Shown piece after piece: positions 1 to 64,000 of a stretch of DNA of 64,000 bases. Under the pieces are notes generated by a model that had not been told where the DNA came from, did not search any database, and saw only the letters and a program-made list of their open reading frames with translations. How positions within the stretch are numbered: the first letter of the stretch is position 1; each line of letters starts with the position of its first letter. The stretch lies in the IMG/VR virus record IMGVR_UViG_3300043449_001484, positions 1-64,000 of that record; one strand, written 5' to 3'. A program made the position numbers and the translations under genes. Source of the DNA: a virus.

Positions 1-372
1 AAAATCGGGCCTAGGCATTCGCCAGCCGAAGCGGGGGGCCAAAATCCGGGGTGGGTGCTCACTTACGCGGGATACCGCATAAATGCGTGCCGGGACTCGG
101 CCCCATGTTAGCGGCCAGCGCACCACGGCCCACGGCCAGCGGCCAGCTGCGCACGCGCACGGGACCGCGCACCACGCACCACGGCCAGCGGCCAGCTGGG
201 CCCGCCAGCTGCGCACGGGCCACGGCCCACGGCCCGGGACCATTAACCGCGATTACCGGCCAGCGGCCAGCTGGGAGCGGCCAGCGGCCAGCTGGGCCCG
301 CCAGCTGGGCCACGGGACGCGGAGCGCAGGCGATACGTTCACGGGCCACGGAGCGCGGACCACGGCGCCCGG
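1..372. repeat. Terminal direct repeat, left copy
   Basis: This stretch recurs at 63629-64000 with a constant offset of 63628 and no indel. I see four substitutions, at positions 70 (g to a), 108 and 109 (tt to cc) and 117 (a to c). The match runs to the last base of the window, so its true length may be greater. It shows that the genome is circularly permuted or has a direct terminal repeat. In circular order the terL gene (62054-63520), this region and the DUF932/terS region are contiguous. No convincing gene lies inside it. Confidence 0.9.
134..294. repeat. GC-rich array of GGCCAGCGGCCAGCTG repeats
   Basis: The 16-mer GGCCAGCGGCCAGCTG occurs at 134-149, 183-198, 258-273 and 279-294. Copies two and four continue identically for 29 bases (183-211 and 279-307). 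Each copy ends in the palindrome CAGCTG and is surrounded by CACGG-type steps. The same array lies in the right-hand terminal copy at 63762-63922. Its position at the genome terminus beside terL suggests a packaging, recombination or replication signal, but that is inference. Confidence 0.75.
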
Positions 373-532
373 TTTACCGGCGGCGCTGGCGCACGCTAAA
401 ACGTACGCGCGTGCTTTTTATAGGAAAATCAATAATGTACGGACGCGAGCGGCCCGGTTTTATCGGCGAAAAAAAAACCCGGCCATAAAGGCCAGGTCCG
501 CACGGCCCAGCTGGGCCGCACTTGGGAGAGGG
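373..532. other. Noncoding region with stem-loops downstream of the DUF932-like gene
   Basis: GGCCCGGTTTT (451-461) can pair with AAAACCCGGCC (474-484) with one C-C mismatch. A 14-base perfect palindrome GGCCCAGCTGGGCC lies at 504-517. Both sit just past the stop of the minus-strand gene ending at 533, so the stem-loop could end its transcript, although no T tract follows it on that strand. Open frames that cross this region consist only of Arg, Pro, Gly, Ala and His and are not credible genes. Confidence 0.5.
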
Positions 533-1615
533 TTAAACGAGCTCGAGAATTTTCCCGGCTTCGGTTTCAAAATCAACGCGATCAGCGGTCCATTGAATCG
601 AGCGAGCGTAGGCGGTAGCACCGGTCACGGCGTCCCAAAGGGTTTCAATGGGACGGCCCTCGTCGATAACGTGCGCGTGCTCAATTCGCTGGGCCACGCG
701 CGGGCCGAAGCGAGTCGATAAAAACTTACTGACATCTGGAATTCGCTCACGCTGGGCCGCCTGCAGGACATTCAGCGTGTTAGATTCACTCGCTTGCGAG
801 TACGCGAGCAACGCTGGCGCAACTTCCTCGAGGAAACGATCAGGCGCGCTGGCCGTATGTCGCAAGCTTATTTCCTCAAGTTCATGCGCGCCCCAAACGA
901 TGCGGTTTGCGCAAACATAATCGAAAAGGAAGGTCTTCACGCGCAGGGCCCCGCCGCCTACTTCCGAATTCGTGACAAAAAATCCACGGGCCAGCGTGCC
1001 CGTTTGCCCGTCCCGGCGTCCCGGTAACTCAATACGGTTTTTCTCATCCGCGAGAAAAACGAACATGTCACGGTCGCCCGCGTATAGCGTAGTATTTTCG
1101 CGGTCTACTTCAATCGCTTTGCCAAAGATACCCGGCACGCGAAAATCGCCGGTTACGCCGTCGCCGAAGCGATCCATTAATGCCGCGATCACGTCGGAAT
1201 TCCAAACCCGGCCGTAACGCGGGCCCGTCATCGCGCGAATTGTAGACTCACCATTTTTTGTCAATAGCACTCCGACGTCTTGCGCGTCCCGCTCAAATTG
1301 CATGCCGAAATTGATGCAATCAGCAGCCACTGGGGCCGGTAGTGTGCGCAGGTATCCCGCTGGCGCGCCAATTAATCCCGCCGCTTGCCCAAAGGCCCAG
1401 TGACTAGGCGCAAACGCATGCCCATTCGGCCCTTCAATCAAAATTCCAGCGTTATCGTCTGTAGGCACCGCGCGCAGCTGGCGCGAGCTCACTACCGCCG
1501 CGCGGCTGATAGCGCGCTGGGCCGCTTGCGCGGCGTGCATTTCGGTTAGCGAGATAAACCGCTCTTCGGCGGGACGCGTTGACCATTGTTTTGAAGCTTG
1601 CATTAATGTTGCCAT
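533..1615 (-). CDS. DUF932-like phage/plasmid protein
   Basis: A 360-residue protein resembling the DUF932 (phage/plasmid-related, TIGR03299) family. Family members occur on phages and plasmids and their function is unknown. The central part carries the family-like segments TIRAMTGPRYGRVWNSDVI and FVTNSEVGGGAL followed by a C-terminal helical region. I start at the ATG whose upstream is GGGAGAAAAAC, a good Shine-Dalgarno; the longer frame adds 18 residues without one. It has its own promoter (1674-1701) and is the last gene before the terminal repeat region. Family assignment is from recognisable segments, not a search. Confidence 0.75.
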   Translation of the reverse strand: MATLMQASKQWSTRPAEERFISLTEMHAAQAAQRAISRAAVVSSRQLRAVPTDDNAGILIEGPNGHAFAPSHWAFGQAAGLIGAPAGYLRTLPAPVAADCINFGMQFERDAQDVGVLLTKNGESTIRAMTGPRYGRVWNSDVIAALMDRFGDGVTGDFRVPGIFGKAIEVDRENTTLYAGDRDMFVFLADEKNRIELPGRRDGQTGTLARGFFVTNSEVGGGALRVKTFLFDYVCANRIVWGAHELEEISLRHTASAPDRFLEEVAPALLAYSQASESNTLNVLQAAQRERIPDVSKFLSTRFGPRVAQRIEHAHVIDEGRPIETLWDAVTGATAYARSIQWTADRVDFETEAGKILELV

Positions 1616-1701
1616 GTTTTTCTCCCTGTATTGTGAAAAGTGAAACATTCGCGGACGGTTTGCCCGCACGGAAATTATAGCGCCTTACTTTGAAAATGCA
1701 A
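1616..1701 (-). promoter_or_regulatory. Promoter-leader cassette of the DUF932-like gene
   Basis: On the minus strand TTGCAT (plus 1696-1701) is followed after 16 bases by a perfect -10 TATAAT (plus 1674-1679). The TAA stop of the upstream Cys-rich gene lies inside the -10 box. Downstream the sequence reads TTTCCGTGCGGGCA, nearly the same as after the promoter at 2872-2899, and the leader ends in TACAGGGAGAAA before the start codon. The two promoters share spacing, flanks and architecture. Confidence 0.7.
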
Positions 1702-2364
1702 AACGATTTTTTCGGCTTTTTTCGCTCCGGTCCCATGCGGTATGAAACCAACAATTGAGGGCCGATCCCGGCGCGCGCACAATTGACAATCCACGCAGCT
1801 GATATCGTCGCGCAGCTGGGCCGGGCACGTCACTACCACGCGGCCCGCTGGCGTGATTGTTTTCGCGCCAGTGCCCGCCGGGACAATAGTTACTACCGGG
1901 CCCGCATTTAATTCGGCGAGCTCGTCCGCGTGCGCGAGATTGTTCGCGGACCAATTAATTACAAAGCCATCCGCGTTCGCTTCCCGTACCAGTGCAATAT
2001 TTTCAGCGCTGGCCGGTTTATGCGTATAAGTGAAACCGCGTTTTCCCTCGTTTGCTTTGACTAGCATGCGCAACGCGTCCGGGTTAATTGAATGATTCAG
2101 GCCCGGAAGATCACCCGCTTGATTATGACGCCAGAGCTGGCCCGCCGGGAGCGCTGCAATAGCATTGCAAAAGCTTTCCCAGTCAGTGCCGCGCGCCCCT
2201 TCGGTTACTGCGCGCCAGTGAAGCGCCAAAGGCCCGCCGTCCGCGTAACAGCCGTTATCTTTAAAGGGGCATGTATCGGAACACGACGCCTTACTAGTGG
2301 TGGAAACCGGAATTGGGCCGGTTTTTACGTTTGCGCTTTTTAATGTCAAGTGTACGGTTTTCAT
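1675..2364 (-). CDS. Cys-rich phage protein, gp88/DUF7227-like
   Basis: A 229-residue protein with an N-terminal cluster C28-x3-C32-PF-x4-GC39-Y and more cysteines near the C-terminus in CVDCQLC. The spacing suggests a metal or Fe-S site. The N-terminal MKTVHLTLKSANVKTGPIPV and the segment GQLWRHNQAGDLPG are ones I recognise from small phage proteins annotated as gp88-like or DUF7227; their function is unknown. The start has GGGAGAAAGTAAAA upstream; a longer frame adds nine residues. It is preceded by a strong sigma70-like promoter. The family name is from memory and should be treated as tentative. Confidence 0.7.
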   Translation of the reverse strand: MKTVHLTLKSANVKTGPIPVSTTSKASCSDTCPFKDNGCYADGGPLALHWRAVTEGARGTDWESFCNAIAALPAGQLWRHNQAGDLPGLNHSINPDALRMLVKANEGKRGFTYTHKPASAENIALVREANADGFVINWSANNLAHADELAELNAGPVVTIVPAGTGAKTITPAGRVVVTCPAQLRDDISCVDCQLCARRDRPSIVGFIPHGTGAKKAEKIVLHFQSKAL

Positions 2365-2436
2365 TTTTACTTTCTCCCTGTATATGCGCAACGCGTGCGC
2401 GAATTGACATCATAGTACATAAATTCCAGATGTCAA
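2365..2436 (-). promoter_or_regulatory. Strong sigma70-type promoter and leader of the Cys-rich gene
   Basis: On the minus strand a consensus -35 TTGACA (plus 2431-2436) and a -10 TATGAT (plus 2409-2414) are separated by 16 bases. The leader ends in CATATACAGGGAGAAA before the start at 2364, the same ribosome-site leader used for the genes starting at 1615 and 2825. It lies in the gap after the small gene ending at 2450. Confidence 0.75.
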
Positions 2437-2449
2437 GTAAAAATCTAAA

Positions 2450-2620
2450 TTATTTTTTCCCGCCGAACAAAGCTTCAATTATTTGATGCAAAGCTAACAT
2501 ACGCGCAAGCCGAAACAATGAATACCTTACTTCCTTTTCAGCGTCTCGCCTTCGTGATGCATCAAGCTTTTGTAATCGGTCCCGTTCGTGTAGTGAGCGC
2601 AAAAATTCACGCTCTCTCAT
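2450..2620 (-). CDS. Small basic hypothetical protein (56 aa)
   Basis: A 56-residue, Arg-rich, largely helical frame beginning MREREFLRSLHERDRL. It starts inside the end of the preceding gene (14-base overlap), as is usual for translationally coupled phage genes, with GGAAG a few bases upstream of the ATG. I recognise no family. The short length makes the call moderate; the overlap and the lack of another use for this interval support it. Confidence 0.5.
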   Translation of the reverse strand: MREREFLRSLHERDRLQKLDASRRRDAEKEVRYSLFRLARMLALHQIIEALFGGKK

Positions 2621-2825
2621 TGTCCGCTTCCGCGAGAATTGAATTACTTTCCGCGATTAACCGAATAAGGCCCATTAAATTATCCGGTTTACAGTCCGCC
2701 AAAAATACAGCCGCCAGAGTTAACGCCGCCGCCGTTTCAGCCTGAGAAAAATTAAATTCTCTGTCCATAAATTGGATTATTTCAATTGCCGCTTCCGCGC
2801 GAGTAACAGTGCGTCGATTTTTCAT
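2607..2825 (-). CDS. Hypothetical protein (72 aa)
   Basis: A 72-residue protein beginning MKNRRTVTRAEAAIEIIQF, predicted mainly helical. The ATG is preceded by ACAGGAGAAATTCAAA. A longer in-frame extension of 33 residues has no ribosome site and runs through the promoter, so I exclude it. No family is recognised. It is the first gene after the promoter at 2872-2899. Confidence 0.65.
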   Translation of the reverse strand: MKNRRTVTRAEAAIEIIQFMDREFNFSQAETAAALTLAAVFLADCKPDNLMGLIRLIAESNSILAEADNERA

Positions 2826-2899
2826 TTTGAATTTCTCCTGTATATGACCCGGACCAAGTGCCCGTCCGGAAATTATAGGCGCTTTTCTACGGGTTGCAA
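2826..2899 (-). promoter_or_regulatory. Promoter-leader cassette with -10 over the nuclease stop codon
   Basis: On the minus strand TTGCAA (plus 2894-2899) lies 16 bases from a perfect TATAAT (plus 2872-2877). The TAA stop of the nuclease gene is part of that -10 box. The sequence continues TTTCCGGACGGGCA and ends in CATATACAGGAGAAA. The first transcribed bases can form a CCGGAC/GTCCGG stem. Confidence 0.7.
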
Positions 2900-3292
2900 T
2901 ACCCTTTGATGAAATTCTTCCCAATTAATTTTTGCCAGCGGCCAGCGTGCAATACAGTCAGCCAATATGCCGCGCTTTGCGATGTCTTCCGCTTGCTGGC
3001 CCGCGAACAACAATAACTCAGGCGCGCGCGTTTTTGTGTTTACTTCCACGACAATAAATGTCGGGCATCCAAGCATTGCATGTTTGATATGAAATGAGTA
3101 TTGATGCGGGCTCAGATTTATTTTCAGGCCCGCGCTAACTACTTTCAGCTCGATCAGTACGAAATGCGAGTTCTGAAGCGCTACCAGCAAGTCCGGAATC
3201 CCCAGATTGACCCGCGTCTCGATCCGCGTCATTTGGACTGGCCAATTCCGCTTTAATCTGTCGAAAAGCCGCTGCTCGCTTTTTCGTGACAA
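2873..3292 (-). CDS. PD-(D/E)XK nuclease (VRR-NUC/resolvase-like)
   Basis: A small nuclease of about 139 residues with the motif GIPDLL followed by VLIELK (D34, E48-x-K50) and a downstream Gln in SPHQYSFH, the layout of the PD-(D/E)XK superfamily, especially VRR-NUC and Holliday-junction-resolvase-like phage enzymes. It would act in recombination, branch resolution or processing before packaging. I choose the TTG start because GAGGAG lies seven bases upstream; an ATG 16 codons earlier (3340) has no clear ribosome site. The first 158 bases overlap the end of terS in another frame. Confidence 0.75.
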   Translation of the reverse strand: MSRKSEQRLFDRLKRNWPVQMTRIETRVNLGIPDLLVALQNSHFVLIELKVVSAGLKINLSPHQYSFHIKHAMLGCPTFIVVEVNTKTRAPELLLFAGQQAEDIAKRGILADCIARWPLAKINWEEFHQRVLQPVEKRL

Positions 3293-3959
3293 GTGCTGTC
3301 TCCTCGCCCAATACTTCCGCTTCAAACAATTCGCCAACATCCAATTCTACTTCGGGCTCAACAACAACCGGTTCTTCTTCGACAACCGTGGCCTGCATTT
3401 CCAAAATAGCTGTAGGAGGCGGTCCTCCATAGATTTTCTTTATCTCCTCTAGCTTTCTCATTACCTCTTCCTTCGACATCGAGTCAATGGTTCCAATACG
3501 CACTTCTTTGCGGTCAATGTAAATCGTCCCCAGCGCCTGCCCACGGCGATATTCCGCTTGTACAGCAGCGGACCACGCCCCGGCCTCGATTGCCTTGTCA
3601 CGGATCATTTGCAGGTCCCGCATATGCCGCTCGAAGGTCGTCCCGAATTTCTCTGCCAACTCTGCTCTGAGCTCGTTTATGGCCGCCACCACGTGCGGAC
3701 TACGCGCTGGGTCCAGAAGCCTTACAACCGCATCCTTGGCCCCGTGAGGCGTGTATCCTGCTCGGATAGCCGCTTCCGTGCGTGTCATGGAGCCGTCCCG
3801 CGTCACGTACTCCTGCACAAAGGCCCATTCCCTAGGGCTTAAAACCACCTGCTTACCGCTCCTCCCCGTCCTAGATGCTTTGGCCACGCGCTCCAAAACA
3901 TCCTCAGGCAACGTCGGCATTGCTGCTTTTGCATACGTCGTGTCTTTTCGCTTTGTCAT
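3135..3959 (-). CDS. terS: Terminase small subunit
   Basis: A 274-residue protein with an N-terminal helix-turn-helix region (WAFVQEYVTRDGSMTRTEAA, then GYTPHGAKDAVVRLLDP) and the segment AQALGTIYIDRKEVRIGT-like, which I recognise from phage small terminases. The later part SMSKEEVMRKLEEIKKIYG is also typical. It recognises the packaging site and loads the large subunit. The C-terminal third is acidic (EEEPVVVEPEVELDVGELFE) and its last part overlaps the nuclease in another frame, so the tail may be under dual-coding constraint. It overlaps its upstream neighbour by ATGA. TerL lies across the terminus at 62054. Confidence 0.8.
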   Translation of the reverse strand: MTKRKDTTYAKAAMPTLPEDVLERVAKASRTGRSGKQVVLSPREWAFVQEYVTRDGSMTRTEAAIRAGYTPHGAKDAVVRLLDPARSPHVVAAINELRAELAEKFGTTFERHMRDLQMIRDKAIEAGAWSAAVQAEYRRGQALGTIYIDRKEVRIGTIDSMSKEEVMRKLEEIKKIYGGPPPTAILEMQATVVEEEPVVVEPEVELDVGELFEAEVLGEETALVTKKRAAAFRQIKAELASPNDADRDAGQSGDSGLAGSASELAFRTDRAESS

Positions 3960-4222
3960 GCCACTCTCCGAACAATCCAGATGCCGTCAATGCCAGCGGC
4001 CTGCCTAACGGCAAACCGAACGCGGTTATTTCGCTTGTACAAGGACTTTAAGGCATTGCGCACCGCGTCAGCCGCCTTCCCGCTGTCCACGACAAAGTAG
4101 TCGTTTACGATCATCCGCTTAAACGGATATCGATACCGTCCAGAAGTTGTCATTCCAAGTACATGCTTTCTTGCTTTGATGCCCTCGTAAAGGGGGCATT
4201 CGCTATCCCTTTCCCTGCTCAT
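3956..4222 (-). CDS. Hypothetical protein upstream of terS (88 aa)
   Basis: An 88-residue basic protein with the segment YPFKRMIVNDYFVVDSGKAA and a C-terminal RFAVRQAAGIDGIWIVRRV. This beta-rich pattern is common in small phage proteins of unknown role (I recall it as a DUF7303-like type, unverified). AAGGAG lies seven bases before the ATG. It ends in an ATGA overlap with terS, so the two are translationally coupled. Confidence 0.65.
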   Translation of the reverse strand: MSRERDSECPLYEGIKARKHVLGMTTSGRYRYPFKRMIVNDYFVVDSGKAADAVRNALKSLYKRNNRVRFAVRQAAGIDGIWIVRRVA

Positions 4223-4258
4223 CTCCTTTCTCCTTTCGCGTCCAACAATTCAAAGCAC

Positions 4259-4285
4259 TTTATAAAAGTACCCGTAAAAAATCAA
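4259..4285 (-). promoter_or_regulatory. Possible promoter of the terS operon
   Basis: On the minus strand TTGATT (plus 4280-4285) precedes TATAAA (plus 4259-4264) with a 15-base spacer, or a TAAAGT two bases on with 17. It lies about 40 bases before the start at 4222. The match is moderate. Confidence 0.35.
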
Positions 4286-4311
4286 GCTTTTCAGGCATTT
4301 CTGCAAATTCC

Positions 4312-4532
4312 TAATAGAGGTACTTCTACAAAAAAAAAAAAAAAAAAAAAAAAAAATGTCCCGCGCGCGCACCCCGTAAATTTCACCATTGAAATTACAC
4401 TACACACTTCTTCTTTTAACAACGTAATAAAAAAGTGGCGTAGATACTAGCTTATTACGGCATTACGTCTATTACGGTACTTTACTACACAAAAACAAAA
4501 ATGATTTTTTCTTCGTAAAAGTACCTCTATTA
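4312..4532. repeat. Long-range inverted repeat in the noncoding block
   Basis: TAATAGAGGTACTTCTAC (4312-4329) and GTAAAAGTACCTCTATTA (4515-4532) are complementary in 17 of 18 positions and enclose the A27 run and most iterons. Variants of GTACTTTTA also occur at 4265-4273 and around 4477. Confidence 0.7.
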
Positions 4533-4766
4533 GTACTAGCGTGTTGCCGTAATAACTGACATATCAAAAAAGAAACGTAATGCTCTCGAAATACCCTCTT
4601 TTAAATTCACAAAGACCCTTCTTTCCCGTACATTATTAAACCACCCCCACAAAACCCCGGTCCGTGGTCCATGATCCGTGCTCCTTTCCCCTTGCCCCAA
4701 AGTACCCACATACTTCCCGCCTAAATCAGGAAAGCCGGTTTGTGGGAGTTGTGGGGGTAGATGGGG

Positions 4767-5051
4767 TTAGTGCGGCAGGACGGTTTTGGTGATGACCTTT
4801 GCCATTTCGGCGAAGGTGATGGGGTCGATGGTTTCGCCGAAGATGAAGTCGTTGATGTTGTCGTAGTCGGCTTCTTTGATCGGTGAGCCGAGGAACACGT
4901 AGCGTTGTCCGGTGTTGGTGACGATGTAGAGCACTTGCACGGACGCGCCTGCGGGCTGTTTTAGGAGGCTTTGGAGGGCTTCTGAGAAGCTTTTCTCTTC
5001 TTCCTCCTCTACTTCCTCCATATCCCTCGGTAATCCCTTGTACGCGTCCAT
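4767..5051 (-). CDS. Hypothetical protein with acidic stretch (94 aa)
   Basis: A 94-residue protein with an acidic run (MEEVEEEEEKSFSEA) followed by a beta-rich part (SVQVLYIVTNTGQRYVFLGS). The ATG is preceded by AGGAGG with five-base spacing; the longer frame would begin at TTG without such a site. No family recognised. It is the last gene of the long small-gene operon before the noncoding block. Confidence 0.65.
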   Translation of the reverse strand: MDAYKGLPRDMEEVEEEEEKSFSEALQSLLKQPAGASVQVLYIVTNTGQRYVFLGSPIKEADYDNINDFIFGETIDPITFAEMAKVITKTVLPH

Positions 5052-5083
5052 AGCGGCCTCCTGAGCCTGTTTCTGCCTCAATA

Positions 5084-5341
5084 CTACCGTTGCTTGCAAA
5101 ATGCGTTTTTAGCGGCCTGTAGGCCCTCTGTAGAGGTTCCTGTCCACCATTTGAGGCATGAGCCGTTTTGCTGGGCTTCTGCAAGGCCAGCGTTTTTGCC
5201 TGCACTGCGGGCGGCTTTGTAGGTGGATTCGAGGAGGTCTTGGCAGGCGTGGTCCGTGGTCCGTGTAGCGAGGCTCCAGCCCAGTACGGCCCCGATCAGG
5301 GCGCATAGGAGGGAGAGGAAGAGGGTATCGGAGCGGGACAT
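5084..5341 (-). CDS. Small membrane-anchored protein (85 aa)
   Basis: An 85-residue protein with one N-terminal hydrophobic segment (LFLSLLCALIGAVLGWSLA) then a polar helical region. That topology is compatible with an inner-membrane anchor. The piece ATRTTDH just after the membrane segment is encoded by a dispersed repeat shared with the gene at 10282 (see findings), so part of this gene may be inserted repeat. The start overlaps the previous stop as TAATG. Confidence 0.6.
   Translation of the reverse strand: MSRSDTLFLSLLCALIGAVLGWSLATRTTDHACQDLLESTYKAARSAGKNAGLAEAQQNGSCLKWWTGTSTEGLQAAKNAFCKQR
5254..5270. repeat. Dispersed heptamer-type repeat inside a gene
   Basis: CCGTGGTCCGTGTAGCG is identical to 10329-10345 in an unrelated gene. 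Both copies are read on the minus strand as Ala-Thr-Arg-Thr-Thr. Related GGTCCGTGGTCC steps occur at 4659-4680. Confidence 0.6.
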
Positions 5342-5589
5342 TAGGGCACTTCCTTTTGGGTTTGTTTGAGGAGGTTTCGGATGTCTTCGATGGTCAAGAA
5401 GGTTTGGTCGTAGATTTTCAGGACCATTTGGGCGGAGACGAGTTGTGTGCCGCCTCGGATACGGGAGACGCTACCGATGGAGATTTCCATGCGGTCGGCG
5501 AGTTCCTTGTCGGACTCAACTTTGTAGAACTCCATGAGGTTATCGAGGAGTGGGTGGGGGTTTCGTTGCATGATATTAGTTTTTTGCAT
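5341..5589 (-). CDS. Small XRE-type helix-turn-helix regulator
   Basis: An 82-residue protein with a lambda-repressor-like helix-turn-helix: KELADRMEISIGSVSRIRGGTQLVS, where the second part is the recognition helix. The final MVLKIYDQTFLTIEDIRNLL matches the capping helices. It is a paralogue of the gene at 9461. Such short regulators occur widely in Burkholderiales genomes and their phages. It probably controls early transcription. It overlaps the 37-residue membrane gene upstream and the next gene by one base (TAATG). Confidence 0.7.
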   Translation of the reverse strand: MQKTNIMQRNPHPLLDNLMEFYKVESDKELADRMEISIGSVSRIRGGTQLVSAQMVLKIYDQTFLTIEDIRNLLKQTQKEVP

Positions 5590-5689
5590 AACACAGGGTC
5601 AGACAGATGGCGAGGGCGGCGAGGAGGAGCACCACGCCTGCACCGATAAGCATACCGCCTAAAAGGAGGATGAGGGTGAAGGTTTCCAT
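5576..5689 (-). CDS. Tiny single-pass membrane protein (37 aa)
   Basis: A 37-residue frame that is almost wholly a membrane helix (TLILLLGGMLIGAGVVLLLA). GGGA lies upstream of the ATG and its end overlaps the start of the regulator at 5589. The operon is gapless here, which supports it, but the length keeps confidence moderate. Confidence 0.5.
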   Translation of the reverse strand: METFTLILLLGGMLIGAGVVLLLAALAICLTLCYAKN

Positions 5690-5702
5690 GGTCTGTCCCT
5701 AA

Positions 5703-5819
5703 TTAATTGAGTAGATAGGCGAGGATGAGGCCAGAGATGGCGGCGGTAATGATGATGGTCACGATTTCCTCCAGTAGTCCGTTGAATGGGTCGTCATTGT
5801 CGAAGGGGTCTTGGTCCAT
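5703..5819 (-). CDS. Tiny membrane protein (38 aa)
   Basis: A 38-residue frame with an acidic head (MDQDPFDNDDPFNGLLEE) and a C-terminal membrane helix (IVTIIITAAISGLILAYLL). AAGGAG precedes the ATG by eight bases and overlaps the end of the upstream gene. Function unknown. Confidence 0.55.
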   Translation of the reverse strand: MDQDPFDNDDPFNGLLEEIVTIIITAAISGLILAYLLN

Positions 5820-5821
5820 GG

Positions 5822-5998
5822 TCACTTCTCCTTGACGATAAGGTCGAATTTAGCTTTTATGTAATCTTCTAAGGGGATGTTGAGCTTCTCTGCGATGGCT
5901 TGTTCACTGGGGAACAAGTCAAATTTCACGGTTTTGTCCTTTTTCTCGTTATCGCCATATTGAATGCGCACGGTGAGTGTTTTGTATTTCTTGTCCAT
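5822..5998 (-). CDS. Hypothetical protein (58 aa)
   Basis: A 58-residue charged protein beginning MDKKYKTLTVRIQYGDNEK. AAGGAG lies about eight bases before the ATG and its stop is directly followed by the next gene. No family recognised. Confidence 0.6.
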   Translation of the reverse strand: MDKKYKTLTVRIQYGDNEKKDKTVKFDLFPSEQAIAEKLNIPLEDYIKAKFDLIVKEK

Positions 5999-6001
5999 GG
6001 C

Positions 6002-6277
6002 TCATTCTCCTTTCTCCACTTGATGCGGGTGGATGATGGTGTTGAGTTCGTTCTTCTCTTGGAGTTCCTTGATCCGTGAGTCGAGGGCCTTGCGCAGTGG
6101 ATCGACGCACGTGGTGCACAGGTCCCAGTTGTGGGAGCCGGTTCTAAAGTTATTGGGCCGTGGGCGTGGGACACCGTAGTTCTCGTGGCCCGGGTCTTGA
6201 TAAAGGATGAAGGATTCCTTGTGGATTAAGGAGCCACAGAAGTCGCAGTAGTGGGCGTATTTGACGTAGAGACTCAT
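6002..6277 (-). CDS. Small zinc-ribbon-like protein (91 aa)
   Basis: A 91-residue protein with two CxxC knuckles, CDFC (residues 11-14) and CTTC (about 54-57), a probable zinc ribbon. The C-terminus is charged and helical. It overlaps the upstream gene by ATGA. Function unknown; zinc ribbons of this size in phage early regions often bind nucleic acid or host protein. Confidence 0.6.
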   Translation of the reverse strand: MSLYVKYAHYCDFCGSLIHKESFILYQDPGHENYGVPRPRPNNFRTGSHNWDLCTTCVDPLRKALDSRIKELQEKNELNTIIHPHQVEKGE

Positions 6278-6519
6278 GCGGGCTCCTCCTCGGAGAGGTC
6301 GTTATTGTCGGGTTCGTCGTCGGGAATTTTGCCAGTGCGTTTCAGGACGGCGATGGCAAAGACCTTGGCGGCCATCAAATTGATGAACTCCTTGCCTTCA
6401 ACAGAATACGTTTGAGTAGGTGGGTTGTAAGTGATGTGGATCAGTATTTCTCCGGTGGGAGAGACGTAGGAATGTTTCTCGTAGGAGAGTTCGGTCCAGA
6501 AGTAGTCGTCATAGGTCAT
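6274..6519 (-). CDS. Hypothetical protein (81 aa)
   Basis: An 81-residue acidic protein with a beta-rich start (TGEILIHITYNPPTQTYSVEG) and an Asp/Glu-rich tail (DDEPDNNDLSEEEPA). It overlaps both neighbours by a few bases in the operon. No family recognised. Confidence 0.6.
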   Translation of the reverse strand: MTYDDYFWTELSYEKHSYVSPTGEILIHITYNPPTQTYSVEGKEFINLMAAKVFAIAVLKRTGKIPDDEPDNNDLSEEEPA

Positions 6520-6718
6520 ATTTCTCTTCTCTTTCCTTCATCATGGCGTCAGCTACTTTGTAAGCTAGATAAGCAGAAAACTCGGCGTGATCGATATTTT
6601 CTTCTTCGACTTTTTTGTTTATCACGGGGTCCACGATGATTGCTTGCAACACTTTGGCCGCGAAGTAATCCCGCAGGTCCATGCCTTGTTGGTTTGTACT
6701 ATTGGGAAATGCTTTCAC
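6509..6718 (-). CDS. Conserved small phage protein, DYFAAK type (69 aa)
   Basis: A 69-residue helical protein with MDLRDYFAAKVLQAII and a C-terminal AYKVADAMMKEREEKYDL. This DYFAAK...ADAM pattern is one I recognise from many small phage proteins of unknown function. The start is GTG with AAAAGGAG six bases upstream; an internal ATG (codon 13) is an alternative. Confidence 0.65.
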   Translation of the reverse strand: MKAFPNSTNQQGMDLRDYFAAKVLQAIIVDPVINKKVEEENIDHAEFSAYLAYKVADAMMKEREEKYDL

Positions 6719-7439
6719 TTCTTTCTCCTTTTAGTTTGTAATCGTGGAAAACCACGCCCTTTGTTGCATCACCACGTTTATGGGGCTTCCTCCAAAACCG
6801 TTTGTCATTTCGCGTGACCCAGTGTCCACGGACCTCGTGCAGGCGTGGACTTGCATGGGTTCCGCCTAAGGATTCGCTCTTCTCTTTTCTTGGTTCAATG
6901 ACCACGGTGTGCCAGTCAAACATCGGCAGTTTCTTTTGTCGTAGGCGTTTTGCGTGGTTTTTGCTGGGTATGGGCGTGTAAGCGGTGGATATTTTTTCGT
7001 TATTTAAATTACGTAAGAAGGTAGCAATGACTACGATGCTAATAGTTGACACTTCAATTGCAAGATTCGTTTTGTTTTTGTAGACGCGGCTATCCTCAAA
7101 AAAGATGGTTATACCGTCTGAAACGTCTTCTTCCATGGGATCAATACGAAACACGGGGTCCGTTTGTCCAAGACGATTGCCGTGTTCCTTCAGTGTATTG
7201 GCTGCTTTAATTAACCATTTTCCGTCTTGTTCTTGACTAATCAAAACCGCGTAGGTCTGGCCGTCCATATCGATCCCTGCTATGGCGCATTTTGGGAAAG
7301 GTAATGGTTGTTTTATCCAATACATGTTTTCTTCATGTACAGTATTTCGGCCATTATCCATATCTGCAACATCAAACCACCTGTAATCCGCCGCGAGGTC
7401 CGGGAAGAATGTCACTGCCTTAGTGATTAACGGAGTCAT
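6699..7439 (-). CDS. Conserved phage protein of unknown function (246 aa)
   Basis: A 246-residue protein. The C-terminal block with GGTHASPRLHEVRGHWV, then RFWRKPHKRGDA and GVVFHDYKL is strongly conserved-looking and recurs in phage proteins I have seen annotated only as hypothetical. The His/Arg/Trp pattern suggests a compact nucleic-acid or metal-binding fold, but that is speculation. It overlaps the upstream stop by ATGA. Confidence 0.65.
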   Translation of the reverse strand: MTPLITKAVTFFPDLAADYRWFDVADMDNGRNTVHEENMYWIKQPLPFPKCAIAGIDMDGQTYAVLISQEQDGKWLIKAANTLKEHGNRLGQTDPVFRIDPMEEDVSDGITIFFEDSRVYKNKTNLAIEVSTISIVVIATFLRNLNNEKISTAYTPIPSKNHAKRLRQKKLPMFDWHTVVIEPRKEKSESLGGTHASPRLHEVRGHWVTRNDKRFWRKPHKRGDATKGVVFHDYKLKGERSESISQ

Positions 7440-7978
7440 GAGTTCTTCTGCCGCAGCTTGGCTTCGATGGCGACTGCAAACTCAAGAACAGGAAGGTGTC
7501 GTTTGTCTTTAGTTTCTTCCATAACTTTTAGCCAAATCTCTTGGCTCTCTCCATCAGCCGCTAGGCCTCTCCATTCTTTCTTTTCCTCTACTGTGTAATG
7601 TCCACGCTTCACAGCTTCAGCAATAAATTCATCGTCTGTCCATTCACGCTTTGGAGGATAAGTATAGAGTCGCGTGTTTTGCTTTAATTTCTTACCCGCT
7701 TCAGTCCAGACAATATCGTTATTCTCACTGTCATAAACTACCCACGCGACTGGCTCCTCTGGATCTACAAGCATATCAATAGCACCGAGAATAGAGTTGC
7801 TAAGTGCCTTACGGATTAAAGAAAGCGTGTCGTCAATCATCTCGTCATAAACGCCGGGGTCAGTTTTCTTGATGACTTCCAAAGTCATCTTGGCATCTTC
7901 TAACGCTTCGGTGTCTGCCATAACTGCCGAATATATCTGGTCAATGTCCGATCTTACTTCTGGCTTGTTCTCATCCAC
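7436..7978 (-). CDS. Phage protein with LYTYPPKREW motif (180 aa)
   Basis: A 180-residue acidic protein. Near residue 105 it has LYTYPPKREWTDDEF, which matches LYTAPPQREWQGLTDEE in the next upstream gene, so the two share a module. That module is common in small proteins of betaproteobacterial and other phages; function unknown. It overlaps both neighbours by a few bases. Confidence 0.65.
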   Translation of the reverse strand: MDENKPEVRSDIDQIYSAVMADTEALEDAKMTLEVIKKTDPGVYDEMIDDTLSLIRKALSNSILGAIDMLVDPEEPVAWVVYDSENNDIVWTEAGKKLKQNTRLYTYPPKREWTDDEFIAEAVKRGHYTVEEKKEWRGLAADGESQEIWLKVMEETKDKRHLPVLEFAVAIEAKLRQKNS

Positions 7979-8480
7979 GGTTCTTCTCCTTTATTTTCCC
8001 TCTTGCCCATACTGCGCCATTAAAAAACGACTCATCAAATACATGATGGTTGGCTTCGTTGCGTATTTCCTCATCTGTCAGCCCCTGCCATTCGCGCTGT
8101 GGTGGGGCGGTGTAGAGCGGCTTAACATCGCCTATTCGCTCACGTTCCTCCGGCTTGCGATGTGTAAACCTTTGCTCCATATACTGCGTAAACCATAAGT
8201 AGCCATGCGGCTCCGGTTCAGGCTGCGCTAATGCTTCCACTATCTTCTGCGCGACAAACCCTTCCCAATGCTGACCGTTTGGCGGGGTTTCATCAGAACA
8301 AAGAATGTCGTACACAATCTTTTCCTTGCCCGTAAGTTCTTTCGGTTCAGGTGCGCTTAGTCTGGCGCGGAGCATTTTGACTAAATTGTCTTCAAGAGTG
8401 GTAACGTCTTCAGCTTCTTCTAAAAACAATTCAAACACTTCTAATAGCTGCTGCGCTTCCTCGCGGGTTAGTGTGATCAT
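7971..8480 (-). CDS. Phage protein with LYTAPPQREW motif (169 aa)
   Basis: A 169-residue protein with an N-terminal helical segment (REEAQQLLEVFELFLEEAED) and the shared module PLYTAPPQREWQGLTDEEI near the C-terminus, as in the neighbour at 7436. Function unknown. It overlaps the following and preceding genes by 4 to 8 bases. Confidence 0.65.
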   Translation of the reverse strand: MITLTREEAQQLLEVFELFLEEAEDVTTLEDNLVKMLRARLSAPEPKELTGKEKIVYDILCSDETPPNGQHWEGFVAQKIVEALAQPEPEPHGYLWFTQYMEQRFTHRKPEERERIGDVKPLYTAPPQREWQGLTDEEIRNEANHHVFDESFFNGAVWARGKIKEKNRG

Positions 8481-8716
8481 TTGCTTTCCTCATTCATCTT
8501 ATCTGCCACTCTGTGCGCCAATTCAATCAGTCCGTCCCATATCATTTTGCTGACAATCTTGTGGTGACATGGGCCACCAGAACTGCTGATGTATATTTTG
8601 TCTTTGTCAAACCAGCCGTAAGACTCTTTGCCGTGCTTGTTGTCGGCGCGAATGACGCAAACCTCAAATCCGTCTGTTGTGTAACCACCTTTGGTGTGAA
8701 CAATCCATTTACTCAT
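8477..8716 (-). CDS. Hypothetical protein (79 aa)
   Basis: A 79-residue protein beginning MSKWIVHTKGGYTTDGFEV. I start at the ATG with ACAGGAGAACAACA upstream; the longer frame adds 34 residues without a site. No family recognised. Confidence 0.65.
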   Translation of the reverse strand: MSKWIVHTKGGYTTDGFEVCVIRADNKHGKESYGWFDKDKIYISSSGGPCHHKIVSKMIWDGLIELAHRVADKMNEESK

Positions 8717-8753
8717 TGTTGTTCTCCTGTAGCTTCCTCGCTTGTGAGTGTAA

Positions 8754-8978
8754 TCATCCCTGCCCCCTTGCGCGGATAGCGGCAGCAATCCAACTAGCGG
8801 ACACTTCCTCGCCGTCATACTCTTTATTCACTTCATCACACACCTTCGCGCACTCCTCACGCTCTGCTGCTGCGACTAAGGCTGCAAAGCGTTCTATCTC
8901 TGGCATAAAGTCGCGGAAGATCCCCCAATCTTCACCACCTGCCTCCCGCGCCATGCGGATAATGTCATCGCGGGTCAT
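8754..8978 (-). CDS. Conserved small phage protein (74 aa)
   Basis: A 74-residue helical protein with MTRDDIIRMAREAGGEDW and the segment FAALVAAAEREECAKVCDE. These two pieces recur in many phages of Gram-negative bacteria as short unknown proteins. It starts with an ATG overlapping the upstream stop. Confidence 0.7.
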   Translation of the reverse strand: MTRDDIIRMAREAGGEDWGIFRDFMPEIERFAALVAAAEREECAKVCDEVNKEYDGEEVSASWIAAAIRARGQG

Positions 8979-9262
8979 GGGTTATCTGTATCAATAAACG
9001 TAAACGCATCTGCTGGATATGCACGACGTTCTCCGTCGTCGTACACAATGTGGACCTCGCCACCTATGTATCCCCAGCACCCGAACATGGTCTTCTGACT
9101 AGGCGCACTGGCGGTGGCCATCTTCAACGGAATCTTAGACTTATCTGGGCAGTTATTTGCGTGCAGGACAATCTTGCCCCCGGCTTTATTGCGCAACTCG
9201 AAATACTTCTCTGCGTGAGCCGTGGAGCATGTAACTAGAAGTAGGATCAATAGTTTATTCAT
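8975..9262 (-). CDS. Small exported protein (95 aa)
   Basis: The N-terminus MNKLLILLLVTCSTAHA is a clear signal peptide ending in AHA, so the mature part is probably periplasmic. Two cysteines (in NNCPDKS and MFGCWGY) could form a disulfide. The start at 9262 has GGAG six bases upstream; an ATG two codons earlier overlaps the upstream stop but sits too close to the site. Function unknown; possible roles are superinfection exclusion or envelope modification. Confidence 0.65.
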   Translation of the reverse strand: MNKLLILLLVTCSTAHAEKYFELRNKAGGKIVLHANNCPDKSKIPLKMATASAPSQKTMFGCWGYIGGEVHIVYDDGERRAYPADAFTFIDTDNP

Positions 9263-9264
9263 TA

Positions 9265-9432
9265 TCATCTCCGTGTCTCATCCAGAATTTGTTGCAGGCG
9301 CTCGACCTCTGCTTGGAGGCCCTTAATTCGTGATTCTTTCTCCTTGAGCGCTTCGACCCACGCGGTTAGGACGTGGAGTTGCTTCTCCATGAAGTCGAGA
9401 TCGGCGGCCATTTTGGATAGTTTGTCGTTCAT
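9265..9432 (-). CDS. Short coiled-coil protein (55 aa)
   Basis: A 55-residue protein with a heptad pattern throughout (MAADLDFMEKQLHVLTAWVE, then IKGLQAEVERLQQILDE). AAGGAG precedes the ATG. It overlaps the exported-protein gene by its stop. No function recognised. Confidence 0.6.
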   Translation of the reverse strand: MNDKLSKMAADLDFMEKQLHVLTAWVEALKEKESRIKGLQAEVERLQQILDETRR

Positions 9433-9460
9433 TACTTTCTCCTTTATCGGTATTACGGGG

Positions 9461-9694
9461 TTAGATGATGTCGTCTTTGGGACAGTAGGTTAGGAGTTCC
9501 TCGACGGGGACTTGAGTTAAGAGGTGGACTTTCAAGAGGAGGCGGGCGCTAACCTTGTTGGTGCCGTTGCGGATTTTGGAGATGCAGGAAGGTTGGACCT
9601 TTAAAACGGAGGCCAGTTCACCGTCTTCTTCCAAGGCAAAGAAGTCTTTGACGGCGTCCAAGAGAGCATGCTCATGGGTAATGGTGCGTGACAT
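9461..9694 (-). CDS. Small XRE-type helix-turn-helix regulator, paralogue
   Basis: A 77-residue protein with a helix-turn-helix (GELASVLKVQPSCISKIRNG) and the following ARLLLKVHLLTQVPVEELL. It aligns end to end with the regulator at 5341 (LLD...F, ELA, SKIRNGT against SRIRGGT, VSA, LLKV). TAGGAG precedes the ATG. Probable transcription regulator of the early operon. Confidence 0.7.
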   Translation of the reverse strand: MSRTITHEHALLDAVKDFFALEEDGELASVLKVQPSCISKIRNGTNKVSARLLLKVHLLTQVPVEELLTYCPKDDII

Positions 9695-9703
9695 AGGATT
9701 CTC

Positions 9704-9868
9704 CTACCAGCGCGCGCTGCCGTGTGTGGCGGGCGTGGGCGTGGGGGGTGGATATTTGGCTTTGGTAACCAGTTTCCAACCGGGTTGCATGAATTTCAGG
9801 GCTTCATGTTTGTCCCAGAACTTGCGGAAGAGTTTGTTCTCCTCGTCGTAGACTTCGTAGCGCATTAG
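9704..9868 (-). CDS. Hypothetical protein (54 aa)
   Basis: A 54-residue protein beginning MRYEVYDEENKLFRKFWDKH and ending in a Pro/Thr stretch (PPPTPTPATHG). GAGGAAAA precedes the ATG; the longer frame starts inside the upstream gene. No family recognised. Confidence 0.55.
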   Translation of the reverse strand, partial: LMRYEVYDEENKLFRKFWDKHEALKFMQPGWKLVTKAKYPPPTPTPATHGSARW

Positions 9869-10116
9869 ATTTTCCTCTGGCAGGTGAAGGCTTGGTAGCC
9901 GACGCGGAAGGACTGGGCGTATTTGCAGTCGCTCGTGATCCGTGATTCGGTGTCCGTGGAGCCGACTATCATTCCGATGATTAAGGCGGCGAGTGGCCAG
10001 AAGGACTTGGACCAGATGATTTTTGCCCAAGCGAGGAGTTGTTTGGCGTCGAAGAAGTTTTCTTTGTTCACGTTATTGGTTCCTGAGTGTTTGTATTTGA
10101 GCCAGTAGGCTTTCAT
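9865..10116 (-). CDS. Small membrane protein (83 aa)
   Basis: An 83-residue protein with a central membrane segment (FWPLAALIIGMIVGS). The part just after it (TDTESRITSD) is encoded by ACGGATCACG-type heptamer sequence, again suggesting a repeat inserted in frame after a membrane segment, as in the gene at 5084. GGAGAAAG precedes the start. Confidence 0.6.
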   Translation of the reverse strand: MKAYWLKYKHSGTNNVNKENFFDAKQLLAWAKIIWSKSFWPLAALIIGMIVGSTDTESRITSDCKYAQSFRVGYQAFTCQRKI

Positions 10117-10285
10117 TTTCTTTCTCCAGTATTGCGCAGCGGTCTGCCAGCTCTGCCCACTTTAATTTGTAGACGTTTTGGTTGTCGATGATGTCGGCAG
10201 CGGTTCTTAGGATTGAACATACGGAATCATTGGTATGGTCTTCGATCCCGCTTGACACTTCGCGCAGTAGTTCAGTAAATCTCAT
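10073..10285 (-). CDS. Hypothetical coiled-coil protein (70 aa)
   Basis: A 70-residue helical protein beginning MRFTELLREVSSGIEDH with a heptad C-terminus (RCAILEKENESLLAQIQTL). It overlaps the next gene by 44 bases in another frame and the previous one by four. Function unknown. Confidence 0.55.
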   Translation of the reverse strand: MRFTELLREVSSGIEDHTNDSVCSILRTAADIIDNQNVYKLKWAELADRCAILEKENESLLAQIQTLRNQ

Positions 10286-10506
10286 GTCAGGGCTCCGAGG
10301 AGGTTTTTGATGCGTTGACGGACGGTGGCCGTGGTCCGTGTAGCGCGAATCTGGCGTAGGTAATCGTTGCCGTCATGTGCGCAACCAGTGGCGATATACA
10401 GTTGTTTGTGCAGGGATTGGATTTCGCGAATGGCCATGTCACGCTGGCGTCGATAGCGCTCGGACAGTCGCTTCCAGTATTCAATGTTGTGCACTGAATT
10501 ATTCAT
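10282..10506 (-). CDS. Hypothetical protein carrying the dispersed repeat (74 aa)
   Basis: A 74-residue basic protein with EYWKRLSERYRRQRDMAIRE and, near the end, RATRTTATVRQ, which is encoded by the 17-base repeat shared with 5254-5270. GGAGG precedes the ATG; the longer frame adds 12 residues. No family recognised. Confidence 0.55.
   Translation of the reverse strand: MNNSVHNIEYWKRLSERYRRQRDMAIREIQSLHKQLYIATGCAHDGNDYLRQIRATRTTATVRQRIKNLLGALT
10329..10345. repeat. Dispersed heptamer-type repeat, second identical copy
   Basis: CCGTGGTCCGTGTAGCG, identical to 5254-5270 and in the same reading frame relative to the host gene. Confidence 0.6.
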
Positions 10507-10762
10507 GCTTGCTCCTCCATGCCTGATAACGAAAGTAGTCATCGATGAAGTCGGGATTCAAGATCTCGTCCTCAAGCGCCAATACCTCCGGTTCTGAAAG
10601 TGCTGGGAGGATATTAACCCGGCGGCTTTTGCCTTGGGAAGAAGGAATGTTGATATAAACGCCCGTTATATCTAACTGGATGGGGATGTTGTGTTCATCG
10701 ACGGGATCGAGAACATCGAAGTCCACTTCAACGTGGAGTTGGATTGTTAATTTGGTTTGCAA
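10499..10762 (-). CDS. Hypothetical protein, TTG start (87 aa)
   Basis: An 87-residue acidic protein with an N-terminal beta pattern (TKLTIQLHVEVDFDVLDP). The start is TTG with AAGGAG seven bases upstream, inside the end of the preceding gene. No family recognised. Confidence 0.6.
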   Translation of the reverse strand: MQTKLTIQLHVEVDFDVLDPVDEHNIPIQLDITGVYINIPSSQGKSRRVNILPALSEPEVLALEDEILNPDFIDDYFRYQAWRSKHE

Positions 10763-11081
10763 GTTCTTTCTCCTTTCTACGTGCTGCGATTTTTGCTCTG
10801 TATTCCTCTTCTTCGAGGCGGTTTTGGATGTCTTCAGCTTCGACTTTGGACAGAGTCTTTTTGAATGCTGCTTCGATCATCCGGTGGACGAAGTCCATCA
10901 TGGAGGTTTCGTAATAGGCGGCGAGTTCTTTGGCCATGGCATGAGTCAAGGGCCGTAAATTCAGGACCTTGTATTGAAGCTTGCGCAGGGGCGAGCCGGG
11001 GCCGGGGGACTTGTACTTGCGCTTCCTGCCGCGTTTGCGGCTTTTCGGACGACCGACACGCTTTGGCTTGTATTCGGACAT
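10728..11081 (-). CDS. Basic DNA-binding-like protein with AT-hook-like head (117 aa)
   Basis: The N-terminus is strongly basic and contains RVGRPKSRKRGRKRKYKS, resembling two AT-hook cores (GRPK and RGRK). The rest is helical (HAMAKELAAYYETSMMDFVH), which could be a ribbon-helix-helix-like dimer. First gene of the long small-gene operon, just after the promoter at 11103-11131, so it may be an early DNA-binding regulator. AAGGAG precedes the ATG by six to seven bases. Confidence 0.6.
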   Translation of the reverse strand: MSEYKPKRVGRPKSRKRGRKRKYKSPGPGSPLRKLQYKVLNLRPLTHAMAKELAAYYETSMMDFVHRMIEAAFKKTLSKVEAEDIQNRLEEEEYRAKIAARRKEKELANQINNPTPR

Positions 11082-11102
11082 ACTTTCTCCTTTCTGATCT
11101 GT

Positions 11103-11131
11103 ATAGTATACGACATCCGTGAAACTTACAA
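11103..11131 (-). promoter_or_regulatory. Promoter of the small-gene operon
   Basis: On the minus strand TTGTAA (plus 11126-11131) and TACTAT (plus 11103-11108) are 17 bases apart; TATACT overlaps as an alternative -10. It lies 22 bases before the first gene of the operon that runs down to 4767. Confidence 0.55.
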
Positions 11132-11197
11132 GGACTTTTTATTCTCGAAAAACGGGGCCCATGTTGCCATAGGCCCCCAAATCCCACCAAGGAGCGC

Positions 11198-11223
11198 GGG
11201 GAGAAAACTCTTAACCCCCCGCA
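11198..11223 (-). terminator. Possible stem-loop after the DNA polymerase gene
   Basis: GCGGGG and CCCCGC flank a short AT-rich loop directly after the polymerase stop at 11230. No clear T tract follows, so its role as terminator is uncertain. Confidence 0.35.
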
Positions 11224-11229
11224 AAACCA

Positions 11230-13098
11230 TCATACGGCCTCTCCCCAGCTTTTGCCAATCTCTACATCCACTTTACTGGGTACTTCTAATTTCACGGCTG
11301 TTTCCATGATGTTGGCGGCTTCCCGGGCCTCCTCCGCATTCTTGACCGACATGGCCACCTCGTCATGCACCTGCAAGAGCAAATGAAAGCCCGCCTTGTG
11401 CAGGGCGACCATTGCCGCCTTGGTCTGGTCCGCCGCAGAACCTTGAATCAGCCGGTTCAAACCCTTGTAGGTGTACGCGCGCTTGACCTGCCTGCCATAC
11501 TCAACCACAGCTTGCTCATAAGGCAACGGTTTATTCACGCCCCACTGTCGCGGCTCCCAAAGTGAGAAGCGGCATTTGCGGCCCAGTAAGGTACGAATCG
11601 CGCCCCCGGAAGCCGGGTGGTCTATACGCTGCATCACCGAATTCACCGTGCCCTTCAAGTACGGCACTTTCTTGTGAAAGACCTCCAAGAGCTCAGACGC
11701 CTCGTCCATCTCCATATCTAGGGAGGCGGCGAGTTTGCCTTTGCCCATGCCGTACATGAGCCCCAAACCGATGGTCTTGGCCTGCTTACGCTTGATCCCC
11801 GCCATGTCCGCGACCATCTGGTGAAAGTCAGTATTGCCGTCCGTGTGGTACGCCTCGACCATCTTCTCTGCCCCCGGCAAATCCAAAAGACTGGCGTAAT
11901 GCACCAAGAGCCGTGGTTCTTGAGACGAGAAGTCGCAGCTGGCCCAAAGATCGCCTTCTTCGGGTAGAAAGAGCGAGCGCACTAGGGGTCCGATGATTTC
12001 ATGACGCGCGGGCACTTGCTGGAGGTTTGGGTTGGCCATGGACAGTCGTCCGGTGACCGTGCCCCCTTCATCTGAGCGCAGTTGGTTGACGTGCGGATGG
12101 ATGCGTCCGTCGTATTTGGAGAAGTCCAGATAGGGCTGCAGGAACGTGCCGTGAGTCTTGTTTAGCTCCCGTGCTTCCACGATCATTTTGGCCACAGGAT
12201 GCTCACAGGATTCGAGGAAGGATCGGGTGAAGCTTGGTAGGCCCGTCGTGGTCTTAGGGTAAGGCACTTTCAGCTTGTCAAAACCTACGGCAATCGATGC
12301 GGCGGCCCAGATATCCACAGGACTACCGCAAGTGCTGCGAATATCCTTGATCAGTTTGACCTCACGATCTTTGTATTCGGCGATCACGCGCTCTGCCTTA
12401 TCTCTATCAAACCGAGTACCACGAAGGGTAAGGTTGATCAGGATGGGCAAAAGCTCTGTTTCGAGGTCAAAGATGTGTTGGACTTCTTCTCGGACTATAA
12501 GCGGCTTGAATGCCTGCCAGAGTTTTAGAGTAAGCGCAGCGTCCTGTTCGGCGTATTCCCCGACGTACATGGCAGGAAGCTTCCAGAGTTCTTTCTTAGC
12601 GTGTACGCCGAAGTCCCCAGCTGCTTCTTTAAGACCTTGCTCTGATTTGACCTCTTTAAGGTAATCGAAGCCAAGCGCATTGAGGCTGTAGGAGAAACGG
12701 TTTTCGTCAAGAAGCGGGGCGGCGAGCATTGTATCGATAAGCCGTCCGTTAATGGTGAATCCAGAGGATAGTAACCATCCGGCATCATAAGCGGCGTTGT
12801 GCATGACTTTGTCTGCGGGGCTGGCGAGAACCTTTCTAATCCATCGCTCGACAATCCCCTTGTCAAGGTTACCCCCTCCAGCATGAGCCACAGGAAAATA
12901 CCCAGACCAACCGTCCACAGCAATGGCATACCCAACAATGTGCCCATCCCGACGAGGCCAGCCGGGACCCATATTCTCCATGTGTGGGTCACAGGTTTCC
13001 AAATCAATTGCAATCTCCTTCGCATCCGACAGATCAGGAAAGTGAGCCGGGGGCACCCATTCGGTCTTTGTGGGAAATAAGGGCAGGTTCTTGTTCAA
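11230..13098 (-). CDS. polA: Family A DNA polymerase (Leu-762 type)
   Basis: A 622-residue replicative polymerase. The 3'-5' exonuclease is intact: Exo I IDLET (D32, E34), Exo II NAAYD (about 101-105), Exo III YAEQDAA (about 182-188). There is no 5' nuclease domain. Polymerase motifs: A CDFSSQEPR (D389), O-helix R437-KQA-K441-TIG-L445-GLM-Y449, and C VHDEV. The residue equivalent to E. coli Phe762 is Leu445. The start is TTG in a TTGA overlap with the helicase stop; no ATG precedes the Exo I motif. It works with the helicase and primase immediately upstream. Confidence 0.95.
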   Translation of the reverse strand: MNKNLPLFPTKTEWVPPAHFPDLSDAKEIAIDLETCDPHMENMGPGWPRRDGHIVGYAIAVDGWSGYFPVAHAGGGNLDKGIVERWIRKVLASPADKVMHNAAYDAGWLLSSGFTINGRLIDTMLAAPLLDENRFSYSLNALGFDYLKEVKSEQGLKEAAGDFGVHAKKELWKLPAMYVGEYAEQDAALTLKLWQAFKPLIVREEVQHIFDLETELLPILINLTLRGTRFDRDKAERVIAEYKDREVKLIKDIRSTCGSPVDIWAAASIAVGFDKLKVPYPKTTTGLPSFTRSFLESCEHPVAKMIVEARELNKTHGTFLQPYLDFSKYDGRIHPHVNQLRSDEGGTVTGRLSMANPNLQQVPARHEIIGPLVRSLFLPEEGDLWASCDFSSQEPRLLVHYASLLDLPGAEKMVEAYHTDGNTDFHQMVADMAGIKRKQAKTIGLGLMYGMGKGKLAASLDMEMDEASELLEVFHKKVPYLKGTVNSVMQRIDHPASGGAIRTLLGRKCRFSLWEPRQWGVNKPLPYEQAVVEYGRQVKRAYTYKGLNRLIQGSAADQTKAAMVALHKAGFHLLLQVHDEVAMSVKNAEEAREAANIMETAVKLEVPSKVDVEIGKSWGEAV

Positions 13099-15407
13099 AT
13101 TCTAAACCCCTTTTCAATATTCTTGGGCATAACAATGTGCAAGGATTGCTTTGCGCGCGTCATGCCAACGTACAACAACCGATTGATGTCGTCCGAGTTC
13201 CGTGCATAGTCGTTTGCAAACTTGGGAGACAGGTCGGTGAGCAATAAGACATTGTCCGCTTCGCCGCCCTTTGCCCCGTGGATCGTGGACAATTTGATGG
13301 GAACCTTGCCTGTTAGCTTCGCACCACGACGCAGAATGGAGATGATGTACTGGCGCTGAGTATCGGATATTTTAGTGAGTACCTTATGCCAGATGTCGTC
13401 AGTCAAAAGCCCGTAGGAGGTTTTTAGTTCCTCCAACGTGTACTCGTTGTTCGGATCGATGTCACGTAGGGTCTTGAATCCGCGTTTGACGTATTCAACA
13501 CCTAAGTACTTGTAGATGTTTTTGACCACCGGCATGGGCATGGGCTTGCCTTTGCGCAGCGTCTCCCAGCCCAAAACCGCAGAGAGAATATTCTCGGAGA
13601 TGCTCCGTTGTCCGTGGCGCTCGAACATCAGCCCCTGACTCTTCACCCATTCATGCAAGTCGTTGAGCATATAGTTGGTGGAGGCAAGAACCAGCCATTC
13701 GCCATTGGAAATATCAACATGCTCAAAGGCATTGTAGAACTTGACGACACCCTCTTCTTCGCGTGGATGCCATTCTTTTTCTTGTCGGGAATGGATGCGC
13801 TTGACGACTTTGTTGGCAAGCTCGTGGACTCTTGCAGGTACGCGATAAGACTGCTCCAATACCCTGATCTCACCCTCCAAGGAGAGAAAGGTTTTCACGT
13901 CTGCCCCGGCCCACGTGAATACGCAGTTATGGGTAAGGATATTGTCTGCGAAGTAGTTATGGTGTTTCTCTACCTCAAGCGAGTAGACCGTTTCTTTCTT
14001 CCATTTCTTGCTTAACTTAAAGGAGTTCCACTCTACTTTATCCCCCGCTATAGACGGTATCAGCATTATTTCCGGCATGAGGTTGCATGCCCGAACATCA
14101 AAAATTTGTGTTCCACCCCTGCGTTTGGAGATCACTGAGCGTTCATAAATAGGAAACTCATAAGAAATGCCTAAATCGTTTAAAAGTTCTAGTGCACGAG
14201 AATGCGTCGGCAAATTCTTATGAAGTCTATTTAAGGCCTTTTGGAAAACAGGCTCAAGGGTTTTAAACACTGTTTGGGGTATCCCATAAGTGTATGACAG
14301 GTAGTTTTCCCAAAAGAAAGTGTCTTCAGAGTGGTCCACAAGTTTAAGAAACCACATCTTGTCTACTTGTTCTCCGTATGCCCTCACCCAAGCGTGAACG
14401 CATCCATCTGCCCGAAACAGCTGACATTGCCCAATGCGAAAGTTTTCGCCACGCTGCATTAAATAAACTACTCTGTAGTTCATTAAATCTTTTACTGGCT
14501 TCCAACGAACAATACAACGGTGGTTATCGGTGTAGCTCGACTTATTCCCACGCGTAGTGACTGTGTTGATAAAGCCCTCATATGTTCTAGCGGCTTTTTT
14601 AAAGGAATATCCCGCCTTTTTTCCTACTACAGATGCCCCACCACGGTCATAGCAAATCACCCTATCCGTACGTGGGTTTAGTTTCTCAATTGCTACTTCT
14701 CCCCGCGTGGTTAAAACACGTGTTCCTGCTGGCTGGCACTGGTCGTCATCTCCGGCTATGTACATGTTATTACTCCTTTCGGCTAAGGCATGGACAATTC
14801 CCCATTGTAGCCTAGAAAGGTCCTGCGCCTCGTCAATGATCACCGTCTCCAGTTTCGGCAAATAATCAGGCTCATAAATAATCTGCTGCAGGAGATCGGT
14901 GAAATCCATCAGATTGCGGGCATCTTTGAAATGACGATACGCGCGCTCAACATACTCGAAGTGAAACCATTCAATGCGAATGGACGAGTGGTTGTAGTGC
15001 GTGCGCAGGTCTACCCCACGGATACGAGCGATGTTGATCTCGTTCAGAATAGGATTGTCCGTGTGGACGATGAACTCCTCTTCACCGGTATCCACACTCA
15101 TCTCAAGCCCTGCCTCTCGGGCAAACTCTCGATAATGCTCAGGCTTCATGATCTCGCTGTTAGACACTCGCAGGCATCGATACGCGAGACTGTGCAACGT
15201 GCGAAACCACGGGAAGTCCGTCTCCCCGTTGAGGTGATTAAACTTGGCGATGGCACGATCTTTTGCCTCGGTTGCCGCTTTGCGTGTAAAGGCAAAGTAG
15301 CCGATGGCGTTTGATGGCACACCTGCTTCAAGTTCTTTCTCAACGAGGTTCAGAAGGTGAGTAGTCTTGCCTGAGCCCGGGGGACCGAATATCTTATGAA
15401 TCTTCAT
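13095..15407 (-). CDS. UvrD/Rep-family helicase interrupted by an intein
   Basis: A 770-residue precursor; the spliced helicase would be 499 residues. Motif I GPPGSGKTT (about 8-16), motif II VIIDEAQD (about 189-196), motif III GDDDQ split from CVFTWAGAD, and motif VI LLYVGMTRAKQ near the end mark superfamily 1A. A 271-residue intein sits between Q and C in motif III (DNA 13926-14738). I start at the ATG just before the Walker A motif, which overlaps the upstream gene; the frame is open 30 codons further but only because that gene overlaps. Likely the replicative or accessory helicase. Confidence 0.92.
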   Translation of the reverse strand: MKIHKIFGPPGSGKTTHLLNLVEKELEAGVPSNAIGYFAFTRKAATEAKDRAIAKFNHLNGETDFPWFRTLHSLAYRCLRVSNSEIMKPEHYREFAREAGLEMSVDTGEEEFIVHTDNPILNEINIARIRGVDLRTHYNHSSIRIEWFHFEYVERAYRHFKDARNLMDFTDLLQQIIYEPDYLPKLETVIIDEAQDLSRLQWGIVHALAERSNNMYIAGDDDQCQPAGTRVLTTRGEVAIEKLNPRTDRVICYDRGGASVVGKKAGYSFKKAARTYEGFINTVTTRGNKSSYTDNHRCIVRWKPVKDLMNYRVVYLMQRGENFRIGQCQLFRADGCVHAWVRAYGEQVDKMWFLKLVDHSEDTFFWENYLSYTYGIPQTVFKTLEPVFQKALNRLHKNLPTHSRALELLNDLGISYEFPIYERSVISKRRGGTQIFDVRACNLMPEIMLIPSIAGDKVEWNSFKLSKKWKKETVYSLEVEKHHNYFADNILTHNCVFTWAGADVKTFLSLEGEIRVLEQSYRVPARVHELANKVVKRIHSRQEKEWHPREEEGVVKFYNAFEHVDISNGEWLVLASTNYMLNDLHEWVKSQGLMFERHGQRSISENILSAVLGWETLRKGKPMPMPVVKNIYKYLGVEYVKRGFKTLRDIDPNNEYTLEELKTSYGLLTDDIWHKVLTKISDTQRQYIISILRRGAKLTGKVPIKLSTIHGAKGGEADNVLLLTDLSPKFANDYARNSDDINRLLYVGMTRAKQSLHIVMPKNIEKGFRI
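13926..14738 (-). other. Intein in helicase motif III
   Basis: Residues 224-494 of the precursor. It begins with Cys (CQPAGTRVLTTRGEV, block A), has a T-x-x-H block B (SYTDNHRCIV) and ends with VYSLEVEKHHNYFADNILTH then Asn, with Cys as the +1 residue. All catalytic splicing residues are therefore present. The middle (about 110-190) has WFLKLVDHSEDTFFWENYLS and YGIPQTVFK. I see no LAGLIDADG or HNH signature, so a degenerate or unfamiliar homing domain is possible. Its DNA is more AT-rich than the flanking helicase. Confidence 0.93.
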
Positions 15408-15642
15408 CGTCGTCGTGCACGCGCCAGAGAATGATGGGCTGAGTGTCGCCTGCATATTTGAAGACAAACTCGCGCTCGATATACTCGGCAGCTTCATCCT
15501 CTCCCATACTCTCTTCTTGAATGAGGTACTTGATCATTTCGATGCCGTCGTAAACCAGACGCTCGACCAACTGATCACCATGCCACGTGCTGCAAATACC
15601 TAGTTCAGCTTGTTTGAATTTATTGAGTTCTAGGATATCCAT
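15394..15642 (-). CDS. Hypothetical acidic protein (82 aa)
   Basis: An 82-residue acidic protein (ELGICSTWHGDQLVERLVYD, ending VHDDDEDS). The ATG overlaps the primase stop as TAATG, with AAGGAG 11 bases upstream, and its end overlaps the helicase start. Its place between primase and helicase suggests a replication accessory role. No family recognised. Confidence 0.6.
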   Translation of the reverse strand: MDILELNKFKQAELGICSTWHGDQLVERLVYDGIEMIKYLIQEESMGEDEAAEYIEREFVFKYAGDTQPIILWRVHDDDEDS

Positions 15643-17171
15643 TAGAACGGCGCTCCTTTCTGTTCGTGGGTTTCAAAGGGTGACTCTTGACGCGTGAAGC
15701 GTGGTACTCGCCACGCCCTTATTGCTCGACCTTTCAAGAACATGGATATAGGCTCTCCTCCGATGTCACGAATCTTTTGCGCCATGCGAGGAGCAGAGAG
15801 TCCGTTGAAGGAAGAGCGCTTTAAGTGTGCTTCAAGATCCTTCATGCGGAAGTAAACACGTCCTTCTTCTTCGTCCACCCACGGTCTGCCCATGAGCATT
15901 TCTTCACGGTCCATTGCTTGTTGCAGATGGGTAGTGAATTCTTCCAAGAGATCAGTGAAGCGACCGCTGTAGCTGGTGTCTTCAGGTGCATCTTGTATCT
16001 GCTCGAGTTCGACCATTTCTCGCAGCAAGCCGTTTAAAAAACTCTCCCAATCCTGTTTGCGCAACGTAGGAGGAAGAACATTTAGCCGTTCTACACAAGC
16101 TTTTTGAAAGGCTGGTTGATTAAATAGCTGATCTGTGTCGAGTTCTACACGACGGCCATTGACATCCAAGAACCACAACGGTGGCTCAGAGTTGTATTTG
16201 GAGAGGCTGGAGATTTTTGGTGCGTCAGGGCCGTCCGCACCAATGCCGTGTTTGCGTGTGCGGCAAAGCCCAGCATTGCAGAAAGAGTTTAATGGTGCGT
16301 CTTTGCACTTGTACTTGTAGTCCTTCTTGTGCAGCTGCTTTGTGATTACCTGAAGCTCGTTCATGGGCAGAGGTGGGCCCATATACTTCAGGTTGTATTC
16401 CATCAGCTTATCTTCCCAGTTGCTGCTGTTGGCTTTTTTCAGGTAGATCGCGATATTAAATAAGCCGTTGTTGCGAGTGCCTTCCGGAAATCCCTGATTG
16501 CAAAGCGCCTGTAAGCACGGGGGACCGTCCTTGATTGGTGTATCTGCATCTTTCTTTTCCTCTTCCGGATGAACGAGCGGCAATGCTTGTACGTGCTGTT
16601 CGTAAAGCCCGTAGAATTGATCAAGTGTGGCAGCCGTGCCATCATCATTGATCGCGTAGCGCAGGGTTTCATCGCCCCCGAAATACGGAAGGTTAAGGAA
16701 GTTACCCGTGTCACCGCGTTCAACAAGAACTTCAGTTTGCTTCGGAAATATTTCACGTCCACTTTCTCCCAGTATGCTTGCACAAGTCGTGAGGTATCGT
16801 TGCATCTCCGCAGCCGGGATGCATTCTTTTACAAACAAAAACACATGAGCGCCGCCCGACTTACTACGGCAGACAACCAGCGGAAGCTTTAACCGACGAA
16901 CCTTCTCCACCAACCCCTTATGGTCGAGAGGATACTGGTCAATATCGATACAACCCCATATGCAGCTATTGTCAGGACGAATAGGAATGATGCCAAGAGA
17001 AGGCTCAACGCCCTGAAGATGAGCAATCCAAAGGTCATCTGTCGGGGGCTTCCTAACGACAACTGCTTTTCCCGCTTGTTTGCCATTGTCTTTTGCTCGC
17101 TCTATTCTGTATGTTCCATAGGCGATATCTGACCCTTCAAATATCGACTTGAACTTTGCGATGTCAGTCAT
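15642..17171 (-). CDS. AEP-type primase/PrimPol
   Basis: A 509-residue protein with the archaeo-eukaryotic primase signature: CIDIDQY (D76, D78) and CRSKSGGAHVFLF (S103, H109), the pattern of phage and TOTE-like primases. A Cys-rich part near the middle (YKCKDAPLNSFCNAGLCRTR then KHGIG) probably binds zinc or Fe-S and is typical of these enzymes. It would prime replication for the polymerase and helicase downstream. Its C-terminal part is helical and of unknown role. The genes run head to tail with TAATG coupling to the next. Confidence 0.85.
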   Translation of the reverse strand: MTDIAKFKSIFEGSDIAYGTYRIERAKDNGKQAGKAVVVRKPPTDDLWIAHLQGVEPSLGIIPIRPDNSCIWGCIDIDQYPLDHKGLVEKVRRLKLPLVVCRSKSGGAHVFLFVKECIPAAEMQRYLTTCASILGESGREIFPKQTEVLVERGDTGNFLNLPYFGGDETLRYAINDDGTAATLDQFYGLYEQHVQALPLVHPEEEKKDADTPIKDGPPCLQALCNQGFPEGTRNNGLFNIAIYLKKANSSNWEDKLMEYNLKYMGPPLPMNELQVITKQLHKKDYKYKCKDAPLNSFCNAGLCRTRKHGIGADGPDAPKISSLSKYNSEPPLWFLDVNGRRVELDTDQLFNQPAFQKACVERLNVLPPTLRKQDWESFLNGLLREMVELEQIQDAPEDTSYSGRFTDLLEEFTTHLQQAMDREEMLMGRPWVDEEEGRVYFRMKDLEAHLKRSSFNGLSAPRMAQKIRDIGGEPISMFLKGRAIRAWRVPRFTRQESPFETHEQKGAPF

Positions 17172-17192
17172 TTCTGCTTTCTTGAAAGAAAA

Positions 17193-17221
17193 GGGCCCTA
17201 CTCCCTTACGGTTTCGGGCCC
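17193..17221 (-). terminator. Possible terminator after the 17228 gene
   Basis: GGGCCC at 17193-17198 and 17216-17221 can pair over a 17-base loop. On the minus strand the stem is followed by TTTTCTTT. It lies directly after the stop at 17228. It may attenuate rather than stop, since the primase gene begins at 17171. Confidence 0.5.
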
Positions 17222-17227
17222 GTCAAT

Positions 17228-17998
17228 TTAGAAAGGGTTTGCGGTTGCAGCGGCCCCGTGATCATCGCTTTGACGCACATTCACGTCACCTGCGTTGATT
17301 GAGCTCGCAAATTGCTTTGCTGCGACATAAACTGCATCGTTTTCCACGGTCCCTATACGCTCCACTTCCCAGCCGAACCATTGTCCTTTGTCATTAGATT
17401 CTTTGACAGTGGTCAGACGGTAAACCTGAGAGTACATGGGAGGCGTAAACAGACCGTTTTTGCCTTGCAGTTTGACTGACATCATCATGCTATTCCACTT
17501 GCGGCTCTTTTTGAGCTGGGTAGACTTCATGATAATTAGCGCAGGATGCGGCACTTCATTCTCGTCCAAGATCATGACGTAGTGGTTCGCCGTGTTCTCG
17601 ATGTAGTTGCCATTGTCCAAGTAGTCACGTGACTCCCCGGGTTCGCGATGCGTTTTGGAGAGGATGTCGCTAGTACTGGGGTAATAAGCTACAGGTGCGC
17701 CAGAGCCACTGCCACGCGGTGCCCACTCAATGTATTGCCTGACGTAGGCACAGGGGACGACCAGAATACCCTTCTTGCCATCGAAGAGTTCCCCTGTAAC
17801 GCTGTTGTAGATCATACCCGGCATTGCGCCGTCAATTGAGCCAACTTCTGGCGAGGTGTTGGTCAGGAGACGGAGAAACGGAAGCGCAAAGTCTTCCTGA
17901 TTCATGCCAGAGAAACCGGACTGCGCATCCTCTTCAAAATGGTTCGCCAGTGCAAGTGCGCCGTTTGTCTTTACCTGTGCAACTTCTGCTTTAGCCAT
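17228..17998 (-). CDS. Conserved replication-module protein, possible ssDNA-binding protein
   Basis: A 256-residue protein with EDFALPFLRLLTNTSPEVG, AMPGMIYNSVTGELFDGKKG and VVPCAYVRQYIEWAPRGSG. This pattern recurs in replication clusters of marine and freshwater podovirus-like phages, usually annotated as hypothetical. The beta-rich core and the acidic, Gly/Ala-rich tail (NVRQSDDHGAAATANPF) would suit a ssDNA-binding role. That function is inferred from position and tail only. Confidence 0.6.
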   Translation of the reverse strand: MAKAEVAQVKTNGALALANHFEEDAQSGFSGMNQEDFALPFLRLLTNTSPEVGSIDGAMPGMIYNSVTGELFDGKKGILVVPCAYVRQYIEWAPRGSGSGAPVAYYPSTSDILSKTHREPGESRDYLDNGNYIENTANHYVMILDENEVPHPALIIMKSTQLKKSRKWNSMMMSVKLQGKNGLFTPPMYSQVYRLTTVKESNDKGQWFGWEVERIGTVENDAVYVAAKQFASSINAGDVNVRQSDDHGAAATANPF

Positions 17999-18025
17999 GA
18001 TTAATGGTCCTTTCTTCGTGTGTCG

Positions 18026-18580
18026 TTAAACGGATTTGATTGTCGCTTTTTGGCCTATGTAAGCGCCGAACAACTCAGATGGGAATTCGCGACCCTTCTC
18101 CACCTGTTCCTTGACCCATGCTTTTAGCGTCATGGGTTCAACCTTTTCTGCTTGCTCAACTGGGTAACCTGCGCTGCGCAAAGTTTGTACAGCTTGTGCG
18201 CACAGTGCTTCTTCACCGCGACCGAAGCGAACAGAAATGGTATTTTTGATGATGTCGTCATAGCCGTTCTCACGCAGCCATTGGAAGGCTTCTGAGCGAC
18301 GTGCTTCGGTGATTGACGCACTGTAGAACGCCTTGACTTCGATGGACGAGCCATCTTCCATACGAAAACTTTTCATTCCTAAGCTGGTCAATGCTTCGGG
18401 AATAGCTTCTTCAGTAAGCTTGCGATACTGCTCTTTACGAAGTTTCAACTCAGCCTCGTAATCCTCAATCTCTTTTTCGAGAGCTTTCGCACGACGCGCC
18501 ATTTGTGAGACACCTTGCAAGTCATTGTCTGCGACTTGTAGTGCTGTTGCGTCTTGTTCAAATATATTCGTCAAACTCAT
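18026..18580 (-). CDS. Conserved replication-module protein with coiled coil (184 aa)
   Basis: A 184-residue protein with an N-terminal coiled coil (RAKALEKEIEDYEAELKLRK) and a conserved core (EALTSLGMKSFRMEDGSSI, EAFQWLRENGYDDIIKNTIS). Similar proteins sit next to the 17228-type gene in related phages. The ATG has AAAGGAG upstream; the ORF extends eight codons further without a site. Function unknown, probably replication or recombination accessory. Confidence 0.65.
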   Translation of the reverse strand: MSLTNIFEQDATALQVADNDLQGVSQMARRAKALEKEIEDYEAELKLRKEQYRKLTEEAIPEALTSLGMKSFRMEDGSSIEVKAFYSASITEARRSEAFQWLRENGYDDIIKNTISVRFGRGEEALCAQAVQTLRSAGYPVEQAEKVEPMTLKAWVKEQVEKGREFPSELFGAYIGQKATIKSV

Positions 18581-18911
18581 GTATTTCTCCTTTCTTGAAT
18601 GCATTATTAAAATCCATCTGAATCGGGATGTACCGCCTTTCTCTCTTGTCCCACTTCAAGCATTTGAAACGTCCATTGTTCTTTTGTGCGGCAATAACAG
18701 AAACAATGGCCATGGCGGTGGGATCGCCAATGAACAGAAGGTAGTCGTCATCGTTGAAGTTTTCAAGTACACGATACGCTCTACGAATTGTGGGTGTAAC
18801 AGAGAAAGCCACCTGCGCGTTTGGCGGCAGGATAGTGACGATATCCCCGAAGTCCAGAGCACTGCTGATATTGTGCTGCGAAGTTTCGGAAACAGCATAG
18901 ACTGTAGGCAC
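18558..18911 (-). CDS. Conserved small phage protein, GTG start (117 aa)
   Basis: A 117-residue protein with VTPTIRRAYRVLENFNDDDY, LLFIGDPTAMAIVSVIA and KCLKWDKRERRYIPIQMDF. I have seen this family beside replication genes; function unknown. The start is GTG with AGGAG seven bases upstream. A competing ATG five bases further upstream opens a different 86-residue frame that lacks this pattern. First gene of the replication operon, after the divergent promoter. Confidence 0.7.
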   Translation of the reverse strand: MPTVYAVSETSQHNISSALDFGDIVTILPPNAQVAFSVTPTIRRAYRVLENFNDDDYLLFIGDPTAMAIVSVIAAQKNNGRFKCLKWDKRERRYIPIQMDFNNAFKKGEIHEFDEYI

Positions 18912-18941
18912 TCCATTTCTCCTTTCTAAGATCGAGCAATC

Positions 18942-18971
18942 AGTATATACTCAGCTTTCGGGAATTTGCAA
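18942..18971 (-). promoter_or_regulatory. Promoter of the replication operon in the divergent region
   Basis: On the minus strand TTGCAA (18966-18971, itself palindromic) is 18 bases from TATACT (plus 18942-18947). The -10 sits in the perfect palindrome AGTATATACT (18942-18951), so the same bases offer a -10 to the plus-strand helicase gene at 18996. Confidence 0.6.
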
Positions 18972-18995
18972 CCCCCTTTAGAAAGAGAGATTGAT

Positions 18996-20447
18996 ATGGA
19001 TGAATTTTTGCAACGATACCCCTATAAAAATAAGCCCTTCCTACATCAAGAGGCTTATTTAACTCGCTTTTGGAGTAAGCAAGTGGCCGCTCTCTTTTCA
19101 GAGATGGGCACAGGTAAGAGTTTCATGTTGATCAACAATCTGGCTATGTTGTATGACCAAGGTCAGGTAAATGCAGCGTTGATCGTGGCTCCTAAAGGTG
19201 TCTACAGAAACTGGATGGACACAGAGATACCCAAACACATGCCAGAACACATTGTGTACCGCATGGCGCTTTGGACACCCTCCCCCAAAAAAGCAGAACA
19301 ACAGGCCTTGGATAATCTGTTTGAGATCACAGAGGATTTGAAAATCCTGATCATGAACATTGAAGCTTTATCCACTGATAAAGGCGTGAAATTTGCTAGT
19401 AGGTACTTACTTGCTCATGACGCATTTATGGCAATTGATGAGTCAACGACCATCAAAACCCACACTGCGGCACGGGCAAAGAATGCTGCCAAAATCGGTA
19501 AACAGGCCAAGTACAAACGTATTTTGACGGGTTCGCCTGTGACAAAAAATCCTTTAGACCTGTTCCAGCAGTGCGTGTTCCTTGATCCGCGATGCTTGGG
19601 TCATGATAGCTTTTACACGTTTCAGGCCCGGTATGCGGTGATGCAGGAGCGGCAGCTGGCGACCCATAGCTTTAAGCAGATTCTGGGCTTTCGGCATTTG
19701 GAGGAGTTGCGCGACAAGCTGGATAAGTTCAGCTTTAGGGTGACGAAGGACGAGTGTTTGGACCTGCCGGAAAAGCTTTACGCCAAGCGGGAGGTGGATC
19801 TAACCGAGGAGCAGGCTAAGGCGTACAAGGAGATGCGGCTGATGGCGCTGGCCCTGTTCAAGGAAGGCGAGGTGTCTACGGTGAACGCCTTGACCCAGAT
19901 CATGCGACTGCATCAGATCGTCTGTGGCCATGTGAAGCTGGACAACGGCGACGTGCTGGACTTACCAAATAACCGGATCAAGGAATTGATGAGCATTGTC
20001 GAGGAGTCCGACGGCAAGATGATTATTTGGGCTAATTACCGGCACGACATTGAGGCGATCCGGATGGCGCTGTCCTCGGTCTACGGCATGAACTCGGCGG
20101 CGGCATATTACGGAGATACGGAGACAAACCGGCGACAGGAGATCGTCAACGAATTCCAAGATCCGAACAGTCCTTTGCGCTTTTTTGTCGGAAACCCAAC
20201 TACGGGGGGCTACGGCTTGACCTTGACCGCTGCCAACCTTGTCGTTTATTACAGCAACAGCTTTGACTTGGAAAAGCGTCTGCAGTCGGAAGACCGGGCG
20301 CACCGCATTGGCCAGTCCAAAAACGTGACGTATATCGACTTGATCTGCCCCGGCACGGTGGATGAGAAGATTGTCAAGGCGCTAAGAGACAAGATAAATA
20401 TTGCCAATCAGGTGATGGGAGAGGAGTTAAAACAATGGCTTATTTAA
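18996..20447 (+). CDS. SNF2-family DEAD/DEAH helicase
   Basis: A 483-residue superfamily 2 helicase of SNF2 type. Walker A EMGTGKS (36-42), MAIDESTTIKTHTA as the DEAH-like box, and motif V/VI GLTLTAANLVVYY and EDRAHRIGQSKNVTYIDLI are clear. It may act in replication fork remodelling, recombination or removal of bound host proteins. It is on the plus strand, opposite to all but one other gene. Codon use changes from AT-rich (first third) to GC-rich after about 19600. The ATG follows AAAGAGAGATTGAT. Confidence 0.9.
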   Translation: MDEFLQRYPYKNKPFLHQEAYLTRFWSKQVAALFSEMGTGKSFMLINNLAMLYDQGQVNAALIVAPKGVYRNWMDTEIPKHMPEHIVYRMALWTPSPKKAEQQALDNLFEITEDLKILIMNIEALSTDKGVKFASRYLLAHDAFMAIDESTTIKTHTAARAKNAAKIGKQAKYKRILTGSPVTKNPLDLFQQCVFLDPRCLGHDSFYTFQARYAVMQERQLATHSFKQILGFRHLEELRDKLDKFSFRVTKDECLDLPEKLYAKREVDLTEEQAKAYKEMRLMALALFKEGEVSTVNALTQIMRLHQIVCGHVKLDNGDVLDLPNNRIKELMSIVEESDGKMIIWANYRHDIEAIRMALSSVYGMNSAAAYYGDTETNRRQEIVNEFQDPNSPLRFFVGNPTTGGYGLTLTAANLVVYYSNSFDLEKRLQSEDRAHRIGQSKNVTYIDLICPGTVDEKIVKALRDKINIANQVMGEELKQWLI

Positions 20448-21169
20448 TCCCTAAAAAAGACTTGTACGTTTACGAGCCCCTAGAGCGGATCGATTCACCC
20501 ACGGGGCGCACCTACCGTCGGGGAGACGACGCGCCTGTGTCCAGTGTGACTACCATTCTTGACCAGACGAAAGATAAGCGCACCTTGGACGCGTGGGTGG
20601 CGCGTGTTGGAGAGGCAGAAGCGGAGCGCATTAAGATGGAAGCCGCTCGCACAGGCACGGCAATGCACTTGGCTATAGAGTGTTTTCTTGATAGTAAGCG
20701 ATTACACCCACCGGAAGACTGGTTGCAGGCTCGCGGGTATGAGATGGGCTACCGGTTAATCAACAAGCACTTCTCCTCTTTAGAAGAGGTCTGGGGGCTT
20801 GAAGCACCGCTTTACTATCCCGGCAAGTACGCAGGCACAACGGATTTGGTGGGTTTATGGCGTGGAAAACCTGCCATTATTGACTTTAAACAAAGCCTAA
20901 AGCCCAAGCGCTATGAGTGGATCACGGATTATTTCCACCAATTATCGGCCTACGCTATGGCGCATGACGCCACATACGGCACCAATATTGATTACGCGGT
21001 GATTTTGGTAGCGGTGCAGGATGGAACAACGCAGGAATTCACGACCACGGGCCGCGAATTCGAGCGTCAAAAGAAGGAATGGATGGCGAGGGTAGAAGAT
21101 TTCCTCGCCAAGAAGGCTACTGAATCGTCGTATCAAACGGGAACAGACGCTTCAACATCTCCCGGCTAG
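20435..21169 (+). CDS. PD-(D/E)XK exonuclease (RecB/Cas4-like)
   Basis: A 244-residue nuclease. The RecB-like signature is visible: GTAMH (H78), E123, GTTDLVG (D137), AIIDFK (D150, K152) and QLSAYAMA (Q169). It probably degrades host DNA or processes ends for recombination, alongside the SNF2 helicase with which it overlaps by 13 bases. GAGGAG lies nine bases before the ATG. Its 3' end overlaps the convergent 1082-residue gene by 53 bases. Confidence 0.88.
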   Translation: MAYLIPKKDLYVYEPLERIDSPTGRTYRRGDDAPVSSVTTILDQTKDKRTLDAWVARVGEAEAERIKMEAARTGTAMHLAIECFLDSKRLHPPEDWLQARGYEMGYRLINKHFSSLEEVWGLEAPLYYPGKYAGTTDLVGLWRGKPAIIDFKQSLKPKRYEWITDYFHQLSAYAMAHDATYGTNIDYAVILVAVQDGTTQEFTTTGREFERQKKEWMARVEDFLAKKATESSYQTGTDASTSPG

Positions 21170-24100
21170 ACCCTCCACCTGCGGGTTGTGGGCCCACAGA
21201 TTGCGGTCCACCCCCACCAAGATTTAGCCCGGGGATACCTTTCGTAGGAACCGTAGTTGGCTGACGACGAGGTGTGACGCTCCGCTGAACCGGTGGCGCT
21301 TGAACCGTGGGCTCTGGAGCGGGTTCTTCAAAACGCTCGTAATTTAGCCCGGCAGCGGTCAAATACGCGTGCATTTGACGAGCCAAACGCAGTTGTTCGC
21401 CTTCTGTGACGCCTTTGCGCAAGAGCAAGGCCATCATCTGCGGGTCTTTGGTGGCCTCCTCAATGATGCCGCGAACCAAAAGCATCGGGGATTTGTCAAA
21501 AATTTGACGCATGTACTTCGAGCCTGCAGATGCTGCAATTAGGGATCCCGGGCCGCTGCCAGAAACACCCGTGCCGATACGGGAACCAACCACCCGCAAT
21601 GCTAGTTCAGTAGCCGCATCCGCACCTTGTACTACACCCTCCAACAATCGACGGTCATCCATGGATTGTTCTACCCGTTTCATCGGGTTAATAATGCGTT
21701 TAAGGTTTTTCCCTTCAGAAAGGGACATTACGCCTTGGGAACGAAGGAGGTTGTAAATAGAGGGTTGATCTTTTGCAAGTGGCTTAAAGAAAGCATCCTC
21801 AAAAGCCTGAGCACTAAAGCCCTTGTCTCCACCTGCCTTAGTGAAGGCATAATCGTAAAGGCTAGACTTTAACCCTGCTACTGCATCTGGCCCGCCCGCT
21901 TTGGCGAGCTTTGTGATGTTGCTGAGACTCTTAATGGGAAAGCGGCTGTTTAAGGCGTCCGCTACCGCCATCGTCGGCGACTCAAACTTTAATATTTGTG
22001 CAAATGCCGTCTGATTGCGCAGATTCTTTTGCATGACGCTGTTGCCAGATAGTGTGGCTTTCAGTGCGTTTTCTGCTTTCACAACGCTAGATAAATCGTC
22101 CGTAATCTGCAGTTTATCTAACAGCGGTTTTTGCTTTTCTACGAAACGTGTGAGACGAGAAACGCTCACCCGTCCAGTGTTGGGGTCGATTGTCTCAGCT
22201 GCTGCAAGGCGAAGAATGCGTTCTTGTGCGTCACGGATAGATACAACACGACCTTCAGATAAGTCAGCTAAGGGCTTCAAGGATTGGGCTTGAGCACTGT
22301 CACGACCAAATTTATTAACCGCATCATCATACTGACGACGCAACATGCCTACAGCATCTTCAATATCCGCCATACGCATGGCAGTAAGGTCATTATTAGC
22401 ACCAAAGGCACGTTGCACTAGCACCTCTGGAGGCAAAGCCGGTGCTCCAGTTGCCTTCTTCGCGAGCATTTCACCTGCAAAGCTACGGGTAAAATAATCG
22501 TTCAAAACACGAGAAAAATCACGAGCCTCGTTTAACTTTGAAGACTGTACTTTTGATAAGTCTTGCAACATGCCATCGGCTAATGAACCATAGAACCGTG
22601 TTTCGCTGTTCTCTCCTCTAACAGAAGCTTGACGCGATAAGTCTAAAAGATTGGAGCGAAGATTAACTAGATCAGGGAGTTCCGTTTCTTTTATTTTTGG
22701 CAAAAAAGAACTAGGGATCTTACCCGTTTCAGCAAACTCTGTTGTGTATTTCCCTTGCCGATACAGTGCAATAGCCTTGTCATCGATGCCTATACGAGAC
22801 ATAACGTCTTTAACAATCTTTGGCACTGTATCTTTATAGATGACTGGGTCAAGTTGAATCACTTCATCCAAAAACTTTTGTCCCGTATTAGTAGGAGCAA
22901 CAACAGGATACTTAACACGTGTGACTTCTTTTGTGGTGGTTAAAGGCTTACCACCCGGTCCCAATATTTTACTTGGCACACGTTCAGTAGATGTCACAAC
23001 AGAAGGGGTGCTGAGGCTATTTATAGCGTTGTCCCAAAGAAAACGCTCATGTTTACGGGCATCCGACAGTGATTCATAAGTCGCATCGCGAACGATCTCC
23101 CCAATCTGCTGACGCGCTTCAGGAGTGTCTTTGCTAATGTTACGAATCTTTTGTGCTGCATTGGCCAAGGCAATGCCTTGACGATTGTCGAGCATGGCAC
23201 TAAACGCCTCTTGCCGCAATTGTGCAGCGGCACGAAGTGCCTGAGGCGTTCCTATGTCACTCAAGTTTTTAGCAAGAAGTTCATAAGCAGTTAGCGTCGT
23301 TTTGGCTTGTTCTGCAATCTCGCCGCCATATTTGGCATTACCTGTTGCAAGCGTGTTTTCAAGAACACTTAAAGCACGTGAGCCGGTCTTTTGTGCTGCA
23401 GTAGGTTGTGCTCCTCTGGGTAAGTTTGCCTCTAGCGCACGAATAACCTTATCAATATCTTCTCCAGAATCCTGCAAAATAGAATAGAGCTTATTTGCAG
23501 CACGTGCTTCTTTTGCGTCCTTAGAAAAGGCAGACATAACATTTCCTGCCAATGCTTTGGCAGAACCAAGGTGTATGAATAGCCTTGAAGGCGCAAGCAC
23601 GCCTCCAGTAACTTCTGCTAAAAGCCTTGTGCCGGGTTCCCCGGGCGCAGTCTGTTCTGCAACTCCTGCACCAGCACCGGCACCCGCCCCAGAAACGACC
23701 TCTGCGGTCAGGAAGGATTTTGGATATTGCTGGGCTGTTCTGCCCATTCCTGCTAATACGTCAGTAAAAAAGCGTGAAGCACGTGCAGCCCCCTCCATGC
23801 CAAATTTTGCGGCAACGGGAATAGATAAACGAATAGCTTGAGATAAACGCTCTGCTTGTGGAACAGGGATGTTAAATGCAATAGGAGCCAACGCAATCGT
23901 ATCGCCCCATGTCTTACCGCCTTCACGATAAGGTACTAAATCCTGACGCGAAACACCGGGATATTTAATATCAAAGTTGTCCCCTAATAGGCTACCCACG
24001 CCTATTCCCACCATAGTGCCACCTGCAACCCCTAAAGGCGCATAAGAACCCATATAGGGAGCTGCTGCCATACCTGCACGAAAACCAACTATTCCACCTG

Positions 24101-24365
24101 TTGTTGCAGGAGCAGTACGCGTCATTCCCTCAAGCAGGCCATAGCCTACTTCAGTCGCCTTTTCTCCAACAGTAGGTTCTCCAGCTCCGGAAATAGTTTC
24201 CAAAGTTTCAGGTAGTCCCGTAATGGGATTGATCGCGCCTTGCACACCCCCTGTAGACGCAGGAGCTACACCTGTTGGAGGTGCACCACTCAATAGTTCG
24301 GATGCGCGACCCGCCCCGCCGGGGGCAGACAAAGCTTCTAACTGTCTTTGGATATCATCAGCCAT
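21117..24365 (-). CDS. Large internal virion protein candidate (1082 aa)
   Basis: A 1082-residue protein with a Gly/Ala-rich hydrophobic region near residues 75-135 (GGIVGFRAGMAAAPYMG, GVAGGTMVGIGVGSLLG), a second Gly/Ala segment (VVSGAGAGAGAGVAEQ), then a long helical body. The Pro/Thr-rich C-terminus (VTPRRQPTTVPTKGIPG) looks disordered. Size, composition and place among virion genes fit an ejection or internal core protein of a podovirus. No enzymatic motif is visible. It starts by TAATG overlap with the upstream gene. Confidence 0.6.
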   Translation of the reverse strand: MADDIQRQLEALSAPGGAGRASELLSGAPPTGVAPASTGGVQGAINPITGLPETLETISGAGEPTVGEKATEVGYGLLEGMTRTAPATTGGIVGFRAGMAAAPYMGSYAPLGVAGGTMVGIGVGSLLGDNFDIKYPGVSRQDLVPYREGGKTWGDTIALAPIAFNIPVPQAERLSQAIRLSIPVAAKFGMEGAARASRFFTDVLAGMGRTAQQYPKSFLTAEVVSGAGAGAGAGVAEQTAPGEPGTRLLAEVTGGVLAPSRLFIHLGSAKALAGNVMSAFSKDAKEARAANKLYSILQDSGEDIDKVIRALEANLPRGAQPTAAQKTGSRALSVLENTLATGNAKYGGEIAEQAKTTLTAYELLAKNLSDIGTPQALRAAAQLRQEAFSAMLDNRQGIALANAAQKIRNISKDTPEARQQIGEIVRDATYESLSDARKHERFLWDNAINSLSTPSVVTSTERVPSKILGPGGKPLTTTKEVTRVKYPVVAPTNTGQKFLDEVIQLDPVIYKDTVPKIVKDVMSRIGIDDKAIALYRQGKYTTEFAETGKIPSSFLPKIKETELPDLVNLRSNLLDLSRQASVRGENSETRFYGSLADGMLQDLSKVQSSKLNEARDFSRVLNDYFTRSFAGEMLAKKATGAPALPPEVLVQRAFGANNDLTAMRMADIEDAVGMLRRQYDDAVNKFGRDSAQAQSLKPLADLSEGRVVSIRDAQERILRLAAAETIDPNTGRVSVSRLTRFVEKQKPLLDKLQITDDLSSVVKAENALKATLSGNSVMQKNLRNQTAFAQILKFESPTMAVADALNSRFPIKSLSNITKLAKAGGPDAVAGLKSSLYDYAFTKAGGDKGFSAQAFEDAFFKPLAKDQPSIYNLLRSQGVMSLSEGKNLKRIINPMKRVEQSMDDRRLLEGVVQGADAATELALRVVGSRIGTGVSGSGPGSLIAASAGSKYMRQIFDKSPMLLVRGIIEEATKDPQMMALLLRKGVTEGEQLRLARQMHAYLTAAGLNYERFEEPAPEPTVQAPPVQRSVTPRRQPTTVPTKGIPGLNLGGGGPQSVGPQPAGGGSSREMLKRLFPFDTTIQ

Positions 24366-26329
24366 TATTGCCTCACGCGCAGGTCAGAACCGTTCCACAA
24401 GAACGGCGTACCGGGAGCTAGTTTTTGTACTTCTTTAATCGTATAAATGCGAACAGGGATACCGAGTTTAGGCCTGAAGTTCTCAATTAAGGTTTTAATT
24501 CGTGCATGTTCTTTACGCTGATCAACAGGAATATTCGCGTTCGTGGAATTACGTTCGGAATCACGCATGCGACCTAGTAAGAAATTATCAATACCGATTA
24601 ATTTGTTACGCAATTTCTCCGGATCATCAAAGAAACGTGGTTCGACATTTAGCTCGTTTTCGATAGCTTTACGTTCAGTTTGCGCATATACAGGACTATT
24701 TTGCAAACTCTTCACGAGTTCACGGAAGTCTCCTAAGTAACGTGCGCGTGCCTGTGTAACATCTTTGCCTACGCCGCCAAGGCCGGGAATGCTAGATATC
24801 ACATCTTTTGCTGTAGGGATCGGGCCGGTTAGAACAGGAGTCAACTCCCATAACGTCGGTTGCCTTTTTGCCGATGGAGCTGGCGTAACAGGTTCTTGAT
24901 CCGTGGTCACTGCATCGGTAGTAGGAACTGCACTTGTGCTGACCGGTGCTGCAGCAGGCGCAGCAGTCGGTGCTTCAGCAGGTGCAGCACCTTTCTTACT
25001 ACCTTTAACAGGCGGCGTGGGAATATTCTTGCGAAGGGCCAGTGAATTGGAGACGAAGTCTGGAATTGGTGGATCACGACGTACTACGTTACCAGTGAAT
25101 GGATCCGTGTAATAAGTCGGCTCACTAATGATCGCATACGAGCTCTCAAAGCGGCGATCCATTTCAGGGGGGAGTGCCCCTGCACCATATTCAGGTGCAA
25201 ACTTAGTGACGAAGTTCCATGCAGTGCCTTTGACACCAGACCCAAATCCACCGCTACGTGCGGCTGCTTTGACGATGTCAGCCGACGCTTTGCGCTGTGA
25301 TTCCAACAGTTTGTAGTTGTACTCGCGGATGACTGCAATATCTTTCTCACCCGCTTGCAGTGCCATCGCTTTTAGTTCACGCTCTGCTTTGGACAACTCT
25401 CCTGCGCGTGCACCAATCATTGCAGGCACGTTTTTCATGCCCGCAGCAAAACGACCCACAGGCGATACTCCGCCACGAATCGGACGGCCTTCGGCATCTA
25501 CGCCTGCCGCCACATTCAAGGCACCCGAAGCAATGTCAAACAGCATTTGCGCCTGTGTCATCTGCTTATCAGGTCCCAACAGGCGCTGATACATTGGCAG
25601 ACGACTGGCCATCGCCTGCTCCAATGAAGGAGAGCGTTGAGGCCTCTCCGACATCAAATTAGCCAAATCCTGCTGGGCTTTTGCAACCAAATCTGGAGGG
25701 TAGAAGGCACCTTGGCCCCCTGCGTCTACTAGGGTCACGCCCTCCTCATCGGACCCCTGTTGAAAATGTTGAACAATGCCCCCGTTTTTCATTGAAATAG
25801 GGGCTTGTTGTTCAGCGGCAGCAGGTAGTGATCCAATCCCCCCGGGAGGCGGGGCCTCGGGCATGGGCATCGGAGGCGCGGTCTGTGGCCCTTGGGCCAT
25901 GGCTGCTAAATCGGCTATCCCGCCTGCAGGAGCTGCCATCGGGCCTTGTGGAGCAGGACCTGCCATTTGTGCTGGGGGTTGCGCCATTGTGGCTTGTTGG
26001 GCCAAAACGGGCTGCAAAAGCGCCAAAACTTCTGTAGGCGTCTCTGCTGCCGCGCGGTAGCCCACCAAGTCGGCAAGTTCTTCCACGCGCGCGTCTACGG
26101 AGCGCATGTCGCCTCGCAGGTTGTTCATCAGGATTTCGGGCGAATCAGGACGACGGTCCATCATCTTGCCCATCTCCATCTCGTCGTCTTCGCCCTCATC
26201 TTCCATGTCGTCCATCGTATCGACTTGGTCCATGAAGCCTTGCATGATGCCGACGTTGTCCGCTTCTTCCGGAGGAATAGGCGGTCCTTTCTTTTTGAAC
26301 AACGGCCTATCAAGTACCTTGGATTTCAT
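24365..26329 (-). CDS. Virion-associated protein with disordered N-terminus (654 aa)
   Basis: The N-terminal 200 residues are low-complexity: acidic and Met-rich (MDDMEDEGEDDEMEMGKMM), then Ala/Pro/Met-rich, ending in ISMKNGGIVQHF, one of the repeated GG motifs. A helical middle is followed by an Ala/Pro/Thr linker (about 440-500) and a compact C-terminus with SIPGLGGVGKDVTQARARYL. Two ATGs lie after AGGAGG; I take the second for spacing. Probable internal virion or ejection protein. Confidence 0.6.
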   Translation of the reverse strand: MKSKVLDRPLFKKKGPPIPPEEADNVGIMQGFMDQVDTMDDMEDEGEDDEMEMGKMMDRRPDSPEILMNNLRGDMRSVDARVEELADLVGYRAAAETPTEVLALLQPVLAQQATMAQPPAQMAGPAPQGPMAAPAGGIADLAAMAQGPQTAPPMPMPEAPPPGGIGSLPAAAEQQAPISMKNGGIVQHFQQGSDEEGVTLVDAGGQGAFYPPDLVAKAQQDLANLMSERPQRSPSLEQAMASRLPMYQRLLGPDKQMTQAQMLFDIASGALNVAAGVDAEGRPIRGGVSPVGRFAAGMKNVPAMIGARAGELSKAERELKAMALQAGEKDIAVIREYNYKLLESQRKASADIVKAAARSGGFGSGVKGTAWNFVTKFAPEYGAGALPPEMDRRFESSYAIISEPTYYTDPFTGNVVRRDPPIPDFVSNSLALRKNIPTPPVKGSKKGAAPAEAPTAAPAAAPVSTSAVPTTDAVTTDQEPVTPAPSAKRQPTLWELTPVLTGPIPTAKDVISSIPGLGGVGKDVTQARARYLGDFRELVKSLQNSPVYAQTERKAIENELNVEPRFFDDPEKLRNKLIGIDNFLLGRMRDSERNSTNANIPVDQRKEHARIKTLIENFRPKLGIPVRIYTIKEVQKLAPGTPFLWNGSDLRVRQ

Positions 26330-26337
26330 CATTCCTC

Positions 26338-27570
26338 CTAAAACAAGCCTGCTTTCTTAGCACCCGCAGCAGCGGTTACGCCTGCAATACCCGTAGATAA
26401 GGCAGAGGTTAACGGACTAGGCGTAGGTGCAGTTGTTGAAGTAATTGCGGTCTGTGAACCCGGGGTCTTGGACAAAATATCCGACTGGAACGACAACAGT
26501 TGGAACGGCATCATCCTCTCCTGCATTGCTGATGCGCGTTGTGCATCCAGACGTGCTTGCTGCAATGCCTGCTCTTGTGCGCCGATCTGTGAGAGCAACG
26601 CAACGTCTGCCTGACCCATCTGCTGACCTGCCTGACCCAACTGCGCTTGCTGCATACCCATTTGACCCAGTTGCTGACCCGCTGCACCCAACGCGGCACC
26701 TTGTTGTAGACCAAACTGACCTTGCGTCTGTGCAAGATTGCCAATACCTTGGCCCAGTTGACCGTAAATGTTTGCCTGACCGCCAAGAATATTTGCCTGC
26801 TGAGAAGCAATTTGTGCAGGTAAGAGACTCATTTGTCCCAGTGCCTGACCACCTGCCAATTGACGTTGTTGTTGTGCTTCAAAGCCCTGTTGCGCAGCTT
26901 GCTGTGCCTGCAAGTAGTTTTGTGAGTAATCTTGCAAAATACGCTGGCCCATCACGTCCATCAGCCCACGTGCGGATTCTGCTCGCTGCACGCCTTCACG
27001 CGTACCGCCAAATGCACCAGAACGAACGGCTTGCGCTGCTTGTCCTTGCGAGGCAATGTCCGCCTGACGCTGCATCTCGCGAAGAGCGTTCGCAGTGACT
27101 TGCTGCTGGTAGGGATTCATGTACGCCAACGCTTGCGAAGGATCGTATCCGGCGGTGGCTCCCGGAATCATGGCAGCACCATATTGTGCCATTGGAAGAC
27201 CTTGTCCCGCAGTTCCAGCTAACGCGCCAATATCGCCCGCAACCCCCGCACCTGCTTGATACGCGCCATAAGCTGCTTGCAATTGAGGTTGGATATTTAA
27301 CGCACCAATGCCGCGCGCAGCCTCTTGAGTAAGCTGCTGACCGGCGGTCACACCTCTACCGGCCTCGGTCAAAAACGGCTGATAAGCCCCTACGCCTTTT
27401 TCAGCAAGTTGTGCAGCCTGCAGCTGACCTGCGCCAAGTCCTGCAATCTCGTAAGCAGGAAGCGCAAGAGGTTTTCCAACCTGTTCTTCCGCCGTTTTTA
27501 GAAGCCGTAATCGGGCCTCTTCAATCTTCGGCGCTTCCTGTATGGTTTGTACTTGATATTCAGTTGCCAT
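26338..27570 (-). CDS. Gln/Ala-rich virion protein (410 aa)
   Basis: A 410-residue protein unusually rich in Gln, Ala and Gly. The conserved-looking centre is AYMNPYQQQVTANALREMQR followed by RSGAFGGTREGVQRAE, a pattern I know from phage structural proteins near large ejection proteins. From about residue 230 it has QxG-type repeats (NILGGQANIYGQLGQGIG, GQQLGQMGMQQAQLGQAG). Probably an internal or adaptor virion component; no enzymatic motif. Confidence 0.6.
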   Translation of the reverse strand: MATEYQVQTIQEAPKIEEARLRLLKTAEEQVGKPLALPAYEIAGLGAGQLQAAQLAEKGVGAYQPFLTEAGRGVTAGQQLTQEAARGIGALNIQPQLQAAYGAYQAGAGVAGDIGALAGTAGQGLPMAQYGAAMIPGATAGYDPSQALAYMNPYQQQVTANALREMQRQADIASQGQAAQAVRSGAFGGTREGVQRAESARGLMDVMGQRILQDYSQNYLQAQQAAQQGFEAQQQRQLAGGQALGQMSLLPAQIASQQANILGGQANIYGQLGQGIGNLAQTQGQFGLQQGAALGAAGQQLGQMGMQQAQLGQAGQQMGQADVALLSQIGAQEQALQQARLDAQRASAMQERMMPFQLLSFQSDILSKTPGSQTAITSTTAPTPSPLTSALSTGIAGVTAAAGAKKAGLF

Positions 27571-27573
27571 GAC

Positions 27574-29598
27574 TTATGCCCTCTTTTCCAAGGCTTTCAT
27601 TAACGCGTACATGCGTTTTGCGCCCTTGCGCCGTGATCCTTTGCCCATGGCGCGAACTGCTTTGGCGGTGAATACAAACTCGCCATCCGAGAGCATGGCA
27701 GGGATGGAATCGGATGTGCCTGTGCCGGGGCCATCAATCGGCCCTGTTTTACGCGGATAATGTTGCGTGCCTTGTGCTAAGGAAGCAATGCCCCCTTCTG
27801 CCATACCCACGCGATAGGGTCGCCCGGTAGACGCCGAAACCAAATGAACCTTTGGCGTTATGAGGTAAGGATTACGTGCAAATAATTCGGCACCGCTGAC
27901 CGGGATTTCAGGCTTTGGCGGAGGAGGCACGTCAAACGCCCCGCCCAGATAGGCCGCACCGAGACCTACTCCAGCAATTGGGCCGTAGGTTGCCAGCGTA
28001 CCGGGCAGCGCCGCATCATAGGCGCGTTGAGCCGCAGCATTGGCAAAGGCTTCACTTTTTCCTGCCGCAATGGCCCTGTCATAGGCAACACTGGCAGCTT
28101 GCGATGCACTCTCTTCCCCTGCTTTTTGTATGCCGCTGGGCGAAAGATATTGATTGTAGATATCCTTCGCGCCCTGCATGCCTTGAGTTGCCGCCTCACC
28201 AAACTTACCTTGTCTGACAAGGCTCATGATGCCTTCAGAAGGGGCAGCAGCCGGTGCCGCAGCAACGGCTCCGCCCGGTGCAGTGGCAGAAGGGGCTAAC
28301 TGGTAATCTCCAATGGTCCTTACAGGGGGGACATTAGCGCCCGTCGCTATTGGAGAAGGAGCGTTGCCCACACGAGCCTGCAAGTCAGCACCCGTCATGC
28401 TGTTCGCTCTAAAGCGCATGGCGTCATCTGCGGCACCTACGGCCTGCTCACCGGGAGAAACATTCGTGTAACCGCTTCCTTGTGGTAATCGTGGTCCGCC
28501 CGCTGCAGCAATATCGTCCCCCTGAGCCATAAGGGCCTGTGCAGCCTCGTCACTCATGCCCGCTGTTGCTTGTCCTGCTCCGGGTAAATTAACTCCGGTC
28601 TTTTCTGCTAAACCTTGTGCAAAACTGCGCCACTGCCCGGATACGGTCGTCGGTCCTGTATAAGACCCAGACTGCAATGCTCCTGCGCCGCCAGAGATGC
28701 CCGACACCGCGCCCGCCGTCAAACCGCCGATTGCTCCAGTCTTCAGGGAATCTTTAAAGCTGCCGCCAGCGAGCAGAGTTGAACCGGCACCACCAACAAA
28801 GCCACTGATCGCCGCCACACCCGCTGCCGAGCTCACGCCCAACATACTAGCCGCTGCCGGGCCCAGCAAGAAACCCAGCGCAACCGAGGTAACGATGCGC
28901 CCAACGGTGCTTTTAGCAAAACTGCGGATCGCGCTGCCGATGCCTTTGACCACACTCTTGACCGCGTTGCCCACAGACTTGAAGGCGCTGCCGATGGCAC
29001 TAAACAAATTCCAAAACTCAGGCAAACCGGTTGCCGGGTTGATGCTCCCAGAGCCGCCAGAGCGGCGCAGCATCATCGCCTCCTGTGGCGTGATATGAGC
29101 CAACATGGAGTCGCCATAGCGGCCCAGACTTGCCAGACCACCTGCAATCGGGTTCATGACCATGCCGCCGCCCGCAAAGCCCTGAGCCGTGGGCCCTGAG
29201 ACTTGGTCCAAGGCCATATCCATCGCGGCAAAGAACTCGGGGTCAAACTGGGGTGGCAGGAGCTCCTCAGGGACGCCCTCTGCCAAGAACTGGGCCCGCA
29301 GCTGCCCATAGTTGCCCGGATCGCGCAGAAGCATGTCGATCATCTGCTGAAGCAGATCGACTAGTTCAGGAGGAAGCTGCATGCTACGCAGCATGCCGCG
29401 CAGTTGCATAACCGTCTGTGGATCAACCTGTTCCGCAGCATTTAGCATCTCATTGCTAAATTCCTTTTTCGGAACAGATTGACGAATCTGCTCAAACACC
29501 GCCTCGTCTTCAGGGGTGAGATAACTCTGAGGAGGTTGCTCCATGCCGCCCATTTCCGGCGGCAGAGTCATGATGCCTCCCTGCATCGCGTCAGCCAT
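27574..29598 (-). CDS. Virion protein with GTGTSDSIPA C-terminal motif (674 aa)
   Basis: A 674-residue protein. The N-terminal 150 residues are helical and end in GFAGGGMVMNPI. The middle is a Gly/Ser/Ala-rich, membrane-active-looking region (GRIVTSVALGFLLGPAAAS). The C-terminus has MAEGGIASLAQGTQHY and GPGTGTSDSIPAMLSDGEFV, a motif shared by many tape-measure and large phage virion proteins. Probable ejection protein. The ATG has GGAAAGG upstream. Confidence 0.65.
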   Translation of the reverse strand: MADAMQGGIMTLPPEMGGMEQPPQSYLTPEDEAVFEQIRQSVPKKEFSNEMLNAAEQVDPQTVMQLRGMLRSMQLPPELVDLLQQMIDMLLRDPGNYGQLRAQFLAEGVPEELLPPQFDPEFFAAMDMALDQVSGPTAQGFAGGGMVMNPIAGGLASLGRYGDSMLAHITPQEAMMLRRSGGSGSINPATGLPEFWNLFSAIGSAFKSVGNAVKSVVKGIGSAIRSFAKSTVGRIVTSVALGFLLGPAAASMLGVSSAAGVAAISGFVGGAGSTLLAGGSFKDSLKTGAIGGLTAGAVSGISGGAGALQSGSYTGPTTVSGQWRSFAQGLAEKTGVNLPGAGQATAGMSDEAAQALMAQGDDIAAAGGPRLPQGSGYTNVSPGEQAVGAADDAMRFRANSMTGADLQARVGNAPSPIATGANVPPVRTIGDYQLAPSATAPGGAVAAAPAAAPSEGIMSLVRQGKFGEAATQGMQGAKDIYNQYLSPSGIQKAGEESASQAASVAYDRAIAAGKSEAFANAAAQRAYDAALPGTLATYGPIAGVGLGAAYLGGAFDVPPPPKPEIPVSGAELFARNPYLITPKVHLVSASTGRPYRVGMAEGGIASLAQGTQHYPRKTGPIDGPGTGTSDSIPAMLSDGEFVFTAKAVRAMGKGSRRKGAKRMYALMKALEKRA

Positions 29599-29688
29599 GA
29601 TTTTCCTTTCCAAGATAGCAATAGGCCTTCAGGCGAGGCCGCGCGCCGGGAAAGGACGCGAAATTGCTGGTAATTATGTGGTAAATCA

Positions 29689-30021
29689 TCAGTTCCTGTC
29701 CATCTCTAGATAGCTCAAGTAAAAGTGAACTGTGGACACAGATGATTCAATTTTGAGCACATCCGTGGCCTCCAGCACCAAAGGCACCCCGGAGAAGACG
29801 TCCATCGTGGCATTCGTCGGCAAGCTGTAGCCCTTCAAGACAAAGTATTCCGTTGCCCCGCCCAAGGCATAAACCGATACCGTAATCGTCGCATTGCTGG
29901 CGTTTGCATTCGTAATCCGAAGTGACGACACTACCGCCGAGTTGGCGTCCGGCACCGTGTAGAGGTCCGTTTCCGTAGTGGCACTCGGAATCGCGTATTT
30001 CCTGAAGTATTTATTTGCCAT
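29689..30021 (-). CDS. Small virion protein, beta-rich (110 aa)
   Basis: A 110-residue beta-rich protein (ITNANASNATITVSVYALGG). It resembles small phage structural proteins with an Ig-like or jelly-roll fold found beside tail genes. I start at MANKYFRKY; a six-residue longer frame overlaps the upstream gene. The role is inferred from location and composition. Confidence 0.55.
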   Translation of the reverse strand: MANKYFRKYAIPSATTETDLYTVPDANSAVVSSLRITNANASNATITVSVYALGGATEYFVLKGYSLPTNATMDVFSGVPLVLEATDVLKIESSVSTVHFYLSYLEMDRN

Positions 30022-30025
30022 ATCG

Positions 30026-30736
30026 CTACACCGACACAAAGTTAACTGTTAAAAGCACCGACGGAATCTCCGGACGTGTCGGGCTGGTTCCCGCAGGATA
30101 GTGCTCTAAGTACACATCAAGGCTATCGGACCACCATGCAAGCTCCAGATAGTTATTGATGGGGTCGTTTACCGTAAAAATCCCGGAAACCGCAGGCACC
30201 ACATGCGCCCATATCGTCGAACTCTTCCGCACAGGAATGTCAAAGCGCGTATTACTCAACGCAATATTTGCTCCGGTGTCCTTGGCCCATATTTCAAACT
30301 CCGCTGCCGTGTTGCCTTGGTTAGTAACCTGCAAAGAAAACGTCACCAAATAATTTCCAGCGCAAGGCACGTAAATCTTCGTGTTATCAACGACACGAAT
30401 CCCGTTGCTCACTGCCGGGGCATCGTAACTAATGATGTTCTCGCCTGTGATACTCGCATTAGACTGATCATCATTGGAATTGATCATCGCAAATGGCAGC
30501 GAAATGCCATTCGATAACTGGAATCCCCGGATGCCTCCTGCAAAACCGCCACCCGCGCCACCCGTTCCACCAAACCAACTTTGTGCCGAAGCAATATTCT
30601 CATCTGTCGTAGACGTGTATGTGGCGTTTAACTGCAAAATAACCTGTTCCAAAGAACGAACAAGCTGGTTGAACTGCTCCGGACTGTAGTTCGTCGCAAT
30701 TGCATTCGGCAGACGGACATTATTGATCTTACTCAT
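30026..30736 (-). CDS. Virion protein with C1q/TNF-like jelly roll (236 aa)
   Basis: A 236-residue protein with an N-terminal helix (SPEQFNQLVRSLEQVILQLN), a Gly-rich linker (FGGTGGAGGGFAGGIRG) and a C-terminal beta sandwich (KIYVPCAGNYLVTFSLQVTN, LELAWWSDSLDVYLEHY) typical of C1q/TNF-like phage head or tail fibres. It may trimerise and decorate the virion. It overlaps the upstream gene by four bases. Confidence 0.6.
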   Translation of the reverse strand: MSKINNVRLPNAIATNYSPEQFNQLVRSLEQVILQLNATYTSTTDENIASAQSWFGGTGGAGGGFAGGIRGFQLSNGISLPFAMINSNDDQSNASITGENIISYDAPAVSNGIRVVDNTKIYVPCAGNYLVTFSLQVTNQGNTAAEFEIWAKDTGANIALSNTRFDIPVRKSSTIWAHVVPAVSGIFTVNDPINNYLELAWWSDSLDVYLEHYPAGTSPTRPEIPSVLLTVNFVSV

Positions 30737-32595
30737 CTCAATCCGTCCGGCTGGATGTCAACACGCAGCGTGCCATAGCGCCAGTTATTGTCTATCTCGT
30801 CACTCTCAATCCGTAAACTGATCTGTCTCCCGCGCGCACGCGTGTCCACCTTCTCTGTATTAGGTGCGATCACATACGGATCAAGAGAGCTAGGCTCGGC
30901 GGTAGACTGCGGATAAGCACGAAGCAATAGGTGTACCGTCAAATTACCCACTTGGTTTTTAAAGTCAGGTATAAACCGACGCATATACAGCATGTTATCG
31001 CCGTCGCCAATGTCAAAATAACCAGACTTGATATACGAAGTGATCGGAGCGCCATCGCCATTTACTCCATCCTCTTGGTAATAAACTCGCGTTCTACCCT
31101 CGGTCAAACCGTAGATCGTGGAAATCGTAGCCGCATTGCTATTCTCTAAGTAGGTAGTTGCAACAGGCCTTGCATATGTGCCTATGTCGCACCATGCGGT
31201 GCGCGCCATACTGCCTGTTGACCACACATTCTCAAGATAGTTGAAGGTTACGAAACGATCTATGTACGTCTCCCCAACAGAGCAATACCACCAAGTAACT
31301 TCATTAAATTGCGAGTTAACCCCCGCATGAAATTTCTGCTTCTGGGTAAGATCAAGGTCCTTAAAAACGTAATCCTGAACTGTGCAGGGGAGCTTTTTGA
31401 CTGTACCGTCAAACACGTAAAACGCCTCAGGGCCCATCCAGAAGGCGACACCATTGACGTCTAGTGCAGCATGTGGCCCTAAACATCCGCAGTTTGCACC
31501 CAGCTGTTGAAACCCAAACGTGTAAGGAGGCCCAACAAACTGCATGCCGTGCAGTGAGGTGTCCGTCAGAATAAGTATTTGACCACGTGACCTAAACGCA
31601 GTCACGATTTCACTGCCGTCAGTCAAGCGTTGACCACCTGCCGTGTTCGTCGCACTTTCGATAAACGTGTTGATGTCTTCTTGGTTAGAAAACCGTACAA
31701 ACATTGGATCTTGTGTGGCAGGCGAACCAATCGAATCCTCTGTTCCAAAACAAACCAAGTGCCTATCCGGAGTTGAAACCAGTGCATACTTGCTCTTTGT
31801 CGGCGCACCGGAAATTGCCGTCGCTCTTGACGTAGAGTTACTCGTGTCAAAGAGATAAATCCCTCCGTCTACTAGCTGGCAAATAACATCTTCGCCATAG
31901 GCGTCAAACTGCCAAACGCGAGAGGTCAGGTTAAGGCCCGCAGAGGGAGATCGAGGGGTGCCCCACGTAGACAAGCCCCATGTGCCCGTTCCCCAGCCAA
32001 GATCAAAAAAGCTCGTGTCAAAACCGACGTTTATCTGGTACTGACCTACAGTAGCCGCACCACCATCCCCGCTGTCTGAACTGTCCGCCGTGACCCCGAT
32101 CTTTATCTTGTATGTGTTCGCGGTTGTAACTTCTTGGATCTCAAATTGAGCGTTTAAGTACGTTGCTGTCACGTTCCCGCCTAAGGAGACAGCGTCGCTA
32201 AACGTTACAAAATCCCCGGCAATGGCCCCATGACCGGTGTCCGTCACCGTCAAGATATCGCTACCATCAACGGCAGCAAAGGTTACATCTCCGGCCCCCG
32301 TTGTACGTCTAATCGGGGTGACATCCGTCCACTGGTTCCCATAGAACGAATATAGCTTACGTGTAGTTCCGACGATAGCGTGGGGAGAACCAGTCAAATC
32401 GTTCCAAGTAAAGACTTCGCTAGTCATACCAACAAGGTATGCTTCATTCTGAGAAAAAGGCGTCCAGCCCCCAAGCTTTTCCGGAAGCCCATAGCGAAAG
32501 CGGATGTAATCGCCATCGATCCATCCGCCTTCCGCACCGTATTCGGTATTCTGCTTGTCAATCCCCGGCTTTAAAGCTAACCTGAAGTAGGACAT
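30733..32595 (-). CDS. Tail / packaged-DNA-stabilisation-like protein (620 aa)
   Basis: A 620-residue protein beginning LALKPGIDKQNTEYGAEGGW followed by DYIRFRYGLPEKLGGWTPF, a start I recognise from phage proteins assigned to tail hub or P22 gp10-like stabilisation proteins. The rest is beta-rich with propeller-like repeats (FYVFDGTVKKLPC, WWYCSVGETYIDRFVTFNY). It probably forms part of the short tail. The family assignment is from memory. Confidence 0.65.
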   Translation of the reverse strand: MSYFRLALKPGIDKQNTEYGAEGGWIDGDYIRFRYGLPEKLGGWTPFSQNEAYLVGMTSEVFTWNDLTGSPHAIVGTTRKLYSFYGNQWTDVTPIRRTTGAGDVTFAAVDGSDILTVTDTGHGAIAGDFVTFSDAVSLGGNVTATYLNAQFEIQEVTTANTYKIKIGVTADSSDSGDGGAATVGQYQINVGFDTSFFDLGWGTGTWGLSTWGTPRSPSAGLNLTSRVWQFDAYGEDVICQLVDGGIYLFDTSNSTSRATAISGAPTKSKYALVSTPDRHLVCFGTEDSIGSPATQDPMFVRFSNQEDINTFIESATNTAGGQRLTDGSEIVTAFRSRGQILILTDTSLHGMQFVGPPYTFGFQQLGANCGCLGPHAALDVNGVAFWMGPEAFYVFDGTVKKLPCTVQDYVFKDLDLTQKQKFHAGVNSQFNEVTWWYCSVGETYIDRFVTFNYLENVWSTGSMARTAWCDIGTYARPVATTYLENSNAATISTIYGLTEGRTRVYYQEDGVNGDGAPITSYIKSGYFDIGDGDNMLYMRRFIPDFKNQVGNLTVHLLLRAYPQSTAEPSSLDPYVIAPNTEKVDTRARGRQISLRIESDEIDNNWRYGTLRVDIQPDGLR

Positions 32596-32607
32596 TTCTT
32601 CACCTTG

Positions 32608-33126
32608 TTACCTTACTGTTTCACCCATAAACAACGCAACTTCGGCCTTACGGCGGCGCACTAGCCCCGGCAAAACCCTGCCGCCTCCCTTGGTATACAT
32701 CATAAAGCCTTCGGCAACCCTTTCCAACGACTCATTTCGGATGATGCGTTGACGCAAAGTAGATCGCTGAAACCCCCCTACCCCTATGTTGTAGCTAAGA
32801 GCGACGCAAGCGTCAAAGAGCTCTTGACGACCAGCCAGATTGGGAGCAAGTCGAAGAACACCACGTTCAAAACTTCGGAGCAGATTCTTGAAGCGTTCCT
32901 CCAACTCCGGTCTTGTCCATGTCCGATTGTGCTCTGGCGCAAGGGGGAACTCCTTTCTGATCATCCCGGCATAGCCTTCCTTGCGGGCTACAGGCAGGCG
33001 TATCTGCTCTTGGTGAAGAACCTCTCCATAGCCCACAGTCCAAAGATGCGCAGGACAAAGGTATGGTTTGTTCCTGTACCCCTCAAACTGGTGCATCAAA
33101 TGGATGCCTTTGTCCGACGTTTTCAC
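32608..33126 (-). CDS. GH24 lysozyme (endolysin), Cys variant
   Basis: A 172-residue T4/P22-type lysozyme. The catalytic pattern E-x8-(D/C)-x5-T is present as E15, C24 and T30 (FEGYRNKPYLCPAHLWTVGY); the usual Asp is Cys. The remaining fold marks are present (DACVALSYNIGVGGFQRSTL). It cleaves peptidoglycan at lysis. There is no signal peptide or signal-anchor, so release would need the holin encoded directly upstream (33123), which overlaps by ATGA. Confidence 0.9.
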   Translation of the reverse strand: MKTSDKGIHLMHQFEGYRNKPYLCPAHLWTVGYGEVLHQEQIRLPVARKEGYAGMIRKEFPLAPEHNRTWTRPELEERFKNLLRSFERGVLRLAPNLAGRQELFDACVALSYNIGVGGFQRSTLRQRIIRNESLERVAEGFMMYTKGGGRVLPGLVRRRKAEVALFMGETVR

Positions 33127-33626
33127 TTCTTGTTCCAGTTACGTGATCCGAACCAAAATCCGATGATTCCCCCAAGCATTGCCATCTCATCCTCAGAAAA
33201 GATAATTGTTGAGTATTTCACAACATCGTCAATGGTCGTGACCAGACCGGGGTGTGTGTAGAGGAAGTACGCCATGAAGACGTTAATAGCCACCAGTTCA
33301 AACACAAGGATGTACGTAACCGTCGGGCGCACAGTGCCCACATAGTTAGCCACCCACTGGCTGGCTTTCTCCAGCACCTTTTGGTCATGGGCCAGTGCTG
33401 CCCCTTGCATCTGGGCTTCTGACTGCATGGCTACTTGATCGGTACGGATCTCCTCAATCCGAGCCTGCGCAGCAAAACCTTGGGCAGCAAGCTGTAGCTC
33501 GCGCTCGTTTTGCATCCGGGAGAGTTCTAACTCATGCTTCTTGTCTGCCTTGTCTTGAAAGAACTCCATGACCTTTGGCAGGCCAGAGATCAGCAGACCC
33601 CCAAGAGTGGATATTAATGAAAGCAT
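33123..33626 (-). CDS. Holin, GTA/3TM type
   Basis: A 167-residue protein with a hydrophobic N-terminus (LISTLGGLLISGLPKVMEFF), a charged helical stretch, two later membrane segments (VTYILVFELVAINVFMAYFL and a short MAMLGGIIGFWFGSRN). This layout and the FWFGSRNW ending match the three-transmembrane holins described for gene transfer agents (pfam GTA_holin_3TM, from memory). It forms the lysis pore for the adjacent endolysin. Confidence 0.75.
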   Translation of the reverse strand: MLSLISTLGGLLISGLPKVMEFFQDKADKKHELELSRMQNERELQLAAQGFAAQARIEEIRTDQVAMQSEAQMQGAALAHDQKVLEKASQWVANYVGTVRPTVTYILVFELVAINVFMAYFLYTHPGLVTTIDDVVKYSTIIFSEDEMAMLGGIIGFWFGSRNWNKK

Positions 33627-33628
33627 GT

Positions 33629-34048
33629 TTATTCCTTCCCTGCGCTGGTTGTGACCATGTCTTCGCCCTTGGTAACCGTGACTTTGCTGCCCTCAACCTC
33701 AACTTTCATGGGCGGCTCTTTGCGGTCTAGCTTGTCTAAACGCTCAATCAAGGCGTTGATCACCTCGAACTCAGGCTTTTCCTGCTTGGGATTTGCACCA
33801 GCAATCCCATTCAACATGGAGATAAGTGCAGTAAGTGCAGCGCCGAGCAAACCCATGACCGCTGCAATTTTGGATTCTTCTAAGGCAAGGGAAGACAAAA
33901 CGCCGATCACCACAATGAATGTGATGTAAAACAAGCCCTGCTTACCAATCGCCTTGCCCGCAACTTCTTTAGCGGTACTGTCAGCTTCTAGTCGGTTTAA
34001 TTCTGCCTTCGTCTGGGCCTTGAATACTTTTAGTTCGTTATCGTCCAT
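33629..34048 (-). CDS. Two-pass membrane protein next to the holin (139 aa)
   Basis: A 139-residue protein with two hydrophobic segments (LFYITFIVVIGVLSSLAL and VMGLLGAALTALISMLNGI) between charged ends. Its position suggests an antiholin, second holin or lysis regulator. No family recognised with confidence. Confidence 0.6.
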   Translation of the reverse strand: MDDNELKVFKAQTKAELNRLEADSTAKEVAGKAIGKQGLFYITFIVVIGVLSSLALEESKIAAVMGLLGAALTALISMLNGIAGANPKQEKPEFEVINALIERLDKLDRKEPPMKVEVEGSKVTVTKGEDMVTTSAGKE

Positions 34049-34081
34049 GGGTCCGCCTTTGTTGTTTTATCCGTAACCGCC

Positions 34082-34858
34082 CTAATCACTTGATTGTAAA
34101 AGAGTTTCGGTCAGTTTGGATAGGTCTGCTTTGGTGTACTTTTGATAAGACGATTGCAGGTTTTCCGGCATGGGTACTTCTTCAATTACAGCACCCGTTT
34201 TTTGGGATATTTCTTTAGCTATTTCTAAAAATGAAATAGTCCGACCAGTGCCGAAGTTCCATACTCCAGACTCCTTGATATCAAAAAAGGCCTGATGTAG
34301 CTCTATGACTTTCTCACACGAAATGAAGTCCCTGCGATAATGGTTGCTGCCCTCAAAGACTCGAATCCTACCCGTCAAAGCCTGCTGATTAAATTTGTGA
34401 AAGGGTGACGCCTGATCCCCTTTGTGATCCTCATACCGCCCATAGACGTTGAAGTAGCGAAATAACTGCACAGGTGCTTTTGGGCTGATCCGCTCTACGT
34501 ACTGCTCCACCATACGCTTGGATTCAGCGTATAAATTGGCTGGACGGCAGACGTCGTCTTCCCGAAAAGTGATGTTTTCCTTGCCATAAACAGACGCAGA
34601 ACTAGCTATCTGAATAGGGATTCTGCGGTTTTGGCATCGGTTTATAAGATCCACCGAAAACTGGTAGTTGTACCGGACAAGCGCGGGCCAATCGGTGCAA
34701 GTCGTTTGGGTTATTGCCCCAAGGTGCAAAACCCTGTCTATGCCTTCCAGCGTATATTCCCCGTCCTCTGGTTCATAGAGGACAAGATCATGCTCTGCTA
34801 AAGCCTTGACCATGTTTTGGCCTATAAAGCCTTTATAGCCTGTCAGAAAGATACGCAC
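34082..34858 (-). CDS. hldD: ADP-heptose 6-epimerase-like protein (HldD/RfaD family)
   Basis: A 258-residue NAD-dependent sugar epimerase. Rossmann motif LTGYKGFIGQ (7-13), YAESK catalytic Tyr/Lys, and the HldD-like FRYFNVYG, KGDQASPFHKF, GRIRVFEGSNHYRRDF. HldD converts ADP-D-glycero- to ADP-L-glycero-beta-D-manno-heptose for LPS core. It is shorter than the usual about 310 residues, mainly by loop loss. It overlaps the kinase gene upstream by 16 bases, forming the end of the heptose module. Confidence 0.82.
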   Translation of the reverse strand: MRIFLTGYKGFIGQNMVKALAEHDLVLYEPEDGEYTLEGIDRVLHLGAITQTTCTDWPALVRYNYQFSVDLINRCQNRRIPIQIASSASVYGKENITFREDDVCRPANLYAESKRMVEQYVERISPKAPVQLFRYFNVYGRYEDHKGDQASPFHKFNQQALTGRIRVFEGSNHYRRDFISCEKVIELHQAFFDIKESGVWNFGTGRTISFLEIAKEISQKTGAVIEEVPMPENLQSSYQKYTKADLSKLTETLLQSSD

Positions 34859-35583
34859 TCGACATCCTCCTTAGACAAAGCATAAACCCCAAGATGACCA
34901 CATGAGATAGCCGCCATCCTATTGGCAGTCTCCAGAGCAAAATCTATGTTTTTTGTTTTGGCGTGGGCGTAAGCAAAAGATGCCAGAAAAGTATCCCCAG
35001 CCCCACACACATCAACAATCTCAGACTGGAAGGCGGGGTAGTTTTTGCCCATGTAAAAGCAACCAGAAGCTCCATCAGTCACAATAAGCTTCTTAGGGCT
35101 AGGCAGGGATATAGCTTTCCTGCGCTCTAGGCTATTTATCTTTATGTAAGTATTGTCAAATAACCTTAGATCCTGTTTCTTGGTGTCTAGGTAGATTTCC
35201 CCATCAAACCTTTCACGGATCTTCTTTATTGCGTCGTAGGAAATATAGCCTTTGTTGTAGTCTGAGATGACAATAAAACCATACGGGCCATAATCTCTGT
35301 GCTCATATTCAACGCAATCAAGGTCTTCATCAACCCTCATAAGAATACGCCCAGACTTATTGTCAACGTATCTTATTTTCTTTGAGATATTCCCAATCGG
35401 AACAGAAATATCAACATCCAACATAAAAGCCTTGAGGTTCATGGCTACGTTGTAAGCCATACCCTTTTTAGCCTCTACGCTAATAAGATCCAACAAAGGC
35501 ACTGGGGCTTCAGGATTGAGCCTTTTTACTATCCCATACCGATACTCATCGATACAGGTATCACCTATTACTAAAGCTTTCAT
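34843..35583 (-). CDS. Heptose-7-phosphate kinase-like protein (HldE domain 1, PfkB)
   Basis: A 246-residue ribokinase-family kinase. The start VIGDTCIDEYRYG with RLNPEAPVPLLDL matches the HldE/RfaE N-terminal domain, and the C-terminus has the catalytic DVCGAGDTFLASFAYA. HldE domain 1 phosphorylates D-glycero-beta-D-manno-heptose 7-phosphate. It is shorter than typical (about 315), so loops are reduced. Here it is a separate gene from the nucleotidylyltransferase, with the cupin gene between. Confidence 0.8.
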   Translation of the reverse strand: MKALVIGDTCIDEYRYGIVKRLNPEAPVPLLDLISVEAKKGMAYNVAMNLKAFMLDVDISVPIGNISKKIRYVDNKSGRILMRVDEDLDCVEYEHRDYGPYGFIVISDYNKGYISYDAIKKIRERFDGEIYLDTKKQDLRLFDNTYIKINSLERRKAISLPSPKKLIVTDGASGCFYMGKNYPAFQSEIVDVCGAGDTFLASFAYAHAKTKNIDFALETANRMAAISCGHLGVYALSKEDVECVSF

Positions 35584-35942
35584 TGCTGGCTATCCCCCGG
35601 AAATACCCTGTAGTTATCAGCAGACGTATCAGCGGTGGATACTTCAATAACTTTACCAGCCTCCAAACAGATCAACTGGTGAGGAAGTAACGGAATGTTG
35701 CGCCAAACATCGCCGACATTTAGTTCTATTTCTTTTATATCAGCGTTGTTTGTGTCAATAATTAAAAGACGAAATTTACCCTCCAGTACATACCAAGTCT
35801 CATCTTTTATTTTGTGAAAGTGCATGGAAAACTTTGCGCCTTGGTTAAAGTGCAAGATCTTCCCCGCATAGCCATAAGTGCTTGCCCAGATTTCTTCATA
35901 GCCCCAACCTTTAGGAACTATTTCCTTTTTGCATTTTTCCAT
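35580..35942 (-). CDS. Cupin, sugar isomerase-like (120 aa)
   Basis: A 120-residue single-domain cupin: KGWGYEEIW, then FSMHFHKIKDETWYVLEGKF (His-x-His and Glu metal ligands) and LLPHQL. It resembles the cupin half of type II mannose-6-phosphate isomerases and sugar-nucleotide modifying cupins. Its substrate is probably the heptose or another hexose phosphate in the same pathway. The ATG has AAGGAT eight bases upstream and overlaps the upstream gene by 32 bases. Confidence 0.65.
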   Translation of the reverse strand: MEKCKKEIVPKGWGYEEIWASTYGYAGKILHFNQGAKFSMHFHKIKDETWYVLEGKFRLLIIDTNNADIKEIELNVGDVWRNIPLLPHQLICLEAGKVIEVSTADTSADNYRVFPGDSQQ

Positions 35943-36318
35943 ACTGGATAATCCTTGTTGTTGAGTGGCCTTCAACAAAAGAAATAATGACCACTCTGGC
36001 TAGGCCATAGCCAACAACCTCCGATGGCGTGTAGTCCCCTCCTTTTGTAATGATGGCTGGATTTATTGTTTTTACAAGATTTAGCGGCGTATCTTCATCA
36101 AACACAACAACATCATCTACACACCGGAGGGCTTTTAAAACTGCCACGCGGTCTTCTACGCAGTTTATGGGGCGGTCATTTCCTTTAAGCCTTCTAACAG
36201 ACTCATCAGAATTGACCCCCACCACTAAACGATCACCAAGCTTTCTTGACTCGTTTAAATAATCTACGTGTCCACGATGGATGATGTCAAAACACCCATT
36301 TGTAAACACGGTGATCAT
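35911..36318 (-). CDS. Heptose-1-phosphate nucleotidylyltransferase-like protein (HldE domain 2)
   Basis: A 135-residue cytidylyltransferase-family protein with FTNGCFDIIHRGHVDYL (HRGH nucleotide-binding motif), GVNSDESVRRLKGNDRPI and FVEGHSTTRII (STTRII). This is the pattern of the HldE/RfaE C-terminal domain, which makes ADP-D-glycero-beta-D-manno-heptose from the 1-phosphate and ATP. No GmhA isomerase or GmhB phosphatase gene is in the window, so those steps must come from the host. Confidence 0.82.
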   Translation of the reverse strand: MITVFTNGCFDIIHRGHVDYLNESRKLGDRLVVGVNSDESVRRLKGNDRPINCVEDRVAVLKALRCVDDVVVFDEDTPLNLVKTINPAIITKGGDYTPSEVVGYGLARVVIISFVEGHSTTRIIQYGKMQKGNSS

Positions 36319-37667
36319 TTATTGATGTTTACCAAAAGATCAAAGCCTTTCTCTTCAATGCTGTAATTGGCAATACCAGCCTCATCCAACATAGATTGAA
36401 ATGATTCTTTGGTGAAACCAGTCTTGTGGCGCATTGGTTCGTCACCGCGAACGATAGAAGGTCTGTAGCCAAAGAGAATATCTACCGGGCTTATCGGGCC
36501 ACTAGGGCTTTCATAGACCGGAGAAAGCAGATTACCCTTTGCTATCTCTGCGCCAATAGATTTAAGGTTAGGAACTACAGCCCTGACAAACCCTCCGGGC
36601 TTAGTCAACCGCAAGAACTCTTTGACTACAGGAATTACCTTGTAGTAATCAAGATGCTCAAGCATATGGCTGGTATAAACCACATCCACAATCTCTGACT
36701 CCACGCCCGACAGATTGGTTACGTCAGCGCAAATATCCGGATCGTTCTTCTTGTCTATGTCCATTCGATACTCTTTAAGATCGACCAGATCATCTGCAAA
36801 GATAGAATCCCGGATAGTAGATTTGCCAGAACCTACGTTCAGAATAGACTTAATCGTCTTTTCTATTGGCAACGAGTCAGACAAAGGGTACTTATCCCAC
36901 CACTCTCGCCAATCCATCAAAGGATCGTACTCAGTGCTGTACTGCATGTGCAGCGCCAGTGACGGAATAGGCACAAACAGGTAGTAGCCCAAGCTTCTAA
37001 ACAACTGGTTGATGGATTCATCCTCCATCACGCCAGATACCTCGGACTTACCCATCTTCTCGAACAGATGCCACTCCTTATGAATCACTGATATATGAGT
37101 CATAAAACAAGAGGCCGTCATAACCTGTGTGCGCCAGTGCCGATCTGAAGACCGGACAATATGGCTACGCACCGCCACATTAACTGGCATGTACTTGTAC
37201 GGATCATTGAACGGGTAGATAGATACTGGCCTGCCCATGTTGTTGCTGAACTCCACGGACGCACGAAGCATCTTTTCTATGGCTGTCTCGTCGTACAGGT
37301 AGTCATCCTGAGCAAAGTAAACCCAGTCCTTGCCGTGATCCCTGCCATGCTCATAGCAGCGCAGAATAGACGGCATGATCCCGTAGGTTTCTAAATGTTC
37401 AAGCTGTACTGGGAAGGTGGCTTTCGCCAGATTTGTTTTTAGATATTGAACCGACTGTTCATCGGAATGATCATCGAACACTTGCAGTTCGATCTGAAGG
37501 TCAGGCACGACAGCTTTGGCATGGTTGAGAGTGTCGATAAGAGAGGCAACACATCGTCGTGTTACCTCCGGCTTATCTTCCCCACAATACCGCTTCATTT
37601 CGTGCATTTTGAGATAGTGTTGGCTATCCCCTTTCGAGTGTGTTTGCAGCACGACTAGAAGGTGCAT
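36315..37667 (-). CDS. Glycosyltransferase-methyltransferase fusion (450 aa)
   Basis: Two domains. Residues 1-265 look like a GT2-type glycosyltransferase (FDDHSDE at 64-70, FAQDDYLYD at 118-126). Residues 275-450 are a class I SAM methyltransferase (ILNVGSGKS at 275-283, DVVYTSHMLEHLDYY at 328-342, LRLTKPGGFVRAVVPN). Both could act on a sugar on LPS or on the phage fibre. Gene overlap with the nucleotidylyltransferase is ATGA, so it belongs to the heptose module. Confidence 0.75.
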   Translation of the reverse strand: MHLLVVLQTHSKGDSQHYLKMHEMKRYCGEDKPEVTRRCVASLIDTLNHAKAVVPDLQIELQVFDDHSDEQSVQYLKTNLAKATFPVQLEHLETYGIMPSILRCYEHGRDHGKDWVYFAQDDYLYDETAIEKMLRASVEFSNNMGRPVSIYPFNDPYKYMPVNVAVRSHIVRSSDRHWRTQVMTASCFMTHISVIHKEWHLFEKMGKSEVSGVMEDESINQLFRSLGYYLFVPIPSLALHMQYSTEYDPLMDWREWWDKYPLSDSLPIEKTIKSILNVGSGKSTIRDSIFADDLVDLKEYRMDIDKKNDPDICADVTNLSGVESEIVDVVYTSHMLEHLDYYKVIPVVKEFLRLTKPGGFVRAVVPNLKSIGAEIAKGNLLSPVYESPSGPISPVDILFGYRPSIVRGDEPMRHKTGFTKESFQSMLDEAGIANYSIEEKGFDLLVNINK

Positions 37668-37669
37668 TG

Positions 37670-38065
37670 TTACTCCATGGGTTCAGTGGGCCAAGTACGG
37701 TTGTTGTCCAAGGTAGTGACATTCGTATACTGCGACCAAGCGGTCTTGTATGTAGTCCACTCATCCACTTTCACGCCTTCCGCAATCTTCTCATCAGCCT
37801 TAGCTATGGCATCAGCCGCCATACGATTGATCTGAGCAAGCTCCTCATCAATCTCAGCTTGAGTCTTCTTGCGGTAATCCTTCACCTCAACAACCTGATC
37901 GCCACGCACCTCATGGTGAGAGCCAATAAACAGGTCATATGCATCATTAGGCTGGTCTTCCAAGCTGTGAGGAAGCCATGTGTTATCGGGCGGCGTTGCA
38001 TCAGGCCATGCGCGAGGGCCATCGACAACAGCGCCATCCACTACTTTGCACCAAGAATTAGACAT
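37670..38065 (-). CDS. Tail assembly chaperone-like protein (131 aa)
   Basis: A 131-residue protein with N-terminal SWCKVVDGAVVDGPRAWPD, a pattern seen in small tail-fibre-assembly proteins, then a coiled helix (KTQAEIDEELAQINRMAADA). It may assist folding of the fibre proteins encoded upstream. The assignment is uncertain. Confidence 0.5.
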   Translation of the reverse strand: MSNSWCKVVDGAVVDGPRAWPDATPPDNTWLPHSLEDQPNDAYDLFIGSHHEVRGDQVVEVKDYRKKTQAEIDEELAQINRMAADAIAKADEKIAEGVKVDEWTTYKTAWSQYTNVTTLDNNRTWPTEPME

Positions 38066-38074
38066 TTTTCCTCC

Positions 38075-39088
38075 TTATGCTGCGATCTTTAATTGCAAAC
38101 GATCTTCTAATGCTTTTTTGATATTAGCCATAGGCTCATCCCAATTTCCGTATTGGGTTTGTCTAAATAGCCGAGCGGAATCATACCAAGGTGAAGTGCT
38201 TCCCGGCAATGCCCAGCAGTAATAAGGCAATATCGGCACCAGAACCCATGTCTCTACACCCAGTGCAGCAGCACAGTGGGCTACAGACGTACAGGAAGTG
38301 ATGACTAGATCGAGGCTTTTCAAGATGCTGGCAGTTTGCCGCCAGTCAGTTAGCTGATCTTTAAGATCCCCGAACGGCAGGAACTCCATTAGGTCATGGT
38401 CACGCTGCAAGGAATAGAACGTAGTCCCCGGCAACTGATGCAGGTCAATCAGCGGCGTAGGGTCAAACTTCCTGTGCTGCTCATGCTCAAACTGCGGATT
38501 GCCTGACCATTTAACGCCGACCTTCAAGGTACCGGGGCGCTCATACATATCTCGCTTGGGCGCATCCAGATAGGCTTTACCTATCATGTCCTCGTACTCG
38601 TATCCAATGGCATACCCCGCTGACATACCGGGCACCCAGTAGTCATAGTAGACACCGCCAGCCTCTGCCGCACCGTTAGATACCGGAGTAAAACCATTGT
38701 CGGCAAAGAACCCCATCAGGCTGGGATGGCAGGATACGATGACCTTAGCGCCCAGCTCCTCAAAGTCACGAGCAAACCTGACGTTCATGATCTCGTCGCC
38801 ATGACCGCCCTCTGAGCGGAAGAGCAGAGTCTTGCCATGCAGATCCTCGCCTGACCATATCTGCCCCGGCAGCGCGGGAGAGCCAAATACATTCAGGAAC
38901 CGGCCTGCATTCATCCCGTTAAATCCTTGGCGTAGCTTGCCGTGGCGCATGTCATGCCAGCCAAGATTAAAGATGATGCGAAGATCGTCCGGTTGATCCT
39001 CTAGCTTCTTACGCAGCAGATCCTCGGCTATATCGGGATAGCCTTGGATTGCTGCTTGTAGGGCAATGTCTACGTTTTCAGTTGTCAT
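38075..39088 (-). CDS. TPR and GT9-like glycosyltransferase (337 aa)
   Basis: A 337-residue protein. The N-terminal about 65 residues form a TPR-like helix pair (GYPDIAEDLLRKKLEDQPDD). The rest resembles the GT9/ADP-heptose:LPS heptosyltransferase superfamily: LLFRSEGGHGDEIMNVRF, LKVGVKWSGNPQFEH, DLVITSCTSVAHCAAALGV and LVPILPYYCW. It would use a nucleotide sugar, plausibly the ADP-heptose made by the neighbours. It overlaps the RCC1 gene start region by ATGA. Confidence 0.72.
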   Translation of the reverse strand: MTTENVDIALQAAIQGYPDIAEDLLRKKLEDQPDDLRIIFNLGWHDMRHGKLRQGFNGMNAGRFLNVFGSPALPGQIWSGEDLHGKTLLFRSEGGHGDEIMNVRFARDFEELGAKVIVSCHPSLMGFFADNGFTPVSNGAAEAGGVYYDYWVPGMSAGYAIGYEYEDMIGKAYLDAPKRDMYERPGTLKVGVKWSGNPQFEHEQHRKFDPTPLIDLHQLPGTTFYSLQRDHDLMEFLPFGDLKDQLTDWRQTASILKSLDLVITSCTSVAHCAAALGVETWVLVPILPYYCWALPGSTSPWYDSARLFRQTQYGNWDEPMANIKKALEDRLQLKIAA

Positions 39089-42000
39089 GACGTTGCTAAT
39101 CCGCCTGTAAAAGTGCTTCTAGCATTAATTCCGGAAACCCAATTCGTAAGCGTTCCTACCTGCACTGGTGATGATCTATTTGTTGTTGTGCCATCACCAA
39201 GTTGTCCTGCGGCGTTTACGCCCCAAGCCCAAATAGTCCCATCATTTCTTAAAGCATAGGATGAAGTGCTTGCCGTAAACACATCAACCCAAGTTGTAAG
39301 AGTTCCTATCTGCACAGGGGAGGATCTATTGGTGGTTGTTCCATCGCCAAGATATCCCCCAGAGTTACTGCCCCAAGCCCAAAGAGTTCCATCAGTTTTT
39401 CTGGCAAGCATAAAATCCGCTTGATTAGATACAGCAATTTTTGACCAGTTGGTCAACGTCCCTACTTGGACTGGGGAAGATCTCGAAACAGTTGAGCCAC
39501 TACCAAGAGCGCCAGAGGTTCCCGCGCCCCAAGTCCACAGCGTCCCGGTTGTTTTGATTGCGCCTGTTTGATTGCCCTTTGATGCGACAGCCCAATCAGT
39601 TAATGTTCCAACTTGAGTTGGCGAAAGTCTTGTGACTGTATCACCAAGGCCAAGAACGCCATTGTTGCCATTGCCCCATGCCCATAAAGAGCCATCAGTC
39701 TTAACTATATCGGTACTCCAATTAGTCAGCGTACCTATTTGAACAGGAGAAGAAACTGATGGTAAATAAATATAAGCAGGAACAACAGCGGTTGTATCGC
39801 TTGGCCCTGTATAACCATATCCCCATGATGCAATAGTGTTGTCTGTTTTTTGGGCTACAACTACGCCATTTGTTACATAACTCCCAGAAATTAATCCAGA
39901 GTATCCTGTACCAATCTGGACTGGCCCTGATTTACTTGAAGTCGTACCATCACCCAAAAATGATCCTAATCCAACAGACCACAATGTATTATCGTTTTTT
40001 ACAAAAAAAGAATTTGAATCAGTATTGAAAGAATATGCCCAGTTATTTAATGTTCCAACCTGAACAGGAGATGAATATGTAACAGTATTACCGAGGCCCA
40101 GTTGACCAACATTGTTTTTCCCCCAAGACCATAACGTACCGTCAGTTTTTACAGCAGAAACAGATCCATTAAAGTTTGTTGAAGAAGATTTCATGTAAGA
40201 CCAGTTGGTCAATGTTCCAACTTGAATTGGAGATGATTTAGCAGTAACTGTTCCATCGCCTAATTGACCTTGAGCATTATCTCCCCATGCCCACAATGTT
40301 CCGTCATTTTTAATGGATAAACTTGAATAGGATGCGGTAAATAATTTACTCCAATTAGTCAAAGTTCCTACTTGCCTAATCAAATAATTACTAGTTACAT
40401 CTCCTTGCCCAAGCTGCCCATATCCGTTATACCCTGCAGACCATAATGACCCATTTGTCCCTCGCAACAAAACATAACCGTCATTATTTGAACCACCATA
40501 AACAGAAGCATCTGCCCAAGTAGAAAGTGTTCCTACTTGAATTGGAACAGGTACTGGAGATGGAACGCCAACACCAAGAACATAATAAGGCGCCGTTCCA
40601 CTACCATTGGTATTGTCCCCACATGTCCAAACTTGGTTACTGGTATTTTTAAAATAACTTCTGGTGTATGGCGTACCTGTTCCCAAAACTTTTATATCCG
40701 TCCAACTCGTAAGAGTCCCTATCTGTACCGGAGAACTTCTGTTTGTTGTATCACCTAAACCTAATTGTCCAACAGAATTATTCCCCCATGACCATATGGT
40801 TCCATCATTTTTTAATGCAACGGAAGTTTCGCCACCAGCGGCAATCTTTGACCATGTAGTCAATGTCCCAATTTGGACTGGAGAAGAATAATTTGTTGCA
40901 TTATTTGTTCCTAACTGACCGCTGGGGTTGTACCCCCATGCCCACAATGTGTTGTCATTTTTAAGAGAAATCATGTAATTATTTCCAACACAAATACTTG
41001 ACCAGTTAGTCAAAGTTCCAATTTGTATTGGAGATGATTTATCTACAGTTGTTCCATCGCCAAGCTGCCCAAAAGTGTTAGCGCCCCAAGACCATAATGT
41101 TCCATCTGTTTTAATGGCACCAACAGAATAATTTGCTTCAGAAACACTTAACCAATTAGTTAGCGTACCAATTTGTGTAAGAGATGATTTATTAATGGTT
41201 GTGCCATCACCTATCTGACCAGCATTATTTGCTCCAGCGGCGTAAAGCTCTCCTGTTGTATTAATAAAATAGTTTGTTATAAAACCAGTAGAAGCTTTAG
41301 ACCAGTTACTTAAAGTTCCAATCTGAATCGGAGAAGAATAAGTAGTAAGGTTGCCTACCCCAAGCTCTCCATAATTTTGCGTGCCCCATCCCCATAAAGT
41401 TCCATTTGATTTAATCCCAAGAGAAGTTGCGCTTCCATCGGATATAGAAGACCAAATATTTGTGTCAATTACTTGAGGGCCAGAAGAACTAGTAACAGTT
41501 CCATTTCCTATTTGGGAATTAGAATTATTCCCCCATCCAACAAGGTACCCTTCTTGAGTAAGAGAATGAGTTACATATCTTGAAGATCCACTATTTCCTA
41601 ATGTCCCATAAGATAAGGCAATTTGTACAGGGGATGAAAATGCGGCTGTATTTGCAAGATTAGTGGCTGATGGCCCATGCACATATCCAGCTCTGTCCCC
41701 CCATGCCCACAACGTACCATCTGTTTTGATTGCAAGAGAGTAATTATTGCCAGAATAAACCTTAGACCAGTTAGTCTGAGTTCCTATTTGGATGGGAGAA
41801 GATCTCCATAGCGTTGTGCCATCCCCTAACTGATAAGAATTATTATTTCCTGCGGCGTACAAAGCACCGCTTTTAATATAAAGACCGCCAGTGCCATAAC
41901 TTACGTCTGAGTATTGGCTGTCCGTAAATTGAGTTGGGAAGGTAAGTGATTGATTAGCAGTACCCCACGTGCTATTACCAAGCTCGCCATTTGTATTGCT

Positions 42001-43461
42001 ACCCCAACTCCACAATGAGTTGTTGATTTTTATCGCACTAGCGGTAGAATTACCCCCGTTGTAAACTGATTTCCAATTAGTTAGCGTTCCAATTTGAGTT
42101 GGCAAAGAGCGGTCAAGTGTTGTTCCATCACCTACTTGCCCTACGTTATTACCCCCCCATCCCCACAAAGATCCATTCTGGGCGACCGCTACCATAGCCG
42201 TAGATAGTCCTGCTACAGAAGCATATTTGCGTGTACCAAGATCCACTACTTGCGGGGTTGAGAAGTTTGCTGCGCCTAACTGGCCTGATGCATTTCCAGC
42301 GTTTCCTCCGTTCCAGTTATACCCATCGGTAGTTGCAAATAATGAGGCATTAACACCCATCGCAATAAAGGTGCAATCACTTCTGGCTCCAATTTGGATT
42401 GGGCTACTGTAGCTCGCTGTGGTTTGAACACCAAACTGACCTGCGTTATTTACACCCCAAGCCCAAATAGTCCCATCAGATTTTTTTGCCGCTGCTGAAG
42501 ATGTTTTAAGCGAAATATCATTCCATGTTGTTAGGGTACCAATCTGCACAGGAGAAGACTTGTTTACCGTAGACCCATCACCAACTTGCCCGGATGTGTT
42601 TAATCCCCATGCCCACAAAGTGCCGTCTGTTTTTAAGGCAACAAAAACGTTAGTCCCCGCAGCAACTTTGCTCCAGTTACTTAACGTGCCAACCTGAACT
42701 GGCGAACTTCTTGAGGTAGTTGCGCCTGAACCTAATTGACCATCATTGCCTTGCCCCCATGTCCATAGGGTGCCGTCATTTTTAACGGCAGCGCATGAAA
42801 GAAGACCTGCTACAGCGTAAGTCCAAGTAGTTAGTGTCCCAATTTGAATAGGGGATGATTTACTAATTGTCGTGCCATCCCCCAATTGACCATTACCATT
42901 ACCGCCCCAAGACCATAGCGTTCCATCCGTTTTAATAGCAACAGAAGTGGATGCTTGACCCCCCACAAGGCTCCAGTTAGTTAATGTGCCAACTTGAACG
43001 GGGCTGCTGTAGGTAGTTAGATTACTGGTGCCAAGAACGCCAGAAGGGTTGTTGCCCCACCCCCATAAAGAGCCATCTGTTTTGATTGCTTGGGCATAAT
43101 TAAGCCCAACATTAATTTGACTCCAGTCAGTCAAAGTCCCAACTTGAACGGGTGAATTTCTTGCGGTAGTGGTTCCGTCTCCAAGCGTTCCAGTGCCGCC
43201 CGGCCCCCATGCCCACAACTGACCCGTTGCAGTAATAGCTAGGGTATGGTTTGCACAACCACCAGTCACAAACGTCTTCTTAAGCGCAACAGCAACAGGC
43301 GAGCTACGACCAACAGTAGCCGTAACAAGGCCAATCCCTAAACGACCGTTAGTATTAGCCCCCCATGAATACAAATAATTGCCGACTAATCCTGCTGCTC
43401 CAGATATAAACTGACCCCACGCCCGTGAGGTCATCGCAGCCAAACGTGATGCGATAGGCAT
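39085..43461 (-). CDS. Giant RCC1-repeat protein (28 repeats, 1458 aa), probable fibre/receptor-binding protein
   Basis: After about 30 residues the protein is 28 tandem RCC1-type repeats of about 50 residues, each with a TLWAWG-like strand, a GQLGDGTT-like loop, SSPVQIGTLTNW and an A/S-IKTDG end. Twenty-eight is four times seven, so four seven-bladed beta-propellers are likely. Repeats 8, 12, 19 and 24 are the most divergent. I count these repeats by reading the protein. It sits between glycosyltransferase and fibre genes. A receptor-binding role is inferred from location. Confidence 0.8.
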   Translation of the reverse strand: MPIASRLAAMTSRAWGQFISGAAGLVGNYLYSWGANTNGRLGIGLVTATVGRSSPVAVALKKTFVTGGCANHTLAITATGQLWAWGPGGTGTLGDGTTTARNSPVQVGTLTDWSQINVGLNYAQAIKTDGSLWGWGNNPSGVLGTSNLTTYSSPVQVGTLTNWSLVGGQASTSVAIKTDGTLWSWGGNGNGQLGDGTTISKSSPIQIGTLTTWTYAVAGLLSCAAVKNDGTLWTWGQGNDGQLGSGATTSRSSPVQVGTLSNWSKVAAGTNVFVALKTDGTLWAWGLNTSGQVGDGSTVNKSSPVQIGTLTTWNDISLKTSSAAAKKSDGTIWAWGVNNAGQFGVQTTASYSSPIQIGARSDCTFIAMGVNASLFATTDGYNWNGGNAGNASGQLGAANFSTPQVVDLGTRKYASVAGLSTAMVAVAQNGSLWGWGGNNVGQVGDGTTLDRSLPTQIGTLTNWKSVYNGGNSTASAIKINNSLWSWGSNTNGELGNSTWGTANQSLTFPTQFTDSQYSDVSYGTGGLYIKSGALYAAGNNNSYQLGDGTTLWRSSPIQIGTQTNWSKVYSGNNYSLAIKTDGTLWAWGDRAGYVHGPSATNLANTAAFSSPVQIALSYGTLGNSGSSRYVTHSLTQEGYLVGWGNNSNSQIGNGTVTSSSGPQVIDTNIWSSISDGSATSLGIKSNGTLWGWGTQNYGELGVGNLTTYSSPIQIGTLSNWSKASTGFITNYFINTTGELYAAGANNAGQIGDGTTINKSSLTQIGTLTNWLSVSEANYSVGAIKTDGTLWSWGANTFGQLGDGTTVDKSSPIQIGTLTNWSSICVGNNYMISLKNDNTLWAWGYNPSGQLGTNNATNYSSPVQIGTLTTWSKIAAGGETSVALKNDGTIWSWGNNSVGQLGLGDTTNRSSPVQIGTLTSWTDIKVLGTGTPYTRSYFKNTSNQVWTCGDNTNGSGTAPYYVLGVGVPSPVPVPIQVGTLSTWADASVYGGSNNDGYVLLRGTNGSLWSAGYNGYGQLGQGDVTSNYLIRQVGTLTNWSKLFTASYSSLSIKNDGTLWAWGDNAQGQLGDGTVTAKSSPIQVGTLTNWSYMKSSSTNFNGSVSAVKTDGTLWSWGKNNVGQLGLGNTVTYSSPVQVGTLNNWAYSFNTDSNSFFVKNDNTLWSVGLGSFLGDGTTSSKSGPVQIGTGYSGLISGSYVTNGVVVAQKTDNTIASWGYGYTGPSDTTAVVPAYIYLPSVSSPVQIGTLTNWSTDIVKTDGSLWAWGNGNNGVLGLGDTVTRLSPTQVGTLTDWAVASKGNQTGAIKTTGTLWTWGAGTSGALGSGSTVSRSSPVQVGTLTNWSKIAVSNQADFMLARKTDGTLWAWGSNSGGYLGDGTTTNRSSPVQIGTLTTWVDVFTASTSSYALRNDGTIWAWGVNAAGQLGDGTTTNRSSPVQVGTLTNWVSGINARSTFTGGLATS

Positions 43462-43471
43462 TTGCTACCCC

Positions 43472-44860
43472 TTATGCAAACTGAGTCTGAGATGCAAAGA
43501 CAGTGAATGTCGCAGCGCCCGTCTTGACGATGGTGTACACATAAGCGTCAATACTGCTGGCGTTACCTGAGCTTGGTGCTGCACCACCCTGCCACTTGGG
43601 CGTTATGGCATTACCATCTACTTGAACCGCGTTGTTGTAATACGGCGTTGCGCCCTGTGTAACCAAGAAAGCCACAGTAATACTTTCGCCTGTTGCCATT
43701 GCAGTATCCAAGGAGGTGCCGCCGCTTGCGCGGAAGTTCACCGTCCAGTTGGCTGCTGCATTACTGGTGTAATACAGAACAGACTGTGTGGTTGCATCAT
43801 AGTTAATCGTACCTGTTGCTGCCGTGGCGGATACTGTTACAGCCTCCAGCGCGTTTACAAACTTGGATGCAAGGACGCTCGTCGAGCCGGAGAACGTCTG
43901 CTTTGCAGTGAATGTGGTTGAAATAGCCGCAGCTGCAAAGCTCGAAAAGGAAAGATTGCCCGAGCCATCCGTAGAAATACCCTGACCAGACGATCCGTCC
44001 GTTGCAGGCAAAACATACGTCAGGTTTGAGGCCACCGATGCCGGAGCTTTTAACCCAATGTAATTAGTGCCATTGTCCGTATCTTCATACAAACGCAAAT
44101 CAGCTGCCGAAGACGAAGTTCCGGAGACATTTATCGTCCCAGTAAACGTCGGCGCTCCAGCATCATCCAAAGTCGCGCCCGTCGAGTTCTGGAGCAACTT
44201 GCCCGTGGTTAGATCAAACCGGGCAAACGCATTGTCGGTAGACGACGCCGGTCCAACAACGTCACCTCCCAAACCTGTCGCATTAATCGTAATCGACCCA
44301 GAGCCATTTGTGATTGTGACCCCGGTTCCCGCCGTAAGCGTCGCCTTCGTTAAGGTGTTACCAGTGCTGTTGCCAATCAAAAGCTGACCATCGGTGTACG
44401 TAGTTTGACCCGTACCTCCGGATGGAACAGGTAACGCCGACCCAAGCGTTAAAGAAGTGGCGTGATTAGTTACATCAACAACATTCGTCGCGTTGTTGAA
44501 AACGATCATCGTCTTACCCGCAGGCACCGCAATACCCGTTCCTGTCGAGTTCTTGACAGTAACGGTATCCGCAAGGCCGTTATTGACGATGTACTGTTTC
44601 TCAATCGCAGGAACAATCAGGTTCCTAGCGCCACCAGACGTCCCCGTCAGATTCAGACGCAAAGCCCGCGCATTCTGCGCAGCATTCGTATCCGTCAGTG
44701 TCAGCGTTACGTCTCCGCTGGAAAACGAAACGTCCGCCGAACCTGTAATGGCCTGCTCAATAGCAGTACCAAGATTGGTGTTTGTAGTTGAACCCCACGT
44801 ACCTGATTGCTCGCCCGTAGCAATGAGTTCTATCTTGAGATCGCTATATGTACTTGCCAT
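43472..44860 (-). CDS. Tail fibre protein (462 aa)
   Basis: A 462-residue protein with the N-terminal MASTYSDLKIELIATGEQSG, TWGSTTNTNLGTAIEQAITG start that marks a large group of phage tail fibres, then Gly/Thr/Ser-rich beta repeats (GSALPVPSGGTGQTTYTDGQ, LLIGNSTGNTLTKATLTAGTG). The C-terminus is a beta domain (YYNNAVQVDGNAITPKWQGG). It probably attaches to the tail and carries the receptor-binding RCC1 protein next to it. Confidence 0.75.
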   Translation of the reverse strand: MASTYSDLKIELIATGEQSGTWGSTTNTNLGTAIEQAITGSADVSFSSGDVTLTLTDTNAAQNARALRLNLTGTSGGARNLIVPAIEKQYIVNNGLADTVTVKNSTGTGIAVPAGKTMIVFNNATNVVDVTNHATSLTLGSALPVPSGGTGQTTYTDGQLLIGNSTGNTLTKATLTAGTGVTITNGSGSITINATGLGGDVVGPASSTDNAFARFDLTTGKLLQNSTGATLDDAGAPTFTGTINVSGTSSSAADLRLYEDTDNGTNYIGLKAPASVASNLTYVLPATDGSSGQGISTDGSGNLSFSSFAAAAISTTFTAKQTFSGSTSVLASKFVNALEAVTVSATAATGTINYDATTQSVLYYTSNAAANWTVNFRASGGTSLDTAMATGESITVAFLVTQGATPYYNNAVQVDGNAITPKWQGGAAPSSGNASSIDAYVYTIVKTGAATFTVFASQTQFA

Positions 44861-44872
44861 TTTTTACCCCTA

Positions 44873-45637
44873 TCAAGCCGCATCCACTTCTACCCAAGTG
44901 ACACTTTGCGAGTCATCCACCACGGACCAGCTACTTGCTTGGGCATCGTTGACCGCCACCCAGTTAATGGTCTGTGAATCATCCACGATAGTCCACCCCC
45001 CTATCGTAACCGACCCTACTGCCCCCGTGCCAACTACCCCAGTGACTATCTTACTATCGTCTATCTCGACCGAAACGGTGCCTAATATTGCAGTCGCAGA
45101 CACCCCGGAAACCGTAATCGTCTCATTTGTCGACGCAACAACTGTTCCAACTGCCCCCGTCCCGACCACACCAGAAACGGTGATCGTGGTGTCAATGACA
45201 AACGAAACAACACCTATCTGCCCTGTCCCGACTACACCAGTAGGCTGGTAATCCGTGTCAATCTGGAAGGTAACCGTACCTACATCACCGGTTCCTGAAA
45301 CACTGTCTGACGTAACCCGAATTAAAGGAACGACGTCTGAAACAAACCCGCTTCCTTCTACTCCAGTCAGGGTTACTGAACTGAAAATATAAACAGAAAC
45401 GGCACCTATACTGCCAGTGCCGTTAACGCCATTCGGAACAACGATGTCGTCAACGACGACTTGGAAACCACCAACTAAACCAGTCCCATCAACTCCTGTT
45501 GGTACAACCGAAACGACAACGCCGACCGTGCCAACTGCACCAGTGCCAGAAACACCAGTTACAGAAAGCTCTTCAAGATCAAGGCCCCAAGAGCCCCTGC
45601 TCCAAGGACCTGAACCCCATCCGACGTAGTCCGCCAC
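44873..45637 (-). CDS. Repeat-rich fibre-like protein (254 aa)
   Basis: Nine repeats of about 22 residues with core V-x-G-V-x-G-T-G-x-V-G-x-V, then three VDDSQ-x-W-type repeats at the C-terminus. Strict beta repeats suggest a fibrous trimer. The N-terminal MADYVGWGSGPWSRGSWG is distinct. No function beyond probable virion fibre. Confidence 0.6.
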   Translation of the reverse strand: MADYVGWGSGPWSRGSWGLDLEELSVTGVSGTGAVGTVGVVVSVVPTGVDGTGLVGGFQVVVDDIVVPNGVNGTGSIGAVSVYIFSSVTLTGVEGSGFVSDVVPLIRVTSDSVSGTGDVGTVTFQIDTDYQPTGVVGTGQIGVVSFVIDTTITVSGVVGTGAVGTVVASTNETITVSGVSATAILGTVSVEIDDSKIVTGVVGTGAVGSVTIGGWTIVDDSQTINWVAVNDAQASSWSVVDDSQSVTWVEVDAA

Positions 45638-45649
45638 ATTGTTTTCCTA

Positions 45650-46111
45650 TCAAGCAATGCGAATAATCGCTGTTGCAGCTGCAGCAGCGGGAAACTGAAT
45701 CTGAAAATCGCCAGAACTCACCTGCTGGTCCCCGCCAAAGCTCAACACCGCACACGCGGGATTGCCTGAAGCCGTGTCGTTGTAAATAATTGCACCAGAC
45801 GTAGTAAACGTCGCTGCAGACCACGTCGTGTTGTCGAAGTCACACACCGCCGTGGTGCCGTCCGCTACAGGCGTAACCGATGTCAGCGTATTGCCGCCAG
45901 TCGTATATCCGTTTCCATTAACCAGCTCATCAGAGTTGCTGGTCAGGTTGTCGTAACTTGTCGTAGCAGCGCCATACGTACCAGTGACAGACGCGGTAGC
46001 CTTACCCAAGGCAATCTTAAACGTGTCGCCGGTAGACGCAGTAAAGTTATGCACAGCCTTCAGGATCTCTACCTTGAAAGACGTCGGCATTGCTGTAGTA
46101 AATCCCGCCAT
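45650..46111 (-). CDS. Conserved structural protein (153 aa)
   Basis: A 153-residue protein beginning MAGFTTAMPTSFKVEILKAV and rich in Thr, Ala and Ser beta segments, ending FQIQFPAAAAATAIIRI. This family is common next to fibre genes in phages of this type and is likely virion-associated. Function unknown. Confidence 0.6.
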   Translation of the reverse strand: MAGFTTAMPTSFKVEILKAVHNFTASTGDTFKIALGKATASVTGTYGAATTSYDNLTSNSDELVNGNGYTTGGNTLTSVTPVADGTTAVCDFDNTTWSAATFTTSGAIIYNDTASGNPACAVLSFGGDQQVSSGDFQIQFPAAAAATAIIRIA

Positions 46112-46112
46112 G

Positions 46113-46400
46113 TCAATTCTCCAAAAGTTTTATCAGTTCCGGATGCCCCGCTTCACGCAAACGATTGGCGAGGGTCGTATTATGCGAAGCCACGGCTTGA
46201 CGCATGTATCGTATAAGCACTGCACGAATCTGGGTGCGGAAAGCCTCTGCCTGATCACGAATGACCGGATGTGAACCTTCCCCAATGTAAACAATCTTTT
46301 CCAACGCCATCTCAGCCACTTCCTCCGGCGTAAACCCCCGCCCAGAGACAGAAACGGCCTTGACTTCACCTAATAAAACGCCTCCACTCGCACTAATCAT
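46113..46400 (-). CDS. Conserved hypothetical protein (95 aa)
   Basis: A 95-residue helical protein (GFTPEEVAEMALEKIVYIGE, AVLIRYMRQAVASHNTTLAN). It overlaps the upstream connector gene by ATGA. It is small, conserved-looking and in the structural block. Function unknown. Confidence 0.55.
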   Translation of the reverse strand: MISASGGVLLGEVKAVSVSGRGFTPEEVAEMALEKIVYIGEGSHPVIRDQAEAFRTQIRAVLIRYMRQAVASHNTTLANRLREAGHPELIKLLEN

Positions 46401-47056
46401 GGTCCGGGTGACTCCGACTTAACCTTCAAACGAATCATGCCGTCTCTGTACTCATCGCGACGACGGCGACCTTGCTGCTCAATGCCCAGACCCTGCAGCG
46501 CCTGTTTGTAGCTATTCTCGAAGTACCCCAGCATCTCCCCCGGACCCTTGGTATAGCTGTAGGCCTGAATCAGGCACGCATATAAAAGGGCCTCAGGAGC
46601 GTTGATGCTTACCCAAGTAGTCGTATTGGTAGAAGACAACTGTGCCGGTCGGTAAATGTAACCAAGCTCAACCGGGAAGTTTGAATTAGGCGTAGGCGCC
46701 ACATAAAAAGTGTTCTGGTCCCACACCGAGTAATACTTCGGAGTCCCAACATCACTGCCGTCCGCCCAGTATTCTTTCATGAACGACGTGTCGCGGAAGC
46801 TCAGGAAAATCTGATCCCCGGAGGCGTTCGTTATCATGATGTACCGATGCGTCAGCAAGTCGGTAGGTGCCGTCAAAAACTTATTACCGGAAGTCATGGT
46901 GCCGGTAACCTCTTTTTTGAAGACATCCAAATCAATATCCCTGAGGATACGATTCTCAGCCATGGTGATGAACGTATTGATCACCGAGCTCGTGAAGACA
47001 TTGCTTCCGACCTCAGTGTAATTACGTATGTTAGTAACCAGTTCGTCGTAGGTCAT
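46397..47056 (-). CDS. Head-tail adaptor protein (SU10-like)
   Basis: A 219-residue protein with MTYDELVTNIRNYTEVGSNV, FLTAPTDLLTHRYIMITNA, and FYVAPTPNSNFPVELGYIY followed by EALLYACLIQAYSYTKGPGE. I recognise it as the adaptor type of SU10-like phages that joins portal to tail. The assignment is from memory of the pattern. Confidence 0.65.
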   Translation of the reverse strand: MTYDELVTNIRNYTEVGSNVFTSSVINTFITMAENRILRDIDLDVFKKEVTGTMTSGNKFLTAPTDLLTHRYIMITNASGDQIFLSFRDTSFMKEYWADGSDVGTPKYYSVWDQNTFYVAPTPNSNFPVELGYIYRPAQLSSTNTTTWVSINAPEALLYACLIQAYSYTKGPGEMLGYFENSYKQALQGLGIEQQGRRRRDEYRDGMIRLKVKSESPGP

Positions 47057-47058
47057 GG

Positions 47059-47418
47059 CTAAGTTATGACAATCGTTACATTCCCCACTGCCCCATATCC
47101 AATAGGTGGCGCCTGCAAAGGATACGGTCGCATATCAGTAATATTTTGCGCCGCATATGCACTGCCCCTACTCTGGAACGCTGAATCAGCAGGCATCCCA
47201 ACAAACACCGTCGTGGGCTCCACCCGGTCAGGCCTCGGATCTTGCAGTGCTATTGCGTCACCTTTGTAACGCAACGGATCTAACTGCGGCTCCTTCGGCT
47301 CGTAATCGTCCGGACAAACCTTAAACCCACGCCAGTTCTTCTTTAATACGTTGTACGGATAACGCTGACCACAGTAGTCGCATAATCCAAACGAAAACTT
47401 TCCGGTAGCAAACGCCAC
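47059..47418 (-). CDS. Zinc-ribbon structural-region protein (119 aa)
   Basis: A 119-residue protein with CDYCGQRYPYNVLKKNWRG, a CxxC then VCPDDYEPK, probably a zinc ribbon. The C-terminus is Pro-rich. Similar genes accompany connector genes in related phages; it may be a virion or assembly factor. Confidence 0.6.
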   Translation of the reverse strand: MAFATGKFSFGLCDYCGQRYPYNVLKKNWRGFKVCPDDYEPKEPQLDPLRYKGDAIALQDPRPDRVEPTTVFVGMPADSAFQSRGSAYAAQNITDMRPYPLQAPPIGYGAVGNVTIVIT

Positions 47419-47419
47419 A

Positions 47420-48085
47420 CTATGCTCCTAACTCCGGAACAAAATAGGCACTTGCAATGTCCCGATCCTCTGCAGCCGCACGGGCAAACTCCTCCTCATA
47501 CAGCTGTTTCATCATCACCGTACGCTCCGGTGCATACTTTAACGACAAGTAATACGACAGTCCTGCCGCTAAACAAGGCAAAAACCGGAAGTTGACGTCC
47601 GCCGTGTTTGTATACCCTCCCGCATCCTGAATCCTGCGAATACGGTAATACCGCAACTGATAAGGCTGGTTGGGCGTAGGGTACAGAAACACCTTCGGAA
47701 CATTCGTACGCTGAACGTAATACTGCGCAGGCTGCGCCTGCGTGGTCTTGTCCGGTATGTTCAAATACTCAGCGCGACTGATGCGCTCAATAATGATGTC
47801 CGTGGCCGGACTTTGCCCTGTCAAACGTATAACAGCGGACAGAACATTGACCGTATCTGTAGGCAGGGAGATTTCAGTATCCCCCTGCACCAGATTGTAA
47901 GTAGCTAAATCAATAGTCCACAGGTTCAACCCACGATTCGCCCAATCCAAAAACATCAGATTCAAAGAACGACGGGCCGTAGAAAGCTGTTTGCCGTTGG
48001 TCATTTGCATGCCCAACCGCTCAAACGCCTCCTCAACCAGTTCTTCGATCTGGAGGTCGAATACCGTTGTACCTGAGGTAGCCAT
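47420..48085 (-). CDS. Head-tail connector / packaged-DNA stabilisation protein (221 aa)
   Basis: A 221-residue protein with FDLQIEELVEEAFERLGMQM, RRSLNLMFLDWANRGLNLW, LPTDTVNVLSAVIRLTG and PYQLRYYRIRRIQDAGGYTN followed by LAAGLSYYLSLKYAPER. This is a pattern of P22 gp4-like connector proteins that seal the portal. It fits between portal and adaptor functions. Confidence 0.65.
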   Translation of the reverse strand: MATSGTTVFDLQIEELVEEAFERLGMQMTNGKQLSTARRSLNLMFLDWANRGLNLWTIDLATYNLVQGDTEISLPTDTVNVLSAVIRLTGQSPATDIIIERISRAEYLNIPDKTTQAQPAQYYVQRTNVPKVFLYPTPNQPYQLRYYRIRRIQDAGGYTNTADVNFRFLPCLAAGLSYYLSLKYAPERTVMMKQLYEEEFARAAAEDRDIASAYFVPELGA

Positions 48086-48298
48086 TTAGCACATACCGCC
48101 TTTTTTGTAGCCCTTGACCATGCCACCGCCCATCATCTTCTTGCCCATAGCCATCTTCTTATGCTGATTAACGGCACCGCCGTTTTTCATCATCACAGGG
48201 CCAGTTTTGTTGCTTGTCTTTGACAGCATCTTGTTGCGAGGACCACTCTCTACGCAACCGCCGCCTTTGGTAGCAGCACCCATTCCACGTCCAGCCAT
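48086..48298 (-). CDS. Small basic Met/Gly/Lys-rich protein (70 aa)
   Basis: A 70-residue basic protein with MMKNGGAVNQHKKMAMGKKM and a GYKKGGMC end. It carries the recurrent K-N-G-G motif. AAGGA precedes the ATG; a GTG two codons earlier is possible. Likely a minor virion component that binds DNA. Confidence 0.55.
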   Translation of the reverse strand: MAGRGMGAATKGGGCVESGPRNKMLSKTSNKTGPVMMKNGGAVNQHKKMAMGKKMMGGGMVKGYKKGGMC

Positions 48299-48300
48299 GA

Positions 48301-48498
48301 TCACATTCCTTTCTTAGCTTTACCGCCCTTTTTCATGCCCATGGCCATCAAGCCGCCATAACCCGTTTTACCGCTTTTCATTGCACGACCCTTAGCATCC
48401 GAGCCCTTTTTCTTCATTGCACGACCTGCCATATCTGAGTTCTTCATCAAAGAACCATCAGGCATCTTATGCATACCCTTGGGAATAGACTTCTTCAT
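48301..48498 (-). CDS. Small basic protein (65 aa)
   Basis: A 65-residue Lys/Met/Gly-rich protein (KKSIPKGMHKMPDGSLMKNS, MGMKKGGKAKKGM). It overlaps the upstream gene by ATGA. Together with the neighbours at 48086, 48495 and 48915 it forms a cluster of tiny basic proteins. Confidence 0.55.
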   Translation of the reverse strand: MKKSIPKGMHKMPDGSLMKNSDMAGRAMKKKGSDAKGRAMKSGKTGYGGLMAMGMKKGGKAKKGM

Positions 48499-48665
48499 TT
48501 CTTAGCCTTTCTTTTTGGTGGTTTAGCCGTTTTGGCCGATTCGATAAACGCCTGTGTCGTAGGCGCGCCTTTGGTTCCCGGCTTACGCATTTTCTCGCCC
48601 GAACCCGCTGCGATACGTTTGCGTTTAGCCAAAATATTTGCGTAAAGACCCGGCTTGGTTGCCAT
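48495..48665 (-). CDS. Conserved small phage protein (MATKPGLYANI type, 56 aa)
   Basis: A 56-residue basic protein beginning MATKPGLYANILAKRKRIAA followed by GSGEKMRKPGTKGAPTT. This short protein is one I recognise from many phages next to head genes. Its end overlaps the next gene by ATGA. Function unknown. Confidence 0.7.
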   Translation of the reverse strand: MATKPGLYANILAKRKRIAAGSGEKMRKPGTKGAPTTQAFIESAKTAKPPKRKAKK

Positions 48666-48667
48666 AC

Positions 48668-48907
48668 TTATCTCCGCTCAATCAAACGATCAATCTTTTC
48701 TTCAATACGATTGAAACGCTGGTCAATGTGTTCCGTAATACGTTCTACTTCAGCATTTGTAACATTGTCGCGAGCAATCTCTTCGCGAGTACGGTTAAGC
48801 AGGATCGTTATGCGAGAGAGTTCACTAAACTTCTCATGCATGATATAACCCAAAATACCCATTAAAAGGGTAAGAGCGCCGCTCCAAATCTCCACAAACT
48901 GCACCAT
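48668..48907 (-). CDS. Membrane-anchored coiled-coil protein (79 aa)
   Basis: A 79-residue protein with an N-terminal membrane segment (IWSGALTLLMGILGYIMH) and a coiled coil (AEVERITEHIDQRFNRIEEK). Such proteins are common in phages near lysis or head genes; a spanin-like or lysis-regulator role is possible but unproven. Confidence 0.55.
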   Translation of the reverse strand: MVQFVEIWSGALTLLMGILGYIMHEKFSELSRITILLNRTREEIARDNVTNAEVERITEHIDQRFNRIEEKIDRLIERR

Positions 48908-48914
48908 CTTCTCC

Positions 48915-49208
48915 TTAGCATTTCCAGCGGCGACGCGCTTGGCGAATACGGCTGTTCGGATCCTTGGCCGCGTCCGGATACATTTTCATCTGCCCAGCAG
49001 ACCGCGCACAAAACGACTTACGACGCTTCGCGCGCGCAGGCGATGGATCCTTTTCAGTCACCGCCGTTTGCAACTTGCTGCCGGGATTAGCACGACGATA
49101 GGCCGCAACGCCTTGTTTCGTCATGCCTGCACCCGACTTGGTGGGTCGGAAATTTCCCGACTTGACCGAAGTTGCAATGCCCATGCCCTTGGACTTTTTA
49201 GTGGCCAT
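48915..49208 (-). CDS. DUF6321-like small basic protein (97 aa)
   Basis: A 97-residue basic protein with AGMTKQGVAAYRRANPGSKL, QTAVTEKDPSPARAKRRKSF, CARSAGQMKMYPDAAKD. I recognise this as the DUF6321-type protein of phages (name from memory). It is probably virion-associated; function unknown. Confidence 0.65.
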   Translation of the reverse strand: MATKKSKGMGIATSVKSGNFRPTKSGAGMTKQGVAAYRRANPGSKLQTAVTEKDPSPARAKRRKSFCARSAGQMKMYPDAAKDPNSRIRQARRRWKC

Positions 49209-49210
49209 GG

Positions 49211-49516
49211 CTAAACCGCTGCTCCACCCACAAATAGCACTGTTACACTGTCTATCTCAGTGTCTGCAATGTCGATGTAGACCCCATCCTTAAAAAGAAT
49301 TCCATCGTCTGGGAAAATCAAATCGACTGCGCCAGCTGCCGCAGGACTGTGGATAGTAAGCAGGGCAGTTCCACCACTTGTACTACCGTTTTTTAGGGAA
49401 AACGAAGACGCCGTGCTACTACAGGTGTAGTAAACACCTTGTACGCGTGTCCTACCGCTAATTGCAGCATCAGATTCAGTCTTCGTTACCGCCGAGACAT
49501 CACTTGCGAAGCTCAT
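49211..49516 (-). CDS. Hypothetical structural-region protein (101 aa)
   Basis: A 101-residue beta-rich protein (YYTCSSTASSFSLKNGST, ILFKDGVYIDIADTEIDS). It lies in the capsid-to-connector block with ATGA overlap to its upstream neighbour. Possibly a small head or head-decoration component. Confidence 0.55.
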   Translation of the reverse strand: MSFASDVSAVTKTESDAAISGRTRVQGVYYTCSSTASSFSLKNGSTSGGTALLTIHSPAAAGAVDLIFPDDGILFKDGVYIDIADTEIDSVTVLFVGGAAV

Positions 49517-49683
49517 TGCTCTGTTCCTTCCGTAGACTCTGGATCAGGTAGATCCAGTCTAGCGACCAAGGCATTCAACACATCAATTGCTGCTTGTGCA
49601 GCAACGGCCACTTCATGCGCGTGGTTCCGTTGCTTTTCCATGTTCGCTAACTCAGAGAGTAAGTATTCTTTAGTGATCTGCAT
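49513..49683 (-). CDS. Small helical protein (56 aa)
   Basis: A 56-residue protein beginning MQITKEYLLSELANMEKQRN with a helical body and an acidic tail (LDLPDPESTEGTEQ). It overlaps both neighbours by ATGA. Coupled gene in the structural block; function unknown. Confidence 0.6.
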   Translation of the reverse strand: MQITKEYLLSELANMEKQRNHAHEVAVAAQAAIDVLNALVARLDLPDPESTEGTEQ

Positions 49684-50258
49684 CAGGCTGTATCCGATAC
49701 CATAAGGTAGTACGTAGTACCAGAAGCATTCTTGATTGGGATCACGTGAGAAACAGCAGCAGCAGACTCAGTAGCCACCATAGCATTTGGGAACACAGCA
49801 AAGGTGCTAATGGCTCCAGTTCCGCTATTGGTCATACGCAGGTACGAAGCGTTCGTCCAAGTACCGCCAGTAGCAAAATCTGAATCCAATTGCAGTGCTG
49901 CAATCGTTCCGCCCGGATTAGTTGAGCTACCACCCAGAGTTACACGTAGTGCATTACCCGCACCAGAAATAGTGCCACTACCGTTAATTGATAGGGAAAT
50001 GTGTGCACCGTTAACAGTGCCACCCGTTGCCGCATTTGCACCCGTTACACGAGTAAATGCACGCAGCGTTTCCCCCGAACCGGTCGAGGTGATGTCCAAA
50101 CGGCTGTAATTCAGACGTGTATCGCCTGTGGTTGCTGAACTAGTAACATACGAGCTTGAAACATTGCCCGAAGTGGTTACTGCGATAGGGGAAGTAGCGG
50201 AGCCCGAAATAAAACCGTTGTCAGATGCAACTGGGCCCGAGAACGTAGTTCTTGCCAT
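49683..50258 (-). CDS. Beta-repeat virion protein (191 aa)
   Basis: A 191-residue protein beginning MARTTFSGPVASDNGFISGS with Thr/Ser/Gly-rich beta strands and a C-terminus HVIPIKNASGTTYYLMVSD. Many phage structural proteins that follow the capsid gene look like this. GAGG precedes the ATG. Probably a head or fibre protein. Confidence 0.6.
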   Translation of the reverse strand: MARTTFSGPVASDNGFISGSATSPIAVTTSGNVSSSYVTSSATTGDTRLNYSRLDITSTGSGETLRAFTRVTGANAATGGTVNGAHISLSINGSGTISGAGNALRVTLGGSSTNPGGTIAALQLDSDFATGGTWTNASYLRMTNSGTGAISTFAVFPNAMVATESAAAVSHVIPIKNASGTTYYLMVSDTA

Positions 50259-50286
50259 TTTGATAATCCTCACATGCGAGATTTAT

Positions 50287-50331
50287 GGCATATCTGTCTG
50301 CATGTCGTCAGCCGGGACTGTCAGATATGCC
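50287..50331. promoter_or_regulatory. Stem-loop in the leader before the 49683 gene
   Basis: GGCATATCTG (50287-50296) and CAGATATGCC (50322-50331) are perfect 10-base arms with a 25-base loop. It lies between the capsid terminator and the start at 50258, so it could be a leader structure or an operator. Confidence 0.5.
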
Positions 50332-50376
50332 GGATAAGCCCGGAATAACTCAAATATACACGACTGGCTGTAAAAG

Positions 50377-50403
50377 AAAAGGGGAGCCGAAGCTCCCCTT
50401 TTT
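50377..50403. terminator. Strong hairpin terminator after the major capsid gene
   Basis: GGGGAGC (50381-50387), loop CGAA on plus (TTCG on minus) and GCTCCCC (50392-50398), flanked by AAAA and TTTT so that it works in both directions. In the minus direction a T run follows. It sits four bases past the capsid stop at 50407 and would reduce read-through into minor structural genes. Confidence 0.8.
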
Positions 50404-50406
50404 CTC

Positions 50407-51315
50407 TTAGGCCGCGCCGGGCGAACCGAAGATACCGCGCCAGTCGGAGAAGCCGAAGCTGTAACGCTCACGCGCTTTGTAGCGCACGTTACCAGTCTCG
50501 AAGTCACCTTCAAAGGCGGTTTTCATGCTGACACGGTCAAACATCTTCATGCCGTTAGGAGCATCGGTCTTGATGAACCATGCATCTGGATCGGTCAGGT
50601 AGTGGTTGACAGTGTAACCCTGCGGAATCATGCCCATGTTCTTGATGGCATTGATATCGTTGTCAGCAGTGCCGACACGCAGAGTGGACTTCATGATGCG
50701 GTCCGCAGTGAACTGAAGCTCTTTTGGGATGATTAGCTTCAGACCTTGGATCGCGATCTTCAGGTTACGCTCGTCTACCAATGACTGGATGTCGATGAGG
50801 GCCTGCTCCAAAGAAGTCTCGGAGAGGTCAGCAGCGGTTGCCAGTTCATTTTTCTGGTCTGGACCACCAATAATTGGGTGATCTGTCGAGCATAGAGCAA
50901 CACCATCACCACCAGTAGAAGTAGTGAAAGCACCATTCAGAACAGATGCCGCTTTGATCTGCTTGGTGGTTGCCATTGAACGAGCCAGTGCCATGGTATA
51001 ACGACGAGACAGACGGTCGTACAGGTTATCTTCCACAGCCTCTTCAGTCAGCGAGAACGCCAAAGCGATAGTCTCGTGAGTGTAGCGGGCAGTGTAGACT
51101 TCCTGCGCGGTGTCGTAAGCCAGACCAGCGCCTTCGGTTTTGACCGGAGCCTCACCAAAGCCGGACAGCATGACTTCCTCTTCAAATGCGCGATCAGATG
51201 ACTCAACATCATAGATCTGCAAATGCTCTTGCTCGTAGTTCTTATACTCAAGGCCGAACAGGGCGTTTAGGCCCGGCTCAAGTTCCTTAACTAGTTGTGC
51301 ACGTGTAATTGCCAT
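50407..51315 (-). CDS. Major capsid protein (HK97-type)
   Basis: A 302-residue protein: ALFGLEYKNYEQEHLQIYDV, YTHETIALAFSLTEEAVEDN, LCSTDHPIIGGPDQKNELAT, LKLIIPKELQFTADRIMKST and MKTAFEGDFETGNVRYKARE. I recognise this as the major capsid protein group that goes with SU10-like connectors. It forms the icosahedral shell, with scaffold (52417) and co-chaperonin (53398) upstream. Confidence 0.85.
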   Translation of the reverse strand: MAITRAQLVKELEPGLNALFGLEYKNYEQEHLQIYDVESSDRAFEEEVMLSGFGEAPVKTEGAGLAYDTAQEVYTARYTHETIALAFSLTEEAVEDNLYDRLSRRYTMALARSMATTKQIKAASVLNGAFTTSTGGDGVALCSTDHPIIGGPDQKNELATAADLSETSLEQALIDIQSLVDERNLKIAIQGLKLIIPKELQFTADRIMKSTLRVGTADNDINAIKNMGMIPQGYTVNHYLTDPDAWFIKTDAPNGMKMFDRVSMKTAFEGDFETGNVRYKARERYSFGFSDWRGIFGSPGAA

Positions 51316-51326
51316 GATTTAGCTCC

Positions 51327-51908
51327 TTATTCGCCCGGTGTGCCAACACTGCCATAGCTGTGGCAGTTGATCTTGACAACTACTTGAGTGAAGTTCTCCC
51401 CTAGTGCATTGCCGGGAACATCATATTTACCGACAATCTTCAGCACAAGAGTTGAACCTGTGCCTACTGTGGAAGAATCGAGTTCCATATTAGATAGGCC
51501 ACTGATGGCGCTACCTGTAGAACCGACGGTAACTTCAGCATTTTGACCCATGTCGGCTTGGACAATGTCCTCATCCGCTTGGATCACAAACAGCTGACTT
51601 GGATCGTCAATCACATCAGCCTGAATTGTGCCGGTAGTGATGTTGACGGAGCCGGGATAGTACATCTTCCATGTGGGCTTGCCAGTGGTTGGGTCTACGT
51701 AATAGCAGCCATTGAAAACACCCACAGCAGTGGTATGGCTTGCTGCTACATACTTAACGATGTAACCGCCAGCGATTGTAACTAGATCGCCTTGATAGAT
51801 CGCACCAGATTGGTTGTCTGCAATCTGATACCCATACTGCTTTTGGGCACCGGTAGCGGATAGATTACCAAGCGGGCGCAGACCATAGGCTTTATCGACG
51901 TTTGCCAT
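51327..51908 (-). CDS. Capsid-associated/decoration protein (193 aa)
   Basis: A 193-residue beta-rich protein beginning MANVDKAYGLRPLGNLSATG followed by KQYGYQIADNQSGAIYQGDLV. Genes of this type sit directly before the major capsid and are thought to be head decoration or stabilisation proteins. No enzymatic motif. Confidence 0.65.
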   Translation of the reverse strand: MANVDKAYGLRPLGNLSATGAQKQYGYQIADNQSGAIYQGDLVTIAGGYIVKYVAASHTTAVGVFNGCYYVDPTTGKPTWKMYYPGSVNITTGTIQADVIDDPSQLFVIQADEDIVQADMGQNAEVTVGSTGSAISGLSNMELDSSTVGTGSTLVLKIVGKYDVPGNALGENFTQVVVKINCHSYGSVGTPGE

Positions 51909-51929
51909 TTGTCTATTCCTTAAAAAAGT

Positions 51930-52412
51930 TTACTCATCGGCCTTCGGGCTTCCAAAGACCGTTCGTGACCGACGTTGCGGATTGTTGATGCGCATGCTGT
52001 CATGAGCATTTGCCTTCAACAGATCGTTATCTACGGCCTGCAATTGATCTCGGGTGCGCGAGGTGTAATACGCATTGCGCTCTGCAACCGTTTCTTCGGG
52101 AATACGCGCCAAGAGCAGACTACCTACGCTAAGTACACCAGCGTGGCGGCTGCCTTCCGATGAAGTTCCAAGGAAGTCAGGATATTCGTCGGCACGAACA
52201 AGTTCGTAGCCTTCGCGTAGCCGTGAAGCTACGTTGATACGGTCATCATATCCATTTGCTTCTGCTCGAATCCAACGGTGCTTGTATCCCGGAGGCGCAG
52301 GAGGCGCATCCAGTTTAGAAGGAGGGGCCCACGGCTTGCGGCGCGCAGTTGCGGAACGTGTTTCAGTTTCACGCGACTTGCGATTTAATGAAGGCACTTC
52401 AAGTTTGTCCAT
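51930..52412 (-). CDS. Conserved structural-region protein (160 aa)
   Basis: A 160-residue protein with PPAPPGYKHRWIRAEANGYD, REGYELVRADEYPDF and GSLLLARIPEETVAERNAYY. I recognise this as a family of unknown function encoded next to capsid scaffold genes. Probably a head assembly factor. Confidence 0.6.
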   Translation of the reverse strand: MDKLEVPSLNRKSRETETRSATARRKPWAPPSKLDAPPAPPGYKHRWIRAEANGYDDRINVASRLREGYELVRADEYPDFLGTSSEGSRHAGVLSVGSLLLARIPEETVAERNAYYTSRTRDQLQAVDNDLLKANAHDSMRINNPQRRSRTVFGSPKADE

Positions 52413-52416
52413 GGTA

Positions 52417-53388
52417 TTACTCCTTTACATATTTGGCGTATTCCTCAAGCGGAACACCCAACTTTTTGGCAATCGCTACCTGACTCGGAGTCAGTTTCAC
52501 GGTGCGGCGCGCGTTATTAACTCCCGACGAACGGGTTGCAGGAGCGACGGAGTGCGCGGCCCGTGCTCTCTGTGGTTTTTGTTGCATAGACGGATTATTT
52601 CCTCTTTGGAACTTGTTAGGAAACGCTTCGCGTATACGCCTGTCCAGCTCATCATAGTACTCTTCGCTTTCGGGGTCAAATCTCTCATCAATCACCAACT
52701 GGCGATGGATGCCCCATGTGGCATGCGTCATAGCAGTATCCGTTCCAAACCATGGATTCTGCTCCGCCCATTCCTCTGCGCGCGGGTCAGGCTCGCGAGC
52801 GGCCTGTTGCGGCGCTTGCTGGGCCTGTTGTCGCATTGCCGCCTGCTGCTGGGCCTGAAGCGCAGCCGCTTCATCCTGCTGTTGTCGCTGGGCCGCTGCC
52901 TGCTGGATCTGACGCTGGTCCATCAGGATGGCAGTTAACCGCTCCTGCGCCTCCGTCTCGGTATCCATATCGCCCTCTTCCCGCGCTTGGCGCAAGACTT
53001 GCTTTAAGGCTGCGATTTGGGTATCAATTCGGCCCTTCGCCTCATAAAGACGTTCGGTATCCGTCTGACGGAACTGCTGTTCTAGCTGCGTTGCACGCTG
53101 CTGTACGCTTTTTGCGTATTCAATAGCCGCATGCTCACGACGCTCCGTCTCACGAAGACGCGCTGTTAGCTTTTCAATACGCTTTCGGACATTACTGCTG
53201 TATTCGTCCATGTCCTTGGACTGCTGACGCTGCTCAACAGCTTGTTCGGACGCAGGGGAACTTTCCAGTTCTATTTCCGGGGCTTCTGGCGCATCCGCTA
53301 ACTGAGCATCCGTGCCATCCTCGTTCATTTCAATGGTTGCAGGCTCTTCGCCTTCCCCAATATCAAACTCTAGTTGTTCGCTTGACAT
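52417..53388 (-). CDS. Capsid scaffolding protein (323 aa)
   Basis: A 323-residue acidic, Gln-rich protein: an acidic start, a long coiled coil (KRIEKLTARLRETERREHAA), Gln/Ala runs and a C-terminus KLTPSQVAIAKKLGVPLEEY typical of scaffolds. It templates the head and exits before packaging. Its place two genes before the capsid supports this. Confidence 0.8.
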   Translation of the reverse strand: MSSEQLEFDIGEGEEPATIEMNEDGTDAQLADAPEAPEIELESSPASEQAVEQRQQSKDMDEYSSNVRKRIEKLTARLRETERREHAAIEYAKSVQQRATQLEQQFRQTDTERLYEAKGRIDTQIAALKQVLRQAREEGDMDTETEAQERLTAILMDQRQIQQAAAQRQQQDEAAALQAQQQAAMRQQAQQAPQQAAREPDPRAEEWAEQNPWFGTDTAMTHATWGIHRQLVIDERFDPESEEYYDELDRRIREAFPNKFQRGNNPSMQQKPQRARAAHSVAPATRSSGVNNARRTVKLTPSQVAIAKKLGVPLEEYAKYVKE

Positions 53389-53397
53389 GTTTTCTCC

Positions 53398-53877
53398 TTA
53401 GAGCATGTGGATGATGTCTTCCGGATCGCTGATTGTTGCCAAAACCTCATCATCGTTGATGATTCGGATTTCGCCACCCTCAATCGGAATACGGGAACCC
53501 GCATATCGCCCGAAAACAATCCAATCTCCAGCCTTGCACCACGGGCCGTCAGGAAACTTGCTCTCGTCGCAATATGCCAACGGCCCTACTTCCAGCACAT
53601 AGCCGCAAGTGGTCGTTAATTGGGTCTTTTTTTGGGTTTCATCGGCAATTGCAATGCCACCCTTGGTCATCCGAGCGCCTCGATACGGCAAAATGGACAA
53701 ACGCCATCCCGTTGGGTGAGGCAAACGGTCACGAACGCTCCCGTCCAGCTTTTCCTCATCCAACTTACCGTCATCGGTAAAGACATCGTCAACGGTCGGA
53801 CCTTTAGCTCTCTGCTCGTCCAACCATTTGCGCTCTAAAGCCGTCAAACCTTCTGTTTTTTCTTCTACCGCTTCCAT
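53398..53877 (-). CDS. GroES-like co-chaperonin (159 aa)
   Basis: A 159-residue protein: an N-terminal extension of about 60 residues, then a chaperonin-10 fold (PTGWRLSILPYRGARMTKGG, DETQKKTQLTTTCGYVLEVG, WCKAGDWIVFGRYAGSRIPI, IRIINDDEVLATISDPEDII). It would replace host GroES in folding the capsid protein, as T4 gp31 does. AGAGGAGGACAA precedes the ATG; a longer frame of 22 codons is excluded. Encoded directly before the scaffold. Confidence 0.85.
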   Translation of the reverse strand: MEAVEEKTEGLTALERKWLDEQRAKGPTVDDVFTDDGKLDEEKLDGSVRDRLPHPTGWRLSILPYRGARMTKGGIAIADETQKKTQLTTTCGYVLEVGPLAYCDESKFPDGPWCKAGDWIVFGRYAGSRIPIEGGEIRIINDDEVLATISDPEDIIHML

Positions 53878-53893
53878 TTGTCCTCCTCTGGGG

Positions 53894-54082
53894 TTAAGAA
53901 TCATCAGCAAAGTTTTTAAGACGCTGTCTAAGCGCCTCTTCAACCAGATTCAAAGCCTCCAGACGGCCCATCAGGAAACGATACCGCTCCATGTTGTTCA
54001 CCGAGCCACCTAAAACCATAGCCTCAGTGTCAGACCTCAAAGACCGCAGGTCCTTCAGAACTGCTTCCGCAAATTCCAGCAT
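53894..54082 (-). CDS. Small helical protein (62 aa)
   Basis: A 62-residue protein (MLEFAEAVLKDLRSLRSDTE, MERYRFLMGRLEALNLVEEA). I recognise such a protein from head modules of similar phages; probably an assembly accessory. It starts right after the stem-loop at 54102-54125. Confidence 0.65.
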   Translation of the reverse strand: MLEFAEAVLKDLRSLRSDTEAMVLGGSVNNMERYRFLMGRLEALNLVEEALRQRLKNFADDS

Positions 54083-54101
54083 GGTAAATCTCCATGAGAG
54101 C

Positions 54102-54125
54102 AGACGGTTCTAAGCTACCGTCTGG
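54102..54125. promoter_or_regulatory. Perfect 8-base stem-loop upstream of the head genes
   Basis: CAGACGGT (54102-54109) and ACCGTCTG (54118-54125) with an 8-base loop. No T tract follows on the minus strand, so it may stabilise or process mRNA instead of ending it. Confidence 0.5.
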
Positions 54126-54137
54126 AAAGCTTGAATT

Positions 54138-54398
54138 TCAATAAATCTTGACCGGGTTGTTCCCGTCTCTTTTCTTCACAATCATCGCCGGGCCCTGCAC
54201 ACCCTTCATCGCACCGCCCTTGGCCATCTTTTTTGACTTGCCTGCAGTAGACAGTGCAATCGCCACCGCCTGCTTGACCGCTGCCTTCTTACTCTTGGGC
54301 TTACTCGTACCAATCTCGCCCGTCTTTTTGAATTTTCCCACCATTTCGCTAATGTTGCCAGAAACAACTTTCTGACTCGACCCTTTTTTAAGAGGCAT
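54138..54398 (-). CDS. DUF6496-like small basic protein (86 aa)
   Basis: An 86-residue basic protein with [20 protein letters not shown], the KQAxAIALS pattern of DUF6496-type phage proteins (name from memory), and [13 protein letters not shown], one of the GG motifs. It overlaps the portal gene by 11 bases. Probably virion-associated. Confidence 0.65.
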
Positions 54399-56754
54399 TT
54401 TGCGCTCCTTGCTGTTGGTTAATCTGATTCAACCGCTCTCTAGCCACATCCGCACGCAACATCGCAATATTTTCCTGCGATTGAATCCGTGCCTGATTCG
54501 CTGCCTTGTTCTCAGCTACCTTCTGCTGCTCAATACCTAAGCGTTGCTGATCCACCTGAATTCTTGCCTGATCCGTTTGTGCCCGCTGCTGGATTTCCGC
54601 TTCCTTCAACTGCACAATCGGATCCGGACCCTCTCCAGAAATCTGCGACTGCATCTGACGAACCTCCATCATGCCTTGCGCAACCTTCACCGCAATCATG
54701 CCCTCCTTCTGAATCGCAGACACCATACGATCCGGGTCAGAGCCATACTCCGCAAACAGTTGCGCTTCGACTTCCTCTTCCGCTTTCTTCCTGACATGGT
54801 CAAGAATATGCTTTTGCAGCGTCATCGCCGACTGTGGATTGGCCTGTAACATCGGAGACAAGCCCATCACCAAGTGCGACAAGATATGCGCGTCATGCTG
54901 CTGACCAGAGAACGCTTTTAGCTCCATCAAATCCAGTACATCCGCATTTTCCTGCGCGGGATCCTTAGGCATCTGCGTATTCTGTGGCCTCAAGATGCCG
55001 TCAATATCGCGCACGTTCATCGCCGCATACACACGGTAGTACGCCTCGTACATGTTATGCATCATGGGCGCACTTTGCGCCAACTGCAGTTGCGTTTGCG
55101 CCAGAGTGATCCTCTGAGCGACTGAAAATATGTTGGGGTCTGCAACAGGCAGCACTGCCACGAGCTCATTAAAGTCTTTTTTCTTGATCTTGCGGGAAGC
55201 GCCCGGTACTTCATAAGGATATTCGTCCTCCAAGTACTTGCCAAAGCCCTTTGCCAGCAGCTGGAACTCGATCTTCTGCGCATAATGCAGGCGCTTGTGA
55301 ATCGCCGACATCACCATCGAGCCTTTTTCCAGCAACGCGATGGTTGTACCCACCGCCGCCATCTGATTGCCTTCGCCAACCTGCATGTCGGCAATCGACG
55401 CCAGCCTCTTTCCTGCCTCCACCACAAAACCAAGCAACGCAAACAACGTCTGACTCGGCTCTTTGTACGGCAGCGGCAATAATGACGAGGTCAACTCCGC
55501 ACCACCCGCGTCAATATCCCGCCATTCGCCCGGCTGAATCGGATTATCGCTGTCCGCAATCCTCGCGCCCTTGGCTTTGAAGCCCGCAGGCAGGTTTGAG
55601 AGCGTTCCTGCGTCCAAAAGCTGGCGCATTGCCATCGTCGCCGTCTTTGACAAGCCACCAATCAGATGCACAAAGCCCAAGCCATACGCGCCAAGGCCCT
55701 CGACCAGCACATAATGCACAAAAGTGGGGATGCGGAGCTTTAATTCGTCATCTTCTTCCCAATTTCTACGCACGCCAATGACGCGACCGCTCACTTCGTC
55801 AATCGTAATCAGAAAAGGCAGCTTGATTCCCGTCGGCTCGCCATCCTCATCCAAGTCTTCAAAGCCCGGAACGTCGTAATCGACGTGCATTTCCAGCAAA
55901 AAGATCTCTTCTGCCTCTTCAGACGGCGTTAAACCAGTCTGTTTATCGGTCGCCTGCGTAATATCCGACGCCGTTGGGTCGCTCGACTCGGGCTGAATGT
56001 TCAAATCAAGGTATTCGCCCGCTACAACACGTTTTCTAAACTCGTTCGCGGGCATCGCAACACGGTGTGTTATGCGTGTGCACTGGCTCATGACGCTTGA
56101 ACCGAAGTACGGGATGTACAAATCGTCTGCCAAGACCAGTTTTGACACCATCCGACCGACTTGACGGTCGTAATACACCTTCTTGAACACCGATCCACCG
56201 TATCCAAGATGGAAAAGTGCCTGATCAAACTCAGGGGTGTACTCTTCCATCACGTTCGTGATCTGGTAATTCATGAAATCTTGCACGCGAGCAGCCTGTT
56301 GGGCCTTGTCCAACGTCTCTTTGCCCACGATTTGCGTCCTAACCGGCCCACTTGAAGGCATCAACTCCTTCATCGCCTGCGCTTGGAACTGCACAATCGC
56401 CTCCGTCAGCATCGGATGCACCGCTCCAGCAGCACCACGGAAGGGCTTGGTGCGCTCTTCAAGCTTCAAGCCCAGCAAATCCATGCCCTTGGAGTACATC
56501 GACTCCCAATCCGAACGCGAAGACTTGTCCGCTTCGTACAATGCCTGCAGATCTTTGGCCATCACAGACAAGTCATCCTCGTCGATTACCTCGGCAAGGT
56601 TGCTGTAGAAGTCCACTTCATCGGCTTCTTCTTCGCCCATCTCAATCGTGGCACCACCGTCTTCTTCCAAGACGATCTCGATCTCCGGCATGCCTGCCGC
56701 ATCAATCTCCACGGACAAGGGCTTCTCTTCTTCCCCGAGCTTATCTATTGGCAT
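54388..56754 (-). CDS. Portal protein (788 aa)
   Basis: A 788-residue portal: [76 protein letters not shown] and [20 protein letters not shown] are characteristic. The C-terminal about 120 residues are a Gln-rich helix ([20 protein letters not shown]), probably the barrel. It forms the packaging vertex and works with terL (62054). Confidence 0.88.
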
Positions 56755-56757
56755 CGC

Positions 56758-59700
56758 TTATTCCTCACCCTTGTTTTTGTACTTCAGGTAGTCTTGGTAC
56801 TCGTTGCCCCAGTCAACCGTCTTTGCTTCTTCTAGTCGATCACCTGTACGCGTGCTGCTGTAAGTATCGGACTTGAATGAAGTGGGGCCCAGATTGTCAA
56901 ACAGCTCGAATAAAGCTTTCTTTTCTTCCGGAGTGGGCATGCTGTTGAACTTGGATTTGATCTGCGTGATCTCTAAGCCCTTGTCGTCCGTAAACTTAGA
57001 CTCCACGGTGACCTGCGGGATACCTTTTTCATTACGAAGTGAAAACACGCGGGCCAACCCAGACTCAAATGCAGGCTTGCCACCCAAGTTGTAGCTGCTG
57101 CTGGTCTTGTAGCCACCAATTGAATGACGCATTGCTGCGCCTTCCAACTCCACCGCGTCAGGCGTCATGATGCGAACCCACTTCTGATCCTTGCTCAATT
57201 CATACACCGGGTTCGTGCCTTGGAAATAAATCTCCTTAGGCACCGGTTTGCCCGCTTTCGCATTATCAATAACCGCTTCCCAGTCGCGCTTGAAACGCAT
57301 ATTCTGCGCGCCTTTAATCACGGCCTCAGGGAAACTCATACGACCTAGTTCTCCCACTGGGATGGACGCAATACCTTGCGCAACATTCCTTGCATTCATG
57401 AAGTCTGTGTAGGTTCCCATTACATCGTAGATGGGCTCGCCTTTTTCAGCGGCATAAAGAAGCGATTGTTCACTACCTTTAAGTTCCTTTAGAAAGGCTT
57501 CTCTGCGCTTGGCTTCAATCGCTGGATCATCAATCTTTGACCCTGCAGAAACCATTAATCTAGCCAATTCTTTTCTTGCTGGAGTACTATATTCTGATAG
57601 TAGTTGATCCATTTTAGTTGGAGTAGGGTAATCTGGATTCATGAGTTCAGGCTCAACCCCTTCTGCCGCCATACGTTCACGCATCCCACGATCTGCCTTG
57701 CCACTGACTGCATACGCAGTTCCCTCCATGTCAGGGGGAACATAGCTTATTGCGCGAATTCCCGTAGCTTGATCATAAGCTTTTTCTAAATCCTGCAATG
57801 CCTCGGGATCGCCTGATTCAGCAGCCTTCATCAAATAACTACGGAATCGTTCTTTATCTGAACCGTATCTAGGTAGCCGACCTTCCAACAGCGCAGCACG
57901 CAATGGATCATCTGACGTGCCGTAAGCGGTCGTCAAATACTTGCGACCCTTCGTGCGGATAAAGTCCGCTACCGTCTTCGCATCCTTGCCTGCCAGCGTT
58001 TCCGATGACGATAGACCTTTAACTATGTCGTTCAAATAATCATCCATCCGCGAACCATACTCGGGCGGGAAAAACGTGCCACCCTTGGGCTTGACAGCGT
58101 ACATCGGTCCAAGACCTGCTTTTTGCAGTTGACGTTCTGCCATCCTTCCAGCAGTCGGACCCAATTCTTCCAACGCCTTCTTAGCTCCCGTCTTCGCGCC
58201 CTTGGCCACCTTCGTTGCCGTGCCCGCAGGGATCGGCAGAGGCAAATAAGTACCTACCTCCTCAAACCCCGCCGCTTCCTTTGTCGGCTTGGTCATGCGA
58301 CCCGGCATGTAATCCCGCAGAACTTCTTCTGTCGTCGCGAATTTGCGCGTCTTGTCGCTGTCCCTAAAGATCGACTCAATGTCCCCCACTGATCCGGGGA
58401 TCGCGGCTACTGAACCACGCAACCCGGACTCCACATTTGACGCACCCTGACCGTAGATGTCCTTTAACGTGCGCAACACCTCGCCCGCACTTACCCCACG
58501 CCTGTTCAAAAGTGCTGCCATCGTGTCCGGCGTAATGCCTCCGGTGTCCGGCATCTCGCCGTACACGGGCGACCCGTCTGCGCGCTTGACGGGCTTCTTG
58601 GCAGGCACTGCCAAATCAACTTTACGGCCCGTTCCCGGCGGCAGTTTACGACCAGCATACAAACGCAACTTGTCCATCAAAGTATTATCATCACTGATGT
58701 AGTCACCAATAAAGTCGCTATCCGAACGAACTCCACGCTTCGATGTCAATGGGTTAAAGTCGTACTCATCAATAATCTTGTAGCTATCGGTCTTTGGGTC
58801 ATACTCGTAATTAAACTGACCCAGCGACTTAGACAAAGAAATGTAGGGATCAAGACGGCCTGAAGTCAAAGGGTACTGCTTGATAGGGCGATCTCCTAGC
58901 AAAGCCTTGTAGTCCTTATACGACATTGACCCTTTTTTGCCGCCCTTACGAGAGATGAGATCGGCTAACGCATCCATCTCTTCCTGATTAAAATATTCCT
59001 TCGTTACCGGCGCGCGGTTTTCCTTTACCCCAAAAGTATCCAGATAAAGTTTATGCGCAGCCGACATCTTTGATTTATCAGCAGGGATTAGGTCCGCTCC
59101 CTTAATACCAGCGCTCATCAAAAAGTCGGAAACATTCGCGCCCATGCGCTCGCCAAAGGTAGGCTCAAGCACATAGCCTTCCGCAGTCACCGGCGAGCCC
59201 TCGGCACGGTGAACTGCACCGCCGTGGGCAAAAGACTGCGGCACGATGTCCGGGGTCTTCACGTTCGGACCAAACTTGGGCTGGCCCAGATTCAAGCCCA
59301 CCTTTTTTCCCACATCTTGGATCACAGACAAATCCTGCCAACGCGACGGTAACGACCTACCCCCCGTGCCATACTGAAACGCTGCATTCACTAAAGACTG
59401 CTCTGGATTATTGGACCGTGAGACGCTATACGCCGTCCTGCCCACATTAGCCGCTGTACTCAAAGGAATCTGCGTGCCCGGCACCATCACCGGTGCTGTG
59501 GCCACGGGCACTGATCCGGGGGCCAAGGCACTCGCGCCACTGCCCAGATTTAATGCACTACCTAAGGCATTTCCCCCAAGATACGCAAACGCGGCTTTGG
59601 TAATCGGAATCGTAGCCTTTTCCAAAAATCCCTGTATCCCGCCACTGCCTTTGTTCTTCCAACGCAAATACTCGTTGTACCTGTCCGCCGCCGTGCCATA

Positions 59701-62013
59701 GCCACTCTGGTAAGCAGCACCAATTTGCTCCGGCGTAATATCCAACCCCGCACCCATTGCCTGCAATTGCGCAAGGCGTGACGGCTGACTCGTTTGATAC
59801 TCTGCCTTTCCCTTCGGCGTTAAATAACTCACCGGAGAAGCAAGCATACTAAAGTCCGTCTGACCCATCTTGCCATACTGAGACAAAACGTCCTGCGCTG
59901 TCTTGGCAGGCTGCATCGAGGTAGGTGTCGCCAACGCACGACCACCCGCACCCTTGGTAATCGTCATGCCCAAAGCATCCGCTAACGCCTGATTCGTCCA
60001 AGATCCCGCAGGCGCGCCAAAGTCCTCCGGACGCAACCCACGCTTTTGAGCCAGCTGTTTTGCCTTCAAGCCCGAGATCGATCCAACCGCTCCCCCTTCT
60101 GCAAACTCTTGTACGGGGGTGAGGTCTTCACCCCCCAAGAACTTTTTTAGTCGATCCCTCGCTGACCCTTGGTCCATGGTCCCCGATTCCCGTCGCGCGC
60201 GCTGCCGCTCACGGATCGCGGCTACAGGGTCAGCGTACTCGCCCTCAGGACCAGAGCCCTCGGCTTTACGTTTGAACCCACCTGCAGAAGATGGAATATT
60301 TGGATAGCTACGTCCTGATGATCCGGGTGGTCGTCCTTGAAAAGTCTTGCCACCTACCGTAAATGTGCCCGGCGAAGTGGTAGAGTAAACCTTGCCTTTA
60401 GTAGCAGGTGTCGTGGCTGCGGAAGTTGTAGCTGTTGTAGTAGCCGCAGGAGCTGCAGTAGGAATTACTCCGGCATTGGTATAAATTCTGCTCAGTGTTG
60501 GCGTCGTCTGTGCCGACACGTTTAAGGTTCCTGACATACGTAACGGCGACGTGATCAAGTTAGCCACACGGAAAATGTCGGCTGTGCCCGAGGTCAGCAT
60601 GTTGACGTAGTTGTTTCGGTCGGCTGTCGAGATGTTCGTCCCCGTCGTGGCTTTGCCACCTACCGTATAACCGGCTTCAGCCAAAATCTGATCCACCGTC
60701 TTACCCGCCACACTCTTAAATGTTTTGGTAGACAAAATAGCGTTTGCTGAAGTAGGGGTTACATTAAAGCTTTGGGTATTCTTATCCCAACCGTATTTGG
60801 AATTCTGAAAGTTCTTCGCCGTTTTTGGATCGAGCTCTGCACCTGCGTACAGGGTAAACACGTCCGCTAAGTTCGTCACCTTCGGGCGATCCGCAGGTGT
60901 TCCAAACTGACCTGTTGCAAATTTAGCCGAGTCCTTCCAGTCAATCATAGTCGTCGTGTCAGTGCCTGCGCCACCGGTTAAGGTGTCCTGACCATATATA
61001 CCGCCCGGGGAGAAATTAGGAATCTCGGTCCACCCCTCGCCCGGCGCTTGGAATCCACCACTAGGCGTGAACACACTCTGACCCGTCTGCGCGTTGTACC
61101 AAAGCGATGTACCCGGCGAATACGTCGCCCCCTCCACAGGACTCTTAAACCCAATCGTCTCCCACAAGATTCCCGGCGCAACCGTCTGTCCCGGTGTCGT
61201 TGTCCCCGTATCCGTGCCGCCCGTATACGGACTCGTGGCCACTGGGCCCTTGAACGTGGTCAACCCACCGTATTTAATATCCGGCTCATATCGCACCAGC
61301 TTGGGCTGACGCAAGATCGCCTCTTCCCGCGACAACGGAACAGGCTTTTCAAGCGTTGGAGTCGTCGGCGCAAACGTGCCCACATTAAATGTCGCCGAAG
61401 GCGCAGACAATGTCGCAGGAGATAACTGCTCATACAAACTTCTTGCCATGCCCGGAGGAGATACCGTACCTGCCGCACCTGTAGTGGCTTGCGGATACTG
61501 GCCCAAGATGTCCGCAGTCTGGCCCGTGGCCACAGGGCCGGTAGGTGGTGTGTATTGAGGACTAAACGTTGGAACATTCGTCTCGAACGACGGAATAGGC
61601 GCAGGGCCGGGGGCCGTGAGGTTTGCACCAAACAAGTTTTCCGTCGGCGCACCCGCGTTCATCTGATTTGCAATCATCGCGCGCTCTTCACTGGTCAACT
61701 CGTCTACCTCACCACCGTCCGCAAAGCGCTGAATCGGTCTGCCCGCAATACCCGGCATGTTCAACGGTGCAAAACGCATCGTACCCATCTGCGCCTGCGG
61801 CACTCTTTGCAACATCTCCGCCGCTGTTCGCTTTAACCGCTGCTGCGGCATGACTGCCTGCATCTGCGGTCGCTGTGGAATCTGCTGACTAAATAATCCC
61901 TGCTCCACCTCCCCGCCCTCGGCAAAATATGACATCGCAGGTTGGACCTCACTTTGCATCCCCTCTCCCACCGGAGAAGCAAGGTCGTCAATAGTCAATT
62001 CGCGGTTTTCCAT
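56758..62013 (-). CDS. Giant virion protein with PcfJ-like C-terminus (1751 aa)
   Basis: A 1751-residue protein. The N-terminal half is disordered (Thr/Pro/Gly-rich) with repeated FAEGGEV, FADGGEV, FAEGGAV and FAHGGAV motifs. A middle segment has AKQLAQKRGLRPEDFGAPAG. Near the C-terminus EGAAMRHSIGGYKTSSSYN, then ARVFSLRNEKGIPQVTVE and ITQIKSKFNS resembles the PcfJ-like domain. Probably a packaged or ejected protein. It lies between portal and terL. Confidence 0.7.
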   Translation of the reverse strand: MENRELTIDDLASPVGEGMQSEVQPAMSYFAEGGEVEQGLFSQQIPQRPQMQAVMPQQRLKRTAAEMLQRVPQAQMGTMRFAPLNMPGIAGRPIQRFADGGEVDELTSEERAMIANQMNAGAPTENLFGANLTAPGPAPIPSFETNVPTFSPQYTPPTGPVATGQTADILGQYPQATTGAAGTVSPPGMARSLYEQLSPATLSAPSATFNVGTFAPTTPTLEKPVPLSREEAILRQPKLVRYEPDIKYGGLTTFKGPVATSPYTGGTDTGTTTPGQTVAPGILWETIGFKSPVEGATYSPGTSLWYNAQTGQSVFTPSGGFQAPGEGWTEIPNFSPGGIYGQDTLTGGAGTDTTTMIDWKDSAKFATGQFGTPADRPKVTNLADVFTLYAGAELDPKTAKNFQNSKYGWDKNTQSFNVTPTSANAILSTKTFKSVAGKTVDQILAEAGYTVGGKATTGTNISTADRNNYVNMLTSGTADIFRVANLITSPLRMSGTLNVSAQTTPTLSRIYTNAGVIPTAAPAATTTATTSAATTPATKGKVYSTTSPGTFTVGGKTFQGRPPGSSGRSYPNIPSSAGGFKRKAEGSGPEGEYADPVAAIRERQRARRESGTMDQGSARDRLKKFLGGEDLTPVQEFAEGGAVGSISGLKAKQLAQKRGLRPEDFGAPAGSWTNQALADALGMTITKGAGGRALATPTSMQPAKTAQDVLSQYGKMGQTDFSMLASPVSYLTPKGKAEYQTSQPSRLAQLQAMGAGLDITPEQIGAAYQSGYGTAADRYNEYLRWKNKGSGGIQGFLEKATIPITKAAFAYLGGNALGSALNLGSGASALAPGSVPVATAPVMVPGTQIPLSTAANVGRTAYSVSRSNNPEQSLVNAAFQYGTGGRSLPSRWQDLSVIQDVGKKVGLNLGQPKFGPNVKTPDIVPQSFAHGGAVHRAEGSPVTAEGYVLEPTFGERMGANVSDFLMSAGIKGADLIPADKSKMSAAHKLYLDTFGVKENRAPVTKEYFNQEEMDALADLISRKGGKKGSMSYKDYKALLGDRPIKQYPLTSGRLDPYISLSKSLGQFNYEYDPKTDSYKIIDEYDFNPLTSKRGVRSDSDFIGDYISDDNTLMDKLRLYAGRKLPPGTGRKVDLAVPAKKPVKRADGSPVYGEMPDTGGITPDTMAALLNRRGVSAGEVLRTLKDIYGQGASNVESGLRGSVAAIPGSVGDIESIFRDSDKTRKFATTEEVLRDYMPGRMTKPTKEAAGFEEVGTYLPLPIPAGTATKVAKGAKTGAKKALEELGPTAGRMAERQLQKAGLGPMYAVKPKGGTFFPPEYGSRMDDYLNDIVKGLSSSETLAGKDAKTVADFIRTKGRKYLTTAYGTSDDPLRAALLEGRLPRYGSDKERFRSYLMKAAESGDPEALQDLEKAYDQATGIRAISYVPPDMEGTAYAVSGKADRGMRERMAAEGVEPELMNPDYPTPTKMDQLLSEYSTPARKELARLMVSAGSKIDDPAIEAKRREAFLKELKGSEQSLLYAAEKGEPIYDVMGTYTDFMNARNVAQGIASIPVGELGRMSFPEAVIKGAQNMRFKRDWEAVIDNAKAGKPVPKEIYFQGTNPVYELSKDQKWVRIMTPDAVELEGAAMRHSIGGYKTSSSYNLGGKPAFESGLARVFSLRNEKGIPQVTVESKFTDDKGLEITQIKSKFNSMPTPEEKKALFELFDNLGPTSFKSDTYSSTRTGDRLEEAKTVDWGNEYQDYLKYKNKGEE

Positions 62014-62053
62014 GGCCTATCCCAAGAAGGATTGATTTGCAAGGATTCTAGTG

Positions 62054-63520
62054 CTAATAATACTCGTACACAAGCTCGCCATTGCCTTCTTCTTCCACAT
62101 CGTCCGTGTCCAATACCACAAAGTTGCCCTGCCTAAATCGCATCATCGCCTGTGTTGTCGAATCGACCATATCGTCGTTGTCGCCGTTCGGGAACGCCGC
62201 ACACTCTTCAATCAACTCCTCCGCCCACTCCGTCTCCGGGGCCCACACCATACGGCTCTCGAATAACGGAGCCACCGCATGCGCCCGACTCACTTTATCC
62301 TGACCCGCTCTCCGCCCACCCGGGTTGTACATCGTCACCGGTATGCCCACCCTTCTCAGTTCCTGCTGCAAAGTCACGCCCGTTGCCTTCGCCTCAATCA
62401 AAACATTGTCAGGATTCCAATACCCATACTGCTCCTTCGCGATTCGCTTTAATTCAGGAAAGTCCCACCGCCCACGAACAACGTCCAACAAAATAATGTT
62501 CGGCCCCGAGTCCGCATCCGGCACAAATACCCCCCACGTCGTAATCACCGAATAGTCCGCCGTCTCCTTCTTGCTATACGCCGTGTCGTAACTCTGAATC
62601 AAATACTCACACTTGGGCGGCTGGTTGTGTGGCCACCGCTGCCACCACTCCCGCTTTAAAATCGCACCCTCTTCCGCCGTCGGCTGCTGCTGCCACTGCG
62701 CCTGCCACTTGCGAAGGCCAATCGACATCTTGACCTTCTCCAACTCCTCCAACTTCCAATACTCCGGCCACAAAGGTTTGTTACTCGGCAATATCGCCGG
62801 GAACTCCAATACCTCCCACTGGTCCGATTTCAACTGACCCTGCTGCTTCAATAACCTCCCCGACAAATCGTCCGTCCGCCACCTTGTATTGATGACAATA
62901 ATCGCACCGTCCGGCTGCAAACGCTGACGAGGACCACTCGTGTACCACTCCCACGTGTTCTCCATCGATGTGTCCGACAAAGCATCCTGCTCGTCCAAGA
63001 TGTCGTCCAAGATCACCACATTACCGCCACGGCCCGTCATCGCACCGCCCTTACCAATGAAGAACGCTTCCCCACCAGCATTCGTGTCCCACCGGCCCGC
63101 TGCCTTGCTGTCCGCCGACAAAGCAAAGTCAGGAAATAAATCCCGGTACCTGTCTTCCGCTACAAGGTTCCGGATCATCCGGCCAAAACGCTGCGCTAAC
63201 TCCGCCGTGTGAGAACCGACAATTAATTTCGAGTCAGGCTTCTTGCCCATCAAATACGCCGGGAACAAGTAACTGCCCATCTGGCTTTTGCCATGGCGCG
63301 GTGGCATCGCAATCATCAAACGCTTGCACTCGCCCGAGACAACCCTGTCCAGTGCCTTGGCTATCCGCCGATGGTGCTCGCCCACGATCATCTCTGGCCA
63401 AACGTACAAGCAGAAATCCAAGAAGCGGCTTGTTGCACGCTCCTGTGCTTCAAGCTGCAAGAGTCGGAGCTCAAGCTTCGCGCGCTCTGCATCGATGTCT
63501 TGTTGATTTGTTAAGGTCAT
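62054..63520 (-). CDS. terL: Terminase large subunit
   Basis: A 488-residue ATPase-nuclease. Walker A MPPRHGKSQ (72-80), Walker B VVILDDILDE (168-177), nuclease acidic residues in QSYDTAYS (D312), VLIEAKATG and DNDDMVDSTTQAM. It translocates DNA into the head. The ATG at 63520 lacks a clear Shine-Dalgarno; a TTG 15 codons upstream (63565) is an alternative. It is the nearest gene to the terminal repeat and the parS-like palindrome. Confidence 0.92.
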   Translation of the reverse strand: MTLTNQQDIDAERAKLELRLLQLEAQERATSRFLDFCLYVWPEMIVGEHHRRIAKALDRVVSGECKRLMIAMPPRHGKSQMGSYLFPAYLMGKKPDSKLIVGSHTAELAQRFGRMIRNLVAEDRYRDLFPDFALSADSKAAGRWDTNAGGEAFFIGKGGAMTGRGGNVVILDDILDEQDALSDTSMENTWEWYTSGPRQRLQPDGAIIVINTRWRTDDLSGRLLKQQGQLKSDQWEVLEFPAILPSNKPLWPEYWKLEELEKVKMSIGLRKWQAQWQQQPTAEEGAILKREWWQRWPHNQPPKCEYLIQSYDTAYSKKETADYSVITTWGVFVPDADSGPNIILLDVVRGRWDFPELKRIAKEQYGYWNPDNVLIEAKATGVTLQQELRRVGIPVTMYNPGGRRAGQDKVSRAHAVAPLFESRMVWAPETEWAEELIEECAAFPNGDNDDMVDSTTQAMMRFRQGNFVVLDTDDVEEEGNGELVYEYY

Positions 63521-63576
63521 AGGTTTTGGATTTTGCAAAAAAATTTTGGGAAATCGATTCTGCAAATAAAGGGGGT

Positions 63577-63592
63577 GGTTTCACGTGGAACC
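63577..63592. promoter_or_regulatory. parS-like palindrome GGTTTCACGTGGAACC
   Basis: The 16-mer matches the bacterial parS consensus TGTTNCACGTGNAACA at all specified positions except the two outermost bases. Its core CACGTG is a perfect palindrome. It lies 57 bases before terL and 37 bases before the terminal repeat. Confidence 0.55.
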
Positions 63593-63600
63593 ATACCCCA

Positions 63601-63624
63601 AAACAGTTCAAATGGTAACTGTTT
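63601..63624. repeat. Inverted repeat AAACAGTT/AACTGTTT at the terminus
   Basis: AAACAGTT (63601-63608) and AACTGTTT (63617-63624) are perfect 8-base arms over an 8-base spacer. The repeat begins five bases later, so this may be part of a terminase or recombination site. Confidence 0.55.
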
Positions 63625-63628
63625 GTGC

Positions 63629-64000
63629 AAAATCGGGCCTAGGCATTCGCCAGCCGAAGCGGGGGGCCAAAATCCGGGGTGGGTGCTCACTTACGCGAGA
63701 TACCGCATAAATGCGTGCCGGGACTCGGCCCCATGCCAGCGGCCCGCGCACCACGGCCCACGGCCAGCGGCCAGCTGCGCACGCGCACGGGACCGCGCAC
63801 CACGCACCACGGCCAGCGGCCAGCTGGGCCCGCCAGCTGCGCACGGGCCACGGCCCACGGCCCGGGACCATTAACCGCGATTACCGGCCAGCGGCCAGCT
63901 GGGAGCGGCCAGCGGCCAGCTGGGCCCGCCAGCTGGGCCACGGGACGCGGAGCGCAGGCGATACGTTCACGGGCCACGGAGCGCGGACCACGGCGCCCGG
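63629..64000. repeat. Terminal direct repeat, right copy
   Basis: Same as 1-372 apart from four substitutions, and running to the window end. It includes the 16-mer array (63762-63777, 63811-63826, 63886-63901, 63907-63922). Confidence 0.9.

Follow-up and report, generated by a model that had tools for sequence, protein, structure and literature searches.

The closest described counterpart of the element analyzed here is an intein annotated in the UvrD helicases of phages SPO1 and CampHawk and of their relatives; the CampHawk announcement (PMC3868849) describes it without a nuclease type, and the SPO1/CampHawk record likewise gives none. Inteins of class 1 require Cys, Ser or Thr at the +1 position (PMC2814812). 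In haloarchaeal MCM inteins a splicing-incompatible flanking proline is co-converted to serine at invasion, a case that was called rare (PMC10643990). A superfamily survey of 2006 did not find GIY-YIG nucleases in inteins (PMC1564403), and the intein nucleases named in later reviews are mainly of the LAGLIDADG type, one review listing GIY-YIG only as a general family of homing endonucleases. With I-TevI, a GIY-YIG enzyme, cleavage falls 23/25 nt upstream of the insertion site and the protein remains on the exon II side, which biases co-conversion to exon I (PMC2988022). Against this background we analyzed a stretch of 64,000 nucleotides of a virus (IMG/VR record IMGVR_UViG_3300043449_001484, positions 1 to 64,000; hereinafter the window), in which an intein of the SPO1 type interrupts a helicase gene. 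All coordinates given below for this gene and its intein refer to the minus strand.

A class 1 intein in motif III of a UvrD-like helicase

The ORF at 13095–15497 (800 aa) encodes a UvrD-like helicase into which 271 codons are inserted in frame. It matches the Pfam domains UvrD-helicase (3.4e-24) and UvrD_C (1.1e-11) as well as the PHROG family phrog_1967, DNA helicase (1.8e-81). By comparison with the cultured phage DSL-LC04, the start is probably Met31 (15407), giving an intein-interrupted SF1 helicase gene at 13095–15407; the 30 ORF codons upstream of this likely start (15408–15497) overlap a small ORF at 15394–15642. The N-extein (14739–15407) ends in motif III (...MYIAGDDDQ), where the complete intein of 271 aa (13926–14738) is inserted (GDDDQ/C), and the C-extein resumes as CVFTW, beginning with the +1 Cys codon (TGC, 13923–13925) and continuing through 13095–13922. 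An intein at exactly these positions in motif III had been proposed in a preliminary description of the window, with intact splicing residues and a composition unlike that of the flanks; the boundaries prove correct to the base, the residues read as Cys1, T70-D-N-H73, H270-N271 and TGC, and both GC (43.7% versus 51.1% and 50.3%) and GC3 (44% versus 61% and 65%) are lower in the intein than in the two exteins. No second intein was found among the 14 further ORFs scanned.

The splicing domain is made up of an N-terminal Hint segment (residues 1–84; 14487–14738), which opens with CQPAGT and carries block B as TDNH at residues 70–73, and a C-terminal Hint segment (residues 206–271; 13926–14123), whose block F (VYSLEV...YFADNILTHN) closes with ILTHN directly before the Cys. 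The sequence hence combines the class 1 features of Cys at position 1, a block B TxxH, a terminal HN and Cys at +1. The match to Pfam Intein_splicing (2.8e-7) lies under the gathering score; NCBIfam intein_Cterm matches above its cut-off, and Hint_2 also matches. An AlphaFold2 (AF2) model of the intein, computed from an alignment of 35 relatives, has a pLDDT of 95.6, and its predicted splicing part superimposes on inteins of solved structure and on the Hint domains of hedgehog proteins with Z 19–20 and 1.6–1.8 Å. The insert is a full-size class 1 intein, and its motifs and predicted fold make protein splicing very plausible. A pseudo-intein or a chance motif match is ruled out by the full-length homologues, the Hint fold and the empty sites in relatives.

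Beside the helicase lies a primase gene (15642–17171, minus strand) with a TOTE-type archaeo-eukaryotic primase domain (PF22548, 1.2e-12; phrog_21866), and phage DSL-LC04 has the same order of primase, small ORF, helicase and DNA polymerase A. Further along, at 21117–26332 (minus strand), are two long ORFs of 1082 and 655 aa without a Pfam or PHROG match.

The central domain is a predicted GIY-YIG-like nuclease

Between the Hint segments, residues 85–205 (14124–14486) form a domain for which the AF2 model, structure comparison and profile comparison together predict a GIY-YIG-like nuclease fold. Folded alone with AF2 it reaches a pLDDT of 95.3 and shows a strand-strand-helix-strand-helix arrangement followed by further helices. 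Foldseek against the PDB returned nothing with E < 0.85 for this domain, with Slx1 only at rank 41. A second look in the PDB with VIA had GIY-YIG proteins in all of rows 1–11 (Z 3.8–5.2), headed by UPF0213 BH0048 (Z 5.2) and including Slx1 (Z 4.0–4.5) and UvrC (Z 3.8–4.0), before an unrelated protein in row 12 (Z 2.8); such Z-scores of a predicted structure are low and would be insufficient alone. In a viral structure library a helicase, a methyltransferase and an unnamed protein rank first, all three apparently of the intein family studied here, and beyond that family GIY-YIG and intron endonucleases lead.

No Pfam nuclease family matched residues 85–205, and none of the 35 members of the intein family that were scanned matched the GIY-YIG family (PF01541) at the cut-off. 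A profile of 135 central-domain sequences scored 25.8 against a GIY-YIG profile built here (60 column-shuffled controls, at most 15.2), and an alignment of 35 sequences scored 23.9 (150 such controls, at most 15.9). As a yardstick, MUG113, which belongs to the same clan as GIY-YIG, scored 25.1 in the same comparison. The profile alignment places VYLM...RVG on vYIl...YtG and EA...E on EA...E; the hhalign probability for the pair is only 41%, with Arg119 left unaligned. Similarity to the T5orf172/MUG113 profiles, measured against shuffled controls, varied with the alignment used, so kinship with these is not consistently supported. The central-domain profile retrieved only a chance match to Mx1 among PDB sequences, and profile comparisons using small T4 and ICP1 sets were uninformative.

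The residues expected of such a nuclease are nearly invariant. Tyr92 (14463–14465), the counterpart of the GIY tyrosine, is present in 135/135 relatives; Arg101-Ile102-Gly103 (14430–14438) takes the place of YIG, with the Gly in all 135 and Arg instead of the canonical Tyr in 134 of them; Arg119 (14382–14384), a putative catalytic arginine in the first helix, is kept in 132 of 134, and Glu144 (14307–14309), a putative metal-binding glutamate, in 134 of 135. Trp129 is likewise conserved (134/135), and position 140 is Thr in the window and Ala in 129 of the 135 relatives. In the predicted topology Tyr92, Gly103, Arg119 and Glu144 would correspond to Tyr19, Gly31, Arg39 and Glu76 of Thermotoga UvrC, Arg101 replacing its Tyr29; we take these UvrC residues to be the motif and catalytic residues of a GIY-YIG nuclease. 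Members of T5orf172/MUG113 often have Lys at the YIG Tyr position. The domain thus resembles the GIY-YIG nucleases (UvrC N-domain, Slx1, UPF0213, I-TevI) in its predicted topology and Tyr/Gly/Arg/Glu counterparts, and differs from them in the Arg for the YIG Tyr, a shorter Arg–Glu stretch, its seat inside an intein and the lack of a significant single-sequence match. Since it falls below the Pfam cut-off and lacks the YIG Tyr, we call it GIY-YIG-like and not a canonical member, and the near-invariant residues in 135 relatives argue that it is not a decaying spacer. From the predicted structure and the conservation we infer that this central stretch of 120 residues acts as a GIY-YIG-like endonuclease.

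The preliminary description had seen no obvious LAGLIDADG or HNH endonuclease in the center, and the lack of a family match and a predicted fold that is not LAGLIDADG bear this out. It had further suggested a degenerate or a novel nuclease. Degeneracy finds no support, given the confident fold and the conservation of the putative catalytic residues; novelty holds insofar as the type was not recorded in inteins by the 2006 survey, and does not insofar as the domain resembles a known superfamily.

The intein belongs to a widespread, site-hopping family

A tblastn search against phages recovered a full-length match (39.6%) in UvrD helicases of phage SPO1, of CampHawk and of related phages. The SPO1 (gp34.33) and CampHawk inteins share with the one in the window the VGDDDQ/C site, alignment over the full length (39.5–39.6% identity), a comparable length (275 and 271 aa) and the central domain; they sit in a helicase of a distant UvrD type with Ser, unlike the Cys of the window, at +1. 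Neither this same-site relative nor the signs of homing in the flanking sequences had been part of the preliminary description. Weaker relatives occur in Vibrio phage RYC, in the UvrD helicases of Justusliebigvirus and in Streptococcus suis prophage methylases; of the latter, the phiD12 intein (30% identity) belongs to the same family and has the same central motif, but resides in another host protein at a different site (...HEP/C).

An alignment-based scan extended the family to 63 viral and 80 cellular loci, whereas a single-sequence pattern scan of viral contigs had found none. Its host sites include UvrD/PcrA motif III, the commonest among helicases, and points that lie a few residues downstream of this motif; others are the Walker B motif (DELQD/C) and a ParB-methylase site (HEP/C or HEW/C). 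Given these varied host sites, the intein in the window belongs to a widespread family that hops between sites. Related inteins at motif III (GDxDQ/S) of chromosomal PcrA/UvrD proteins from Chloroflexi, Acidimicrobiia, cyanobacteria and others differ from that in the window in having Ser at +1, in their length, which in many is about 355 aa, and in residing in cellular genes. Eight such loci (L194, L200, L205, L212, L213, L221, L226, L240; Chloroflexi, Acidimicrobiia, cyanobacteria and candidate phyla) have inteins mostly of 352–363 aa with Ser at +1, i.e., some 80 residues more than the intein in the window. Other members (L013–L020, L026, L034–L035, L169–L191) lie in ParB-methyltransferase-like proteins, in many of them at HEP/C or HEW/C, and come from phages and from bacterial contigs (planctomycetes, acidobacteria, alphaproteobacteria, streptococci); yet others (L033, L044, L051, L064) are found in different host ORFs, e.g., of 1408 and 1621 aa.

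Empty sites and one-sided co-conversion

A scan with the joined extein recovered 80 helicase relatives, 59–82% identical over the extein, in all of which the site is uninterrupted and the +1 residue is Ala (GDDDQ/A); the site is also empty, with Ala at +1, in DSL-LC04 (69% identical). All four distinct intein-bearing members (the window, L008 with its duplicate L009, L010 and L011) have Cys at this position, and the change from an Ala codon (GCN) to TGC or TGT takes two or three base changes. As in the haloarchaeal MCM inteins, an incompatible flanking residue would have been co-converted; the difference is that here the incompatible Ala is present in every intein-free relative recovered, whereas the MCM case was called rare.

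In an extein tree built without the 40 residues on either side of the junction, the four intein-bearing rows occupy four separate positions, and the window groups with the intein-free L163, L087 and L090 at 100/100. The 60 codons (180 bp) upstream of the insertion, by contrast with this tree, unite the four intein-bearing rows in a single clade (SH-aLRT 98), whereas such a clade can be rejected both for the 60 codons (180 bp) downstream (p-AU 0.0015) and for regions further out (p ~3e-5). The excess similarity of the intein-bearing alleles is limited to positions −120 to 0 and is reached by one in 2000 random quartets of equal divergence; on the other side of the junction 1796/2000 quartets reach the same likeness. 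In the window this corresponds to a co-conversion tract of ~120 bp of N-extein (14739–14858) common to intein-bearing alleles only, which is nearer to L008, L010 and L011 than to its own close kin; the C-flank follows the intein-free kin, with which the remaining C-extein also groups.

A recent event is preserved in two near-identical phages, of which one has the intein (L008) and the other does not (L140). They are 97.4% identical over 4.6 kb; the regions concerned are 3001–3819 of L008 and 2501–3997 of L140. The L008 intein is 61% identical to that of the window, the exteins of the two being 64% identical. Directly upstream of the insertion 68 of 200 bp differ between L008 and L140, i.e., 41 and 27 differences per 100 bp as against ~1 elsewhere, and the excess fades by ~300 bp; downstream, +1 and +2 (Ala to Cys) and +4 are the only differences before +325. 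L008 has thus acquired a foreign tract of 200–300 bp on the N-extein side only, plus the Cys codon. Within the tract L140 keeps its kinship to the outgroup L136 (0.74–0.87) and L008 does not (0.58–0.71), which marks L008 as the recipient. Misassembly of L008 is ruled out, since L009, from another assembly, is identical to it over 5456 bp. Selection on the extein was rejected as the cause of the flank similarity: many of the L008/L140 differences are three apart, like silent changes, and the tract stops right at the junction.

On these comparisons of flanks, co-conversion is strongly one-sided, toward the N-extein, and the trees show, at the level of sequence, that mobile alleles entered different lineages of the helicase by gene conversion. 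By the same evidence the intein family is a homing element, the support for the window being its flank phylogeny; the recent homing event is visible in L008 and not directly in the window.

Proposed mechanism and alternative readings

We favor the reading, to which we give a probability of roughly 0.75, that the element is a mobile class 1 intein with a GIY-YIG-like nuclease and one-sided co-conversion that imports the +1 Cys. As the motifs and fold suggest, the Hint halves would excise themselves from the helicase after translation and ligate GDDDQ with CVFTW, rebuilding motif III with Cys where intein-free kin have Ala. The central endonuclease would cut helicase genes that lack the intein, either at the motif III codons or upstream of them. 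Gene conversion, as the sequence comparisons show, carried along at least ~120 bp of donor N-extein (200–300 bp in the best case) and the +1 codon, but next to nothing of the C-extein. With the imported Cys codon, splicing would become possible in helicases that natively have the incompatible Ala at +1. The direction of co-conversion is the same as with I-TevI, and the one-sided tract is compatible, by this analogy, with a distant upstream cut; it does not prove the nuclease type, because any enzyme that cuts on the N side or protects the C side would do.

How far the central domain can be assigned bears on two of the alternatives. The nuclease of a mobile intein could have a fold unrelated to GIY-YIG, the likeness reflecting a common small beta-beta-alpha-beta-alpha arrangement; the low Z-scores, the lack of Foldseek or Pfam significance and the replacement of the YIG Tyr by Arg would fit this. 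We regard it as improbable, since GIY-YIG proteins fill VIA rows 1–11 and a gap separates them from the row that follows (3.8 versus 2.8), GIY-YIG and intron endonucleases lead the viral-library matches outside the intein family, and the profile scores exceed all 210 column-shuffled controls with the motif stretches aligned. Somewhat less improbable, though still doubtful, is a formerly mobile element that has become resident, the window copy splicing with an inactive endonuclease. Homing elements commonly decay after fixation, and Thr140 of the window departs from the usual Ala; against this, no putative catalytic residue is missing, the center is as conserved as the rest (54–60% to the nearest relatives), and the nearest kin of the phage are intein-free, so that targets exist.

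The flanks bear most directly on a third possibility, an ordinary ancestral intein that was inherited, repeatedly lost and left with a center that is no longer a nuclease. The similar divergence of the window and L008 in inteins and exteins is what vertical descent would give. This reading is already disfavored, and we consider it very unlikely: each loss would have to restore Ala, at two or three base changes, in 80/80 empty relatives; the foreign tract in the L008/L140 pair lies in the intein-bearing allele; the N-flank and C-flank trees conflict; and the central residues are conserved as much as the splicing domain. To return to the mobile intein, a fuller formulation of it, in which a GIY-YIG nuclease of variant type, with Arg for the YIG Tyr, moves a widespread phage and bacterial family, cleaving on the N-extein side so that repair imports an obligatory +1 Cys into hosts with Ala, seems to us slightly more probable than its contrary.

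Significance for intein biology

The intein itself is of an already known type, the SPO1-type UvrD motif III intein. What is apparently unrecorded is a GIY-YIG-like nuclease within inteins: the later reviews and phage papers that we covered, mostly outside subscription journals, contain no report of a GIY-YIG intein, and phrase searches of that literature returned none either. If correct, the assignment would give inteins a new class of nuclease and account for a domain that has gone unannotated in SPO1 and numerous other phages. In L008 and L140, nature provides a before-and-after picture of intein homing. The import of the Cys codon would, if the reading holds, show an intein settling where the native residue does not support splicing, and so loosen the rule by which a Cys, Ser or Thr must already be in place at +1.

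Follow-up and report, generated by a model that had tools for sequence, protein, structure and literature searches.

A 28-repeat RCC1 protein as a putative exchangeable fibre-tip adhesin in a phage genome from IMG/VR

Analysis of a 64-kb window (the whole stretch of DNA studied here, out of the 67,995-bp IMG/VR virus record IMGVR_UViG_3300043449_001484) pointed, with a probability that we put at roughly 70%, to a gene for an exchangeable receptor-binding adhesin that sits at the end of the tail fibre, the product of the gene just upstream, and has a body of four RCC1 propellers. The open reading frame (positions 39085 to 43461, minus strand) begins with ATG and encodes 1,458 aa; the genome also encodes the large terminase, the portal, and the major capsid protein, and its relatives include DSL-LC04 and Pelagibacter phage HTVC023P. 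In the arrangement we propose, the fibre would end in a conserved tip domain, the conserved N-terminal stretch of ~18 residues in the RCC1 protein would plug into or onto that tip, and the body would consist of four seven-bladed RCC1 propellers in tandem with no linkers. The loops joining strands 1 and 2 and strands 3 and 4 of each blade would form one fast-varying propeller face, the opposite loops being conserved, and a row of several such binding faces may lend avidity to the contact with structures on the host surface, probably glycans. We observed the 28 RCC1 repeats, the multiples of seven in relatives, a shared genomic slot and N-terminal motif, unrelated bodies behind that motif, and one-sided loop variability; the virion location, the docking, the ring closure, and the ligand are what we infer.

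The protein has a 29-residue lead followed by 28 contiguous RCC1 repeats that extend to its C-terminal end. A looping repeat-profile search tiled aa 30 to 1458 without gaps with 28 repeats of 49 to 62 aa each, which scored 43 to 131 in the real protein and at most 24 in shuffled copies; the Pfam RCC1 family (PF00415) matched with an E value of 3.5e-163 and the RCC1-like domain with one of 1.3e-202. The tiling, the Pfam matches, and the shuffled controls bear out the original prediction of exactly 28 repeats, and the array has both the tandem units of about 50 aa that mark the RCC1-repeat family and, as 4 × 7, its seven repeats per unit. Repeats 8 and 12 score low with the generic family profile (12 and 21, respectively), but they fill two gaps, 51 and 58 aa long, each with room for one repeat, and both repeats recur at the same position in the two orthologues of the protein. 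The irregular repeats as a whole (8, 10, 12, 13, 19, and 24) are genuine, since their places are matched in these two orthologues (L135 and L136).

The two orthologues, L135 (1,464 aa) and L136 (1,461 aa), are 58 to 59% identical to the window protein and 66% identical to one another, and each keeps the complete set of 28 repeats in unchanged order; the number of repeats is stable across deep divergence. Repetitive genes are prone to misassembly, and the number of repeats might in principle have been inflated by an assembly artefact. That explanation is hardly credible, being already contradicted by independent contigs (L135 and L136) that share 28 repeats in order at 58 to 66% identity, and the repeats are too diverged in their DNA for TRF to detect an array. 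The high similarity of repeats 2 to 6, 16 to 18, and 25 to 28 had been taken as a sign of internal duplication or ongoing recombination, neither of which is supported by the analysis: no DNA tandem array was detected within the gene by TRF, the mean identity of adjacent repeats (0.41) equalled that over all pairs (0.41; p = 0.62), and the two orthologues are collinear. Local duplication of those three groups also lacks support, since neighbours are no more alike than distant pairs and the most similar repeats lie far apart (5 and 26; 3 and 17); the repeats singled out earlier are simply those closest to the consensus.

Recent tandem duplication was rejected on the same adjacent-repeat identity, empty TRF result, and collinear orthologues. 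Duplication of whole propellers was likewise considered and rejected: similarity at lag 7 is not raised (p = 0.55), which means that no propeller is a recent copy of another, and lag 21, which is higher, gives a weak signal (p = 0.003, with no correction for the 11 lags examined).

Our best inference is that the 28 repeats make up four seven-bladed propellers in tandem without linkers. Counts of repeats in complete RCC1 ORFs taken from viral contigs and phage records gave 149 distinct ORFs with 7 repeats, 7 with 14, and 3 with 21, and the longer arrays comprised 3 ORFs with 28 repeats, 1 with 35, and 1 with 42. With one-repeat gaps allowed, 15 of 17 long unambiguous ORFs held a multiple of seven (binomial p of about 2e-11, a value that assumes independence though the ORFs are related); L048, with 19 repeats, was left out because its ORF starts no more than 10 bases from the edge of the contig. 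Foreign domains mark the same unit: an Ig-like domain lies between repeats 7 and 8 in the 14-repeat proteins L226 and L230, and in L108 a collagen-like stretch comes directly after repeat 7. Inserts placed exactly after repeat 7 support the unit size and the register alike. Profiles of blade position built from 136 single propellers also favoured offset 0 for the window protein (p = 0.034), a result that we give no weight because the control recovered just 35 of the 136 known registers.

On the minus strand, the four proposed propellers correspond to positions 42319 to 43374 (propeller 1; repeats 1 to 7, aa 30 to 381), 41248 to 42318 (propeller 2; repeats 8 to 14, aa 382 to 738), 40135 to 41247 (propeller 3; repeats 15 to 21, aa 739 to 1109), and 39088 to 40134 (propeller 4; repeats 22 to 28, aa 1110 to 1458). 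All four were delimited by the repeat tiling. Most of the irregular repeats (8, 10, 12, and 13) fall in the second, at positions kept in L135 and L136. Four-stranded RCC1 blades were predicted in a first AlphaFold model (AF2 model 1; aa 1 to 1109), with pLDDT values mostly of 86 to 96 over aa 110 to 360 and below 50 over aa 1 to 68; this model was built on an uneven alignment, to which its several stretches with pLDDT below 50 can be attributed. It matches seven-bladed UVR8 (TMt 0.78, E = 2.7e-32), and the PDB matches of propeller 1 are UVR8, HERC2, and RPGR. A second model covering repeats 15 to 28 (aa 739 to 1458), built with 14-repeat alignment rows, has blades throughout at a mean pLDDT of 78.8, an improvement on model 1; its PDB matches reach a TMt of only about 0.4 to 0.6 with rmsd mostly of 8 to 10 Å, and its seven-blade rings are not cleanly closed. 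Propeller 3 is thus covered by both models and propeller 4 by the second. Structure prediction, to which the original prediction had looked for a check, reproduced the blades and, in model 1, the UVR8 match, and the closure of the rings only in part.

An alternative to four closed rings is an unbroken array, which might wind as a spiral with some seven blades to the turn. A spiral would fit the lack of any linker at repeats 7/8, 14/15, and 21/22, the open rings of model 2, and the finding that lag 7 is not special. We nevertheless regard it as unlikely, given that a spiral has no need of the multiples of seven seen in relatives or of foreign domains placed exactly after repeat 7, and that model 1 fits a seven-bladed protein. 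For the four tandem propellers, the original 4 × 7 claim is supported by the count of 28, the multiples of seven, the spacers after repeat 7, and the matches to seven-bladed RCC1 folds. Clean rings are lacking in model 2, and we keep four closed rings as a proposal rather than a demonstrated structure.

The genomic setting links the protein to the tail fibre. Directly upstream, across a gap of 10 bp, lies a gene for a 462-aa tail fibre (positions 43472 to 44860, minus strand), whose N-terminal part matches annotated tail or tail-fibre proteins of HTVC023P, HTVC027P, 023Pt_psg01, and MinM2 and which is assigned to the tail fiber family phrog_31660. Its C-terminal fibre-tip domain (aa 320 to 462; positions 43475 to 43903, minus strand) has 238 relatives in IMG/VR, and a scan of bacterial genomes for this domain found a single relative, in a Magnetococcales MAG, that is possibly phage DNA. 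The final ~110 to 140 residues of the fibre match proteins from Roseobacter phages, cyanophages, and podovirus ctXG6705; the tip domain is 79% identical to the ctXG6705 protein, and the next ctXG6705 gene is annotated as a gp38 adhesin. On its other side, the RCC1 gene is followed by one for a 337-aa TPR/glycosyltransferase-like protein (positions 38075 to 39088, minus strand), placed by the gene order in the window, L066, and S-SRM01, so that the RCC1 gene sits between the fibre gene and sugar-enzyme genes. The 337-aa protein had no match in Pfam or PHROG; by eye, it resembles the end of a 590-aa protein at the equivalent place in L066.

Across 80 loci, the gene that follows the fibre-tip domain nearly always opens with a motif of ~18 residues, MPxxxRxAxxSAxGFGxF. 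The window version, MPIASRLAAMTSRAWGQF (aa 1 to 18; positions 43408 to 43461, minus strand), is unchanged in the orthologues L135 and L136 except at residue 4, and a short linker (aa 19 to 29; positions 43375 to 43407) separates it from repeat 1. An expression for the motif matched 71 of 77 slot genes. Since it was written from the slot genes themselves, the informative part is the background count: among ~2,600 other ORFs there were six matches, five of them slot genes (the window gene, ctXG6705 gp38, CRP-3 gp29, the next gene of L196, and the RCC1x7 gene of L066) and one unexplained. The bodies behind the motif are unrelated to one another and comprise Gly_rich_2 (gp38-like), Laminin_G_3, DUF7483, and RCC1x28; the ctXG6705 slot gene, annotated "phage tail fiber adhesin gp38," begins MPLLQRTGSMGAKGFGLT. 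In L066, with a fibre-tip domain 64% identical to that of the window, the slot holds a single 7-repeat RCC1 propeller with the slot motif; genes for TPR/glycosyltransferase-like and methyltransferase-like proteins come after it, as they do in the window. RCC1, laminin-G-like, and Gly-rich bodies also stand behind a second leader motif, GVWTL..AAGxWP. The upstream tail fibre, the slot, and the N-terminal motif support the fibre or receptor role proposed originally, which can be refined to that of a putative fibre-tip protein, probably docking by its N-terminal peptide.

This organisation recalls the gp38 system of T2-type phages, in which gp38 is attached by its N terminus at the tip of gp37 and sets the receptor (PMC12892980). 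As with gp38 of T2/S16/PP01-type phages, the gene lies directly 3' of the fibre gene, in a slot conserved in about 80 loci, and the slot of relatives holds Gly-rich proteins, one of which is annotated gp38. The RCC1 protein shares its conserved N-terminal motif with these Gly-rich proteins, the docking itself being predicted. In PP01, swapping the first 113 residues of gp38 restored compatibility (PMC12892980), whereas the motif here has ~18 residues. The bodies also differ, with no sequence relation between the polyglycine sandwich that binds the receptor in gp38 and the RCC1 repeats found throughout the present protein. Because the gp38 body is absent, we do not file the protein as a gp38; our best reading, by analogy, is that it would work like T2/S16 gp38 without being one.

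The variability of the loops bears on what the propellers do. Strands alternate within a blade, which puts the loops that follow strands 1 and 3 on one face and the loops that follow strands 2 and 4 on the opposite one. When the three orthologues were compared, divergence at the loop tips was 0.37 to 0.85 on the first face (columns 6 to 9 and 38 to 41) and 0.05 to 0.46 on the second, and the corresponding contrast within the protein was 2.65 versus 1.07 bits. Such one-sided variability supports a binding face, although relaxed constraint could equally produce it. Our suggestion of a glycan as the ligand is a guess based on the neighbouring fibre and sugar genes. The protein might instead be a structural part of the fibre or virion (a stalk, a collar decoration, or a whisker) that is on the particle without being its receptor-binding tip: tandem propellers could merely lengthen a fibre, and the detection of RCC1 proteins in virions of other phages gives no position (PMC11370258, PMC5259590). 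We find this doubtful in view of what relatives encode in the slot, namely gp38-like Gly-rich or laminin-G proteins that start with this N-terminal motif, the single hypervariable blade face among orthologues, and the single-propeller version in the equivalent slot of L066.

RCC1 repeats in phage virions are already known. RCC1-like proteins have been detected in the virions of two phages, W70 (three proteins; PMC11370258) and GAP32 (PMC5259590), and the Pseudomonas phages PollyC and Littlefix have RCC1 repeats at the C terminus of a protein named or predicted to be a tail fibre (the Littlefix protein carries the name tail fibre protein; that of PollyC has a weak T7-fibre-like N-terminal match, below the Pfam cut-off). 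In these two phages the RCC1 body is fused to the fibre, unlike the separate tip protein proposed here. The W70 and GAP32 proteins belong with other RCC1-like phage proteins (phrog_4219; W70_237-239, GAP32 gp1, and the PBECO4/121Q/phAPEC6 copies), which share the repeats; those of GAP32 and PBECO4 have ~385 aa, the size of one propeller, and some phages have several separate genes. The window protein differs from them in holding four propellers' worth of repeats in one chain and in its fibre-slot N-terminal motif. RCC1-repeat proteins are in fact common in phages (70 phage records and, by pattern scan, at least 120 stretches in viral contigs), and several have been detected in virions (PMC11370258, PMC5259590); RCC1 repeats do not by themselves make a phage protein unusual.

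The name of the family invites another interpretation, that of a DNA-condensing or inner-head protein. The PHROG category ("DNA, RNA and nucleotide metabolism") and the record annotation agree with it, and for the RCC1-like proteins of the jumbo coliphage phAPEC6 a role in DNA organisation was suggested by analogy with eukaryotic RCC1, apparently without an experiment (PMC7247149). We consider this very improbable for the window protein, since its gene is located between fibre and sugar-enzyme genes, its N-terminal motif is that of the proposed tip adhesins, and related RCC1 arrays come after collagen-like or fibre domains, as they do after collagen-like or Ig-like stretches in relatives. Eukaryotic RCC1, UVR8, and HERC2 have the repeat family and the predicted blade fold in common with the phage protein, UVR8 being the best match in both sequence and fold, but have one propeller per domain. 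The canonical RCC1 histidine (GxxHT, in the strand 3-4 loop) occurs in 1 of the 28 repeats, compared with a median of 29% in relatives, and for a protein of a bacterial phage there are no grounds for expecting Ran exchange activity.

In the open-licence literature, we found no report of RCC1 propellers as phage receptor-binding proteins; with respect to that literature, three things appear to be new: a chain of four propellers, the rule of multiples of seven, and a docking-type motif shared within one slot by bodies of the RCC1, Gly-rich, and laminin-G kinds. Beyond the single gene, we see a slightly better than even chance that the conserved fibre-tip domain and the ~18-residue docking peptide form a general plug-in platform that takes at least four unrelated bodies (Gly-rich, laminin-G, DUF7483, and RCC1), the RCC1 body changing only by whole propellers (7, 14, 21, 28, 35, or 42 repeats), so that receptor class and avidity would change in one gene swap.

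If the proposed role as a fibre-tip adhesin is right, a large class of phage proteins now annotated as "regulator of chromosome condensation" or "DNA condensation protein" would move from DNA biology to host recognition. The compact docking motif could then be used to find and classify fibre-tip adhesins of uncultured phages, and RCC1 architecture would follow a simple counting rule in multiples of seven. The pairing of a fibre tip with a docking peptide would explain how these phages swap entire receptor-binding folds.

Other viral contigs carry RCC1 repeats in different architectures. At locus L002 (IMGVR_UViG_3300009151_002763; 6114-22844), one unbroken ORF encodes 5,577 aa and about 99 or more RCC1 repeats; the array holds three Gly-rich inserts of 265-286 aa each, the last of which is followed by exactly seven repeats. 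Several other viral contigs (L003-L006, L009, L034, L091, and similar loci) each have three to six neighboring single-propeller RCC1 genes, whose leaders differ; such clustering is an alternative to the fusion of propellers in one chain.

Elsewhere in the window, all on the minus strand, a 254-aa protein with short degenerate repeats (VSGVxGTGAVGTVxV; 44873-45637) is encoded directly upstream from the fiber gene, and a comparable repetitive protein lies upstream from the fiber genes of viral locus L066 (8973-9944). Genes for a nucleotide-sugar epimerase (34082-34858), a PfkB-family kinase (34843-35583), and an HldE-like adenylyltransferase (35911-36318) are grouped at 34082-36318, resembling an ADP-heptose pathway on a phage genome. 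Two large ORFs, of 1,082 aa (21117-24365) and 1,751 aa (56758-62013), matched nothing in PHROG and gave no Pfam hit that passed the cut-off; the latter lies between the terminase and portal genes, where the related phage DSL-LC04 encodes a PcfJ-like protein.

The phage RCC1 families phrog_4219, phrog_7220, and phrog_16766 are placed in the PHROG category "DNA, RNA and nucleotide metabolism"; their gene context, together with published proteomics of virions, favors classifying them as virion or tail proteins. DUF7483 (PF24299) was identified in the genes directly following the fiber gene, the fiber-tip slot, at viral loci L149 and L152. With about 45 more slot genes (a cluster of 46), this uncharacterized domain is apparently the most frequent body following the N-terminal docking-type motif in this slot, which suggests that it has a receptor-binding function.
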